Source of the DNA: a virus
Virus record (IMG/VR): IMGVR_UViG_3300037875_000491
Location: 1-50,338 of that record
Strand: one strand, 5' to 3'
DNA length: 50,338 nt
The stretch's first letter is position 1. Each line of letters starts with the position of its first letter. The notes beneath the pieces are model-generated. The model saw only the letters and a list, made by a program, of their open reading frames with translations. It was not told the origin of the DNA and did no database searches. The position numbers and the translations under genes were made by a program. This document shows positions 1-50,338 of this stretch, piece by piece.

Positions 1-3000
1 TAACTACGGAGGCCTTCAATGGTTTTCATCCCAAGACGGAAAGCCTCCTTCTGGGCGTTGCCCGAGATGGCGAGGATATCTTCTCCTTGCCCGCCGTGAG
101 TTAGTTCATGGGTGATGGTGCTTTTTACTCGTGCGTTTAGCAGGGAGAGGTCATCACGAGTGAAGGCGTCAGACAAAGCCACATCAACAACTATCATACG
201 CTGGCGACCGCCTTCGTCATCACCCATGCGAGTCTGACCAGATGAGGCAAACTTGCTGTCTTTGGCGAAGGCGGTGCTTGGCTCAACACCCAATTTTACC
301 ACAATAGCATTTACACCTTCGGCTTTGAGAGTCTCTGGAACCTTTGGCTGACCATAGCCGCCATAGCCAAAACCGTCTAAGTCATTCTTGTTTGCCCTAA
401 AGCGATGGGGAACTCTTGGTTCTCCGTCATAAGCATCTAGGTGTGCCGTAATCCTCTTCATTATCTCTCGTGATATTTGAGTGGCTTCATTCTCAAACTT
501 GGCTTCGTTGAGGATTTCTTCTTTTATCATTCTTCGGAGAATGTTTTGGATGCTTTCTTTTTGTTGCCCGAGAACATGATCAAGGACTTTCTTGCCCGCA
601 GCCGCACCTTGGTTGATTACAATCTGTGCGAAATTCTCCACCAACTCCTCTTCGTTCTCTGGGTTCGCTCCGTGAGCATCCACATAAGCGTGCCCTAGTT
701 CATGATATAGCGTCAAGGCGGCTTCTGTCTCGTCTTCAACTTTATCAGCAAGCACGAAGATGGGGGAAGCATAGGTTCCGTTGATATAGCGAGCGACATG
801 GTTATCTACTCCGTCGCCCTCGATGAACACGATCATAATGGACCCAAGTCCAAGTGCTCCAGCGAGTTCTTGAGCAGACCCAAAGGCCTCCTCATACGCC
901 TCCATAGACAGAAGGCTGGGGTCCTCGTTCGGAGCATAATCCCAAGCGGGGTGATACTCACTAGTGGAGGAGCCCATTTGATAATAGTCATCTACCTGCC
1001 TGAACCCTTCTGGCTCACCCATCTCCTCCTTGATCATTTGTCGGAGTGTGTTTTGGATGCTTTCTTTTTGTTGCCCGAAAGATGGGGCGTCAACGAAGAT
1101 GTCCTTTTTCGCAAAGGCGTCGTTGATGGCTTCTACTTTTTGCCTACTGATATCACCGTCGGAATACATCTTATCACGAACCTTCATCCACTCTTTAGCC
1201 ATATGAGTGAAGGTCTCTTTGGAGGCGATGTTATTATAGAGGGCATGCCAGAGCAATCCGGGGAAAATCTGACTGTAATTATAATCGTCAAAGATTTCGG
1301 GCATAACATCAAACAAGGTGCGAATGTGCTTATCCGTTAGAGACTTGTTCTTCCAGAGGTTCGCCATCAACTGACCGAGGTGACTGCCTTCGGGTCCGGA
1401 CTGTGCGTAGTCGGCGCTCCCCATAAAGGAGACTATCTCATCCATAAACTCTGGGGGTATGTTTTCCAGTTTGACTAAATGCTTGAGGGTTTTGAAATCC
1501 TTCTTGACCTCGGCATTTTCATCAAATATAATATCGGCTAATGCCTCATCGTCTATACTAGGATTGCCGAGGGCAGCGAGAGATCGGGCGAGAAGGTCGT
1601 CGGCATCATTGGCAAGTGCTCTCCCGAAGAAACCAGCCCACCTGTTGATCGTCTCGATTGGTGTGTTAGGATTCTTGAGGGCAGCAGCAGATGCCGAGAC
1701 ATAAGAGCCTCCGAGGAACATCTCGGCAATCTTAGCCAGCACCTCGGGTGGGGTATTTAAGTTTTTTCCTAATGCTAATTGGACGGTTTCATCAACCACC
1801 ATGCCGGCGGCGGCAATCTTTCCAAGTTCTTCCGAGGATATTCCGGGGTTGGAAGCGATGGCAGCAAGTATTTCGGAGTTATCATTCTTGATAGCGGTGT
1901 CTATATAGCCACGAAGAAGTTCCATCGGAACATTAGGATGTTCCAGTATCGATTCCATTACCTTGCCGGCTATTAGAGGATTGTTATCTGTTCTTTTTGA
2001 CGCAAACTTGAAAATATGAGCAAGCATTTCAGAGGTTAGGTTCATGTTGCCAGCGGAGTTGCTCGATCCATTAGGCCCGACACCCTCGATGGCATCGTAG
2101 AGTATATCCAGTGCGTCGTATTGGTCTATCTCTATCCCAGGAGATTTATCATCCTTGCCGATATCAGAAGCGAAGTCCTTAGTGAGTGCCTTGATTGCGT
2201 CCCATAGTTTTTCTTCGGGAGCGTTGGGGCTTTGGAGGATTCTGGTGACGGCAAGTTTGTTGTCGCTGTATAGCCGATTCTCAATCGTAGCAACATGTTC
2301 CAAGCCTGCTGTGCTCGTAAAGAAGCCTTGGCAGGTTTCGGCGTGATGAACAATGCCCCCGCACTCAATATCTACAACGGCTTCTATCCCCAAGGAGCGC
2401 AGGAGAGCGTTGGCGGTGATGGTCTTCTTCTTGCCGGAGACTTGATCCAGTTCTAACACAGCAGAGGTTGCCATGACAAGATCATATAGTTTTTCTGACT
2501 TAGAGGAGCCGCCGGTTTCACGATCTGATGTAACAGCATATCGCCGGATCGTCTCGGGGTCGGTCAGCCACTCGGCAGCGGAGATCTTTCTGGAGCCATC
2601 ATCTGTTCCTTCCCATTGAGGATCTATATCTCCGTCTGGGTCAAACTGGATAGTGGGCTCATTCAGGATGGGGTATGTTTTGGCAAACAGTTTCATCGCA
2701 GCCGCTGGGCTTTTGGCGGATGTGCCTGTCTTATCTGTGCCAAGCCACAAGACTTTATTGGGATTCTTGATTTTTAGAAGATGACCAAACTTTCTTTCTG
2801 ATGCGAATATCTGGTTTTTCTTTGCTCCCTGTAAGGTCTTGTCGGTGAAGTGCCACCCGTAGATGCCGGCAGGAGTATTGAAAGATGTGGTAGGGTTGAT
2901 GCCTACTTTGTTTAGATCAGAGAAGGTGATGAGATGATTCCCGTCACCGATGGCTTTCTTGATGATGTCAGCTTTTGGGTGTTTATCAATTCGAAGTTCT

Positions 3001-3053
3001 TCTTCTATGACTTCCGCAATCATCTCTTTTAATAAAGATTTGGTGAGTTTCAA
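1..3053 (-). CDS. Multidomain polyprotein with repeated N-terminal-type tags and two HExxH protease domains (3' end outside window)
   Basis: One frame stays open for 1017 codons to the window edge. I place the start at TTG 3053-3051: GAGGAAC lies about 8 bases upstream and the only upstream in-frame codon of note is the primase stop. Layout: tag MKLTKSLLKEMIAEVIEEEL (1-20); a domain with FNTPAGIYGW (58-67) and, near 217-250, VVD followed by GGIVHH, a pattern I associate with ADP-ribosyltransferase-like phage domains (tentative); helical repeats of NPNTP type (about 345-540); a second tag FGQQKESIQN...MIKEEM (659-678); a protease-like domain with HELGH (784-788) and acidic third-ligand candidates E803/E806; a third tag LGQQKESIQN...MIKEEI (828-847); a second protease-like domain with HELTH (982-986). 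The zincin calls rest on motifs. Head packaging and cleavage are inference. The C-terminus is not visible. Confidence 0.8.
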   Translation of the reverse strand, partial: MKLTKSLLKEMIAEVIEEELRIDKHPKADIIKKAIGDGNHLITFSDLNKVGINPTTSFNTPAGIYGWHFTDKTLQGAKKNQIFASERKFGHLLKIKNPNKVLWLGTDKTGTSAKSPAAAMKLFAKTYPILNEPTIQFDPDGDIDPQWEGTDDGSRKISAAEWLTDPETIRRYAVTSDRETGGSSKSEKLYDLVMATSAVLELDQVSGKKKTITANALLRSLGIEAVVDIECGGIVHHAETCQGFFTSTAGLEHVATIENRLYSDNKLAVTRILQSPNAPEEKLWDAIKALTKDFASDIGKDDKSPGIEIDQYDALDILYDAIEGVGPNGSSNSAGNMNLTSEMLAHIFKFASKRTDNNPLIAGKVMESILEHPNVPMELLRGYIDTAIKNDNSEILAAIASNPGISSEELGKIAAAGMVVDETVQLALGKNLNTPPEVLAKIAEMFLGGSYVSASAAALKNPNTPIETINRWAGFFGRALANDADDLLARSLAALGNPSIDDEALADIIFDENAEVKKDFKTLKHLVKLENIPPEFMDEIVSFMGSADYAQSGPEGSHLGQLMANLWKNKSLTDKHIRTLFDVMPEIFDDYNYSQIFPGLLWHALYNNIASKETFTHMAKEWMKVRDKMYSDGDISRQKVEAINDAFAKKDIFVDAPSFGQQKESIQNTLRQMIKEEMGEPEGFRQVDDYYQMGSSTSEYHPAWDYAPNEDPSLLSMEAYEEAFGSAQELAGALGLGSIMIVFIEGDGVDNHVARYINGTYASPIFVLADKVEDETEAALTLYHELGHAYVDAHGANPENEEELVENFAQIVINQGAAAGKKVLDHVLGQQKESIQNILRRMIKEEILNEAKFENEATQISREIMKRITAHLDAYDGEPRVPHRFRANKNDLDGFGYGGYGQPKVPETLKAEGVNAIVVKLGVEPSTAFAKDSKFASSGQTRMGDDEGGRQRMIVVDVALSDAFTRDDLSLLNARVKSTITHELTHGGQGEDILAISGNAQKEAFRLGMKTIEGLRS
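514..573. repeat. Direct repeat copy B encoding the internal tag
   Basis: This 60-base segment matches 1021-1080 at 51 of 60 positions without gaps. Bases 542-571 are identical to 1049-1078 over 30 bases. It encodes the tag that precedes the HELTH domain of the polyprotein. Confidence 0.85.
1021..1080. repeat. Direct repeat copy A encoding the internal tag
   Basis: This is the partner of 514-573, offset by 507 bases and in the same reading frame. It encodes the tag that precedes the HELGH domain. The exact 30-base core indicates recent duplication or recombination between the two tag copies, since similar residues alone would not require identical codons. Confidence 0.85.
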
Positions 3054-3065
3054 AATTGTCGTTCC

Positions 3066-4013
3066 TCATGCCATTAAAGCGATCTTGAATAAATAGGCGT
3101 CAGAATCAATAAACGGCGCTTTGTCTTTGCGCTCGTGGAATACATCCGGCGGCATCTCGCCAATATCTTTATGTCCTGAGGTGTCCATCAGGCGAACTTC
3201 TATATCGTAAGCCAGCAAAGCCTTCACAAGTTTCATGGCTTTCTTGTGAGCGTCGTTGTCCAATCCTAGCAGGACTGGTGTATCGTTCATTACTATCTTC
3301 CTGAAAAGTTTACTGTCTTCCCGTAGGGTTGAGCCGAGAAGTGGGATGCTGTTTTCGCCGGCAACGATTGCGTCAAAGACGCCCTCTACTAAGGTCACCT
3401 CTCGTTCCCAGTCAATCAGGAGTTCATTAAATATAATATCTTTGTTCCCTGGTCCGTTCAAATACGGAGGCCAAACGCTAGGATCATATGTGCGGGACGT
3501 GAAAAAGTTACAATAACCTTCGTCGTCGAATGATGGGAGAATAATCCTGTTTTTATATTCGCCGGAAGCGCAGAAGCCAATCTTCCAAAACAGAATGTCT
3601 TTCCCTACAACGGCACGTTTGCGGAGATAGTTTAGCGGGACTCTTGCAGATGCAGGATGAGTTCGCCCTGTAAGCGTTTGAAACTCATTTGGAAGGTCAA
3701 TTCGCTGGCTGGTTTCTTCTTGCTTCGCAAAGAGGTTGTCTAGGTCGCCTAACTCAATATCGGCGTCAAACTCTTTCCATCTATGGATGTGACTTACGTC
3801 ACCCCAACGCCTGACAAGGCGTCGTAAATTTTTGGTCCGCCAATCGCATGCCCAGCACTTGCCGACATTCTTGTCAAAGTTAACAGATAGTTTACGTTTG
3901 TGATGGCCGCAGCATCGAGAAGGATAAAGATATTCCTTGCCTTGGCGCTGAGCGCTGCCAAGGATTTCATCTAGGATTCTTTTCTTTTTGGCTGAGGCTG
4001 GGTCTTTGAACAA
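3066..4013 (-). CDS. DNA primase, zinc-finger plus TOPRIM type
   Basis: The 315-residue product resembles a DnaG/T7 gp4-type primase without a helicase domain. A zinc-ribbon candidate uses C35, H38, C53 and C56 (CxxH then CxxC). The TOPRIM signature is VEGVFDAI, with E210 and D214, followed by the acidic motif LDNDA with D252 and D254. Such enzymes make RNA primers for lagging-strand synthesis. The chain ends soon after the TOPRIM fold, so the replicative helicase must be encoded elsewhere. The start codon is TTG, directly abutting the TAA of the upstream phosphatase gene, which suggests translational coupling. The TGA stop lies 12 bases before the polyprotein TTG. The alternative, a TOPRIM nuclease, is less likely because of the zinc ribbon. 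Confidence 0.88.
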   Translation of the reverse strand: MFKDPASAKKKRILDEILGSAQRQGKEYLYPSRCCGHHKRKLSVNFDKNVGKCWACDWRTKNLRRLVRRWGDVSHIHRWKEFDADIELGDLDNLFAKQEETSQRIDLPNEFQTLTGRTHPASARVPLNYLRKRAVVGKDILFWKIGFCASGEYKNRIILPSFDDEGYCNFFTSRTYDPSVWPPYLNGPGNKDIIFNELLIDWEREVTLVEGVFDAIVAGENSIPLLGSTLREDSKLFRKIVMNDTPVLLGLDNDAHKKAMKLVKALLAYDIEVRLMDTSGHKDIGEMPPDVFHERKDKAPFIDSDAYLFKIALMA

Positions 4014-4619
4014 TTAGAATCCGTATTGCTGAAGTTGCTTAATCGTATTATCCACGTTGTTTGGATCATGTTTAATAGCGACGCCACCGCCTTCTCTGAA
4101 CTCGTTGACGTATTTGTCTCGGTCGTCAATCAGAAGACCTTGTTTTCCGTTGTGTTTCCCGTAGGACTTCTTGCTGTCAGCTAAGTTGACTTTTTCAGCC
4201 GGGACACCCAGTTCACGCTCAACCCACATCCGCTTGCCGACTTTTGAACCTTCAGCCATCGGGGCTGATAGAACTTCTAGTCCTGGGATGTCTTTAATGT
4301 AGTCCCATAATTTCTTTCCGCCGTTTTCCCAGCCAAGGTTGGCCCAGAGATCAACGTCGTTCTCCACGAGACGATACATATAATCTCGAATCCGTAGATT
4401 ACGAGATAGGCTGCCCTCTTGGTCAGAACGGGCAATATGCCATTTATTTATTTCTACGTCCCAACCGCCAATCTCTTTGGCTCCTGAGCGGGCAATCTTG
4501 TGAAGCGGGTGTTCTGGTTGGTGTTCCAGTTTCCTCATCATCTCATTCATGTATTTTAAAACACCGCCCTCAAAATTGACTAGGACGCCATCCATATCGA
4601 CAAACAGTTGATAACTCAT
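4014..4619 (-). CDS. HAD-superfamily phosphatase, 5'-nucleotidase-like
   Basis: The 201-residue protein has the HAD motif I VDMDGVLVNF near its start (nucleophile D8, acid/base D10), a motif II serine in LSAP (S118), and motif IV LLIDDRDK (D165, D166). This fits a Mg-dependent phosphohydrolase of the 5'(3')-deoxyribonucleotidase type, or another small HAD phosphatase. Its place among replication genes suggests nucleotide or nucleic-acid 5'/3'-end metabolism; the substrate cannot be read from sequence. I chose ATG 4619 because GGAGGGAG lies a few bases upstream. A GTG at 4640 would add seven residues but places the ribosome site inside the gene. The stop abuts the primase start. Confidence 0.83.
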   Translation of the reverse strand: MSYQLFVDMDGVLVNFEGGVLKYMNEMMRKLEHQPEHPLHKIARSGAKEIGGWDVEINKWHIARSDQEGSLSRNLRIRDYMYRLVENDVDLWANLGWENGGKKLWDYIKDIPGLEVLSAPMAEGSKVGKRMWVERELGVPAEKVNLADSKKSYGKHNGKQGLLIDDRDKYVNEFREGGGVAIKHDPNNVDNTIKQLQQYGF

Positions 4620-4641
4620 AACAGTATCTCCCTCCATCACT

Positions 4642-4669
4642 ATAATAGCACGGATTAGGAGATGGTCAA
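4642..4669 (-). promoter_or_regulatory. Candidate sigma70-like promoter before the HAD phosphatase gene
   Basis: On the minus strand TTGACC (4669-4664) is followed after 16 bases by TATTAT (4647-4642). Predicted initiation near 4635 would leave the ribosome site close to the 5' end of the transcript, which weakens the call. It lies in the only gap between the 122-residue gene and the phosphatase and primase genes. Confidence 0.4.
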
Positions 4670-4678
4670 GAAGTTTTT

Positions 4679-5047
4679 TTAATTTTCTTTTGCGTCAAGA
4701 TAGGCGGCGATGGCCATCTTTTGCTTTTTCTTTTTTGATTTGCCCTTGAATTGTGGGGCGTCGGAGGTGCGAAAATCCTTGACATATTCACCGGCTGTGG
4801 CATCCTTATCCAATTTTTCTTTAACCTGTAGTTCGATATTTTCTTCGCCCGGAGCAGGTTGTGAATCGTCGGGCAATTTAGCAACTGCGGCTCTGAGACC
4901 ATCAGCTACTTTCATCGCTTCTTCTTTTGGTAGTTGATATATCTGTTGCATCAAAGCTTGAACTTTTTCTTCCCTCTCGGAACCATCCATCTGTTCTTGC
5001 AATTGCTCTTTTATGAGATTTCGGATTATATCTTGTGTCAACTTCAT
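4679..5047 (-). CDS. Small tagged phage protein, N-terminus like the polyprotein
   Basis: The 122-residue protein begins MKLTQDIIRNLIKEQLQEQ, which resembles the first residues of the polyprotein at 3053 and its internal tags. The middle is charged and helical. The C-terminal part has FKGKSKKKKQKMAIAAYL, a lysine-rich stretch followed by a short helix that I associate with small proteins of uncultured marine phages. No enzyme motif is visible. The shared N-terminus suggests it goes to the same place as the polyprotein, possibly the prohead interior, and the basic segment could bind DNA; both are inference. It lies 15 bases after the resolvase gene, and I see no strong ribosome site. Confidence 0.75.
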   Translation of the reverse strand: MKLTQDIIRNLIKEQLQEQMDGSEREEKVQALMQQIYQLPKEEAMKVADGLRAAVAKLPDDSQPAPGEENIELQVKEKLDKDATAGEYVKDFRTSDAPQFKGKSKKKKQKMAIAAYLDAKEN

Positions 5048-5062
5048 ATATTAAATAGAAGG

Positions 5063-5641
5063 TCAATCAACTAAAACTATTTTTTCCGTTAGGAAGCCTT
5101 TGTTATCTTTGTTCCGCAATAAGAACTCTCCGGCTCGGGCTATGACAATTGCATCGGCTTTATCATCGGTACCCTTTTTATAGTTCTTTCCGCCACGGGC
5201 CATTTCGTATTTGAAGGATGTCTTTTCTTTTTCGATTACCGCATCAATTACCATCTTTTTTCTCTGCGGACCTTTAGTCCCCCGTGGGAAGGACAGTCCG
5301 TAAAGAGATCTGGCGGTATTTACGTTTATATAGGTCGGAGGGAAATCGAAACATTCGTAACAAAGCCACGATACAATTCCGTTAAACTTGGCTAGTTTGA
5401 TAATTGTGTCTGCCCTGGACTTGCCCGGCATAAATCTCTTCAGCGCTGTTTCAATAAACAAGTCTTGGATATTATATCCTGCCCGAAGTGTGTAAAGTTC
5501 GGCACCAATAAACTCAGCTTTTTCAAAAGTAGTTTCGAGCTTTGAAATATCCCAGCCATCTGACTTGACGAGAGATCGAGTCTCTTTGTTAATAACTGCT
5601 ACTCCAACCATTGTAGTTGAAATGTCTAATCCGAGTATCAT
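5063..5641 (-). CDS. RuvC-like Holliday junction resolvase / RNase H-fold nuclease
   Basis: The 192-residue protein starts with LGLDISTT, the first RuvC/RNase H-fold strand, with catalytic D6. It continues with FIETALKRF (E64) and ends the fold with TDDKADAIVIARA (D159, D160 and D163 as metal ligands). This pattern fits a Mg-dependent RuvC-like resolvase that cuts branched DNA during recombination or before packaging, the job done by endonuclease VII in T4. It is close to the length of bacterial RuvC (about 170-190). It sits between virion genes and the phosphatase/primase group. The 12-base gap upstream contains TATACT but no clear ribosome site, so initiation may be weak or coupled. Confidence 0.83.
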   Translation of the reverse strand: MILGLDISTTMVGVAVINKETRSLVKSDGWDISKLETTFEKAEFIGAELYTLRAGYNIQDLFIETALKRFMPGKSRADTIIKLAKFNGIVSWLCYECFDFPPTYINVNTARSLYGLSFPRGTKGPQRKKMVIDAVIEKEKTSFKYEMARGGKNYKKGTDDKADAIVIARAGEFLLRNKDNKGFLTEKIVLVD

Positions 5642-5653
5642 AGTTATAGTATA

Positions 5654-7048
5654 TCAGAAGTCCATCTTTAATTTAAATGTAAAAGCATCTGATTCTTTCT
5701 TTAGGACCGGGTTTGCAAGTTTTGCTACAGCAATTAAGTTCTTGTCCTCATCGTAAATCCCAAGCTTACTGATGAAAACTTGTTTCTCAAAAGATTCTTC
5801 ATAGTTATGATATTCGCTCTGGATTGTGTTTTTTATAGGAACCTGCTTGGGCTCGATATAAGAAGCGCTATTGTAATAAGAAGTGTCTTGCCATTCAGCA
5901 TGAGAAGAACTTACCCAAGTAGGATTTTGAGAATTGTTTACTTCACCGGATTTTGCTTGGGCAAACATTGTTTTCGTTGGAACCTTGTTAGTACCTCGGA
6001 AACTCATGCGGAATAAACTTGCCGAGGGATAGTAATTTCTATTTTCCTGTGTTCCGTGCCTTTGTCCCAAGGCTCCTGATCGGTAAGATCCAAAGTACAG
6101 CCAACTAGCCACGTCCTGCTGGGCGACACCAGTTGAAACCCTAGTGCCAGTATATGCATCTCTAGCAAATTGGTTTGCTGTTGTGCCATCATTTGGTCCT
6201 ACCGGTGCGGAAGATGTCAAGAGAATAAACCCTTCATCATATAAAGCCATCCCAACGACAGATCCGCTGGCATAGCCCATGGTCGAAATCAACTCACCAT
6301 TTTTGCGAATATCTTTCGCCTCATCAAGCAACGACCCTGTATAATAAAATTTCAGACTTATAGAACCTTTTTCTATACCTGAGCCGAAAAAGATAGAAGG
6401 GATACTAATAAGATTTACAGACCCAGTTACAAGCCCAGAACCTATGTCTAGTCCCTCTGATCCCGTACCCACTATCGAATAATCATAAACGGGACTGTAT
6501 CTTTTATAATCGTTTATTGTTGTTCCCAGGGCTATCATTCTTTTTCTATATCGGAAATATAGATCGGTTTCTTGTTCCCTTGCTAAGTTGTCGTCGCCGA
6601 GTTCAAAGGAATCATGCTTTGTCGGGAGTGCATGGGGAAAGATATACTCTCTTGCTATGCTAGAGGTTAAAGGGTATGCTCCTTCTAAAAATGTTCCATA
6701 GTCTTGCTGGGCAGACTGTGCCGAGGTAATGTTTTTAAATGTATTATAGTTTCCATCTTTTACTAGGTACGATTGAACAGAATATGTCCAATTGTAGGGC
6801 GTGTCGATAGTTCTGTCACCGTCTGAATACGGGTAGGGACCGCTGCTCCCGAGATGTCCCGATAAGGCAGATATTCTATTGACATTTAATTCGTATAAGC
6901 TGATGCTGCCTGTGGGGATGTTACCACCCTTAAAGCTTTCGTTGTTAACATAGGTACTTCCACTATACATAGTGAAGTCATACTCTGGGTGTGTCTCCAG
7001 AGTGTTGTTGAATATGTCTTCTGAACCGAATTTGTGGAGGTATGACAC
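5654..7048 (-). CDS. Virion structural protein with shared C-terminal module (464 residues)
   Basis: The protein is rich in S, G, T, Y and N, as is usual for beta-rich tail or fibre components, with no enzymatic motif. Its last 41 residues, with GIYDEDKNLIAVAKL and a C-terminal KLKMDF, match the end of the 377-residue protein encoded just upstream (GLYSANNELLAVAKL, ending RVRLDY). The two are paralogues or share an assembly module. The start is GTG 7048 with a strong GGAGGTGG about 10 bases upstream. It is the last gene of the virion block and follows its paralogue by 12 bases. A baseplate- or tail-associated role is inferred from position. Confidence 0.8.
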   Translation of the reverse strand: MSYLHKFGSEDIFNNTLETHPEYDFTMYSGSTYVNNESFKGGNIPTGSISLYELNVNRISALSGHLGSSGPYPYSDGDRTIDTPYNWTYSVQSYLVKDGNYNTFKNITSAQSAQQDYGTFLEGAYPLTSSIAREYIFPHALPTKHDSFELGDDNLAREQETDLYFRYRKRMIALGTTINDYKRYSPVYDYSIVGTGSEGLDIGSGLVTGSVNLISIPSIFFGSGIEKGSISLKFYYTGSLLDEAKDIRKNGELISTMGYASGSVVGMALYDEGFILLTSSAPVGPNDGTTANQFARDAYTGTRVSTGVAQQDVASWLYFGSYRSGALGQRHGTQENRNYYPSASLFRMSFRGTNKVPTKTMFAQAKSGEVNNSQNPTWVSSSHAEWQDTSYYNSASYIEPKQVPIKNTIQSEYHNYEESFEKQVFISKLGIYDEDKNLIAVAKLANPVLKKESDAFTFKLKMDF

Positions 7049-7060
7049 TGGCCACCTCCG

Positions 7061-8194
7061 TTAATAGTCTAGTCTAACTCTTAGTGTGAACTCGTTAGAT
7101 GGTGTCTTTTTGAGCGGTTCGCTAAGTTTTGCAACAGCGAGCAGTTCATTGTTAGCGCTATACAACCCAACGGTTGTGATATAAGAGATTGGCTCATCTC
7201 TTCGTGACTCCTTAACCCTTATCTGACTTTGGGAAAGATAGGTTGGAGCGCTGCTATAGTTAAACTCGTTAGCATTTGCCCGGCAGAAATAAATGGTAGA
7301 ATTTAGTTCTGTAGTGTTAGTAAAATAAACATCTTGCAGTCGGTTTCGGATAGCGTCTGCGGCTCCGGAGATTGAAGAACTAACAAGAAGCCTTTCTACG
7401 CCCCAGCCGGCAGGTCCAGAAGAAGCGGTTGTCATAATAATCTGACCACCGGTTTCGTTGTTGACCATAGTGTTTTTACATATGCCACCACTAGCGACAA
7501 CCTTAAACAGAGAAGAAGTTAAAACCGCAATACCGGCTTGATAAAAGATAAGTCCGACAGCTTTTTCGCCCTCAAATGGTCTAGCGGTGTTTGCGCCGGT
7601 GTCGGCGCTTGTTCCTGTAGCATACAATATGTTATACTCACCGGCTGGTGAGTTTGTCTTAAAGCTATTTGTTGTGCTATAAGTATCTCTGACTCTAGCT
7701 GTTACTTCGGTGTGTCCAATTCCCGTACTTCCGGTTGGGTTGAGATTGAAGTCCATCCGGAAACTACCTTTTTGAATTTCATCTTTTGTCAACAACCTTG
7801 AGAAGTTAAAGAAGAAACATTCTTGTAGTTTAGATCCGTCCGATAAATCGCCGTCTTCGTCAAACTGTCGGATACTTCCTGTCTGATCGTGACCGACGAG
7901 AACTTGGGCCAGAGTGTTGTACATCTGAAGCTTCTGTCTGTTTTGCGTGCTTTTTGAACCGGATACAGCAGAGCCAGAAGAATATCCTACCGTAATATCA
8001 AAAATATGATTTGCCGAAGAGCTTAGGTATGGATAATCATACACACTCTGGAACATCCCATGGGAATAGTTTTTGATGTTTAGGTCGGAATAAGTTCCCG
8101 TAGTAATTGTTCCCGTGATCGGGATCGCTTCATGAAGTTTTGTTCTGGTCGCTTGTGTATCGGTGCCCAAAAGTGTTTTAAATGACGTAGCCAT
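7061..8194 (-). CDS. Virion structural protein with shared C-terminal module (377 residues)
   Basis: The protein begins MATSFKTLLGTDTQATRTKL and is rich in S, T and G. The middle (FFFNFSRLLTKDEIQKGSFRMDF) leads to a C-terminal module at about 336-377 with TTVGLYSANNELLAVAKLS and a terminal LDY, shared with the 464-residue neighbour. I have seen this ending in structural proteins of uncultured marine phages, without a settled role. The ribosome site is AAGGAAAAAAC before ATG 8194. It lies 11 bases after the 347-residue gene and 12 before the 464-residue gene, so the three are probably co-expressed and may form one substructure. Confidence 0.8.
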   Translation of the reverse strand: MATSFKTLLGTDTQATRTKLHEAIPITGTITTGTYSDLNIKNYSHGMFQSVYDYPYLSSSANHIFDITVGYSSGSAVSGSKSTQNRQKLQMYNTLAQVLVGHDQTGSIRQFDEDGDLSDGSKLQECFFFNFSRLLTKDEIQKGSFRMDFNLNPTGSTGIGHTEVTARVRDTYSTTNSFKTNSPAGEYNILYATGTSADTGANTARPFEGEKAVGLIFYQAGIAVLTSSLFKVVASGGICKNTMVNNETGGQIIMTTASSGPAGWGVERLLVSSSISGAADAIRNRLQDVYFTNTTELNSTIYFCRANANEFNYSSAPTYLSQSQIRVKESRRDEPISYITTVGLYSANNELLAVAKLSEPLKKTPSNEFTLRVRLDY

Positions 8195-8205
8195 GTTTTT
8201 TCCTT

Positions 8206-9249
8206 TTATACCTTCTTGATAAACCTAACGGGAATATCCACTCTATATCCCGTAGTAAATCCAGTTAGTCTGATGTTTGTGTCGATGTATCTGAATTGTG
8301 AGTTGCTGGTGACATAGTTTGCGGCTGTGGTGCCACCAAGCTCATTAAACAAAACGTTGCTGGTAGAGAGATTTTCGCTGGCAAGAAGCCGGAAAGAAAG
8401 GCGGGTACCGTAGCGGCCGCCGCCAGAATCACCTATAACGGAAAATGTATCTGCTGGCTGTTCTGGATTTGTCGAAACATTAAATGCAGCAATACCAGGG
8501 GCATTACCCGCAGGCGCAGCGAAAAATTCGGAGTTAGAATTCAGAGAGATATAATAGCTAGCAATATCGTCGTCGTCCACAAAAGATGGGCGGGCAACAG
8601 TCGTACCGTCAAGAGACAGAATCTGTGACAAACGGTTGTCCATCTCTATAAGGTACTGTGTCTCTCTAATGGGGTCGTTTGGACCAAGAGACGCCACAGA
8701 CAAATTAACATTATCTATGCCCTGATCAAAGACCATGGCCTGCCCAGATGTAGCGAACGTTCTGTTCCCCCTAAGGATTCCGATGTTTGTCCTGAATGGG
8801 GCTGTAGCGTCAGCGGCGGTGGCGAACGTGGCAGGATCAGAGGTTGTATAATCTGCCGTGACCAAATATCCGCCAACAGGAACGTCAGTGAACGTTGTCG
8901 TGTTCTTATCTATTGTTTGAGAAAGTTTATCGTTGTTCTTAATAACGGGCAAATACAAAAGATCGTTACGAGAATAAGATACTAACCTGCTTTTCATCGT
9001 AGAAGTATTATTTGTAAATGCTTCGAGGACCGGTGTCTGCAAAATGTTTAAGTCATAGTATGCGGAACCGCTAGGGTGTATTCCTTCTAGACTATTTGCG
9101 TTTCTGTACAAGCCGTAATCTATTTCATCATCTGCAAGAGCGAATTTTGCTATACGAAAACTTCCATCAGCCGCAGCTAATCGTTTTCTGCCGGTGTCAG
9201 TTAACACGGCGTCCAGTATAATATCACCGCTATTGTCTAAAAATCCCAT
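8206..9249 (-). CDS. Virion structural protein, MGFLDNSGDIILDAVLTDTG family (347 residues)
   Basis: The N-terminus has LDNSGDIILDAVLTDTGRKR followed by FRIAKFALADDEIDYG, a conserved opening I recognise from structural proteins of uncultured marine phages and cyanophage-like contigs. The function of the family is unsettled. The rest is beta-rich with many T, S, N and A residues and no catalytic motif. The C-terminus (FTTGYRVDIPVRFIKKV) is only vaguely like the module in the next two proteins. The gene begins after the largest gap in the window, with GTGAGG before ATG 9249 and a candidate late promoter upstream. This suggests it heads its own late transcript with the 377- and 464-residue genes. 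Confidence 0.8.
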   Translation of the reverse strand: MGFLDNSGDIILDAVLTDTGRKRLAAADGSFRIAKFALADDEIDYGLYRNANSLEGIHPSGSAYYDLNILQTPVLEAFTNNTSTMKSRLVSYSRNDLLYLPVIKNNDKLSQTIDKNTTTFTDVPVGGYLVTADYTTSDPATFATAADATAPFRTNIGILRGNRTFATSGQAMVFDQGIDNVNLSVASLGPNDPIRETQYLIEMDNRLSQILSLDGTTVARPSFVDDDDIASYYISLNSNSEFFAAPAGNAPGIAAFNVSTNPEQPADTFSVIGDSGGGRYGTRLSFRLLASENLSTSNVLFNELGGTTAANYVTSNSQFRYIDTNIRLTGFTTGYRVDIPVRFIKKV

Positions 9250-9304
9250 TTATGTTTCCTCACGTTATAACTATTGCGTGGCTTTATTAAGTAGTATCCT
9301 TTTT

Positions 9305-9330
9305 CTGTTTTTAGTCATTTATAAAAACAG
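9305..9330. repeat. Perfect 9-bp inverted repeat, 8-base loop
   Basis: CTGTTTTTA (9305-9313) and TAAAAACAG (9322-9330) are exact reverse complements separated by 8 bases. The stem is AT-rich and no T-run follows on either strand, so a classical intrinsic terminator is not supported. It overlaps the candidate late promoter. Confidence 0.7.
9316..9323 (-). promoter_or_regulatory. Candidate T4-type late promoter TATAAATG
   Basis: On the minus strand this octamer matches the T4 late promoter consensus TATAAATA at seven of eight positions. It lies in the only sizeable gap (9250-9346), upstream of the 347-residue structural gene, and leaves a leader of about 60 bases. The gp55-like factor encoded at 41828-41094 is the kind of sigma that reads such sites. 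Confidence 0.5.
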
Positions 9331-9346
9331 CATAAAATGCCGACAT

Positions 9347-12300
9347 CTAATCTGATTCTTGTTTTATCTTAAAAGAAGTTTTTATATCTATTTTCCGTCC
9401 CGTGTCGGTAGAAGTGATGCGGATCAAGAAATCGTTATTGTCTATTCTGTTCTCTGTATCAGACTCCACAAGACTTCTCACAGATGTTTGAATATCGCCC
9501 TCACCAGAGTCTAAATAAGGCATCGACTGAATATCCGAAGCTTTAATCTCTAAATATCTGGTGACCTTTTTCGTCGGCTTTTTAAAGCGTGCTTGCTGAT
9601 CCTTCACATTCACCACCTCTATCGAGGGATACACACCAATGGTCTCTGAATCAATCTTTACTCGATGTATAGCGGTAGGGTTAGATGCATGACCATGGAC
9701 GTCCACCAGCCTAAATGTATAATAATATACTTGATTTTGTAAGATATTATCAAGAAGATCAAATGATCTCGCATAATCGCCGCTGGGGTCACTTGGCTCC
9801 AGAGTCGTGTCTAGGGTTTTGTACAACTTGTTTTTAAACGACTCATACATCTCCCCCATAGAAGACGCCATTTCATCAAGTTCTGTAGTCCGGAAAATTT
9901 CTACTTTCTTAATTTCATTAAACCCCTCTGTCCGGAATTCTAAATGTCCGGGGGGGAGGGTATAATTTTCAACTTGTCGAAGGTCATAGGCAAGGCTTTC
10001 AGCTTTCCGCTTATCTTCGTCAACAAGTGGTATAAATTCAACAGTTTTATCGCCGACTAATGCGCCATCAGTTGGGGATAAATTTATTAAGATTCTGTTT
10101 TTGTCACCTCGGTATGGCAATATGGATACTTCTGGAGGCATGGGCGGTCGGTCAACTACCTTTGCATAAGGGTACGAAACTCCTCCCATCTCTCCGGCAG
10201 ACACGCCTGCGTATGTCTGGAAATATGATCCCCGCACCCCAGTTGTACGGGCGAGGGCCGTAGCATTTTGTAAAGTGTAGATTGGGTACTCAATAATTTT
10301 TAAGTTTGGTATTGTCTCAACGTTGAAAGAAAAATGTATTGTCTTGTTTCGGTAGTCCGCAAAAGCTTCGTCAGAATTGGGTAGCCATAGACCATCCTCA
10401 GAATATGAAGCCTCAAAGGCTTCCGGTGTCATTCCCTGTCCTATAGGCTGTCTTTGCTTCGGGTAAATAGCAGATCGGGTCCTGAATCTAAAACTAGACC
10501 CGTACACAATATCGTAGGCATACAATTCGTAAAGATACCTTTTGTCATATTTAACCTGCGTATCAATAAATTTTATAAGCCGGGCTTGGTTTGAGTTCGG
10601 GAAAAAATAGTTTTGTATTATTTCGCCGCCATCAGCTTCTTTTTTCACTAGCTTATATATTATGGTCTCTGTTTCGCACATAACCTTGTCTTTCGTTAAC
10701 ATCAAATCTTGATATTTTACAAGTTTTTCGTGGGCGATTTCGAGGGCCTCGGCTTTAAATGTTTCAAGTAGGGAGCCGAGATCTGCTTCACTAATTGTTG
10801 AACTTGGTGTTGAGATGATTTTATCACTCTCGGAGTGTCCCTTCATATCCTCTATCCAGTCATCGAAATCATATACCTTCAGCCCTACGTTGTCCCGTTT
10901 AGTTCTAACCATTGTTGGGATAAAATCATCGCCCCTTTCGGACCTTGTTCTATCCTGCATTGCGCTTGACCACAAATCTCCTGATTCAAAGTTTGATGCA
11001 ACTAATCCCGTAGAATGTATTGTGAAATTCTTAAGGCGAGGTGCAGACGATGATACAAATGAGTTTATAAGATTAGTGGGAGATAGCCCCAGTCCTTCAA
11101 ATTCGTTACGAGTCCTGGGATCGTCAGGGTTTAGAAAAAGCTGCCCAAGATCTCCTAGGGGGCTGAAGCACGGAATACCAACTTCGATATACATTGGAAA
11201 ATATTGTTTATTCTTATAAAGATTGTTATACATGTCTAACTCGTTTGAAGGAGTTACTTGGTTGTAAAATCTTTCGGCCGTTCGATTTGTAAAATCAATA
11301 GTGATGTTGCTTCCTTTGACTGCCTCGGCGTACCTTTCCAAGTACTCCTCAAAGGATGCCCGTTCTTCTGGGGAAAGTTGTTCTCCGGTGGCGTTGTTGC
11401 CCAATAAAGGTAAAGTAAATTTATCGAACTGATCAAGCGTTATAACCTTATCGTACAGTGTTTCGGCATACAGATCGCCGGCCTCTTCGCCTTCTCCGGC
11501 ACCGCCAAGCTCAACTCGGCGTGTTCTTTGCTGGAATCCTCCGACGTTGGTACCTTCGGGGTCTGCCCTAAGACGTAAAAAATTAGCGCTGTCCTCGGTC
11601 ATCTCCGGATCAAAGGATTTTCCCCGGAGACCCGGCCCTTTTGATCCTTGAGCAAGACTATAAATGTACATGTTCGGGAGGATTGCTTCCGGAAGTATCT
11701 TACTGGCAGCTTCGTAATTTGCTTTATAATAATTATACTCAGGGTTTACATAACCACCGCCATCTTCGATTACTTCGGCGGCTTGGAGGTTGGTATGCTG
11801 CCACCTCTCGGTGAGTTGGTTTTGTTCATTCCGGCTTCGTTGGGCAGGAAAGTTGCCTGATGCTTTTTTCATCATACTCGTAAACCTATCCATAACCCAA
11901 GGAGCTTTGGTGGCAAAATCAAAAAATTCATATTCAACAAAGTTATTCAATGCTTGGCGAAAAACATACCGACCGTCGTTATGAAGAAAGTCTCGTTCCT
12001 CGGCACCTTCTTCCAATTGCCTGTTTAGATAGCTACGAACAACGTTGTCTAGTACGATATTTTTCTGAATATCCACTGGTCCTCGGCGTCCGCCGTTATA
12101 TCCATTTTGGATGATTGAGCGGCATGCCAAATAAACATGGTAGCTATTACAGGCAACAGCGCCGAGGCGGGAGAACATGCTACTGTCGTTTTCTGGGATT
12201 TCAAAACTAATGGTGTCTTCACCGTCAATTTCTAGTTTACGAATATGAGATTGGTTAGAGTCGTGTGGATCATAGGCAAATGCTATTTCTTTAGCGTAGT

Positions 12301-13333
12301 CCATGGGGGGGCCGTCGCCAGGAACCCCGGCGGCTCGGAGCATACGGAAAGTAAGTGTCCCGTCTTTTAGCCCTCTGGTATGGGCAGGGGTTTGGAGTAG
12401 GGTTATATACGCCTGTGGTAAAGTAACCATCGATGCGTCCAATATCCCCTGTCCAAGCTGGGGGGCTGCCTTCTGGGCCAAATCTATCATAGCTTTTGCC
12501 ATATTGAAAGGTTGAGGGTCAGTATCTCCTTGTCCCCGAACTTGGGGTAGCCTATTCAATATTACTAGTTGGTTGCGGAGAGTCTTTCTATCCGGGTCGT
12601 TAACATCCCAGGCTTTATTTGGCGGTTGAAGTGCGTACACGGCTTCGTCGGTCATGAGGCCGCCGACCACTACTTTTTTATGGTTCACCGCCAAAGCCCA
12701 CTGAACTGCCTGGTCTTGTTCTTGGTTCGGGTTGGGGTCGGCGTTTGAGGGTGCCCATACATTGAGGCGCTCGCCATTGCTTATGATACGACGACGGCCT
12801 GGATAATTCCACCTGATGTTCACTGATCCCGCTGGTTCGTATGTCCGCCAGGCTGTGGCATCGGGGTCAGCATGGATGCCGCCGAAAGCTTCACGAAAAC
12901 TTGCCGGAAAACTATCACCGCCCAAGGTCACCCTTCTGTAAAGATTTGGGTTTTGGTTAGGAACATCTTCGCCCAGTTTAAACCACATTCTAATTGGGTC
13001 CAGCGCTCCGTTGTTAACATAGCGTTGTGAATAGCTCTCCATGGAGATGCTTGTTTTGTCTATTTGGTCAACAGGACGATTGCGCAGGGGGATATTTGCA
13101 CTTCCGGGGGATGATTGGTGGATAGAATATCGGTATGCTGCGTTAGCCGGATATCTATTTAGTAAAGTTCTTCTGTCTAAAATTTGTCCGTGGGCGGTTT
13201 CCGCATCAAGCAGCGCCAGAACTTCATCCATGTTTTCCCTAAATTGGTCGGCGACCCGCTGCATTTCGCCCTCGGCGTTGCGGAGTCTTTCTAATCTTGC
13301 TATTTCTTCTGCGGTTAATTCTGGTTCTGACAA
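9347..13333 (-). CDS. Large virion structural protein (1328 residues), FN3-like C-terminal part
   Basis: The product has no enzyme motif I recognise. The first 70 residues are acidic and helical (EPELTAEEIARLERLRNAEG), and the middle is rich in N, Y, F and P. Roughly residues 1055-1230 look like a fibronectin-III-type fold split by an insertion: RPPMPPEVSI at the front, YYYTFRLVDVHGHASNP at the back. Such domains decorate tail and baseplate proteins. The start is TTG 13333, with AGAGGGA about 8 bases upstream and the stop of the previous gene overlapping that site, so translation is probably coupled. The position between the 1146- and 347-residue genes places it in the tail/baseplate module. 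The exact role is unknown. Confidence 0.78.
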   Translation of the reverse strand: MSEPELTAEEIARLERLRNAEGEMQRVADQFRENMDEVLALLDAETAHGQILDRRTLLNRYPANAAYRYSIHQSSPGSANIPLRNRPVDQIDKTSISMESYSQRYVNNGALDPIRMWFKLGEDVPNQNPNLYRRVTLGGDSFPASFREAFGGIHADPDATAWRTYEPAGSVNIRWNYPGRRRIISNGERLNVWAPSNADPNPNQEQDQAVQWALAVNHKKVVVGGLMTDEAVYALQPPNKAWDVNDPDRKTLRNQLVILNRLPQVRGQGDTDPQPFNMAKAMIDLAQKAAPQLGQGILDASMVTLPQAYITLLQTPAHTRGLKDGTLTFRMLRAAGVPGDGPPMDYAKEIAFAYDPHDSNQSHIRKLEIDGEDTISFEIPENDSSMFSRLGAVACNSYHVYLACRSIIQNGYNGGRRGPVDIQKNIVLDNVVRSYLNRQLEEGAEERDFLHNDGRYVFRQALNNFVEYEFFDFATKAPWVMDRFTSMMKKASGNFPAQRSRNEQNQLTERWQHTNLQAAEVIEDGGGYVNPEYNYYKANYEAASKILPEAILPNMYIYSLAQGSKGPGLRGKSFDPEMTEDSANFLRLRADPEGTNVGGFQQRTRRVELGGAGEGEEAGDLYAETLYDKVITLDQFDKFTLPLLGNNATGEQLSPEERASFEEYLERYAEAVKGSNITIDFTNRTAERFYNQVTPSNELDMYNNLYKNKQYFPMYIEVGIPCFSPLGDLGQLFLNPDDPRTRNEFEGLGLSPTNLINSFVSSSAPRLKNFTIHSTGLVASNFESGDLWSSAMQDRTRSERGDDFIPTMVRTKRDNVGLKVYDFDDWIEDMKGHSESDKIISTPSSTISEADLGSLLETFKAEALEIAHEKLVKYQDLMLTKDKVMCETETIIYKLVKKEADGGEIIQNYFFPNSNQARLIKFIDTQVKYDKRYLYELYAYDIVYGSSFRFRTRSAIYPKQRQPIGQGMTPEAFEASYSEDGLWLPNSDEAFADYRNKTIHFSFNVETIPNLKIIEYPIYTLQNATALARTTGVRGSYFQTYAGVSAGEMGGVSYPYAKVVDRPPMPPEVSILPYRGDKNRILINLSPTDGALVGDKTVEFIPLVDEDKRKAESLAYDLRQVENYTLPPGHLEFRTEGFNEIKKVEIFRTTELDEMASSMGEMYESFKNKLYKTLDTTLEPSDPSGDYARSFDLLDNILQNQVYYYTFRLVDVHGHASNPTAIHRVKIDSETIGVYPSIEVVNVKDQQARFKKPTKKVTRYLEIKASDIQSMPYLDSGEGDIQTSVRSLVESDTENRIDNNDFLIRITSTDTGRKIDIKTSFKIKQESD

Positions 13334-13337
13334 GGTT

Positions 13338-16300
13338 CTATCCCTCTGCTGGTTCTAAAATAAAATACCTATTGTATATAGGCAAGTCAAACAAACCAAC
13401 TTCGTCAATGGGCATTGTAGTCCCGATATCTTGTTCGTTTAAGTTTCTCATCCGACAAATAAATCTTTTGTCTAAATTTTCACGGTAAAAATCTACAGTA
13501 AACTTTTTCCAAGTAGGGAGTCCCCTCTTATCTTGGGAATCGCTTCTGGGTGCTCCAGATTCTTCTAGGCTTTCGAACCCAGATAAATATTCTAAAACAG
13601 CTATTTGTTTATAATTCATCCAAAAAGTTAAGAATTTCGCATAGACCTTCATGGGGTCTTTTACATTCTTGTATGGAGGAAAAGTATCGCCAGGATAAAT
13701 GTTACTTATCATTTTATCAACTGTGGATATGTCTTCGTCCTCTAACTTAAATCTAACCGCATCAAACCCTGTTCCAAATGACATTCGATCCGCTATATTT
13801 GCTATAATAAACATAGACTTAAATTGGTTTGGCATTTGCGAATACCTGCCCTCGATCAAGGATTGTATATTTTCGGCCGAAACATCTATTTCTTTTCCAG
13901 AGTTTATCAAGGAATTAAAAGTTTTCTCTTCGTATTTCTTTTCACTTTTTGTTTCTATTGGCGAGGTCTCTAGTTCCCCTAAAATATTAAACATTAACTT
14001 AACAGGGGGGAGAGACTTTTTGCTTTTTCTATCAGCATCCTCATCCTTGGCTGATGGTATGCCGAAGTTTTTTGGTTTAAAGGGAATGTCCGTAAGGCTT
14101 ATAAAAGATTTTGCATTTTTTGATTCGTCTGACTTGCCCCCTAGGAAAGTTTGGAAGAGGTCTGGTGAAAGCTGTAGCTTTCCTTTGATGCTTTGTGATT
14201 TTTGTTCTTGCATATTCGCTGTATTTCTACTAATTCTTTCGGGTGCAAGCTGTGCAAATTGGGGGGTTGCCCCCTCTTCAAACAAACAATCATGAAAAAG
14301 CAAAGCGTCTTTTATAGAAGTCGTCATATCTTTTTCTTCTGTTATTTCTGGAAGCTCATAAAAAGGCGAAAAATCCTTTGTCTGTTTGCGGATCTTTAAA
14401 ATATCCAAAAACATTTGGGCATACCTGTTAATATCATACTGGGCTGTGTTTATGTCAGAATTAATATAGGTTGGTTGGTTCAGCGACGTTCTTCCAAATG
14501 TTTTTATTGTTTTCGGGGTAAAATAACTAAATGTAGAATTTCCATAAGTCCCTTGAGTTCCATCAGCTACAATTGACGGCGTGCCTTTGTTGGCATATGT
14601 CCCAAAATATTTATTAAATTCTTCATTAGCTCGGGCCTCAAAAAATTGCTTACTATAAGAAACAAGCCCAGGCTTAGTATTCTCATCAAGTGGTGGATCA
14701 TGAGAAAGATAATCATATCCTAGATGATAGGTTTTTCCATATTCAAACACCTCGGAGAAAAAATGTTCTTTCTCAAGCAACACGTATTTGGTCTGTAAAA
14801 TTCCTCTTTGTTTTAAACTTATGCGCCGAACACTGCCGTCAGTTCTGGCTCCATTTGGTAACTCGACATTGATTATTTGCTCTATGAGGCTGGTCAAGCC
14901 TCTAATGTAGGAAGAGAGTCTAAGGAGACCATCGACGGAGGGCTGATTGACCAGAGAAGAAAGTGCTTGTCCCAGCGGGCTCATAAGTACATCTTCCTCA
15001 GGGTCAACAGAAGAGATTAGTTCAAATTTACTAGAATAGGAGATATACTTTGTAATGATGCCGTTGATCATGCCTTCCGCACTTATGCCATCAATCCCTA
15101 TTATAGAATAAGGAACAACTCTTTCTGTCCCCATTCCATTAGCCAAGCCGTGACCAGATACTATAAGCCCTCCTGGCGGATTCTCTTCGCCGGTGATAGC
15201 CGGTGTAGAATTTTTGATCAACTCGTATAGCCTTTGTACATTATTCTCCATACTAGACAAATCGGCAGCCATTCTTTGCAAATATGTCAAGGCAGGATCA
15301 TTAACTGAGATTTTAACACCGTATTGAAATTTAGACATAGATTGGGTTTTTCTATTCTTTTCAAAAGTATCTATGCCTTGATAGAAGTCTATGTTTTCTT
15401 CATTTTGCTTGGTAGTCTCAAGAAAAACACTTCCAACTTTTATTGGAATTGATACAATTTCTTCGGGGAACATATAATCCGGTTCGATTTTTTTGTTCCT
15501 AGTGACCGTGCCCAAATCATTTGAGGAGATGGAGGTGTTAAAGGAAACTTGGTGGCGCTTTACACAAATATATTTTACTTCGGCGGTTTCGTTAGGTGCT
15601 ATAACAGTTCCGCCACGAATTAGGTCGGCGGCTATCTGATCCTTGGAATACAAGACGGGGAAAGAACTATTTCTGGCCAAGAATGACCTCAGATCAAACG
15701 AGAACAAGAACCTTCCTATATCCTCCTCTCCTCTTGTTATCCAGAGGGGTGAGAAGTAATTTTTATCTTTTATGACGTCAGAGACCGGGCGCTGGTTTTT
15801 GTCTAGGCGTAAACTCTCTTTTAACCCATCAAGTACATCTTTGTACAAATTTTCTGCTGGGTTTTGCTGCTCTAATTTTAGTGTTTGTCGTCCGTCAACT
15901 AAAAGTCCGTTGTCTGGGGAGTTTTCTCTTTTTGTTTTCCCCGGTGGATTAGCGGCTTGGCCAGCAACTTGCACGCTATACTTTACTCTATCCCCGAGAA
16001 CCACCCTTGAGTCTACGAACCCCATCCCAGACTGTATTGGAAAAGTTACCTGTCTTCTCTGCTTTTTGCCGGGTGACGGAGAAGCATCATAATAGATAAA
16101 AGCATGTAAGCTGAGGGTATTCATTTCTTCAACAGTACTTTTCGGCATTTTAAACACTAGCGGTTCCAGGGAGGCTTTGCCAAGAGATTCTTCTAGCCTA
16201 ACTACGGGAATGCCATTTGCATCCCTCTTTAGGGATTCGAGTACTGGCATGTCCATAATGACAATATCCGATAGTTTAGACTCTTGGGGGTATCTTAAAA

Positions 16301-16778
16301 TATTAGATTGGCTCCCCACTAGTTTACTTGTTAGACTTCCGACAGAAAATGGTCCCAACTCGTTGAGGATGCTAACTACAGAAGTACCGTTGGGCGTGTA
16401 TTGAATCATCTTTGTGATAAAGGCTTCAGAGCCAGGTATTCCCTTTGTCGCCATTATGTCACTTTGATATTCGTTAAGCCGCTGCGAAATAAATTCTAAG
16501 GCTGCCGAGCTTTTTCCATAGCAAGCTATGAGTCTGACTCGATATTTCATATTTCTGGGTGTCTTTTTTAAGAACCACCAGTTTTTATCATATTGCTCTT
16601 TGACGTTCTGAGTCAAGCACAAATTTACAGAAATATTAAATTGGTCCTCAGCGTCTGGCTCTATGGAAACTAAATCAACCGCCACAGAGGGGTTTATGTT
16701 TGACAGGAATCTTTTTCCAGAGGCCCCCAGTATTTCTGGACTATTGAGGGGGAACCTGTTATTTTTTAAGTCTAACAT
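13338..16778 (-). CDS. Large virion structural protein (1146 residues), unrecognised
   Basis: The gene overlaps the stop of the 308-residue gene by 7 bases and ends 4 bases before the 1328-residue gene. The protein opens MLDLKNNRFPLNSPEILGAS and is mixed alpha/beta with no signal peptide, membrane segment or catalytic motif. I see a KKxRRxV stretch near residue 240 and a lysine-rich helical part in the last third. I do not recognise the family. Its size, coupling and position among large tail genes support a structural role, most likely in the baseplate or in a tail-fibre network linked to the giant LamG protein. That is inference from context. Confidence 0.72.
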   Translation of the reverse strand: MLDLKNNRFPLNSPEILGASGKRFLSNINPSVAVDLVSIEPDAEDQFNISVNLCLTQNVKEQYDKNWWFLKKTPRNMKYRVRLIACYGKSSAALEFISQRLNEYQSDIMATKGIPGSEAFITKMIQYTPNGTSVVSILNELGPFSVGSLTSKLVGSQSNILRYPQESKLSDIVIMDMPVLESLKRDANGIPVVRLEESLGKASLEPLVFKMPKSTVEEMNTLSLHAFIYYDASPSPGKKQRRQVTFPIQSGMGFVDSRVVLGDRVKYSVQVAGQAANPPGKTKRENSPDNGLLVDGRQTLKLEQQNPAENLYKDVLDGLKESLRLDKNQRPVSDVIKDKNYFSPLWITRGEEDIGRFLFSFDLRSFLARNSSFPVLYSKDQIAADLIRGGTVIAPNETAEVKYICVKRHQVSFNTSISSNDLGTVTRNKKIEPDYMFPEEIVSIPIKVGSVFLETTKQNEENIDFYQGIDTFEKNRKTQSMSKFQYGVKISVNDPALTYLQRMAADLSSMENNVQRLYELIKNSTPAITGEENPPGGLIVSGHGLANGMGTERVVPYSIIGIDGISAEGMINGIITKYISYSSKFELISSVDPEEDVLMSPLGQALSSLVNQPSVDGLLRLSSYIRGLTSLIEQIINVELPNGARTDGSVRRISLKQRGILQTKYVLLEKEHFFSEVFEYGKTYHLGYDYLSHDPPLDENTKPGLVSYSKQFFEARANEEFNKYFGTYANKGTPSIVADGTQGTYGNSTFSYFTPKTIKTFGRTSLNQPTYINSDINTAQYDINRYAQMFLDILKIRKQTKDFSPFYELPEITEEKDMTTSIKDALLFHDCLFEEGATPQFAQLAPERISRNTANMQEQKSQSIKGKLQLSPDLFQTFLGGKSDESKNAKSFISLTDIPFKPKNFGIPSAKDEDADRKSKKSLPPVKLMFNILGELETSPIETKSEKKYEEKTFNSLINSGKEIDVSAENIQSLIEGRYSQMPNQFKSMFIIANIADRMSFGTGFDAVRFKLEDEDISTVDKMISNIYPGDTFPPYKNVKDPMKVYAKFLTFWMNYKQIAVLEYLSGFESLEESGAPRSDSQDKRGLPTWKKFTVDFYRENLDKRFICRMRNLNEQDIGTTMPIDEVGLFDLPIYNRYFILEPAEG

Positions 16779-17698
16779 TCTTCAGGTCCTACCACTTTGC
16801 CGGATCTATACAGTGTGTCGCCTGGAGGCTCTTTTTCGAATTCGATTTCGTCATCTGCCCTGACGGACAGGTAATATTCAACGTAGTCGGGACCCATACG
16901 AGGAAAATGACTTCCAACTAGTTCCTCGTCGCCGTTCAAATACCTGGCGAAACCTTCTGTAGTAGATTGAGCTTTCAACATGTCTGAGCTTTTTGAATTG
17001 TCTCCTATAAAATCTACCTTGACTAAGTCTTCAGAACCCTGTTCGTCTGTTTTTATTTTATAAACCTCGACCTCAAAATTGCCACTTGATTTAAAGATAG
17101 TATTAATTTCTTGGATATCTATAAGGATTTTATCCTCTTTCTCAAGAGTAAAAATAGGTATTTCAACTTGGTCGCCGTTATTGTCCTCGAATACCCCATT
17201 GGACACAGAATATTCCAACTGTAAACTAGAAGTAAGAGTTGGGATTCCCAACGCTTTATAAGAATATGTTCCACTAAACGGCATTCCAGTTTCCATACAT
17301 TTTATATCCCAGGCCGGCATATGTTCATCCCACGGACTACTCGTCCCTAAAGATCTGAAATATTTAAGATTCGCCGGATTGACGTTATCGAAAGTTGTGT
17401 TTGTAATATTGGTTGTTGCCTCAGAACTTGCACCCATACTAGAAGTAAAGTGTGTTACAAGTTCCAGTCTCTGCATCTCTTTTATTCGAGTAACAATACT
17501 GTTCTGTTCTTCGTAAAAGCCACCGTGTGCCGAGAGTGCTGTGCCAGAAGGGGAAGCATACACAGAATCATAAAGAATATCATCATCATGAAAAGAATAA
17601 TAAGAAGGGGAAAAATCTCCCCTAGAGAATTTATGCTTACCATAGGCAGTAAGTTCCATCTGAATCACTTCTTCTTTTTTGTTAATAAACTTTGCCAT
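16772..17698 (-). CDS. Virion structural protein, MAKFINKKEEV family (308 residues)
   Basis: The N-terminus MAKFINKKEEVIQMELTAYG, then FSPSYYSFHDDDILYD and later EEQNSIVTRIKE, is a conserved opening I associate with structural proteins of uncultured marine phages. In them it also follows the LamG giant. The rest is acidic, with many D and E residues in the second half (DEQGSEDLVKVDF, RADDEIEFEKEPPGD). No enzymatic motif is present. It lies 41 bases after the giant gene and overlaps the 1146-residue gene by 7 bases. It may be a connector between the giant protein and the next components; this is inferred from order only. Confidence 0.78.
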   Translation of the reverse strand: MAKFINKKEEVIQMELTAYGKHKFSRGDFSPSYYSFHDDDILYDSVYASPSGTALSAHGGFYEEQNSIVTRIKEMQRLELVTHFTSSMGASSEATTNITNTTFDNVNPANLKYFRSLGTSSPWDEHMPAWDIKCMETGMPFSGTYSYKALGIPTLTSSLQLEYSVSNGVFEDNNGDQVEIPIFTLEKEDKILIDIQEINTIFKSSGNFEVEVYKIKTDEQGSEDLVKVDFIGDNSKSSDMLKAQSTTEGFARYLNGDEELVGSHFPRMGPDYVEYYLSVRADDEIEFEKEPPGDTLYRSGKVVGPEEC

Positions 17699-17739
17699 GT
17701 ATTAAATATCTCTGAACTTAAAAATAAGTATCAATATCC

Positions 17740-20700
17740 TCAGAATCCGCCGCCGCCGCCAAAGTTACCTCCTCCGAAGTTACCTCCGCCGCCGCCACGG
17801 TTTCTGTTTCCGCCGCCGTTGAGGTTAACAACCATCGGAACTTGCAAGTTAAGATTAGGTACAAGACCTCTAGGTTGAATGTTTGGAGAAACAATTGGTG
17901 CTATGTTTACATTAGGAATTGGTGCTATGTTTACATTAGGAATTGGGGCTATATTTATATTAGAAATTGGAGCTAGATTTGGAATCAGCGGAAAGTTAGG
18001 CAACGAAGCTACTGATATAGGTGAAGGCAAACTGATGGGCGGTGGCGCAAATACTAAGTTTTGCATAATTTTTAGATCAGGTAGCAATAGACTTTTAGAC
18101 TTTATATTTTCGATATCAATATTCGGTTGAGGAGCCTTATTTATTGGGTTGTTTTCTCTCTTCTTGTCGAACTCTTCAACTTCTCGGGACAGTTCCGGTC
18201 GGAACCCAACCTTTGTACTAATTTTTGCAGACTCGATCAAGGAACAATAATCATAGGGCCAGTTGTAAGTATTTCTTCCTTGACCAAGTTCCTCTACATG
18301 ATATAATCCCTTGGTGTATATATTTTTTCTGTCCCGCAAAAAACGTTGATGTTCGGAGGGGATATCGTCGCCCACATATCCAAATATGTTATCGAACGCC
18401 AACGATCCGTGGCCTTCGTTAATCTCTTCTATCATCATTGTTGTGTAATCTGTCTGACCACGTTGTTTAACCTTGAGGATAAGCCATCTAATTTCTGGCT
18501 GGAACCCATCCTCGATACCCATGACCTCTGTGTCGATCAAATCAGGACGAGGGTGTCCGCTTCTGGGAAGTCCGAGTTCAAGCTCTTTTCTTAATATCTC
18601 AGGGAATACTGTTTCGACTTCCTCTGATTTTTCTCCTGGCATGTAGTGGTCAATGGCCGTCACGCTTGTCTTTAGCGACTTTCCAATGTCTGGCATAACG
18701 TTTTGCCACATATCTGCCAAATCTTGTCTAGACAATTCAACACTATGCTCCATCAAATAAATGATCGGTGCTTGATATAGATCGTTACCAACGAGCAATG
18801 AATCGTAGTCGTCACCACCAAAAGGATTTATAAGGTTTGAGGTCTTCGGGTAATTGGGCGGCAATAAATCTACCAACGATTTTCTTAGAGATGGGGGGAA
18901 AGAATATTTTGTAAATGCTCGTCTAAACTCTTTTATTTTTGGTCCCAAAGAATCATATGGCGCTTTCAACATCATGGAGCGCATCTTGTCAGACTCGCTG
19001 TCGTAATAATATGGTATTGCCAAAATAGCCTCAGACATTGTCTTTTCACTATCTTCAGCTAATTCTCCAATACGTTTAGCACGGGAAGGGTCCCAAGCAT
19101 TAGCCGGCATAATTTCTGTCTCATCAAACCCGACAAGGCTGGCCAAAGAAGCAATTTCTCGACCAGACCGAAGGACTGCCAAGGAAGCTTTCTTGCACGG
19201 TTTTACAAATCCTGTTGCCGTAGAGAAAGATCCGGCTGATCCTGTCGGGTTGCCGACCAGTCTAAACTCGGTAGACGCTTCATCTATGTCTGAAATGTAT
19301 AAATATATTCCCTCATTTTCTCTTGGCATAAGCCCATATTGGTGCCACATGCCCTTTGTTCCCATGTCAAAATTCCCCACCTCAAGACTTGATGAGAAAT
19401 TGTAAGGGTTTCCTGTTGGGTCCCCTGAGATGCCAGAGCCAGAGAAATCTAAAGTAGGGCATTCCCACTTGGGCATAATAACCCATTTGTTTGGGTCCAG
19501 CGGTTTTAGTTTAGAGCCGGCTTCTGACGGGAATAGATTATCAATTACTACAGATGCGTCCAAATCTTGACGGTTTTGCCATGCACGGTTCCATCCATAA
19601 AATGGAGTCCCGTGACAATCGACTAGTTCATTTTCTTCATTTGCAAAAGAGCCAGAATCAAAATCATAATAATATCCGTTTGAATTTAAATACTCAACAG
19701 ATACATCACTGCTGTTTAAGATCTGTGCTAAAGAAACTTCTGCGCTTGATTGGGGTGTATAGGTTATTCTTACCAAACTTGGTCCATAATAATATGTTGG
19801 GGTGAACGGCGCAAACTCTCCTCGGTGATATGGCCAGTTCTTTCCTTGTGGGTAAACTCCGCTGTCCACAGAAGATGTTGTTGCCGGAACGCCGCCGCCC
19901 TGCTGCGCTCCTATTTCCCAACCAAAAGACCCTGTTGAAGTAGGTGGACCAAAAGCATACGGATTATTATAAAGATTGAAATTATCCGTCTTCTTAAGAC
20001 CAATCTCCATGATATAAGCTTTAGTATTGGAAACTGCCATTTTGTTAGGATCAACTTGAGAAGTCTTCTGTACACCAGCGGGATCTGTTTTGGCTCCCTT
20101 GCTTGGAACTGATCCTACAAATTTTGTCATATATCCACCGGATTTTTTCTTCTTTAGGAAAAACTGCGGCACATTTGCTAAAAAGTTGGAAACAGACATT
20201 CGATACAAAAGGTCACTAAATGTTTTTGTGGTGCCCTGTGGGGTAAGTCTTGTTTCCGTTATTCCTTCAATTGCTCCAGAAACTTCTATGTACAGATTAT
20301 CATTAATATCAGAACAAACAACCCTTGATTTATCTGGTCCAATATGCTCTAAGGGTTTTAATATACCCTCGAATGGAATCACGTCGGACCAAAAGAATTT
20401 CATCGTATCGGGGTAGCGACCCCAATCAAAGTTTGTAAGATTTCCCTCGACCCTTCTCCTTCGATTTCCTGGCATCATACTCGGTACTGTTGCCTGATAA
20501 GCTGGGACGCCGATAACACTGAAACCGCCCACGCTCTGAGTGTGTTGCATGAGAACTCCACTAAGGCATCCGTGTAGCGGGGAAAAATAATTTGAGGCGG
20601 GTCCTTCGCCGGATCTAGATATGGAGTCTAGACCGCCGATGCTGGTAGTAGTGCCTGTAAGAAATTGAGCGCAGCCTTGTCCACCGTTAGCACCGAAGAG

Positions 20701-23700
20701 GCTTGCAGGTCCGCTGTGCAATCTAAAACGTCCCTCAACATAATACTGCCCGTTGAAGCCACTGCCGTCGGCTGACGCCGTCGTCGCCGAATAGCTCTCT
20801 CTTCTGATTGGGTATTGCACTCCTATACCAGATTTAATTGAATTGTATAAAATACCCGGAGCATAAAAAGGTCTCGATAAGATGCGCCACCGGGATGGCA
20901 AACTTGAAGAAGCAGGGACTTGTCGGGTGTCAGCGGAGGCATCGTACGAGGCGCTTGCCGCAAATAAATCTCCGCAGCCGCCGTAAAACTTGGCAAATGG
21001 TGCATAAGATTGCGAGAACAAAGTAGCTATCTGAAGAGTTCTGTTGACTGGGTAAAAACCATCATATGGCAGAAGTTTCATTATTGCTTTCGACTCTATC
21101 CCAAAATGACGGGGGCGTTTATTAAATTCACTATCTTTCGACCCTGGCGACATGAATGGTGAAAGATATTCTATTACATCCGTTGTTCCGTATCGTGGCA
21201 TAAAGTCGGCATGTGAGCCATTATAGACATTTTCACTAGCTCCGGTCAATTCAAAAGATGCCGTGACCAAAGCTGTTATAGAAGATAATTGGTCGTAGGA
21301 GGGTATCAGTTCGCTGATTCTAAACTCCGGAATTATGCTGTGGTCTTGTCCTTTTAAACGAACATCTTGGATATACTCTTCATACGTTTCATACATCGGT
21401 GTTCTAGGGGGAGCAAGTTTTGCTTTGTCTGCTCCATCAACAAATCTCCTCTCGCTTGCAGCGGTCCACGGTGGCATAGTTATTGCGCCGCCAGGTGCTC
21501 GGCGTTCTAAAAATACAGCGTAAGTATTGGGCTTAAGGGCTGGGTTTCCCAAATAAACTGTGCTTGTCCCAGACCTTAACGAAGGCACATTGTAAACGTA
21601 CTGGGAGCTATTAAGGCTTGATGTTCCGGGTATGCCGTTTCTCTCTTTCGACAGTTCATTCGCAGTTCCGCTGAGGACTCTTCCGTAGTGAGTCATCATC
21701 AACTCACCGGCTGCGTGGGTGCCCATGAAAGAACCAAGAACGTTAATGTCGTTAGAAGTAGATCCCGAAAAGTTTCTCTCTAAATAAGCCATACTAGCGG
21801 GGTCAGAAAAAAGATGAGAGTCTAAAGGCCACATAGAGCCAGTTCCGGGGGCATTTGCAACATTTTGATAAAATACAGGAGCCTGCTCGTCAAAACGAAC
21901 TGTGTACCCTTGTGATGTGATGAAAGGGGATACAAGTCTGTTGTGTTGACTGTTGCCTTGTCTGAGGTAGTCTATTGCGGGGGCTGTGTCGCTTGAATCA
22001 TCGAAAGGAATGAAGTTATATTCGTAGAGAGATGGACGATTGCCGGCGCTTATCTTTAAGGCATTTGGCAGAGTTACATCAGATATTTGAGTTGCTGCTC
22101 CCATGGTACCAGATATGTCATTCCTCCAAGAATCTTGAGAAAATGCAAGTCTCTGTCTAGTTCCAGAAAGATATGTGTATCTCTCTCGTGGGAATATTGT
22201 TTCCGAGTAAACCATCATTTTTATAAGTTCGGCACCCGTGGTGTTTCTTTGGACTTTATCTACATAATTGTCCCTAAGAACTTCGTATGGTCTTCTTATC
22301 TTTCCGGAATTATATCCAGCTTTTTCTCCAAGTTTTATATTTATTTCTTTGTTCGCAAATCCTTGGAGAAGGTTTCCGTAAGAATATTTTAAAGTAACAT
22401 CCACCTTATCATCATAATTCGTTTTCGCCGGAGTACCTCGTGTTGTTTCAATCTGGTGTATGATCGGCTTATAACGAGAAGTTATTGGGGGCTCAACGTA
22501 TCTCTCTGAAAAGCTTGAGGTTATAACACCCGTGAACCTGTCTGTGTAGTGCCGGCTTTTTGTAGACTCTTGCCAGCCCTTGGTGCTAGGGGTTGATATG
22601 AATCCCTTGCTTGAAGGTAGTCTCAAAATTCGTTTTGTTTCGTTGACTGGGGCGAATTCATAAACATTATTTTTTGCATAATAAACAGCTTCGGAGGATT
22701 GTGCAGCCCTTGTCTGGCTCCATGGAGCGAAGCCCCTATTATTGACCCATCTATAGTTTGGTTGCCCAGAAGATGCAGTGAATACGGATCCTATCGGATT
22801 CCGTTCGAACGCATCGCTTCCCAAGGTGAAGTCTACAAAATAGGAGACGAGGGGGGAGGTGGTCTGACCTGTTGTGCCGGCGATGCTTGTATTACCGGAG
22901 GTGCCAACAGCAGACTGTGTCAGGCTTATAGTAGGCCATTCCCCTAAGCCAAAATCTACGGAGGCTGCTGTGTTGGCCTCGATGCCGATTTCCCCGTAAG
23001 TATCCTTGGCGGCTCGTAAACAAACCAGTTGCGAATCTCTGATTGCCGCCAGTGTAGTTGTTGAAGCGCCCACACCCCAAGTATAATTTCTAGTTGAGTT
23101 TCTAGTAAAAGAGTTAAGGGCGATAGGGGAACCGGCAGTCGATGCTGCGAGTGTAAGGACCAATCCGGCAGAATCTGTCAGTATCGTAGTGCGTCCGTAC
23201 CACTCTGTGCGGTCGAGGCTAGCAATAGCAATCAGCCCAGCTTGTCCAACGGTGCCTGGTACAACTCCAAGAGAAGCAGTAACCCTGTATATATCAGATG
23301 GATACCTAGACCCCGAAAGCATATATTGTGAAAATGTCGCCGGGTTATCCGATCCGGATACCATGTCCTTGAACCAGTTTGTCCTGTCTGCCTGCGGTAT
23401 TGGTCTTGTTACAAAAGCGTTGTCATACTGATAGTTCTGCCGGTATAATTCATTATTGGCCCCACCAGAACCAACATGGTCGGTGGAGCCTATTACAACC
23501 CGGTTTGTTGCGTTTCTTTGTGTCTTGTGATAAGGAGATGCTTTTGCTATCTGCTTTGGATCAACCTGCATTGCTATTGGTGTAATCCCAGTAACTTCTG
23601 AGAGTTCTTCTGTAAAGTTTGTGCCTATAATTTGATCATCGAAATCATTTTTTCTCAGCGATACAATTACCGTAGTACTACCGCCAACAGATGTTGATGT

Positions 23701-26700
23701 GTTAGATAAAACTGTATACTTAAAAGGATTGGATAGACTACCCACCCAGGCGGTCAGACTTATAGATATCGCCATTGCTAAATCAACATCACCAGCACTA
23801 CCCGGACTTAAACCATTAATACCAATTTCAGTGGCGGTAGAATTTACTGTCAGCACAGTACTGTCAGTTTCTGCCTCGTACGCATCTCCGTCTGGTGTTA
23901 TGAATTGTAGAGGCTCTCCATCAGCAAATTGAGCATTTGATAAAAACAAGGACGCAGATGGATATCCAAATTGCTGTACCCCCTCATTTAAAAAATCAAG
24001 AGCTACCTGAGAGTTCGTATTGTAGGATGGTCCGGTGTAGGAAACAGTATCAGAATTGTATGGAGAGATTGGAGTAAAGTCACGCATTATCTCATCGCTA
24101 GACCCCGAGAATCCTCCCCAGTTGACATGGGCAGCCAGTTCTTTCAGGTAGGGCTTTCTCGTGTCAATATTTCTAAATGGTAATGCATTGTTCGGTGAAT
24201 ATTGATCCGAAGGAATATCCCTAAACTGTTGATTTGAATCGAATTTCCCGCCGGGAGAAGAAAATCGGTTGGTTATAACTGTTTTGTTGCGGCGCAATGA
24301 CCCAGAATGTTGATCTACGGCAGATCCGAAGGGGCCACGTTGTCTTGGGTTATAATAATCGGCAGATCCGCTTCTGTCAAGGGACATCATACTGATTGAT
24401 CTTAAGAATGGAGTTGGAATAGAACCAGTATAATAAAGATTATTATGGAATAAGAAATCCATATTCGCTGAGGAACGGTCAGAAGTTTGTAGAACTTCGT
24501 AATTCTCTGCAAAGTTTCCTATAGGGTTGACACCACCGGTAACGACACCATCTAGGTTTTGTAAATTTGTTCTTATGTTTGCAATATTAATGGGCGATGC
24601 TGCCCCCAGCGTTCTACGATAAGATCCTTTAGGGATGGTGCCTGTGACCAGCGACCGAATTCTTCCCTTAGTTGGGTTGGTTGCCAGAAACTCAAGAACG
24701 AAAGCTTCTTTGCGGTCAGACTGTCGTAGTGGTGAAACGTGTCTACTTTGCAACCCGCCAACGTGTTGGTAGGTAAATGGTCCCTGGAGTGTTTCTGCCG
24801 GTTCGTGCAGGTTTGTGATTATGGTGCCGGTCAGTCCATTGTTTGTAACATCTGCCATATAGCCAGTATCAACGCTTGAACTATACGCTGTGAATGGAAC
24901 CAATAACTCGCCACCATAAACTTCATTATCATTAGTAGCTGCAAATACAGTCTTTATTTTTACTTTTGGATCAGAGACATCTGTGGTGTCCTTGAACTCT
25001 CTAAAATCTCCAAAAGTTATATCTCTAATACTAGGATATTTATAAGTCCCAGGAGTTTGTCCAATTCCTTGGCTTTTGTATACAGAGCCACCAATCTTTA
25101 CAACCTTGCTGGCAGTTATTTCTGATTGTAATACGCTCAGAATTTGTTGCTTGGCGGCGTTTACGCCGGGGACCGAGGAGGAGATCGTCGGATTTGTTCT
25201 TTCGGCCTTATACTTCCACCAAAAAGAGTGTTCGTTTTCTTTTTGAGGAGAAGACGGTAATGGCGCTCTTGTTTCCGTATACCGAACAATCCCAGCTTGG
25301 GCACCGTAAGCCTGTTGAGTTAGCCCGGCTCTAGCCAATGGCTGTGATCCCATTGTCCCTCTTGCAAAATCTCCGCCAGGGGGGAACGTATTTTTTCTAT
25401 CCCCTAGAAATGTATATTTATATTTTGGTCGCTCTAAGAGATGGCTTTCGACAACAGTACGAACTCCTTCGGCATGAGGAGATGACGCTGGATATAATTG
25501 CTCAACGACATCTCCTATCGAGGAGTCTATCCATTTATAATAACTGACATACTTTTCTAGGTCCGGAATATCTCCTACCTTATTAAAGAATATCTGCCTT
25601 AGTTTTTCCATAGACTTATAATTCGGTCGATAAATATTTACCGGTTCGCCTATAAGATTGTTCATTTCTTCTATAGAAGCGAAAAGCTGGAGCATTCTTT
25701 TAGAAATGCTAGCATACATGCTTTTTTCTAGGGCATAATAATAATCGGTGGGGCGAGCGGACGGGGAGAACACATTCGTATCAGCCGAAACCACCGAGAT
25801 CATGTCTGTGCTTGAAGCATATTCAGGTAGTTGGGGCTCCTCTTTATAGACATACCCTTTTCTTACTGGGGTGGATGAAGCGACAAAGCTATCTCCACGT
25901 CCGGTATGTTGGCGTAGGTTTATATTGCTAAAGACTCCCTGGTATTGCCTATCATATGTATTTTCAGCGGAGCCGGAGGAACGATCCAAGACATTGAATT
26001 GTCCGCTTGGGTTACTTCCGGTAACATCTGCGAAGTCCCAGTTCAGTGCCAGAGTTTCAGCCCTAGGAATGTACATACCTGGGTTTCTTGCCTGGAATTC
26101 ATAAGCATCTCTTGTGGGATTTTGGCGACCATAGGTGTCAACTTCTTTAGCATGAAGGTCAACAGTACCCGTTGGCAGTAGATCCGACCAATATCTTAAG
26201 CTGCTTGCTTTAACATCCGAGTATGCTTTTACAGATCCTGTGAAATTAGTCTTATGAGCACCAACAAATAATCTTTTTGCCGACGTAACAATATTTGATC
26301 CACTAGGATAGTCTAAAGATAAAGTTGTCTGGAAGGCGTTCCTTTTGATACCGGTGTCATAGTTTACGCCATAGAAAGAAAGCTCATATCCATCGCTTAT
26401 GTCTATGAAGGAGCCCAGGATTCCTGTCGCAAGTTGATATTTTGTAGGGGTAACGCTTAAGGCAAAATTCCATTTTTGATTATCATATACGTTTTGAAAA
26501 ATACTGGAAGATGCTATGATTGCTCCATCTCGATCCTGCACGACGAAATAAGCATCTTTTACTTTCTCTGGGGGAGAAAATACTTCAGAAAAAGGAGCCG
26601 GTGATTTAATCGCACGAACTTGGAGCCCCCAATCTTGGGCCGTGCCGGTGACCGTGGTATGCGTGTTGTACTGTATCCCCGTAGATCCAGTTTCCGGAGT

Positions 26701-28815
26701 ATGAAAACCGAACAAAGAAGAAGTTATGACAGGGAAGTAATCATAGCCTAGGTTTAAAGTATTTTGGAAGGAAGGGAAAATTACTTCGCACTCGGTTGTA
26801 AAGCCAAATTCTTGTAAGGTTGCGCTGCCGCTGTCTCCGTAAATCGTTCCCCAGGCACCAGAAACATCAGAATTATAATATTGGTATACTGACCCGGTAA
26901 CATCACCCTGATTTAATAGTCCTGTGAAATCCACATATTTTTTTGAACTTATTGCAGGCTTATATTGGGTTTGTAGTTTATACGAAGAATCAACACCATA
27001 TGTGTTTAGAGAAACGATTCCTTCGTCTATACCAAAACACCTGATTGTGTTTCTTATAGATTTTTCATTTCCCTTTGATTTAAAAATATGGTTTAGATTG
27101 TTATAGAGGTTTCGATATATTGTATTTTTAACAGAAACAATATCCTGCTCAAAGTTAATCTGTTCATCTCTTTTAAAGTAGTTTTCTAAAATACCTGCAT
27201 TTTCAAATAGGTCAGAGATTTCTAGTCCATAATTGCCGACAAGCCTATCGTTGTGAGGAAATTCCTCGATACTCCCTGTTGCGCTACCGCTGATATATCC
27301 TAGGTCTTTTATCTTAGACAGTTGCGATATCTGGAGGTGTAGGGTATCGAAATAGTTTGCGACTATCTGAGTTATGCTTCTTAGCTCTTGTGTCGAATTT
27401 TCGTCTTCTTCTGTTATCCAAGCAGGTATCGAATTGATAAGGTGAGCAGTATTAGAATAATCGTATTCACGGCCTAGGTCAGCTAGGTTTTTTTGAATAG
27501 TCGTTAAATTTGAATTTGGAGATCGTACAATTGGGTCTGCAATTTCCGAAACGCTATGAATCTGTCTTTCATCGAGGGCAGATCCATCTCGCCTAATACC
27601 CGAAGTCTCATACCCTCTCCAAGTTCCATTAGTTATTCTTCCAGAGTAATCTAAAACTATTTTATCAGTAGCATCAACACTAGTTGTGCCTTCGTTAAAT
27701 TTATAGTAAACTCCCAAATCTACATTAGCTAAATACTTGTCTGCTCCGCCATGTACAGGAGCTAGCCAATATCTTCCAACCTCGGCGGCGTTACGAGCTT
27801 TTTTCCAAAACCTAAATTCGTCCAAAGAGGCCGAGAGCTTTCCGTATCCTTTATAGACCGTTCTCGCCAGTAAGGGAGATGACCCGGAAGGGGCGGCAAC
27901 CAAAGCGCCAATGGCGGCTACCAAAGATCCTGTAACGAGGTCAACTCTTCCGGTATGACGACCAGACCCTGTTATATTTGTCTCCGTGTTGGCACCATCT
28001 ACATAAAAATCGATTGAAGGGATTGAGCCGCTAGTGTTAAACACAAATGAATAAAAATTCCAAGTATCGTTTGTCGTGCTTAATCCGCCTGTTGTCGGCA
28101 CCGACTGAGTTACAAAACCTGTTGCACCACTCATCATGGTAACCCTGAACCTGTCTTCAGAACCGGAAAATACTTCTATCCTTAATCTTCCATATCCGGA
28201 CGATCCGGAGGCATACCCATTATGTACATCGAAAATTACTTGTTTATCAGATTGGGCTTCCTCGCCGGGAATACTCAGAGCTTTTTTATAGAAAAACTCC
28301 ACCGTTGATCCGCTTATGCCACCAAATTCTAAATTGTTGGTCCTGTTTGAGCCAGTTGAATAAACAGTTGTTGCATGTGGTCCGCCCAGTATCTCAATAT
28401 ACTCTTTAGAAGAAGAGAAATATCCAGAAGAGCCAGAGGTTACTGAACCATATGTGTTGCCGAGAACGACGAATCCTGTGGAGGTGGGGTATTTGTTTTC
28501 AAAGACCCACTTTTCCAAAGGATTCATGCTATTATAAAAATCTACTTTCTCTAGTTTTGAACCATCGTATGGATAATTGTTTAAAACGTGGGAAAATGCA
28601 TTATCATAATATTCTTCAGCAGATCCAAATTTAGCAAATTCCTTTGGGTCTGCATAGTCAACAGCAGGAAGATAACTTTCTTGTTTATTAACGCTGGCGG
28701 CTAATTGTTCAGAAGACTCAATGGCCGACTTAACATCGACTAAGGATGACTTTTTTAAATATTTCCCAATAGAACTTGCCTGCTTTGTTCTTTTAAATAA
28801 CTTTTTAACGCTCAT
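17740..28815 (-). CDS. Giant virion protein (3691 residues) with LamG-like domains
   Basis: At about 11 kb this is the largest gene here. Residues 1-120 carry a conserved opening (KYLKKSSLVDVKSAIESSEQ, NYPYDGSKLEKVDFYNS, LEKWVFENKYPTSTGFVVLG). A concanavalin-like LamG domain spans about 140-405, with NTNDTWNFYSFVF-type strands and SASLDEFRFWKKARNAAEV. A helical part follows (485-602), then a second LamG-like stretch (665-895). Inserted beta domains with STVLTVNSTATEIG (about 1645) and TTILTDSAGLVLTL (about 1880) interrupt the middle. The C-terminus has NVNIAPIP repeats and a Gly-rich tail. LamG domains often bind carbohydrate, so host-surface contact is plausible. Its place directly after gp6 and the 489-residue gene suggests a tail-tip or baseplate appendage. 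Both roles are inferred. The gene is uninterrupted. Confidence 0.83.
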   Translation of the reverse strand: MSVKKLFKRTKQASSIGKYLKKSSLVDVKSAIESSEQLAASVNKQESYLPAVDYADPKEFAKFGSAEEYYDNAFSHVLNNYPYDGSKLEKVDFYNSMNPLEKWVFENKYPTSTGFVVLGNTYGSVTSGSSGYFSSSKEYIEILGGPHATTVYSTGSNRTNNLEFGGISGSTVEFFYKKALSIPGEEAQSDKQVIFDVHNGYASGSSGYGRLRIEVFSGSEDRFRVTMMSGATGFVTQSVPTTGGLSTTNDTWNFYSFVFNTSGSIPSIDFYVDGANTETNITGSGRHTGRVDLVTGSLVAAIGALVAAPSGSSPLLARTVYKGYGKLSASLDEFRFWKKARNAAEVGRYWLAPVHGGADKYLANVDLGVYYKFNEGTTSVDATDKIVLDYSGRITNGTWRGYETSGIRRDGSALDERQIHSVSEIADPIVRSPNSNLTTIQKNLADLGREYDYSNTAHLINSIPAWITEEDENSTQELRSITQIVANYFDTLHLQISQLSKIKDLGYISGSATGSIEEFPHNDRLVGNYGLEISDLFENAGILENYFKRDEQINFEQDIVSVKNTIYRNLYNNLNHIFKSKGNEKSIRNTIRCFGIDEGIVSLNTYGVDSSYKLQTQYKPAISSKKYVDFTGLLNQGDVTGSVYQYYNSDVSGAWGTIYGDSGSATLQEFGFTTECEVIFPSFQNTLNLGYDYFPVITSSLFGFHTPETGSTGIQYNTHTTVTGTAQDWGLQVRAIKSPAPFSEVFSPPEKVKDAYFVVQDRDGAIIASSSIFQNVYDNQKWNFALSVTPTKYQLATGILGSFIDISDGYELSFYGVNYDTGIKRNAFQTTLSLDYPSGSNIVTSAKRLFVGAHKTNFTGSVKAYSDVKASSLRYWSDLLPTGTVDLHAKEVDTYGRQNPTRDAYEFQARNPGMYIPRAETLALNWDFADVTGSNPSGQFNVLDRSSGSAENTYDRQYQGVFSNINLRQHTGRGDSFVASSTPVRKGYVYKEEPQLPEYASSTDMISVVSADTNVFSPSARPTDYYYALEKSMYASISKRMLQLFASIEEMNNLIGEPVNIYRPNYKSMEKLRQIFFNKVGDIPDLEKYVSYYKWIDSSIGDVVEQLYPASSPHAEGVRTVVESHLLERPKYKYTFLGDRKNTFPPGGDFARGTMGSQPLARAGLTQQAYGAQAGIVRYTETRAPLPSSPQKENEHSFWWKYKAERTNPTISSSVPGVNAAKQQILSVLQSEITASKVVKIGGSVYKSQGIGQTPGTYKYPSIRDITFGDFREFKDTTDVSDPKVKIKTVFAATNDNEVYGGELLVPFTAYSSSVDTGYMADVTNNGLTGTIITNLHEPAETLQGPFTYQHVGGLQSRHVSPLRQSDRKEAFVLEFLATNPTKGRIRSLVTGTIPKGSYRRTLGAASPINIANIRTNLQNLDGVVTGGVNPIGNFAENYEVLQTSDRSSANMDFLFHNNLYYTGSIPTPFLRSISMMSLDRSGSADYYNPRQRGPFGSAVDQHSGSLRRNKTVITNRFSSPGGKFDSNQQFRDIPSDQYSPNNALPFRNIDTRKPYLKELAAHVNWGGFSGSSDEIMRDFTPISPYNSDTVSYTGPSYNTNSQVALDFLNEGVQQFGYPSASLFLSNAQFADGEPLQFITPDGDAYEAETDSTVLTVNSTATEIGINGLSPGSAGDVDLAMAISISLTAWVGSLSNPFKYTVLSNTSTSVGGSTTVIVSLRKNDFDDQIIGTNFTEELSEVTGITPIAMQVDPKQIAKASPYHKTQRNATNRVVIGSTDHVGSGGANNELYRQNYQYDNAFVTRPIPQADRTNWFKDMVSGSDNPATFSQYMLSGSRYPSDIYRVTASLGVVPGTVGQAGLIAIASLDRTEWYGRTTILTDSAGLVLTLAASTAGSPIALNSFTRNSTRNYTWGVGASTTTLAAIRDSQLVCLRAAKDTYGEIGIEANTAASVDFGLGEWPTISLTQSAVGTSGNTSIAGTTGQTTSPLVSYFVDFTLGSDAFERNPIGSVFTASSGQPNYRWVNNRGFAPWSQTRAAQSSEAVYYAKNNVYEFAPVNETKRILRLPSSKGFISTPSTKGWQESTKSRHYTDRFTGVITSSFSERYVEPPITSRYKPIIHQIETTRGTPAKTNYDDKVDVTLKYSYGNLLQGFANKEINIKLGEKAGYNSGKIRRPYEVLRDNYVDKVQRNTTGAELIKMMVYSETIFPRERYTYLSGTRQRLAFSQDSWRNDISGTMGAATQISDVTLPNALKISAGNRPSLYEYNFIPFDDSSDTAPAIDYLRQGNSQHNRLVSPFITSQGYTVRFDEQAPVFYQNVANAPGTGSMWPLDSHLFSDPASMAYLERNFSGSTSNDINVLGSFMGTHAAGELMMTHYGRVLSGTANELSKERNGIPGTSSLNSSQYVYNVPSLRSGTSTVYLGNPALKPNTYAVFLERRAPGGAITMPPWTAASERRFVDGADKAKLAPPRTPMYETYEEYIQDVRLKGQDHSIIPEFRISELIPSYDQLSSITALVTASFELTGASENVYNGSHADFMPRYGTTDVIEYLSPFMSPGSKDSEFNKRPRHFGIESKAIMKLLPYDGFYPVNRTLQIATLFSQSYAPFAKFYGGCGDLFAASASYDASADTRQVPASSSLPSRWRILSRPFYAPGILYNSIKSGIGVQYPIRRESYSATTASADGSGFNGQYYVEGRFRLHSGPASLFGANGGQGCAQFLTGTTTSIGGLDSISRSGEGPASNYFSPLHGCLSGVLMQHTQSVGGFSVIGVPAYQATVPSMMPGNRRRRVEGNLTNFDWGRYPDTMKFFWSDVIPFEGILKPLEHIGPDKSRVVCSDINDNLYIEVSGAIEGITETRLTPQGTTKTFSDLLYRMSVSNFLANVPQFFLKKKKSGGYMTKFVGSVPSKGAKTDPAGVQKTSQVDPNKMAVSNTKAYIMEIGLKKTDNFNLYNNPYAFGPPTSTGSFGWEIGAQQGGGVPATTSSVDSGVYPQGKNWPYHRGEFAPFTPTYYYGPSLVRITYTPQSSAEVSLAQILNSSDVSVEYLNSNGYYYDFDSGSFANEENELVDCHGTPFYGWNRAWQNRQDLDASVVIDNLFPSEAGSKLKPLDPNKWVIMPKWECPTLDFSGSGISGDPTGNPYNFSSSLEVGNFDMGTKGMWHQYGLMPRENEGIYLYISDIDEASTEFRLVGNPTGSAGSFSTATGFVKPCKKASLAVLRSGREIASLASLVGFDETEIMPANAWDPSRAKRIGELAEDSEKTMSEAILAIPYYYDSESDKMRSMMLKAPYDSLGPKIKEFRRAFTKYSFPPSLRKSLVDLLPPNYPKTSNLINPFGGDDYDSLLVGNDLYQAPIIYLMEHSVELSRQDLADMWQNVMPDIGKSLKTSVTAIDHYMPGEKSEEVETVFPEILRKELELGLPRSGHPRPDLIDTEVMGIEDGFQPEIRWLILKVKQRGQTDYTTMMIEEINEGHGSLAFDNIFGYVGDDIPSEHQRFLRDRKNIYTKGLYHVEELGQGRNTYNWPYDYCSLIESAKISTKVGFRPELSREVEEFDKKRENNPINKAPQPNIDIENIKSKSLLLPDLKIMQNLVFAPPPISLPSPISVASLPNFPLIPNLAPISNINIAPIPNVNIAPIPNVNIAPIVSPNIQPRGLVPNLNLQVPMVVNLNGGGNRNRGGGGGNFGGGNFGGGGGF
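17743..17815 (-). repeat. Glycine-rich C-terminal tail of the giant protein
   Basis: The last 25 or so residues consist of runs of four or five glycines separated by NF or R-N-R. They are encoded by GGC/GGA-rich DNA, much richer in G and C than the flanking sequence. Such tails are flexible or prone to self-association. Confidence 0.8.
17893..17988 (-). repeat. 24-bp tandem repeats encoding NVNIAPIP
   Basis: Units 17893-17916 and 17917-17940 are identical. Unit 17941-17964 differs at a few bases, and 17965-17988 is a degenerate fourth copy. Each encodes eight residues of the type N-x-N-I-A-P-I-P near residues 3610-3640 of the giant protein. The copy number probably varies. Confidence 0.85.
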
Positions 28816-28817
28816 GT

Positions 28818-30287
28818 TTAATTGCTCTCGTCAATTCTGAACTTGAAAACTTCTGGCTGTTCCCGATACTGTCCTTGTAAATAGTAGCAGAATTGAATCC
28901 CATACGAATATCCAGGCTCAAGGTAGGAAGTATCTAGTTGGAAGTAACTTCCGCTTATGTCATAGGACATCCTAGTGTGAGAGTAGCTTCCTGTTCCGAA
29001 AGGGATTATCTCCATGTTATCTACCGTTCTAAATACTCTGTAATAAGAATCTTCGACTGTCTCTGGGTCAATCACCGAGGTTGCGATGTTATAAATGTTC
29101 GGTTGCCAATTTTTCTTTCGGGAAAAGACTCTAAGGCGGGGCTTTTGTCCCTTTATATACGAACTCCTTAAGTTTGTGATATCTGTTATATACTCGTCCT
29201 CATATATTAGTGCCTGAGCCTGTAAATCTTGAGGTTCGTATGAGCCTGTAAAGTATTGTACAGATCCTGAGTACCATACATCATATATAACATCCAAAGA
29301 AGAAGTACTGGCGAAGGAGCAAGTATATGTGCCCGTTATATCAACGCCATTTTCGACCAATAATGATGCAGTCACTTCTCTGACGGCGAGTCCATCCGAA
29401 TCTATAAGATGTAAAGAGTGTCCTGTTGGTACGCCGAGGCTTCCCGAATATAACTTGACAAGAAGTCTGTTATGTAGTACGTTCGGAAGTAATTTAAGTT
29501 GACCCCTGACATTGTTATAAAGATAAAGAGTATTTAAATTGTCTGATGGTGTTGCTAGTGAGCTACTAATCAAAAAATTTGCCCGGTGATCTTTTCTTCC
29601 AGAGTCCCACCTAGCTTCGATATATGGCTGTTTAAAATGAAACTCGCTATTGCGTCCAAAAAACTTCTTTGTAAAAAATGTTCCCTTAGTCCCGGATATT
29701 ACGGCGTTCGTGTGCTTCAGTATAAGTCCATGATTATGGTTACTGTCGGTTCTCCAACGATTTAAAGCGTAGTTCACGTCTAAGTCAATATCTTCCAGCC
29801 CACCAGAAAAATAAAAATTAGCAGAATATGCCGCTGCTGTAAGATAATCGCCGCCGGCCCAGGTCCAAGTTGATGAAGCAGAGGCGTTAACCCAGTTTGA
29901 AGCTCCGAGATCTTTATAGGCGTCCATGTCAAGCCCCGTACCTTCGTTCCAGTCCTTGTTTACAAGAGCTACTTCTAGGTTGTAACCCAACGGTGTACTG
30001 TCGGCGTGAGGAGCGTTAAACATTTTAAGGCGGTATTCCACACTAGAAGACGGGACAGTGCCATCAGAAATATCCGATAACATATCGTCTACAGGGAATT
30101 GTACTAAGATTCTTGACTGCTCCGCATTTCTTGCGTTAACAGAAGCTGAGGTTTGTCCATGAATAACAAACGCCTCTAAGATATCAGATGCCCCCATATT
30201 AGACCCGGTTGCACGAGTTAGAAGATTAGATTTAAACGCATTAGTTATTGTGTTGTCTTTTGTAGCGAAATATCTTTTTATTGCCAT
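28818..30287 (-). CDS. Virion structural protein, MAIKRYFATKDNTITNAF family (489 residues)
   Basis: The protein begins MAIKRYFATKDNTITNAFKS, followed by TRATGSNMGASDILEAF and SRILVQFPVDDM. I recognise this opening from uncultured marine phages, where the gene sits between gp6 and the LamG giant as it does here. The N-terminal 190 residues resemble a DNRLRE-type beta domain (YRLKMFNAPHADSTP, ALVNKDWNEGTGLD, ASSTWTWAGGDY). The C-terminal half is beta-rich and ends in EVFKFRIDESN. No catalytic motif is visible. The start overlaps the gp6 stop by one base (TAATG). A fibre- or wedge-attachment role is likely but inferred. Confidence 0.8.
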   Translation of the reverse strand: MAIKRYFATKDNTITNAFKSNLLTRATGSNMGASDILEAFVIHGQTSASVNARNAEQSRILVQFPVDDMLSDISDGTVPSSSVEYRLKMFNAPHADSTPLGYNLEVALVNKDWNEGTGLDMDAYKDLGASNWVNASASSTWTWAGGDYLTAAAYSANFYFSGGLEDIDLDVNYALNRWRTDSNHNHGLILKHTNAVISGTKGTFFTKKFFGRNSEFHFKQPYIEARWDSGRKDHRANFLISSSLATPSDNLNTLYLYNNVRGQLKLLPNVLHNRLLVKLYSGSLGVPTGHSLHLIDSDGLAVREVTASLLVENGVDITGTYTCSFASTSSLDVIYDVWYSGSVQYFTGSYEPQDLQAQALIYEDEYITDITNLRSSYIKGQKPRLRVFSRKKNWQPNIYNIATSVIDPETVEDSYYRVFRTVDNMEIIPFGTGSYSHTRMSYDISGSYFQLDTSYLEPGYSYGIQFCYYLQGQYREQPEVFKFRIDESN

Positions 30288-32080
30288 TATTTAATTACCC
30301 CTAGAATATCCTGATCGGGTAGTAAAAGTTCTGCTACGGCGTCTTCTGGAATATTAAGATACCTACCATCTCTTGAGAGGTTATCGTTGACCCGATAGTG
30401 AAGGGGGCTATACGCACCCCCGCTCTTGTTTACTAATTCTACCTTTACGGTGTCTACCACTCCCGGCACATCGTTTAAGTGCTTATAGATATCTGTGATG
30501 TACACCGGCTCTCCAAACTCATTTTTCACATTTAAGAAATCGTCTTTTAACTTTTTTACACAGGCTTGCAAAACCGAATATCTGTTTGCATCGACGTCAG
30601 CGATAACTTCAAAGTTTATTCCGTAATTTATAATTTTTCCGTCAAGAATATCAATTGTGTCGCTCATCATCCGGTATTGGTCAAGCCAAACTTTTAAATT
30701 TGTTTTTAATGCTTCGCTTGCCTTGGTCAAGCTTCCGTCTACATTAGAAGACAAAACATACATGTTTAAATTTCTGCTAGCAGATTGAGCATCTTTTATT
30801 ATATTCACTCTTTTTACAGAACCAAACTTTCTTGGCATTCGGTATGACAAGTTAATATAGTCGGATTTTGTCACGGCCCTATTTTGAGAAGAAAAACTTC
30901 CATAGGCTCTCTGTTTTATTTCATCTGTTTCCAAATCTTCGGTATCGCCTAAAATAGGATCTTCGTTCTCTACTTCTAGTGAGCCGATGATAGTCTGAAC
31001 CGTGTCGCCGGGCAAAGTACTTCTATCCCTAAACTGAATGTTTGAGGCAGCGACTTCTGTGATAGCCCCAACCGGAGCATTAACTGTCTCTACGCTGTTA
31101 GAGCGGTAAACAATTGTTAAAATAGTATCTGTAGGAACAACTCCAAATTTATCACTTTTTATAAGATTGGTAGGATCAAAGGTTGTATCGGAGACATAAT
31201 TTCTCCCTGTGGTATTCAACACAACATCGGCCGGGTCAGCAATTGTGTCGCCGGTTAAGTTATCCTCCGACCCGTAGCCGAATTGTAAGAACGTGTCTCC
31301 GGTCCCATCAAATTCAACAACGTATCTCCTTGGGACAGGTTGTAGCTTCATGATGCTCCCAACGGTGTCCCTATCTGATCCGGTATTTATCGTCGGAACC
31401 AGTATGATATCTTGAGACAAGTGACCGACTTCGTAATAAACATTTCCCTGTGAATCTACTACAGAAATAATTTCGGATATATTATCAACATTGACCTTGA
31501 GCTTTAAGAATCTTCTATAGTCTCTAACTGTTATGTTTATCTGCCCCTGTTCTCCGGAGGAAACAGAGCCGTATGCTTTGATCGCAAACCATGTTGGCAC
31601 GCCAGTATCTGGGTTGACTCTTGCCACCGTGATTTCATTATTCTGATTTGTAAAATCGACACTTTCTGCCAAAGTGAATACTGCACCGCCCGTAGCAGAC
31701 AATGTTGCCCCAGATGCTAACATCGGTATGTATGCTGGGTCTGGTCCCGAGGTGGTAGTGGAGGCAGGCACCATAATATAAAAAGAGCATGTGCCGGTAG
31801 AAGTGGAAGCACCTTCGGGTTTGTACCCAAGCTGTTTGGCTAAGGAGACAACGTTTCCGTACTCTATTGCAGTTTCCAAAAAACTTTCATTTGCTTGATA
31901 GTCCACATAAAACGATAATTGATCGCCGACATAGGAAACCAAATCGAGCATTAAAGCCCCGAAAGATGCCTCATTAAAATCTTGATATGTAGACGAGTAG
32001 TATCTTTTTGCATAATTTGTCAAAGACGCCTTAATGCTTTCAAAATCTCTGCTTGTATAAGAGATCGGTTTTTTGGCCAT
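30287..32080 (-). CDS. Baseplate wedge protein, gp6-like
   Basis: The 597-residue product begins KPISYTSRDFESIKASLTNY, then FGALMLDLVSYVGDQLSFYVDYQANESFLETA, the typical start of T4 gp6-type (baseplate J-like) wedge proteins. T4 gp6 is about 660 residues. Later segments (SSQNRAVTKSDYINLSYRMP, DVDANRYSVLQACVKKLKDDF) also fit that family. Gp6 dimers form the ring that joins baseplate wedges around the hub in contractile tails. The ribosome site is AAAGAGGG before ATG 32080. It follows the gp25-like gene by 29 bases and is coupled to the 489-residue gene. This is the firmest evidence that the phage has a contractile tail. Confidence 0.92.
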   Translation of the reverse strand: MAKKPISYTSRDFESIKASLTNYAKRYYSSTYQDFNEASFGALMLDLVSYVGDQLSFYVDYQANESFLETAIEYGNVVSLAKQLGYKPEGASTSTGTCSFYIMVPASTTTSGPDPAYIPMLASGATLSATGGAVFTLAESVDFTNQNNEITVARVNPDTGVPTWFAIKAYGSVSSGEQGQINITVRDYRRFLKLKVNVDNISEIISVVDSQGNVYYEVGHLSQDIILVPTINTGSDRDTVGSIMKLQPVPRRYVVEFDGTGDTFLQFGYGSEDNLTGDTIADPADVVLNTTGRNYVSDTTFDPTNLIKSDKFGVVPTDTILTIVYRSNSVETVNAPVGAITEVAASNIQFRDRSTLPGDTVQTIIGSLEVENEDPILGDTEDLETDEIKQRAYGSFSSQNRAVTKSDYINLSYRMPRKFGSVKRVNIIKDAQSASRNLNMYVLSSNVDGSLTKASEALKTNLKVWLDQYRMMSDTIDILDGKIINYGINFEVIADVDANRYSVLQACVKKLKDDFLNVKNEFGEPVYITDIYKHLNDVPGVVDTVKVELVNKSGGAYSPLHYRVNDNLSRDGRYLNIPEDAVAELLLPDQDILGVIK

Positions 32081-32109
32081 TTTTAACCCTCTTTAGTTGA
32101 CTTCATTAA

Positions 32110-32511
32110 TTAGTCGTTTACTTGAGATATTTGTAATGTATTAGAGCCAACGATTGAACCAATGTTATATTGTACAGTAACTCGAACCTCGTTTAGAGAT
32201 AACTCTGGGTTTGTTTCGTTGGTTATGAACCGAACATCTTCTATATTTATAAAGGGCAAATACCTATCAACTTGACTCTGAATTTCTGATGTAATCTTTG
32301 AAAAAGAATTCCCGTTAATTCCCTCAAAAAGGAATCTCCTCATTCCAACTCCAAAGTCTGGCAGCATTACTCTTTCCCCCGGCGATGTTAAAAGAAGATT
32401 TTTAAAGTTTTGTTTCAACGCATCTTCTAAATTTTTGTTTAGAGCGTAAGGTCCGTCCTGTTTACTATAGACCAGGGGTAGTTTAACTGATATTCCTTCC
32501 ATCTTCGACAT
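32110..32511 (-). CDS. Baseplate wedge subunit, gp25-like
   Basis: The 133-residue product almost matches T4 gp25 in length (132). It shows the family core: LNKNLEDALKQNFKNLLLTSPGERVMLPDFGVGMRRFLFEG, then a helix ending in QVDRYLPFINIEDVRF. Gp25 binds gp6 and gp53 in the baseplate wedge and contacts the sheath initiator; its family (gpW/gp25) is shared with other contractile injection machines. The ribosome site GAGGACAC lies just before ATG 32511, overlapping the end of the 1928-residue gene. The gene order gp25 then gp6 agrees with other myoviruses. The old name lysozyme refers to a reported activity in T4; I see no lysozyme catalytic motif here. Confidence 0.92.
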   Translation of the reverse strand: MSKMEGISVKLPLVYSKQDGPYALNKNLEDALKQNFKNLLLTSPGERVMLPDFGVGMRRFLFEGINGNSFSKITSEIQSQVDRYLPFINIEDVRFITNETNPELSLNEVRVTVQYNIGSIVGSNTLQISQVND

Positions 32512-35500
32512 TTATGTGTCCTCCCAATTGCCAAGATCATTTGCGCTAAGAAAAGCGCCCAAAGCCGTACTAAGTCCATTAAGCTGACCTATGGTTAGTA
32601 CGCCGTCCGAATTATATATGTTGCCCAAGTTAAGTCTGTCCAAAACATCTTTGCGACGAGCAACTCGATCTGGGAGTGTGTTTCTGTCTTTTCTGGTGGC
32701 AAGGTTGAAATTGTCGATTGTGTCGATATTTCTTCCTTCGGTAATATAAGGAACACTAAATGCATATAAGGCCCTTCTTAAATCTGCAAACGGTGTGCTG
32801 ACCTCGTCGCCAGGGATTCGGCTTAGTCCAGGGTGGAGATCAAAATAAGTTCCCCATGTCATACTCCTATCTGTATCGGTAATTTGATCATGGTTGAGTC
32901 CTCCCCTAATATTATCGACTAGTGCGTTTCGGACATTTGCGATTTCGGCTCTTGTCGGGGCTGCCTCATCGTCCAGCAGATTGATCCCTGGGAGAATGAT
33001 ACTAAGGGCGTCGATCCACGCAGACCCATAAGCACTTAGATAGTAACCTTCTTGTATGTGTTCGATCCCCAGCCAATAGCCGGGGACGGTTGAATTTGGT
33101 CTTACCGTTGAGTTTTGCTTGCTAAATGGCGTCTTGAGGTCTTGATCCTGTCCTAGAGGGTCTCCCCATGGAAATTCTTGTTCGTCGCTTTGGGCAGTAA
33201 GTAATGAATGAAACCAATATCCTGGGTTGTCGGTGTCGGTAGCCATATACACGGCTGGAAATTCGATGGCCCACCAAGGACCTTTATCTATTCCGTTGGC
33301 TTGGAACAGAGCACCAAAGTGGGTAACTCCTCCTGGGATGGTATACCTGGCTAGCACTTCTTCCTGTTTGGAGAATCGCCACCTGATACTATCGAGTGTC
33401 TGATCTGCGTGGTCTGAATCTTCTGCTTTTTCTAAAGCTTCCTTAGCTTTATCAAGATTTGCCGCAATCACTTCACGGGCCGATTCGACCGCCCCAAGCT
33501 TATCCATCATACCGTCTATATATTTTTTGTCTGCCCTCATTTCATCAAAAGTAAAATATTCGATACCAGCGACGAGCGCCGGGAATGGGTTGAAGTATTT
33601 AAGACTTTGTCCAAGCTGATTTGGGATAACTGCATTAATAAATGCGTCATTAGCTGCGGCGATGCGCCTATAAGAATAAAATTTGGAGTTAATGGTCTTA
33701 GAATTTACATTTACTATTCTATCGAAATATATGGCATAAGATGCTAGTATATAAGGAAGAGGAACAAACGTTAGGAAATCACGCTTGGCGAATGTAGCAT
33801 TTGTTGTTTGACTTATAAAGGTGCCGGGAAGACTGTTTAGGCTGTTTTGTGAGTTATCAATAAATACCGTCGCCATTTCCTGTCCCTCTAGTAACTGGCG
33901 TACCTCTTCTAGCCTGGCTTGCTTTAAAGGTAAAAGTTCTCGGTTCGCCTCAAGACGGGCGATCCCAAGATCGTTCAGGGTATCCGCATCCTCATCGGCA
34001 TCGATGGCACGCTCCAAGCGACTTATCTCAGACTCAAGAGTTTGGCGCTCCTGTGCCAAGGCGAGGGTGCCGAGGTCGCCGGTTGCAAGAATACCACGCT
34101 TAAAGAAATCAGATAGTTTTTGATATCTGCTCCTCAGCCAAGGGGTCTCGAAAAAGTTTGAAGTAGTTAAGTCGCCAAACATTTCCGGGGTTCCCACCTT
34201 CTTGAGCATTTCCGATATACACTGTCTAATATAATATTCTAATTGTTTTTGAGGGTCATCGATTTTTTTTAGATTTATATCTGTAAACCCTCTTGCCTCT
34301 TCTCCCTCTTTAGAATAAACATCCGTAAATGTTTCCATCTCTTTCAGGTATAGCGGGAAAACCCCGTCCTTTAGTGATTCTGTCTTGATAGTAGAGAATA
34401 CATACGCAGCCATAAGGTTCAAGGTGTCCGGAGTTTGCCACCCAGAATACACTCGAAATAAAGGAACTATGTTTAAGAAAAAGTTTATTAAGTAAGATTG
34501 AATTGATTCGGCCATAGCACGGGCTCGAAACTCTTCTTCGGTTTCGTAGCAAGGATCACCGTTTGGTTGAAACGGGGCTTGAACTATCGTTTTTATAAAT
34601 TTGTTTAGTCTTTTCTTGGCTGTGGCACGGTGCTCTTCCTCTGGATGGTCTTGTAAAAGGTAAACACCCCTTACATTATAATTGATGTGCTCTGAATTAT
34701 TGGCCAATATCCCAATAAAATCCCAGTCGTCTTCACCAAGACCGGACGCAATAGCAGCGGTTCTGTTTGTGCTATCCCAGTTTCCAACATTTGGTCCATA
34801 TGCTAAAGTAGTTAAAGAGTGTTGAAGCTGTCTAAGTCTGTTTTGTACTGCTGCTCTTCCTGTTGTCCACTCTCTATTCAATTGTCTAGCGGCGAAAGGG
34901 GTGTTCATCGAGCTAAAGTTAAGAGGATAAAATCTTTTTATAGTGTAATCATCTTCTAGGCTCGGAGCATTTGACTCGGCTGCACGAGATTTCGCTATCA
35001 CTTTTTCAGATTCTTTGACTTTTCTGTCCGACAGGGTCCCTGTTTTCCCTATTTCGACTTGTGCTCCTCTCGCATCCCAAGAAAGTTCTATATACTCTTG
35101 GTGCTGTCCCATGCCGCCGAGACGATAAGTCATCTCTTTGAAATACCCGCTCTTATTATCTTTGTCCGCACGAGGCCGTAAATATTCAGCGTCCCTATAA
35201 TTCGGGTCAGCTATCAATTTTTGCCAAAGCTCCGTCTGGGTATAAGGAGGTGGAGAAGAGGGAGCCAAAGAAGGCTGCTCTATTGGATAAGCCAAAGCCC
35301 TCGCTATTGCATCTCTTGCGGCATTACTGGCATCGGCGATGGCTCTCAACATATCTGTATAAAATTGAGGAGGTTCTAAAAGTCCTTCAAACTTCTTCAT
35401 GTCCAGACCGAAATTAAAATCGAAAGATAATATTCCGCATAGCTGGTCTGTCTTTGTTAGTATCGCATCTATTTGTTGTTGTATTTGGGACTGAGCTTGG

Positions 35501-38298
35501 GCGTTGCTCACTCCTCCAAAATCAGAGATTGGTCTATAATATTCGTCATCGCAATATTCATCCGATACTGACAGGTCTTCTAACATTTCATGAGGCCAGC
35601 GACCAAGCAGTAATCCCAATGCTGCAAAATATCCAGCTATAGACCCTTTGTCTATTGTGAGGGTTGCGTATCTTGGGTCTTGTGCCGCCAGGGAATCTTC
35701 TCGTGCGAGTCTCTCAAGGGTAGCTGTTTCTTTATCCTCTATCGTGCCATAAACTACAGCTTCGATGATTGCCTGGGTTCGCTCGCCGGCTTGACCGTCT
35801 AAAAGTTCCACCGTTTCTCGGCTCATTAAGATGTCCGAGGTATCTTTGTTGAACTGCCTTATCTTTTCTTTTGACGGTGGGTATGTTATAATAGGGGAAT
35901 TTGCTTCCCCCTCCTTTGATCTTCGGCGGTCAAATATTCCATTTTCTGTAGCCAGCCTTGTTAGGTCTATGTCGCCCTTACGGTCAACAAGGTCATTAAT
36001 TTGAATCACCCCATATGAACTACGAAGTTTTTTTGTAGAAGATTCGTCATCAGCTTCGGGTTCGGGGCAGCCCAAGGCAGCTTTTAATATATCTTTAAAA
36101 ATTGATAGTATAAGTTGTTTGATAAATTGAATCAACAATTTCTGTACTTGCTTACGCCAGGCTTTGAAGAAATCTGTCGTATGCCCCTTCTTAAGCTTAA
36201 GGGGGGGTTTGGGAGGTCTTGACATATCTCTTACTAAGTTTCTGACTGTAGGGCTTGCACCCATGGGCTTCAGTATTTGGTCCATCACAGCTTCGCCAAG
36301 AGCACCGAATAAACAATACAGCATTTGATTAACTTCTGTTTCTACTTCTCGGAGAAGAACGTCTGGGCGGGCAGCATAAATTGCTGCCTGTTCTGCATCG
36401 GCGGCGAATTCTTTTGATACAAGCTGGCGGCCCAGAAGTTCGTCCCGCAAAACTGTTGCTGCTCGTATTGCTAATCTTTTAGGGCTTGTCTTACCGTACA
36501 CGGTATTATAGACTAACAGAGCATCTTTAAAAAGAGCGGCTTGAGCACCATCACACTCACCAAGGGCAGAGGTAACAGAATTATAAATATCCTTTTCCGT
36601 GATTCCAAGTCTGGCTAACGCACTTTTTTGAATATCTGATTCTGAGTTAAAGAGCTTTTCTGTTAGTGAGGATTCTTTTTTCTTTTTCCTGTTTTCTGCT
36701 ATTTTATTCTGTATTTCGGTTGGTTTTACACAAGGGTTTGGAAATGTAAATCTTGGTACGAACTCAGACCATGGCATTGGATCTTTTTGGTTTTCGACGG
36801 CGTCTATAATATCACGAGAATAAAATATGTACCCAAAGGTAGTAGGGCCTACATCGTTGAGGGTAGACTCGGAAGGGGAATAGATTACACTTGTTATTTC
36901 GTCGGCTTCATAAAGGGAGATTCCTAATCCTTTAAGTTTAATATCTCCGTTATAAATTATGCAGCGTAATCTAAAATCTTCTGTAAAAGAAAGCTCAACA
37001 AGGTCGGCGGGTTTTGGGTCTATATTATTAGCAGCCAAAAAGTTATCAAAGACAGAGAAGAAAGAAGAAACCTTTATAGACTCTTGCTCGATGTTCAGCC
37101 CCCCCAGCATACTTGAGGTGATACCGTCTTCTGATAATATCTCAGCATATCGGGACAAGGCTTTTTCCGTCCTCTTGAGAGTACCCTTAAAGGTTCCCAT
37201 TTGAACAGAAGTTTTTCTAGTTATCTCTGCCTTTTCGGCGAATACCCTGAAGGCTGTTGAGGCGTGGGGAATATTTTTCCCAGCACTACTGTTTGATACA
37301 AGGTCTTGGACTGTTTTATTTGGAACTCGACCAGCCAATCTCCAAGTAGTTGAATTGGGTGGAGGATTGGGTCTGTCTGGGGGTCCATATGTAGACTCAA
37401 CCACTACCTTATTTATATCTTCGGCGGATATCCTCGTGTCGTCCTTGTGGGCAAACTTTGCTATTTCTGCAATTGCTTTTGTTTTAAATGCTTCTAGCGC
37501 CGAGTATCCGGCGGCGGTACCAATATCATAAGCGCTAGGATTTTTCTCGGAAAGTCTTTCGACATAATAAAAGTGTTCATCGGTATGATTATTGTAATTT
37601 ACTACTGCCGGTTTTTCTGCTGTTACATTTTGGGTCCAATCGGAAAAATCTATGCCCGAAGGCTGCTTGAATAGTAAGGTGTCTTCTATCTCTTCCGTTC
37701 CCTGTATCGGACTAACGTTTGAACTCCCCATAACACTTCTCAGAGAAGTTTCGATATCCCTTATTCTTGGAGAAGGAAGTGGTATGTTGAAAGAAGGTAG
37801 TTGCGCTACAGCAGTAGGCCCAGGCGGCACACTAGGATCTGTCAGTCCTGTTTGAAATTCTGGCTTTTGGGATTCTTCTGTAGTTATTGTCAAGAGAGAA
37901 GATACCGTCGGCATCATCGCAATAATTTCTAGCTCGCTCCACGCTGTATGATTACTTGTTTTTCTAATTTCAAAAGGATCTTCAGGTTGGGTTGGGTCCA
38001 AGGACACATAAGCGTTTTGGGGGTAAGCTGCGGCATATGCCCTGGCGTCAGAAAGTGTTATTGTTTTTAAATCCTCAGAGACTGGTCCAATCACCGTGAG
38101 TTCTGCGCCGATGGAAGGAAACATAGAATAGTTGACATACATGTGATGAATTGCTTGCTGTACAAACTTATTCCTGGGCTGGTCGTAAGAGTACCCCTCC
38201 CCCCAGCGCTCATTGGTGGCGAACCGCCCAGGGTCTGGGTTGACAATATTTTTTTGTCTTTCTGAGATGGGCGGTGCCACAAAAGATATAGGTATCAT
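32512..38298 (-). CDS. Very large baseplate-region protein (1928 residues), unrecognised
   Basis: The protein begins MIPISFVAPPISERQKNIV and has no enzyme motif I know. Mixed helical segments dominate. A strongly hydrophobic, lysine-spaced helix (LLIQFIKQLILSIFKDILKAAL) lies at about 718-742, and a charged coiled coil (QERQTLESEISRLERAIDAD) at about 1400-1476. The last 500 residues include aromatic stretches such as GGVTHFGALFQANGIDKGPWW. AGGAGG precedes ATG 38298. The place between the spike and gp25 genes argues for a baseplate component. A tape-measure protein is the alternative, but the gene order and lack of several membrane helices make that less likely. I cannot assign a known gp number. 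Confidence 0.75.
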   Translation of the reverse strand: MIPISFVAPPISERQKNIVNPDPGRFATNERWGEGYSYDQPRNKFVQQAIHHMYVNYSMFPSIGAELTVIGPVSEDLKTITLSDARAYAAAYPQNAYVSLDPTQPEDPFEIRKTSNHTAWSELEIIAMMPTVSSLLTITTEESQKPEFQTGLTDPSVPPGPTAVAQLPSFNIPLPSPRIRDIETSLRSVMGSSNVSPIQGTEEIEDTLLFKQPSGIDFSDWTQNVTAEKPAVVNYNNHTDEHFYYVERLSEKNPSAYDIGTAAGYSALEAFKTKAIAEIAKFAHKDDTRISAEDINKVVVESTYGPPDRPNPPPNSTTWRLAGRVPNKTVQDLVSNSSAGKNIPHASTAFRVFAEKAEITRKTSVQMGTFKGTLKRTEKALSRYAEILSEDGITSSMLGGLNIEQESIKVSSFFSVFDNFLAANNIDPKPADLVELSFTEDFRLRCIIYNGDIKLKGLGISLYEADEITSVIYSPSESTLNDVGPTTFGYIFYSRDIIDAVENQKDPMPWSEFVPRFTFPNPCVKPTEIQNKIAENRKKKKESSLTEKLFNSESDIQKSALARLGITEKDIYNSVTSALGECDGAQAALFKDALLVYNTVYGKTSPKRLAIRAATVLRDELLGRQLVSKEFAADAEQAAIYAARPDVLLREVETEVNQMLYCLFGALGEAVMDQILKPMGASPTVRNLVRDMSRPPKPPLKLKKGHTTDFFKAWRKQVQKLLIQFIKQLILSIFKDILKAALGCPEPEADDESSTKKLRSSYGVIQINDLVDRKGDIDLTRLATENGIFDRRRSKEGEANSPIITYPPSKEKIRQFNKDTSDILMSRETVELLDGQAGERTQAIIEAVVYGTIEDKETATLERLAREDSLAAQDPRYATLTIDKGSIAGYFAALGLLLGRWPHEMLEDLSVSDEYCDDEYYRPISDFGGVSNAQAQSQIQQQIDAILTKTDQLCGILSFDFNFGLDMKKFEGLLEPPQFYTDMLRAIADASNAARDAIARALAYPIEQPSLAPSSPPPYTQTELWQKLIADPNYRDAEYLRPRADKDNKSGYFKEMTYRLGGMGQHQEYIELSWDARGAQVEIGKTGTLSDRKVKESEKVIAKSRAAESNAPSLEDDYTIKRFYPLNFSSMNTPFAARQLNREWTTGRAAVQNRLRQLQHSLTTLAYGPNVGNWDSTNRTAAIASGLGEDDWDFIGILANNSEHINYNVRGVYLLQDHPEEEHRATAKKRLNKFIKTIVQAPFQPNGDPCYETEEEFRARAMAESIQSYLINFFLNIVPLFRVYSGWQTPDTLNLMAAYVFSTIKTESLKDGVFPLYLKEMETFTDVYSKEGEEARGFTDINLKKIDDPQKQLEYYIRQCISEMLKKVGTPEMFGDLTTSNFFETPWLRSRYQKLSDFFKRGILATGDLGTLALAQERQTLESEISRLERAIDADEDADTLNDLGIARLEANRELLPLKQARLEEVRQLLEGQEMATVFIDNSQNSLNSLPGTFISQTTNATFAKRDFLTFVPLPYILASYAIYFDRIVNVNSKTINSKFYSYRRIAAANDAFINAVIPNQLGQSLKYFNPFPALVAGIEYFTFDEMRADKKYIDGMMDKLGAVESAREVIAANLDKAKEALEKAEDSDHADQTLDSIRWRFSKQEEVLARYTIPGGVTHFGALFQANGIDKGPWWAIEFPAVYMATDTDNPGYWFHSLLTAQSDEQEFPWGDPLGQDQDLKTPFSKQNSTVRPNSTVPGYWLGIEHIQEGYYLSAYGSAWIDALSIILPGINLLDDEAAPTRAEIANVRNALVDNIRGGLNHDQITDTDRSMTWGTYFDLHPGLSRIPGDEVSTPFADLRRALYAFSVPYITEGRNIDTIDNFNLATRKDRNTLPDRVARRKDVLDRLNLGNIYNSDGVLTIGQLNGLSTALGAFLSANDLGNWEDT

Positions 38299-38306
38299 GC
38301 CGCCTC

Positions 38307-39236
38307 CTAGTTTGTGTGGTTATAAATGCTGTTGATATAACCATCTCCAAAGGGGTAAGTATAAGTTATAGAGGCTTTCACAGAATTTGTTTGGTGAGTC
38401 AACAAGTCACCCATACTGCTAACGATTTTAGTATACTGATTTATAATTTGTCCTGCCAAAAGAGGGGCCGGTGAGCAGGGTCCGCCGGTGACACCAGGGG
38501 GAGATATGTGTGTGTGAGCTTGCAAAGATATTAAGAGTTGAAAGTAGTTCTTCTGCATCGATAGAACTATCCCGTTTAAATCGTTCACTAATTCTATTAT
38601 ATCCCTAAGGGCTAACTCAAGATTATTTCCCTTTACCAACGGCTGCATATCTTCGTCAATCCCGCCAGCAATTAAATCAATCCCAGAAATAGCATCTATT
38701 TTGACTCCTTGAGAATTATACTCATCGGTGCCCGTGACTAATTTTATCCCATCCCTGGCTATTATCCTAACACCATCCGCTTTTATCGCTATCCCCGATC
38801 TTGGTGTAGGAGAACCCACCATACCCTCGGGTAAATTAAAGTTCTTATCTATCTCGGTTCTCTGGCTTATATAAATTCTGGCTGCATCAAGCTCGGGGCT
38901 TTTATCTGTTGATACCAATTCGCCACGTTTATCTACGACCCTGGCCATCATACCGCTCAATCCGGCTACAATATCTATTGACCCACAGTGGCTGTTTCCT
39001 TTGCCCCCATATCCGGAAAAAACACCCCTAGGACGATCTCGACCCATAATAATATACTGGTTGTTGGTGCCCTCAAATACTTTTTCAGATGGGGTAATAT
39101 TATACCTCGGATGTGCTTCCGGTAGAATATCGTTGGCGACGCCGAGATTTAGTTTGTTATATTCAGCTATCTCTGTTATTCTTTTTTTGACTTCATGAGA
39201 AATGCCGTCTTTTATGTCTGCTCTTATTTTAACCAT
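38307..39236 (-). CDS. Baseplate spike / tail-tip protein candidate
   Basis: The 309-residue product has a glycine-rich beta segment (GRDRPRGVFSGYGGKGNSHCGS, then IDIVAGLSGMMARVV) and repeated short strands (GIAIKADGVRIIARDGIKLVTG) like the beta-helical spike of phage puncturing devices. HTH at 241-243, in AHTHISPPGVTGGP, recalls the HxH metal-binding apex of P2 gpV and T4 gp5-type spikes. The gene lies 3 bases after the OB-fold/M15 hub gene and 8 before the 1928-residue gene, the expected place for a spike. The role is inferred from repeat pattern, HxH motif and order; I cannot tell whether it trimerises. Confidence 0.68.
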   Translation of the reverse strand: MVKIRADIKDGISHEVKKRITEIAEYNKLNLGVANDILPEAHPRYNITPSEKVFEGTNNQYIIMGRDRPRGVFSGYGGKGNSHCGSIDIVAGLSGMMARVVDKRGELVSTDKSPELDAARIYISQRTEIDKNFNLPEGMVGSPTPRSGIAIKADGVRIIARDGIKLVTGTDEYNSQGVKIDAISGIDLIAGGIDEDMQPLVKGNNLELALRDIIELVNDLNGIVLSMQKNYFQLLISLQAHTHISPPGVTGGPCSPAPLLAGQIINQYTKIVSSMGDLLTHQTNSVKASITYTYPFGDGYINSIYNHTN

Positions 39237-39239
39237 AAT

Positions 39240-40766
39240 TTATTTGATGATGGGGTATATACCCCTGGACAGTTCCCTGGTCATTCTGCTCATTTGCTCT
39301 TGCGGAGTGAGCGATGGGTCCGGTACCAGTCCAACAACCTGTCCTTTGTCGATTTGTTTCTTCAATTTATGTGTGCTCTGTCCATACATGCACTGAAAAT
39401 GTACGGGGTCCCAAGAACGGAAATTTCCTCCCCATTTTTCAAATCCGCACTTTAACCCTATCTTTCCTATTTCGTACCATCTTTCTTTTGGGTATCCGTT
39501 TTTACACGACACTTGTCCCCATTTATTTCCTGTTGCAGGGGATGCCACCTCGCAAACATCCAGACCAAGACCAAAGTTGTGCGGGCTTGTCCCAGGCACG
39601 GCTGTGGCAGGCTGTCCTTTCTTTAGTGGTCCGTCTATAGGTCCGTTAGGGTCTTTAAGCCTGGGTCTTCTTATTTTTGCCTGCTTTGCTATTGAGCGAT
39701 AAGTTGATGTAATGCGCAGTTTATATCCTGCCTTTTCTGCCGTGTTTATAAAATATGCTGCTAGCGGGCGCATCTTGGGGTGAAGAGTCATAATCTTCGC
39801 ATCGTTATGTTTGCTCCAAGTTTTTGCTATTCTTTCTCCGCCACCAAAAGGCTGTGTAACCGGAGGTGGAATCTCTATAATAGTTTGTTTAACGGTGTAA
39901 ACCTTAGAGCACACAAGAGAGTTTGGCACCTTACCTTGAGCGCCCGTGCCCGGTCCAGCACCCAAGCCGAAAGCCTGACTGGCAGCGTTGACGCCGGCAG
40001 GCCCGTCCAGGGGGTTCCCCGATAAGTTAGGTGGCAAAGATGTGGCTGGCAAAACATTTTCTGTACCTTCTGGGCAGCCACCGGAAGAATAAGCTCCATC
40101 CGAAATATTACTGCCATCAGATGACCGGTTAATGGTTCGAGGATTTTTCTCAGAGATCTTTTTTTCTAGATTTTTTGAATTAGCTAGACTTGCGCCGGCG
40201 CTGGCCTTGGTTGAGGTAGGGCCAGGGGCGCAGGTAGTAGAACTAATCTTCTCATACTTTGTCCGGGTTGTTGAGGCATTAAAGGTTTTATTTGCTGTCG
40301 TTGAAAACCCGCCGACCGTAGTATTACTTTCAACCTTTTCTAAAAGTCTCCCATTATTATATCTTAAGGATGTCTGGTGTCTATCAATATGAGTAACACG
40401 AACCACCTGACCGGAAGCTAGACCAACAAAATCAGACGCTTTCTCGGCGGTGAATTCAGGATACATGTCTATAACTTTGTTGTCTCCATCAGACTTTGGC
40501 ATCGGCAAGTGGGAATGAACCTCTGGGATTCTAGCTCTTATGGAGACCTGTGGCTCCGTAGTGGACTTTGTACTGGTTACCCTAAGAACTGTGGCAAAAA
40601 ATTCTGTTTTACCTTCATACGTTTCTGATTCGTATTGTTTCCTCGACGAAAGCTGCAAATTATCAAACAGCCCCGATTTGGCAGAGTTATAACCCGCCTT
40701 GAGGCGCACGCTTTTTCGGTTAGGTCGTAGATCGTTAATGTGCTCGTCTATTGATTTAGTGGCCAC
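39240..40766 (-). CDS. Baseplate hub protein with OB-fold and M15 peptidase domain
   Basis: The 508-residue protein appears to join two domains. Residues about 50-150 resemble the OB-fold of gp5-type hub proteins (TEFFATVLRVTST, VSIRARIPEVHSHLP, GLASGQVVRVTHIDRH). A low-complexity T/S/G/P/N linker spans 150-290. Residues 325-470 form an M15 (VanY/L-Ala-D-Glu endopeptidase) domain: TSTYRS (S354, R357), SPHNFGLGLDV (H396 and D403 as zinc ligands), and WDPVHFQ (D453 and H456). This would cut peptidoglycan stem peptides at the tail tip during entry, the task T4 gp5 performs with a lysozyme. The start is GTG 40766, overlapping the upstream TAG. A free endolysin is less likely given the hub-type N-terminus and gene position. 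Confidence 0.85.
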   Translation of the reverse strand: MATKSIDEHINDLRPNRKSVRLKAGYNSAKSGLFDNLQLSSRKQYESETYEGKTEFFATVLRVTSTKSTTEPQVSIRARIPEVHSHLPMPKSDGDNKVIDMYPEFTAEKASDFVGLASGQVVRVTHIDRHQTSLRYNNGRLLEKVESNTTVGGFSTTANKTFNASTTRTKYEKISSTTCAPGPTSTKASAGASLANSKNLEKKISEKNPRTINRSSDGSNISDGAYSSGGCPEGTENVLPATSLPPNLSGNPLDGPAGVNAASQAFGLGAGPGTGAQGKVPNSLVCSKVYTVKQTIIEIPPPVTQPFGGGERIAKTWSKHNDAKIMTLHPKMRPLAAYFINTAEKAGYKLRITSTYRSIAKQAKIRRPRLKDPNGPIDGPLKKGQPATAVPGTSPHNFGLGLDVCEVASPATGNKWGQVSCKNGYPKERWYEIGKIGLKCGFEKWGGNFRSWDPVHFQCMYGQSTHKLKKQIDKGQVVGLVPDPSLTPQEQMSRMTRELSRGIYPIIK

Positions 40767-41062
40767 TATTTTTTATCCTCGTTGATCAGGTCGAATAACT
40801 GATTCCTGTCTTCTTCGGATAAAGAAAGCTCATCTTTGACGGCTTCCTTCTTATACATAATCCCAGCTAATTTGACCAGTTGTTCATTGCTGCGCTGTAG
40901 AGTTTCTACAAATTTTGCAGCAACGGCTCCGGAGTCAGCATATCTTTCTTTGGACACGCTCAAATATTCCTTTAATTCCGCCAATAAAATTTCAGTTTCT
41001 TGGCGGTCATTGTTAATATTTTCTAGTGCCTGGTCTATGAGGGAGTTTAAATCTTTTTTCAC
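40766..41062 (-). CDS. Small helical protein (98 residues), unknown function
   Basis: The product begins MKKDLNSLIDQALENINND and is almost wholly helical and charged, including a possible coiled coil (RQETEILLAELKEYLSVSK). The end (LSLSEEDRNQLFDLINED) resembles a short amphipathic helix. No known domain is visible. The start is GTG 41062 with a strong CGGAGGT upstream. It is wedged between the late sigma factor and the hub gene, sharing one base with the latter. It could be a tail-assembly chaperone or a small regulator; I cannot choose. Confidence 0.7.
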   Translation of the reverse strand: MKKDLNSLIDQALENINNDRQETEILLAELKEYLSVSKERYADSGAVAAKFVETLQRSNEQLVKLAGIMYKKEAVKDELSLSEEDRNQLFDLINEDKK

Positions 41063-41083
41063 GTTATACCTCCGGGGTGTAAT

Positions 41084-41099
41084 AACTAGGTTCCTAGTT
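41084..41099. promoter_or_regulatory. 16-bp near-perfect palindrome, possible operator
   Basis: AACTAGG and CCTAGTT flank a 2-base centre. It overlaps the stop codon of the late sigma gene and lies just upstream of the 98-residue gene. The loop is too short for a good hairpin, so a protein-binding site is the more natural reading. This is weak evidence alone. Confidence 0.3.
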
Positions 41100-41828
41100 T
41101 ATTTCTCCTCTGTCCCATTTTGTTTTGAATGTGGCATATTTTTCCCTCATCTTTTTAAGACAGCTAACAATTTGTTTTGTGTTAAGCCCTGTTATTTCTC
41201 TCATATACAAGTATATGGCTTTTTTATTAAAAATTTCTATTTGCTCGATATTAGTCATAAGCAGCAAGACGGCATCTAAAACTTTTTTCTCGTTATCTTT
41301 AAGGTTTAAGTTTTGCCAGTTAGAAACCTCCTTTAACAGAAGCTGCCAATACTCCTGTTCCTCTCTCTCCTCCACTATAGTTTTTATGCCTACGGCGGTG
41401 GTGGCCTCAACTTCTTTTATCATGGAATCATATTGTATTTCTCTTCGGCTTTTCAAGCTTTGCTTTTTAGCCTTATGGGTAAACCAATTCTTAGTCACGA
41501 CTGAAAAATACGAGAAAGCTTTTGCTCCCTTGTCGGGATTGAACTTTCCGAGTATGGTAGTCAACCATATTTTACAGTCATCTTTATGAACATCAATATT
41601 TTGCAAAGAGGTAAATTTATAAGTATAAACAATCTTGTCAACCAACTCGTTGAAAGCAGGCTGTATTTGTTCAATATACAGTTTTGTCCTGATGGATAAG
41701 TCCTCGGTGGCGCAGTATCCAACAATTGCCTTCTCAGTTTCTTCTGTAAAATAATACTTTTTAGTTGATTTTTTGTTTGACTTTTTGGCTATTTTTCTGC
41801 GTGGCTTTTTATTCTTGTTCATCGGCAT
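41094..41828 (-). CDS. Late-transcription sigma factor, gp55-like
   Basis: The 244-residue protein starts with a lysine-rich segment (MNKNKKPRRKIAKKSNKKST) and then shows a sigma region 2-like core: IWLTTILGKFNPDKGAKAFS, followed by YFSVVTKNWFTHKAKKQ. The rest is helical, with a C-terminal stretch (EITGLNTKQIVSCLKKMREK) resembling a helix-turn-helix. T4 gp55 (185 residues) directs RNA polymerase to TATAAATA late promoters with the sliding clamp. I chose ATG 41828 because GAGGAGGT lies 6 bases upstream; a longer frame to 41951 lies inside the upstream gene and lacks this. It overlaps that gene by 20 bases. Its product probably controls the downstream virion genes. Confidence 0.82.
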   Translation of the reverse strand: MPMNKNKKPRRKIAKKSNKKSTKKYYFTEETEKAIVGYCATEDLSIRTKLYIEQIQPAFNELVDKIVYTYKFTSLQNIDVHKDDCKIWLTTILGKFNPDKGAKAFSYFSVVTKNWFTHKAKKQSLKSRREIQYDSMIKEVEATTAVGIKTIVEEREEQEYWQLLLKEVSNWQNLNLKDNEKKVLDAVLLLMTNIEQIEIFNKKAIYLYMREITGLNTKQIVSCLKKMREKYATFKTKWDRGEIN

Positions 41829-42117
41829 CTTCCACCTCCTCAAGAATATTATCTTCGAACGGGAAGATTTGTTTAAACTCATCAATTTCAGAGTCGATAT
41901 CTTTGGTGTGTTGCATAAGACCTCCAAGGGTTTCATCCCCGTAAAACACATCCAGTTCGCACACTGCGCCTAAATGGTTTTTATAATTTTTTAAGGTTTG
42001 GCTCAAACCCAAGAACTGATCGTCTAGATATTTGAATTGAGAAAGTAATTCCCTTATATACCAAGCAGCAAAGACGTTTAAAATTGCACTAATAATAAAG
42101 AGACCCCAACTAATCAT
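41809..42117 (-). CDS. Small membrane-anchored protein (102 residues)
   Basis: Residues 1-20 (MISWGLFIISAILNVFAAWY) form a single membrane helix, and the rest is an acidic cytoplasmic-type tail with coiled-coil features (FLGLSQTLKNYKNHLGAVCE). A segment DVFYGDETLGGLMQHTKDI recurs in small proteins I know from uncultured marine phages, without known function. The start overlaps the zinc-ribbon gene by 4 bases (ATGA), and the end overlaps the sigma gene. Membrane location is well supported by sequence; a role in host takeover or lysis control is only a guess. Confidence 0.72.
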   Translation of the reverse strand: MISWGLFIISAILNVFAAWYIRELLSQFKYLDDQFLGLSQTLKNYKNHLGAVCELDVFYGDETLGGLMQHTKDIDSEIDEFKQIFPFEDNILEEVEDADEQE

Positions 42118-42371
42118 TTCTTTTTCCTATTCTTTAAGTTATTTTTTTCTACTTGCAACTCTTGCTTTATTTCTTTTATGGTGGAGTTTACAAGTTTTCC
42201 GGACTTATTTTTAAAAGTTCCGCCTCTTTTGATACTAATTGGAATACGCATAACCTTCTCTAAAGATTTCTCTTTTTTGCACTCTGGGCAGTTTTCCAAG
42301 CAGACCTTATACGAATGACGTTCTTCGAATAAATGACCGCACGAACTACACTCATAGGTATACCTGCCCAC
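42114..42371 (-). CDS. FmdB-like zinc-ribbon protein
   Basis: The 85-residue protein opens GRYTYECSSCGHLFEERHS, the FmdB-type zinc-ribbon pattern: CxxC at 8/11 and CxxC at 28/31, with C24 also present. The C-terminal half is basic and lysine-rich (KNNLKNRKKK), which would suit nucleic acid binding. FmdB-type proteins occur widely in marine phages next to late regulators, with unproven function. The start is GTG 42371, 5 bases after the 61-residue gene; no clear ribosome site precedes it, suggesting coupling. It overlaps the next gene by 4 bases. Confidence 0.8.
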   Translation of the reverse strand: MGRYTYECSSCGHLFEERHSYKVCLENCPECKKEKSLEKVMRIPISIKRGGTFKNKSGKLVNSTIKEIKQELQVEKNNLKNRKKK

Positions 42372-42376
42372 CGTAG

Positions 42377-42562
42377 TTACTCGATCTCAAATTTTGGCGG
42401 TGATGGGGTGGACTTAAAAACTGGCGGATTCGTAACATGTACTTCGTCGTTTTCCACATGTAGATCCCAATCGGCGAGCAACTCAGTAATGTCTGCCTCT
42501 TCGGCCAGACACTTTTGCAAAGTCATTAAAAGTGCCCCGATAGCCTGGTTTGATAATTTCAT
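42377..42562 (-). CDS. Small phage protein (61 residues), unknown function
   Basis: The product begins [20 protein letters not shown], followed by an acidic segment ([20 protein letters not shown]) and a VTNPPVF ending. I recognise this type from uncultured marine phages, where it sits near the late sigma gene, without known role. AAAGGAG lies just before ATG 42562. The start shares an ATGA overlap with the GDP-mannose dehydratase gene, linking the sugar block to the regulatory genes. MKLS resembles the MKLT openings at 3053 and 5047 only in its first residues; the rest differs. Confidence 0.7.
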
Positions 42563-43566
42563 TTTTTTTCTCCTTTTACTTCATTGTTTAAAACTGCTTG
42601 ATAATCTGCATCAAACATAATCTTTGCTAGTTCTTTGAATTTTGTCTTAGGTTCCCAGCCCAGTTTTTCCCTGGCCTTTTGTGGGTCGCCAAGTAATACA
42701 GGGACTTCGTGTGGTCGAAATAGTCTTTTATCTATCTTCACATATTTGTCAATATCTAAATCGGCATGATTGAATACTTCTTCCAGAAATTCCCTAACCG
42801 AGTGGGTCTCTCCTGTCGCCACAACATAGTCATCAGGACTTTCTTGCTGTAGCATGAGCCACATTAGTTCTACATAATCTCCCGCAAATCCCCAGTCTCT
42901 TTGGGCGTCAAGGTTTCCAAGGTGTAGTGTACTCTGGAGCCCTAATTTTATTCTGGCGGCGGCTAAGGTTATTTTTCTAGTAACAAACGTTTCCCCTCGT
43001 CGGGGAGACTCATGATTAAATAAGATTCCGCTTGATATGTGCATCCCATAAGATTTTCTATAGTTCCGACATATGTTGTGAGCGAAAACCTTAGCGCAGG
43101 CATAGGGTGAAGCCGGCATCAGGGCGGTAGTTTCCGATTGTGGAATCGAAGGGTTATCACCAAACATTTCTGAAGAAGACGCCTGGTATATTTTTGCGTT
43201 TGGGACAACAACTCTAGCAGCGTTTAGAATTCTTAAAGTTCCCATTACGATGCCTTCTACGGTATGTTCTGGAATATCAAAAGAGACCCGGACATGTGAT
43301 TGGGCTGCTATGTTATATATTTCGTCTGGCTTGTATTTCATAAGAAGACTCCAGATAGCCCCACCATCATTCAAGTCATAATATTCTAAAATCAAATTAG
43401 GGTTTCCAAAAACGCTATCGATTCTATCAGTTGTTATAATTGAGGTTCTTCTCTTCAGCCCTATAACACGATAACCTTTTTCAAGTAGAAGCTCTGCAAG
43501 ATATGAGCCATCTTGTCCAGTTATTCCGGTTATCAGAGCAGTTTTATTGTTTGTTGTACCAGTCAT
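42559..43566 (-). CDS. gmd: GDP-mannose 4,6-dehydratase
   Basis: The 335-residue extended SDR converts GDP-D-mannose to GDP-4-keto-6-deoxymannose. Diagnostic features are the NAD(P) loop [12 protein letters not shown] (14-25), SSSEMFG (130-136), the active pair Y155/K159 in YACAK, and [16 protein letters not shown] (about 184-199), which is typical of Gmd. The start is ATG 43566 ([14 protein letters not shown]); a longer frame to 43614 would overlap the Fcl gene further and adds no conserved residues. It overlaps the fcl stop by about 23 bases. Together the two genes make GDP-L-fucose from GDP-mannose, for sugar transfer to surface polysaccharide or virion glycans. The alternative product, GDP-rhamnose, would need a different reductase. 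Confidence 0.93.
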
Positions 43567-44440
43567 ATGTCTCTTTAAATCCTTTCTTGAATGAAGTAAA
43601 ATTATAATCCCCAAATATTTTAAGAAATTCTTTGTTACTTCCGTCTTTCCTATATTGCCCGTCTAATTTGTTATTGTATATAACACTTATTTTTTTGTTA
43701 GTAATGTTTTTTGCCTCAAATACCATATCATTTATCGAAATATTCTCTGGAGGTGTCACTAATAGAGGCTTAGATGAGTTATGAAGAATGAGTAACTCTG
43801 GAATGAGTTCGGCCAAGTCCTCAACATACAGTTGCTGCCGAAGGGGGGTTCCCGTGCCCCAAAATTCTAGAACGTCGCCGTTTTTTGCTTCAGACATTTT
43901 TTTAACTAATGCTGCAACAAAGTGAGAACGATTACTGTCATAACAGTCGTGTGGCCCGTATAGGTTAGAAGGGCAGAATGTAGAATAATTTAACCCATAT
44001 TGTTTTCTATATGCGAGTGTTTGAACATAAAGCATTCGCTTAGAATATCCGTAAGAAAAGTTTGTAGAGGCTGGTGGTCCCGAGAATATATCTGCTTCCT
44101 TGAACGGATATTCATCAACTGTATTCGGGAAAGCACAAGTGCTTAGGCAGGAAAGAATTCTTGTCACACCAACTACCCTTGAGGCTTCTAGGACATTGGT
44201 GTTCATGGATACGTTTTTGTAAAAAAACTCTCCTTGTTTGGCTGCGTTCTCTTTTATGCCGCCGACAATTCCAGCCAAGTGAACAATTGCATCTGGGTTT
44301 ATCTCTCTAATAATCTTCTTGGTCGCAGAGTAAGAAGTCAAGTCGCAGTCCGCAGAGGAAAGGTATACCCAATCTGGTTTTACTTTTACGAGGCTTTTAC
44401 CTAAAAAACCTGTACCTCCGGTTACTAAAACTGTGCCCAC
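43544..44440 (-). CDS. fcl: GDP-L-fucose synthase
   Basis: The 298-residue SDR epimerase-reductase shows GGTGFLG (8-14), the SCLSTCAFP segment, Y130GYSK134 as the catalytic pair, [21 protein letters not shown], and [17 protein letters not shown], all typical of GDP-fucose synthase (WcaG/Fcl). It epimerises and reduces the Gmd product with NADPH. The start is GTG 44440 with AAAGGGG upstream. It lies 5 bases after the cupin gene and overlaps gmd by about 23 bases, so the two enzymes are coupled. Family members are usually about 310-320 residues, so this one is complete but slightly short. Confidence 0.92.
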
Positions 44441-44445
44441 TTGCT

Positions 44446-44811
44446 TTAGTCCCCTTTTGTCACCCGATAACTATCGCTATCAAAGTGTTGAGTAGAAAAC
44501 TCAAAAAGCTCAGAATCTTCTGTTGCTATCATCTGGTGTCGGAGTCCTACTGGAATATGGAAGTTATCCCCAGGGTTTAGAGTCAGTGTTTGTGCCAGGC
44601 TGAGGTCGTCGTCAGTTCCAAAATGAATAGTCATTTGCCCGGATTGAAGATAGAATACTTCATCCTTTATTTTATGAAAATGCCAAGAGCAACGCTTACC
44701 CTTGCTGAAAAACAAAAGCTTTCCGCAATATTCTTCTTTGTTTACAATCCAGCGCTCCCAGCCCCAGCCTTTGGGGACGTGGGTCATTTCCAATGAGTTG
44801 TCATTTACCAT
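44446..44811 (-). CDS. Cupin-fold protein, sugar-metabolism type
   Basis: The 121-residue single-domain cupin has metal-binding residues H44, H46 and E51 (HFHKIKDE) and H92 (GDNFHIPVGLRHQM). The pattern resembles the C-terminal domain of type II mannose-6-phosphate isomerase/GMP enzymes and small sugar isomerases. With Gmd and Fcl next to it, a role in GDP-mannose or mannose-phosphate supply is plausible but inferred. The N-terminus (MTHVPKGWGWERWIVNKEEY) is typical of such proteins. It overlaps the upstream SDR gene by 7 bases. Dioxygenase-type cupins cannot be excluded from sequence. Confidence 0.8.
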   Translation of the reverse strand: MVNDNSLEMTHVPKGWGWERWIVNKEEYCGKLLFFSKGKRCSWHFHKIKDEVFYLQSGQMTIHFGTDDDLSLAQTLTLNPGDNFHIPVGLRHQMIATEDSELFEFSTQHFDSDSYRVTKGD

Positions 44812-45629
44812 ACCGTTTTACCGCCGTCAATCACCATGTTCTCTCCGGTCATGTAGGAGCTAGCGTCAGAGCATAAAAATGCTATTGCGGCTTTATACTC
44901 ATTGATATCGGCCATTCTTCCCATAGGGATAATATTTGACAACTTTTTAACAAACTCTTCAGGATGATCATTAAAGACCCCGGTTGGGCTTAAGCAATTG
45001 ACACGAATATTTTTGTTAGCAAAATAAACGGCTAAGTATTTTGTCATACCAATAATCGCCCACTTTGCGGCGGAATAGGTAATCGGTTTAACATTTTGTG
45101 AATCCTCTGGAATGCCAGGCTTGCGGTATATTCTTTGGTCTGGTGCGATCACACCCAAGTCAGAAGAAATATTTAAGATAACCCCTCCACCATTTTTGAG
45201 CATTTTATTAGCTGCTACCTGAGAGCACAGGAAAGTACCATTTAAAGCTGCGTCAATACCTTCTGCCCAATATTCTTCAGACATTGTTTCAAACCTTGAG
45301 TCAGGCTTGAGTCCGCCGCCTTTTTTGACCTTTGGGTCCTTGGCGGCATTGTTGACCAAAATGCTTATTTCGTTATATCTGGAGAATACTTCTTGGATTG
45401 AAGACTTACTTGTGACGTCCATATAGTGTGCTGTAGCCGAATGACTACCGTAGGTTCTGTTTAGGTGCGCCGCCTTTTCTAGCGCTCTATCTTCGTGGTG
45501 GTCAGTTAGCACAACTTTGGCACCGCACTCTATCAAAGCCTCGGCATGTTTTGGTCCCAACAAACCCCCAGCGCCGGTTATCAGCGCAGTTTTGCCGGAT
45601 ATATCAAAATAATCATGCACTCTTCTCAT
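44805..45629 (-). CDS. Short-chain dehydrogenase, PtmA-like
   Basis: The 274-residue classical SDR has the cofactor loop TGAGGLLGPKHAEAL, NNAAKDP, a serine in ILNISSDLG and the YSAAK catalytic pair. The GGLLG...HAEAL form and VLTD helix end resemble PtmA of Campylobacter flagellin modification. The ATG at 45629 is preceded by AAAGGATTTATA; the longer frame to 45731 lies inside the isomerase gene and lacks this. The gene sits between a TIM-barrel isomerase and a cupin, and follows the CMP-sugar synthetase and aminotransferase, so it probably belongs to a keto- or deoxy-sugar pathway. The sugar is unknown. Confidence 0.85.
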   Translation of the reverse strand: MRRVHDYFDISGKTALITGAGGLLGPKHAEALIECGAKVVLTDHHEDRALEKAAHLNRTYGSHSATAHYMDVTSKSSIQEVFSRYNEISILVNNAAKDPKVKKGGGLKPDSRFETMSEEYWAEGIDAALNGTFLCSQVAANKMLKNGGGVILNISSDLGVIAPDQRIYRKPGIPEDSQNVKPITYSAAKWAIIGMTKYLAVYFANKNIRVNCLSPTGVFNDHPEEFVKKLSNIIPMGRMADINEYKAAIAFLCSDASSYMTGENMVIDGGKTVW

Positions 45630-46386
45630 TATAAATCCTTTCAAAGATATTTTTATGCTGCCTGATGGTTCTTTCTTCAAACCCAGTTTGTCCTCTTGCG
45701 GTTTGCAGAGTGTACTTCCTATTATACCCAACTTTTTCTAAAGTGTTAAAAATACTATCAAAGTCTGTGTCTCCGCTCAAAGGTGGTACAGTTTGAGCGT
45801 TGAACGTTCTATCCTTGAGGTGGACGTTGCTTATTTTTTGAAATGTATTAAGAATATATTCTTCGTGGTTTAATCTTTCGGAGGTTATGTTTCCTGTATC
45901 ATATGTTATCCAAAAGTTATCCCTGAGTGAGACTAGCTCCATAATATTCTGCCATGGCGTCTCGGCCTCGAAGGAGAAGTTTAACAAAGGATATTTGTCC
46001 GCATATTTTAAGATTCTTGAAATATAGCTCTTTCTTACTTTCTTATCTGATATCGAGCTTTCTTCCAAGAGTGGTATGGTGATCCACTCTATTTTATTTT
46101 TTATGGCAGCTTTACAAATCGGATCTAAGTTTTCACTCAAAAAATATTCAGAAGTGAATTCTTTATCCACAAGATTATCTGCGCAAAGGGAACTGATCTT
46201 ATATTTCCCACAATCTTCGAAAAAGATAGGGTTACTATCAAAAGAAGATCGTGTTATTAGCCATTCTATATGAGAAAGACCTGCCTCCTCCAGTAGAGTA
46301 AACTCATGTCTCCAGTTGTCTGGGAATTCTTGTATGTGGTTGCCCACTGGTTTTAGCAGGCGTCCTTGAATTATCCCCAAAATCAT
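45613..46386 (-). CDS. Sugar phosphate isomerase/epimerase, TIM-barrel type
   Basis: The 257-residue protein begins MILGIIQGRLLKPVGN and shows the xylose-isomerase-like barrel: FTLLEEAGLSHIEW, FSFEAETPW, WITYDTGNI, ISNVHLKDR, and YTLQTARG near the C-terminus. E, D, H and E residues at strand ends would bind a metal as in that superfamily. It shares 4 bases with the aminotransferase gene (ATGA) and overlaps the SDR gene by 17. Such barrels occur in nonulosonic-acid and other surface-sugar clusters, usually acting on a sugar or its phosphate. The family identity is sound; the substrate is unknown. Confidence 0.82.
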   Translation of the reverse strand: MILGIIQGRLLKPVGNHIQEFPDNWRHEFTLLEEAGLSHIEWLITRSSFDSNPIFFEDCGKYKISSLCADNLVDKEFTSEYFLSENLDPICKAAIKNKIEWITIPLLEESSISDKKVRKSYISRILKYADKYPLLNFSFEAETPWQNIMELVSLRDNFWITYDTGNITSERLNHEEYILNTFQKISNVHLKDRTFNAQTVPPLSGDTDFDSIFNTLEKVGYNRKYTLQTARGQTGFEERTIRQHKNIFERIYNEKSA

Positions 46387-47360
46387 TTCTTTTTAAACTC
46401 GTAGGGTGATGCTCCCGAAGTTGCTGTCGCATCCTTTGCATAGTCTCTTATCTGCTGTATAATATCGACCCCAACGTTAGAACTCCATTTATCCAGAAGT
46501 TCCTTGGTGATATTTCCCATTTTACCATCGCCGACGTCTTCGCCGCAAAACCGCATTACCGGAAGGATACAAAAAGGAGTTGCTGTCATAAAAGCCTCAT
46601 CGGCTTCGTAAACGTCATAGGGTTCTATATTCTTTTCTTCGCAAGGTAGCCCAAGCTCTTCACATATCTCAAAGATATAGTCTCGGCTAATCCCCCGAAG
46701 AATATTCCTGCCCTCGGGAGTGATTACTTTTCCATCCTTAACAATAAAAAAGTTGTCGCCGGTACCCTCAGTAATAAATCCATCTTCATCTAATAAGAGA
46801 GCCCAGTTGTCAGATCCAGCCATTTGAGCTACTTCGATATTTGCCATCAAGTAATGTATTCGGCTTCTGTTTTTTACCTTTGGTTCCAGCAACCTTGCTG
46901 GTATATTTCTCTGAGAAGGGACCACGGCATTAATCCCTGTATCATACAAATGGGCCATAGATTGTACCGTCCACCTTAGAGGAAAGTCGGCGATAATAAT
47001 ATTGGGACCACTAGAAACGCCGTCTATGTTACCATCGTAAAGAGATAGAAGCCCACGAGTTACATCGATCATGATTCTATGTTCATCGTCTTCGCCATAT
47101 AAATGTTCATTTTTTTCTATTGTTTCAAGTACTGCTTGTTCCATTTCATCAATGGTCATCTCGACAGGGATTCTCAGATACCTGATCGATGCATATAACC
47201 TCTCTAGGTGTTCTCTTAGTTTAAATTGTTTTTTGTTAAATGACCGGGTCATTTCAAAAACAGTATCGCCGAACATAAGAGCGGAATCATAAATAGATAC
47301 CCTAGCTTCGCTCTCCGGTATAAACTTTCCATTCCAATATACTAATCTCTGACTCATCAT
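46383..47360 (-). CDS. Class IV aminotransferase, branched-chain/D-amino-acid type
   Basis: The 325-residue PLP enzyme opens VYWNGKFIPESEARVSIYDS, followed by GDTVFEMTRSF, the typical class IV start. The lysine that binds PLP is K161 or K163 in EPKVKNRSRIHYLMANIE, and EGTGDNFFIVKDG matches the EGxxxNxF motif. Branched-chain aminotransferases and D-alanine transaminases share this fold. In a surface-sugar cluster it might supply an amino group or an amino acid for acylating a sugar. It overlaps the CMP-sugar synthetase by 4 bases. Branched-chain amino-acid metabolism is the default family role, but nothing here suggests that pathway. Confidence 0.84.
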   Translation of the reverse strand: MMSQRLVYWNGKFIPESEARVSIYDSALMFGDTVFEMTRSFNKKQFKLREHLERLYASIRYLRIPVEMTIDEMEQAVLETIEKNEHLYGEDDEHRIMIDVTRGLLSLYDGNIDGVSSGPNIIIADFPLRWTVQSMAHLYDTGINAVVPSQRNIPARLLEPKVKNRSRIHYLMANIEVAQMAGSDNWALLLDEDGFITEGTGDNFFIVKDGKVITPEGRNILRGISRDYIFEICEELGLPCEEKNIEPYDVYEADEAFMTATPFCILPVMRFCGEDVGDGKMGNITKELLDKWSSNVGVDIIQQIRDYAKDATATSGASPYEFKKK

Positions 47361-48031
47361 TTCACCCTTTGCTCAAAAAGAAATTCACACATTTCCAAGT
47401 CGTCATATGAATCAATCTCATAGATCTTCCAAGGATCCATAAGACTGTATCCTATTGTACCACCTAAACGGTTATTATGTTTAGTAAGAATATTCGGTTT
47501 GAAGAGATATATTGAACCATTCTCGACTATCTGGCTTGACATATCCTGTCTTCTTTTTCTATTCTTGAAATCGTAGTTTATACTAGAGAGTTTGCCGCTG
47601 CTATTGTGGTGCCAAATGAAAAAGTCTTCTATAGGGCAAGCCGAGAATAAAGAGTCTAACTTATCACTAGTAAATTTCTCGATTGCAGAGTTGATATCTG
47701 ATGTAGTTCTCAAGGGGGAGGTTGCCTGTAAAAAACAAACCGCATCAGGGAGGTCTTTTAAACCAGATAGTACATGCTTTAGGGCTGATTCTGAGGTTGA
47801 ATCATCTCCTGAGATATCAGGAGGTCTTTTTACTGGGATTGCTCCTAGCTTTTCAGCTAAATCTAAGATTTCTTGATCGTCCGATGTTACATAAGTTTCC
47901 GATATATATTTGCTATTCCTTGAGGACTCAACGGAATATTGTAACAATGGTTTTCCCGAAAAAGCTATGATGTTTTTTCTCGGTATTCCTTTACTTCCGC
48001 CCCTTGCAGGGATTATTGTTATAATCTTCAT
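47357..48031 (-). CDS. CMP-acylneuraminate-type cytidylyltransferase (NeuA-like)
   Basis: The 224-residue protein has the N-terminal nucleotide-binding motif IIPARGGSKGIPRKNI, then VTSDDQEI, VCFLQATSPLR and RRQDM (about 160), the signatures of NeuA-type synthetases that attach CMP to sialic, legionaminic or pseudaminic acids. KdsB (CMP-Kdo) lacks RRQDM, so I prefer the NeuA family. Its length matches the single-domain bacterial enzymes. It overlaps the aminotransferase gene by 4 bases and follows the glycosyltransferase gene by 31. The acid synthase (NeuB/LegI type) is not in the window, so the sugar must come from outside it or from the host. Confidence 0.85.
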   Translation of the reverse strand: MKIITIIPARGGSKGIPRKNIIAFSGKPLLQYSVESSRNSKYISETYVTSDDQEILDLAEKLGAIPVKRPPDISGDDSTSESALKHVLSGLKDLPDAVCFLQATSPLRTTSDINSAIEKFTSDKLDSLFSACPIEDFFIWHHNSSGKLSSINYDFKNRKRRQDMSSQIVENGSIYLFKPNILTKHNNRLGGTIGYSLMDPWKIYEIDSYDDLEMCEFLFEQRVK

Positions 48032-48062
48032 TTGTTTTTAAATGCTCCCGATCGATGCCTAG

Positions 48063-49103
48063 CTATGGGGTCTTTTTCTTACCCAATATTCCGTTTCTTA
48101 AAATGTCGTTGGCTTGGTTGATTATACCTCCGGGAGAGTTCGCTAGTAAAGCGCCGTTAAGCAAATCTTCTGTCCACACTAAGTTCTTAAACATAAGTCT
48201 TGTATGATCTCTTGGTAGCCACGAAACAATATCCATTTTAAGTTTTTCCATGTTTACAGAAGCCGCAGCAAAGCGCTGTAGTTGCCCGTGCTTGTTACGG
48301 TTCCACCCCTTAAACCCAAGGTCCGGGATAGGTGTAAATACTTTTGGTTCCAGCAGCGCTCTTTCTTTAAATGGAATTTTGGACCTAACATTGGTTAGAG
48401 GGCTGGCAACATTTGTAAATAACAAATCCTTTTTCATACCCCCTACCATTGGCCATATCCCGCTATCTGTGCTTATAAACAATTTACACTTTGATATCAT
48501 ATACAACTCTTCTTGAATTGTTGTATTTTCTTCTAAAGCAAAATCAAAAATATTTTCATGCTTTGGGAACGGTGATTGATTTTTATCCCCGACTCTTACG
48601 ACTTTATATCCCTCTTTCGCAAAATATAAAGCGATTACTTTAAATATTCTAGGGTCCACGAACCTTTCGGTTTCTTCCTCACTCCCAACATGCCGGTGAT
48701 TATATGTTCCCCTTTCTCGAACATGCATTATAATCGCATCGGTTGGTAAATCTCTCTTAGGTTCATATAAGTGTTCTGGAAACTCCAAGGTACAGTCGGG
48801 TTCAAATTTAAGATCTTCCCAGACTGCGGGGTATGTCTTTGGGAAGGGATAACAGTTTGGCATATGGATATCTTTATAATAATCATCATCATAGCCTGTG
48901 AGAGTACGATCACCGTTGTGGAAAAACTCCACATTTTTTGGCTCGATGCCGGGTATACATAGGACAAACCACTTCTGAAATTCTGTTTCCACATATATCG
49001 TTGGGTCCGGGTCCGGGTTCCTCAATAAGTGTTTATAGAGCCCGATTGTATGTTCCGCAGAATTTCCTATTGAATTTTCGTGTCTCCAGATACCGTATTT
49101 CAT
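48063..49103 (-). CDS. Glycosyltransferase-like protein (TIGR04372-like)
   Basis: The 346-residue protein resembles GT-B-fold transferases of the TIGR04372 or GT9 kind: ALIMHVRERGTYNHRHV-type centre (DAIIMHVRERGTYNHRHVG), GYKVVRVGDKNQSPF, and ISKCKLFISTDSGIW in the nucleotide-binding half. It probably transfers a sugar onto a surface polysaccharide or phage glycan, perhaps one of those activated by neighbouring genes (GDP-fucose or a CMP-sugar). The donor is not readable from sequence. It shares 4 bases with the upstream epimerase gene. The N-terminal 100 residues are rich in P, D and Y and look divergent. Confidence 0.72.
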   Translation of the reverse strand: MKYGIWRHENSIGNSAEHTIGLYKHLLRNPDPDPTIYVETEFQKWFVLCIPGIEPKNVEFFHNGDRTLTGYDDDYYKDIHMPNCYPFPKTYPAVWEDLKFEPDCTLEFPEHLYEPKRDLPTDAIIMHVRERGTYNHRHVGSEEETERFVDPRIFKVIALYFAKEGYKVVRVGDKNQSPFPKHENIFDFALEENTTIQEELYMISKCKLFISTDSGIWPMVGGMKKDLLFTNVASPLTNVRSKIPFKERALLEPKVFTPIPDLGFKGWNRNKHGQLQRFAAASVNMEKLKMDIVSWLPRDHTRLMFKNLVWTEDLLNGALLANSPGGIINQANDILRNGILGKKKTP

Positions 49104-49942
49104 TTTTTTACATCCTCCTTGTACTTATTCATTATCAGATCAAGCCCTTCATTAATCGTTGTCTTTTGCTTGAACCCTAGCAACTTTAATTTGGCTGTGT
49201 CTAGGTACATGTTCTTAACCTGTACAATATCATGAAAGTCTGTCGGCAAGACTGAAATTATGGTGCTCCTAGATTTAAGTTTGTTTTTGCAATATGTCAT
49301 CAAATCTAAAAACTGATAGGGCTGGCCGGAGCCGATGTTTATAGTATCGTTAAGGTTTCCTCTGGTTATACAAGTATGAATTGCCCGGCAAACGTCGTCA
49401 ATATAAATAAAATCTCTTATATTCTTTCCGCCATCGTATAAACTAATATCTCTATTGTTCACCAACTCGTTTATTAAAAACTGAAGGGCATTCTTTTTCT
49501 TGCTAACGCTTTTGTCGTCCTCGCCATAGACATTCGCTAATCGTAAAATACGATATTTTATTCCAAAAGTTTCACAATAAGATATTATAAGTTGCTCGGC
49601 ACAGAGTTTGGTTATAGAATAAAATCCCTTTGGATTACAAACACTATTTTCTGTTGCTGGCAAGTCTTCAGTTTTTCCATACACAAACCAAGAACTGATA
49701 AAGTTAAACACGAGTCCTTTTTCTTTACAATTTTCCAGAACGTTCATTAGAGTAGACAAGTTTGTGTTTATGTCAAGATGAATATCTTCGAAAACATTAT
49801 AGTTGCTTGTAGTGCTTATAAAGTATAAAACATTTTTTGACTTCGGGATATATGTCTGCCTGTCGATTACAGATACATCTGATTCATACATCTCACTAAA
49901 CCGTGAACCTATAAACCCAGTTCCCCCGAATACAGAAATCAT
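49100..49942 (-). CDS. NAD-dependent epimerase/dehydratase, extended SDR
   Basis: The 280-residue protein has the cofactor loop GGTGFIG (6-12), FISSWFVYG, the YSITK catalytic pair and RLANVYGEDD. It ends with a substrate-side segment (DFIYIDDVCRAIHTCITRG, INIGSGQPYQF) typical of nucleotide-sugar 4-epimerases and dehydratases. It is shorter than many (310-350), lacking only loop length. It probably makes or modifies a UDP-, dTDP- or GDP-sugar used by the glycosyltransferase next to it. The sequence does not show which. It is coupled to that gene by a 4-base overlap and follows the 63-residue gene by 6 bases. Confidence 0.85.
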   Translation of the reverse strand: MISVFGGTGFIGSRFSEMYESDVSVIDRQTYIPKSKNVLYFISTTSNYNVFEDIHLDINTNLSTLMNVLENCKEKGLVFNFISSWFVYGKTEDLPATENSVCNPKGFYSITKLCAEQLIISYCETFGIKYRILRLANVYGEDDKSVSKKKNALQFLINELVNNRDISLYDGGKNIRDFIYIDDVCRAIHTCITRGNLNDTINIGSGQPYQFLDLMTYCKNKLKSRSTIISVLPTDFHDIVQVKNMYLDTAKLKLLGFKQKTTINEGLDLIMNKYKEDVKK

Positions 49943-49948
49943 AAAGAC

Positions 49949-50140
49949 CTAGTCAAACCGATTAAAATGTTTATTTATTTCTTCCACAAGTTTATATCGT
50001 CTATTCAAGAGCTTTTCCGCACTAATCGCTGCGGAACGCCTATTTGAAGCCTCTTCGTTTTTATTAATAGCAATGTCGTTATACTTTAGCCAAGTCACCC
50101 AAAGAGAAACAAACTCATTTACACAATCACTAAATTTCAT
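49949..50140 (-). CDS. Small helical protein (63 residues), unknown function
   Basis: The product begins MKFSDCVNEFVSLWVTWLKY and contains a basic helix (SAAISAEKLLNRRYKLVEEI). No known motif or membrane segment is clear. It overlaps the upstream gene by 3 bases (ATGA), and the next gene begins 6 bases after its stop, so it belongs to the same transcription unit. It may be a small accessory or regulatory phage protein; the sequence does not decide. Confidence 0.65.
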   Translation of the reverse strand: MKFSDCVNEFVSLWVTWLKYNDIAINKNEEASNRRSAAISAEKLLNRRYKLVEEINKHFNRFD

Positions 50141-50338
50141 TTTTCTTCAGTACTATATGTTTTTACCATTTTAAGAACAGAGTTTTTTTCCTTCTTGGAA
50201 ATAACCTTTTCTACTTTGTCATCTAAGAGATTAGAAAGAGTGGACCTATTTTGGTTTAAAATATTCATTTTATTGTTTAGCTCCACATATTTTTCATCAC
50301 TTAAATCTTCAGAATGTAGCTGTTCTCTGACTCTAAAT
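50137..50338 (-). CDS. C-terminal part of a coiled-coil protein (5' end outside window)
   Basis: The last 66 codons of a gene that enters from the right edge are open, reading FRVREQLHSEDLSDEKYVEL, then NNKMNILNQNRSTLSNLL, and ending in VKTYSTEEK. It is charged and helical, consistent with a coiled coil, and no family is recognisable. Its TGA overlaps the ATG of the 63-residue gene. Confidence 0.6.
   Translation of the reverse strand, partial: FRVREQLHSEDLSDEKYVELNNKMNILNQNRSTLSNLLDDKVEKVISKKEKNSVLKMVKTYSTEEK

What the first reader, a model, noticed from the sequence alone, without database searches (positions are those of the whole stretch)
1..3053. Phage polyprotein with three tags and two different HExxH protease domains
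One open frame carries, in order, an N-terminal tag, an ADP-ribosyltransferase-like domain (tentative), NPNTP-type helical repeats, a tag, a HELGH domain, a tag, and a HELTH domain. The tags end in IAEVIEEEL, IKEEM and IKEEI. T4 prohead protease cuts after I/L-x-E, and T4 internal proteins such as Alt carry cleavable N-terminal head-targeting peptides. By analogy, this gene could deliver several effectors from one precursor, packaged in the head and freed by cleavage at each tag. I know of no described phage gene with this exact layout.
Basis: partly seen in the sequence, partly recalled or inferred. Interest (0 to 1): 0.85.

Follow-up and report, generated by a model that had tools for sequence, protein, structure and literature searches.

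The report
Fused phage head-cargo protein with tags
A marine virus of bacteria has fused several proteins that its relatives make separately into one long protein, and has kept in front of each part a short signal that looks like the 'pack me into the head and cut here' tag of phage T4, so one gene may deliver several host-directed enzymes.

Summary
In detail: the minus-strand frame 3053→3 (1017 aa, TTG start, probably cut off by the contig end) carries three related tags, a HELGH unit and a HELTH unit. The tags are real. A codon pattern for them stops IMG/VR at its 120-stretch limit, while a scrambled control finds none. Of tag-selected contigs of at least 100 kb, 12 of 13 encode a T4 gp21-type prohead protease. 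T4 gp21 cuts after L/I-x-E, and that motif is enriched just behind the tags (66 of 114 against 33.5±3.5). Both metalloprotease-like units exist in relatives as separate genes, each with its own N-terminal tag of a different sequence class, and homology starts at the tag. In four relatives the slot beside the primase-like gene holds an array of separate tagged genes (HELTH, ART-PolyVal, GNAT, ParB-like); in the window and in G009 it holds a fused frame. Best reading: a fused head-cargo island, targeted and probably cut at its tags. Packaging and cleavage are inferred, not shown. The N-terminal ADP-ribosyltransferase call is not supported by any search. Closest known systems: T4 capsid-targeting sequence with gp21 and Alt, phage P1 DarB, polyvalent proteins. 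I found no description of internal tags at domain boundaries.

The parts
3..3053 (-). Multi-unit, multi-tag open frame, 1017 aa in the window, 3' end probably beyond the contig
2994..3053 (-). Tag 1 (residues 1-20, LKLTKSLLKEMIAEVIEEEL); candidate I-x-E sites IAE14|V and IEE18|E
   Evidence: the same tag is internal in G009
2244..2993 (-).
   Evidence: no Pfam match; model failed
1077..2243 (-). Helical NPNTP-type repeats, weakly like leucine-rich repeat variant (LRV_2)
   Evidence: E 7e-5, below curated cut-off
1014..1076 (-). Tag 2 (residues 660-680, GQQKESIQNTLRQMIKEEMGE), internal, no start codon at the start position
570..1013 (-). HELGH unit (residues 681-828), metallopeptidase-like; equals a separate tagged gene in L258
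504..569 (-). Tag 3 (residues 829-850, GQQKESIQNILRRMIKEEILNE); predicted cut LNE850|AKFE
3..503 (-). HELTH unit (residue 851 on), cut by the contig end; homologous to separate ~275 aa tagged proteins
4679..5047 (-). Second tagged gene (MKLTQDIIRNLIKEQLQEQM...), tagged homologs in G001 and G017
3066..4013 (-). Primase-like gene, 88-92% identical in five relatives; marks the edge of the tagged-gene island

Best explanation
The frame is a fused 'head-cargo island' of a T4-type marine myophage. Each tag (M-K-[IL]-T-K-x-x-L-[KR]-x-I-I-K-E-E-L..., about 20 residues) works like a T4 capsid-targeting sequence: an amphipathic helix that docks the protein on the prohead core and ends in an [IL]-x-E site. 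The phage's gp21-type protease then cuts there and frees unit 1 with its repeats, the HELGH protein and the HELTH protein inside the head, to be injected with the DNA and act on the host. Shown by sequence: tag identity, tag modularity, fused versus separate versions of the island, gp21-type protease in relatives, enrichment of [IL]-x-E behind the tags. Inferred: docking on the core, cleavage at each internal tag, presence in the virion, injection, host targets.
For: Tag statistics: at least 120 stretches for the tag pattern against 0 for the same codons scrambled. [IL]xE behind the tag in 66 of 114 against 33.5±3.5, other triplets not enriched. A second leader class (MKxLLTEWRKFLxE), searched for without requiring the site, has it in 38 of 46 candidates, and what follows E varies. 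Protease: in 12 of 13 tag-selected contigs of at least 100 kb, 1 of 4 chance-pattern contigs. Modularity: a separate HELGH gene at 56-65% identity, with homology from just behind its tag to where P0001's tag 3 begins; separate HELTH genes with the other tag class, FLQE|GRYE aligned to ILNE|AKFE. Synteny: the same slot beside the primase-like gene holds separate tagged genes in G001, G004, G007, G017 and a fused frame in G009 and here. Other multi-tag frames, some with no start codon at the internal tag. Cargo: ART-PolyVal 6e-15, GNAT, LigT-like, ParB-like. The head-module gene near the protease has a tag-like N-terminus. Isolated phages carry other leaders ending in [IL]xE on relatives of one tagged protein.
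Against: No proteomics. The protease is not in the window and G020 (135 kb) has tags but no detected match. 48 of 114 tags lack [IL]xE directly behind them, and the tags' own I-K-E and I-A-E could be helix composition. The protease control set is small (p = 0.02). Unit 1 has no assigned function. The 650-1017 model is of low confidence (mean pLDDT 52) and cannot settle whether tag segments fold independently. No full-length homolog was found. Tags 2 and 3 share 27 bp near a contig end, so an assembly join there cannot be fully excluded.
Confidence: 0.66

Rival explanations
1. Targeting without internal cutting: the tags dock the chain on the head core, only the N-terminal tag is removed, and the protein is packaged and injected as one polyvalent protein; internal tags are relics of gene fusion.
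For: Polyvalent proteins such as N4 virion RNA polymerase are packaged uncut (PMC5512222). Fusion of once-separate genes is documented here.
Against: Tag 3 keeps an L-x-E exactly where the separate homologs have theirs. 6 of 10 [IL]xE sites of the protein fall in the 6% that is tag. A unit boundary equals a separate gene's ends.
Confidence: 0.2
2. Self-processing: the HELGH and/or HELTH zinc protease-like units cut the chain, as proposed for the MPTase domains of polyvalent proteins; the tags only target.
For: Two HExxH units in one chain; weak metallopeptidase matches; autoprocessing proposed by Iyer et al. (PMC5512222).
Against: In relatives each HExxH unit is its own small gene, with nothing to release except its tag. 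The motif behind the tags is that of gp21 (PMC9026906).
Confidence: 0.1
3. The tags are oligomerisation or docking helices unrelated to the head.
For: They are short helix-like segments (predicted helices at low confidence); docking was not measured.
Against: Co-occurrence with the prohead protease, [IL]xE enrichment and the tag-like head-module protein.
Confidence: 0.06
4. Assembly artefact: the contig joins separate tagged genes through the 27-bp repeat.
For: Exact 27-bp repeat within 1.1 kb of the contig end.
Against: Neither internal tag has a start codon in the start position nor a stop before it, and other contigs hold independent fused multi-tag frames.
Confidence: 0.04

Closest known systems
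T4 capsid-targeting sequence, gp21 prohead protease and head cargo Alt/IPI-III (PMC9026906)
   Same: Short N-terminal leader, cleavage after L/I-x-E, gp21-family protease and gp23-like capsid protein in relatives, effector-type cargo
   Different: Leader sequences differ, many more tagged genes per genome, and here tags also lie inside one chain, one before each unit
Polyvalent proteins (Iyer et al. 2017, PMC5512222)
   Same: Several disparate domains in one phage protein; ART, GNAT, ParB-like and zinc protease domains; predicted injection
   Different: That paper, in the parts read, proposes processing by embedded metallopeptidases or an assemblin-like domain; it does not describe targeting/cleavage tags at domain boundaries
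Phage P1 DarB capsid-targeting N-terminus (PMC9024508)
   Same: A large head-packaged protein directed by its N-terminus; 30 residues suffice for a reporter
   Different: One N-terminal signal, not several internal ones
SPN3US/phiKZ head propeptides (PMC10052503, PMC9026906)
   Same: Several prohead-protease cuts within one protein
   Different: The repeated cuts remove propeptides; they do not separate functional units; phiKZ motif is S/A-x-E

Membership tests
T4-type capsid-targeting sequence / gp21 substrate | gp21-family prohead protease in the same phage | tested here: inconclusive
   Absent from the 50-kb fragment; present in relative G005 (gp6 63% identical) and 12 of 13 large tag-selected contigs
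T4-type capsid-targeting sequence / gp21 substrate | [IL]-x-E cleavage motif at the end of the leader | tested here: met
T4-type capsid-targeting sequence / gp21 substrate | Leader is N-terminal and present on unrelated proteins | tested here: met
   N-terminal on many proteins; two of the three in P0001 are internal
T4-type capsid-targeting sequence / gp21 substrate | Leader directs protein into the prohead and is removed | not testable with these tools
   needs virion mass spectrometry or a packaging assay
Polyvalent proteins | Two or more domains of unrelated activity in one phage polypeptide | tested here: inconclusive
   Two HExxH units (HELTH by motif and homology only), LRV-like repeats, one unassigned unit
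Polyvalent proteins | Domain repertoire of polyvalent proteins | tested here: inconclusive
   ART-PolyVal PF18760 and GNAT in tagged genes at the same locus of relatives, not in P0001 itself
ADP-ribosyltransferase (unit 1) | Match to an ART family or fold | tested here: inconclusive
   no Pfam match at E up to 10; model pLDDT 35
Zinc metallopeptidase (HELGH unit) | HExxH with family-level similarity | tested here: inconclusive
   DUF4344 1e-4, below cut-off; L258 homolog to phrog_87 metallo-protease 1e-4; no fold match at E <= 0.001

The most novel reading that the evidence does not exclude
A phage polyprotein with repeated capsid-targeting/cleavage tags: one precursor is docked in the prohead by several tags, cut by the prohead protease into separate effectors inside the capsid, and delivered as a fixed-ratio set. 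Interchangeable leader classes form a general code that predicts the injected proteins of many T4-type phages.
Probability: 0.5. Interest if true: 0.87.

Novelty: new variant of a known kind. Interest (0 to 1): 0.76.

Why it matters
Which phage proteins ride in the head and enter the host with the DNA is known for very few phages. Recognisable, swappable leaders ending in a protease site would let one read the likely head cargo straight from sequence for large numbers of uncultured marine phages, including candidate anti-defence enzymes. A precursor carrying several such leaders would add a viral polyprotein strategy that I have not found described for tailed phages.

Tried and rejected
Full-length homologs of P0001: none in IMG/VR or INPHARED. 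A stop codon at the window edge: at first thought likely, rejected because TA? aligns to Tyr and homologs run on. ART assignment of unit 1: no Pfam match, single-sequence model at pLDDT 35; a search for its relatives found none. Fold search of the 650-1017 model: nothing at E <= 0.001, best hits not interpretable. A separate scan for the internal-tag DNA pattern gave 7 stretches with no such tag in a reading frame; four of their contigs of at least 100 kb served as controls. tblastn with 20-22 residue tag consensuses in INPHARED: too short, no match.

Full report
OBSERVATION. The finding's frame exists, on the minus strand, from a TTG at 3053 behind AGGAACGACAATT down to position 3: 1017 residues without a stop. 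The record is a 50,338-base IMG/VR virus fragment with nothing beyond it. The three tags lie at residues 1-20, 660-680 and 829-850; HELGH is at residues 784-788 and HELTH at 982-986. Against a profile made from N-terminal tags of other contigs (columns 4-18, so the start codon does not count) the three tags score 12.9, 11.3 and 12.4. The best window in 2000 shuffles of the same protein has median -10.7, 99th percentile 3.0 and maximum 10.4. Tags 2 and 3 begin with 27 identical bases and are preceded by unrelated sequence, so they look like copies of one cassette. The partial codon TA? after residue 1017 first suggested a stop, but separate homologs of the HELTH unit continue through GVRGYYASESE for about 100 residues, so TA? 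is more likely Tyr and the gene more likely runs on.

THE TAG IS A REAL AND WIDESPREAD ELEMENT. The same codons in scrambled order gave 0. 117 tags of this class were extracted. G005 and G017 contain 11 and 13 places scoring above 9, against 0.0 expected from shuffled frames of G017. A second class, MKxLLTEWRKFLxE, occurs in the same genomes on other proteins.

THE TAG ENDS IN THE T4 PROTEASE MOTIF. T4 gp21 cuts after L/I-x-E (PMC9026906). Behind the KEE part of 114 tags, [IL]xE occurs in 66, against 33.5±3.5 when the residues of each column are shuffled among sequences. [IL]xD, [IL]xK, [IL]xQ, [KR]xE, [ST]xE and [VAF]xE are not enriched. The second class was collected without requiring the site: 38 of 46 candidates have it, and the residue after E is highly variable. 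In P0001 six of the ten [IL]xE triplets fall in the 63 tag residues (p about 1e-5 for even spread).

THE PROTEASE. The gp21-type prohead protease (Peptidase_S77 / phrog_207) is in 12 of 13 contigs of at least 100 kb that were selected only by the tag pattern, against 1 of 4 large contigs reached through chance matches (Fisher p = 0.02; the control set is small). It is not in the window. The relative G005 (baseplate gp6-like protein 63% identical) has it, beside a portal-like protein, a scaffold-like protein and a gp23-type capsid protein with an L-x-E before the mature-like region (the G017 capsid protein matches T4 gp23 at 3e-4). Between protease and scaffold lies a small gene, MKKSELKNIIKECVKEVIFEEG..., whose N-terminus scores 14.2 on the tag profile. 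That the tag imitates a head-core protein is inference.

THE UNITS ARE SEPARATE TAGGED GENES ELSEWHERE. HELGH unit: L258 encodes a separate protein MKLLLENWKKFLNE|EKEFKQVDDYYEI..., 65% identical over the core (56% overall), which starts with a tag of the other class and ends where tag 3 begins in P0001. HELTH unit: separate ~275-residue proteins MKLIMEQWRGFLQE|GRYEAATTELTRK... in G001, G004, G007, G017, L259 and L264; the P0001 unit aligns with ILNE|AKFENEATQISRE, so the L-x-E is in register although the tag class differs. Unit 1: G009 has it at 80% identity, but there its tag is internal, behind a further ~750-residue module in one 899-residue frame. The two versions differ at codon positions 1, 2 and 3 by 24, 10 and 59 sites, as expected under protein-level selection.

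SYNTENY. The primase-like gene at 3066-4013 is 88-92% identical in G001, G004, G007, G009 and G017. Directly downstream, G001, G004, G007 and G017 have an array of separate tagged genes, among them HELTH, ART-PolyVal, GNAT and ParB-like proteins; G009 and the window have a fused frame. Fusion has happened repeatedly: G005 1720-2907 holds three tags in one frame, the last with ACG where a separate copy in G001 or G017 has ATG, and further frames with two tags are in L103, L111, L113, L146 and others.

CARGO. Tagged proteins in relatives match ART-PolyVal (6e-15, above cut-off), GNAT acetyltransferases (above cut-off), LigT-like phosphoesterase and ParB-like domains (weak). These are classes of predicted injected effectors (PMC5512222; PMC9503650). 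One tagged protein (MKLLMENWRKFLKE|GITDVVYHYT...) has homologs in isolated phages with other leaders: MKIDNLYESLLE| in Alishewanella phage Slickus01, where six nearby genes carry it or a close variant; MIKLKSLLQE| in Microcystis phage Mel-JY01; MKKFNEFANELAE| in Vibrio phage K566. These three encode the gp21-type protease. The untagged homolog in Dickeya phage JA29 is in a phage without a match to it; Salicola phage SCTP-2 has the protease and no clear leader. Flavobacterium phage immuto also carries tagged genes and a prohead protease.

MECHANISM. Most likely the tags dock the chain on the prohead core and gp21-type protease cuts at their ends, releasing units in the head for injection. Sequence shows the tags, their modularity, the fusion and the protease context. 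Docking, cutting, packaging, injection and host targets are inferred.

KNOWN OR NEW. It works like the T4 capsid-targeting system and like polyvalent proteins, with P1 DarB as another head-targeted large protein (PMC9024508). Membership in either is not settled: packaging was not testable here and unit 1 is unassigned. Ten literature searches of an open-access library did not find a protein with targeting/cleavage tags at internal domain boundaries; subscription papers and preprints were not covered.

Noticed in passing
window 42559-50337, minus strand: A run of sugar-nucleotide and surface-polysaccharide type genes (epimerase/dehydratase-like, cupin-like, short-chain dehydrogenase-like, aminotransferase-like, acylneuraminate cytidylyltransferase-like), judged by reading the sequences only.
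   Followed up: no
window 5654-7048 and 7061-8194: Neighbouring virion-type genes share a C-terminal segment (about 24% identity in cross-matches among relatives) and look like paralogs.
   Followed up: no
window 17740-28815: A 3691-residue open frame with a glycine-rich end, between tail-type genes.
   Followed up: no
L258 463-4885: A cluster of tagged genes beside the separate HELGH gene, including a protein that reads like a protein kinase fold (no Pfam match).
   Followed up: partly
L274 (Alishewanella phage Slickus01, OQ508957): Several adjacent genes share the leader MKIDNLYESLLE on ART-like (YHxT-type) and kinase-like proteins; a cultured phage in which head cargo could be tested.
   Followed up: partly
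L111 11250 onward, 261-aa frame: A tag-like sequence at the very C-terminus (ENKKSKLKRIIKEELKNL) as well as at the N-terminus; T4 Alt is also processed at both ends.
   Followed up: no
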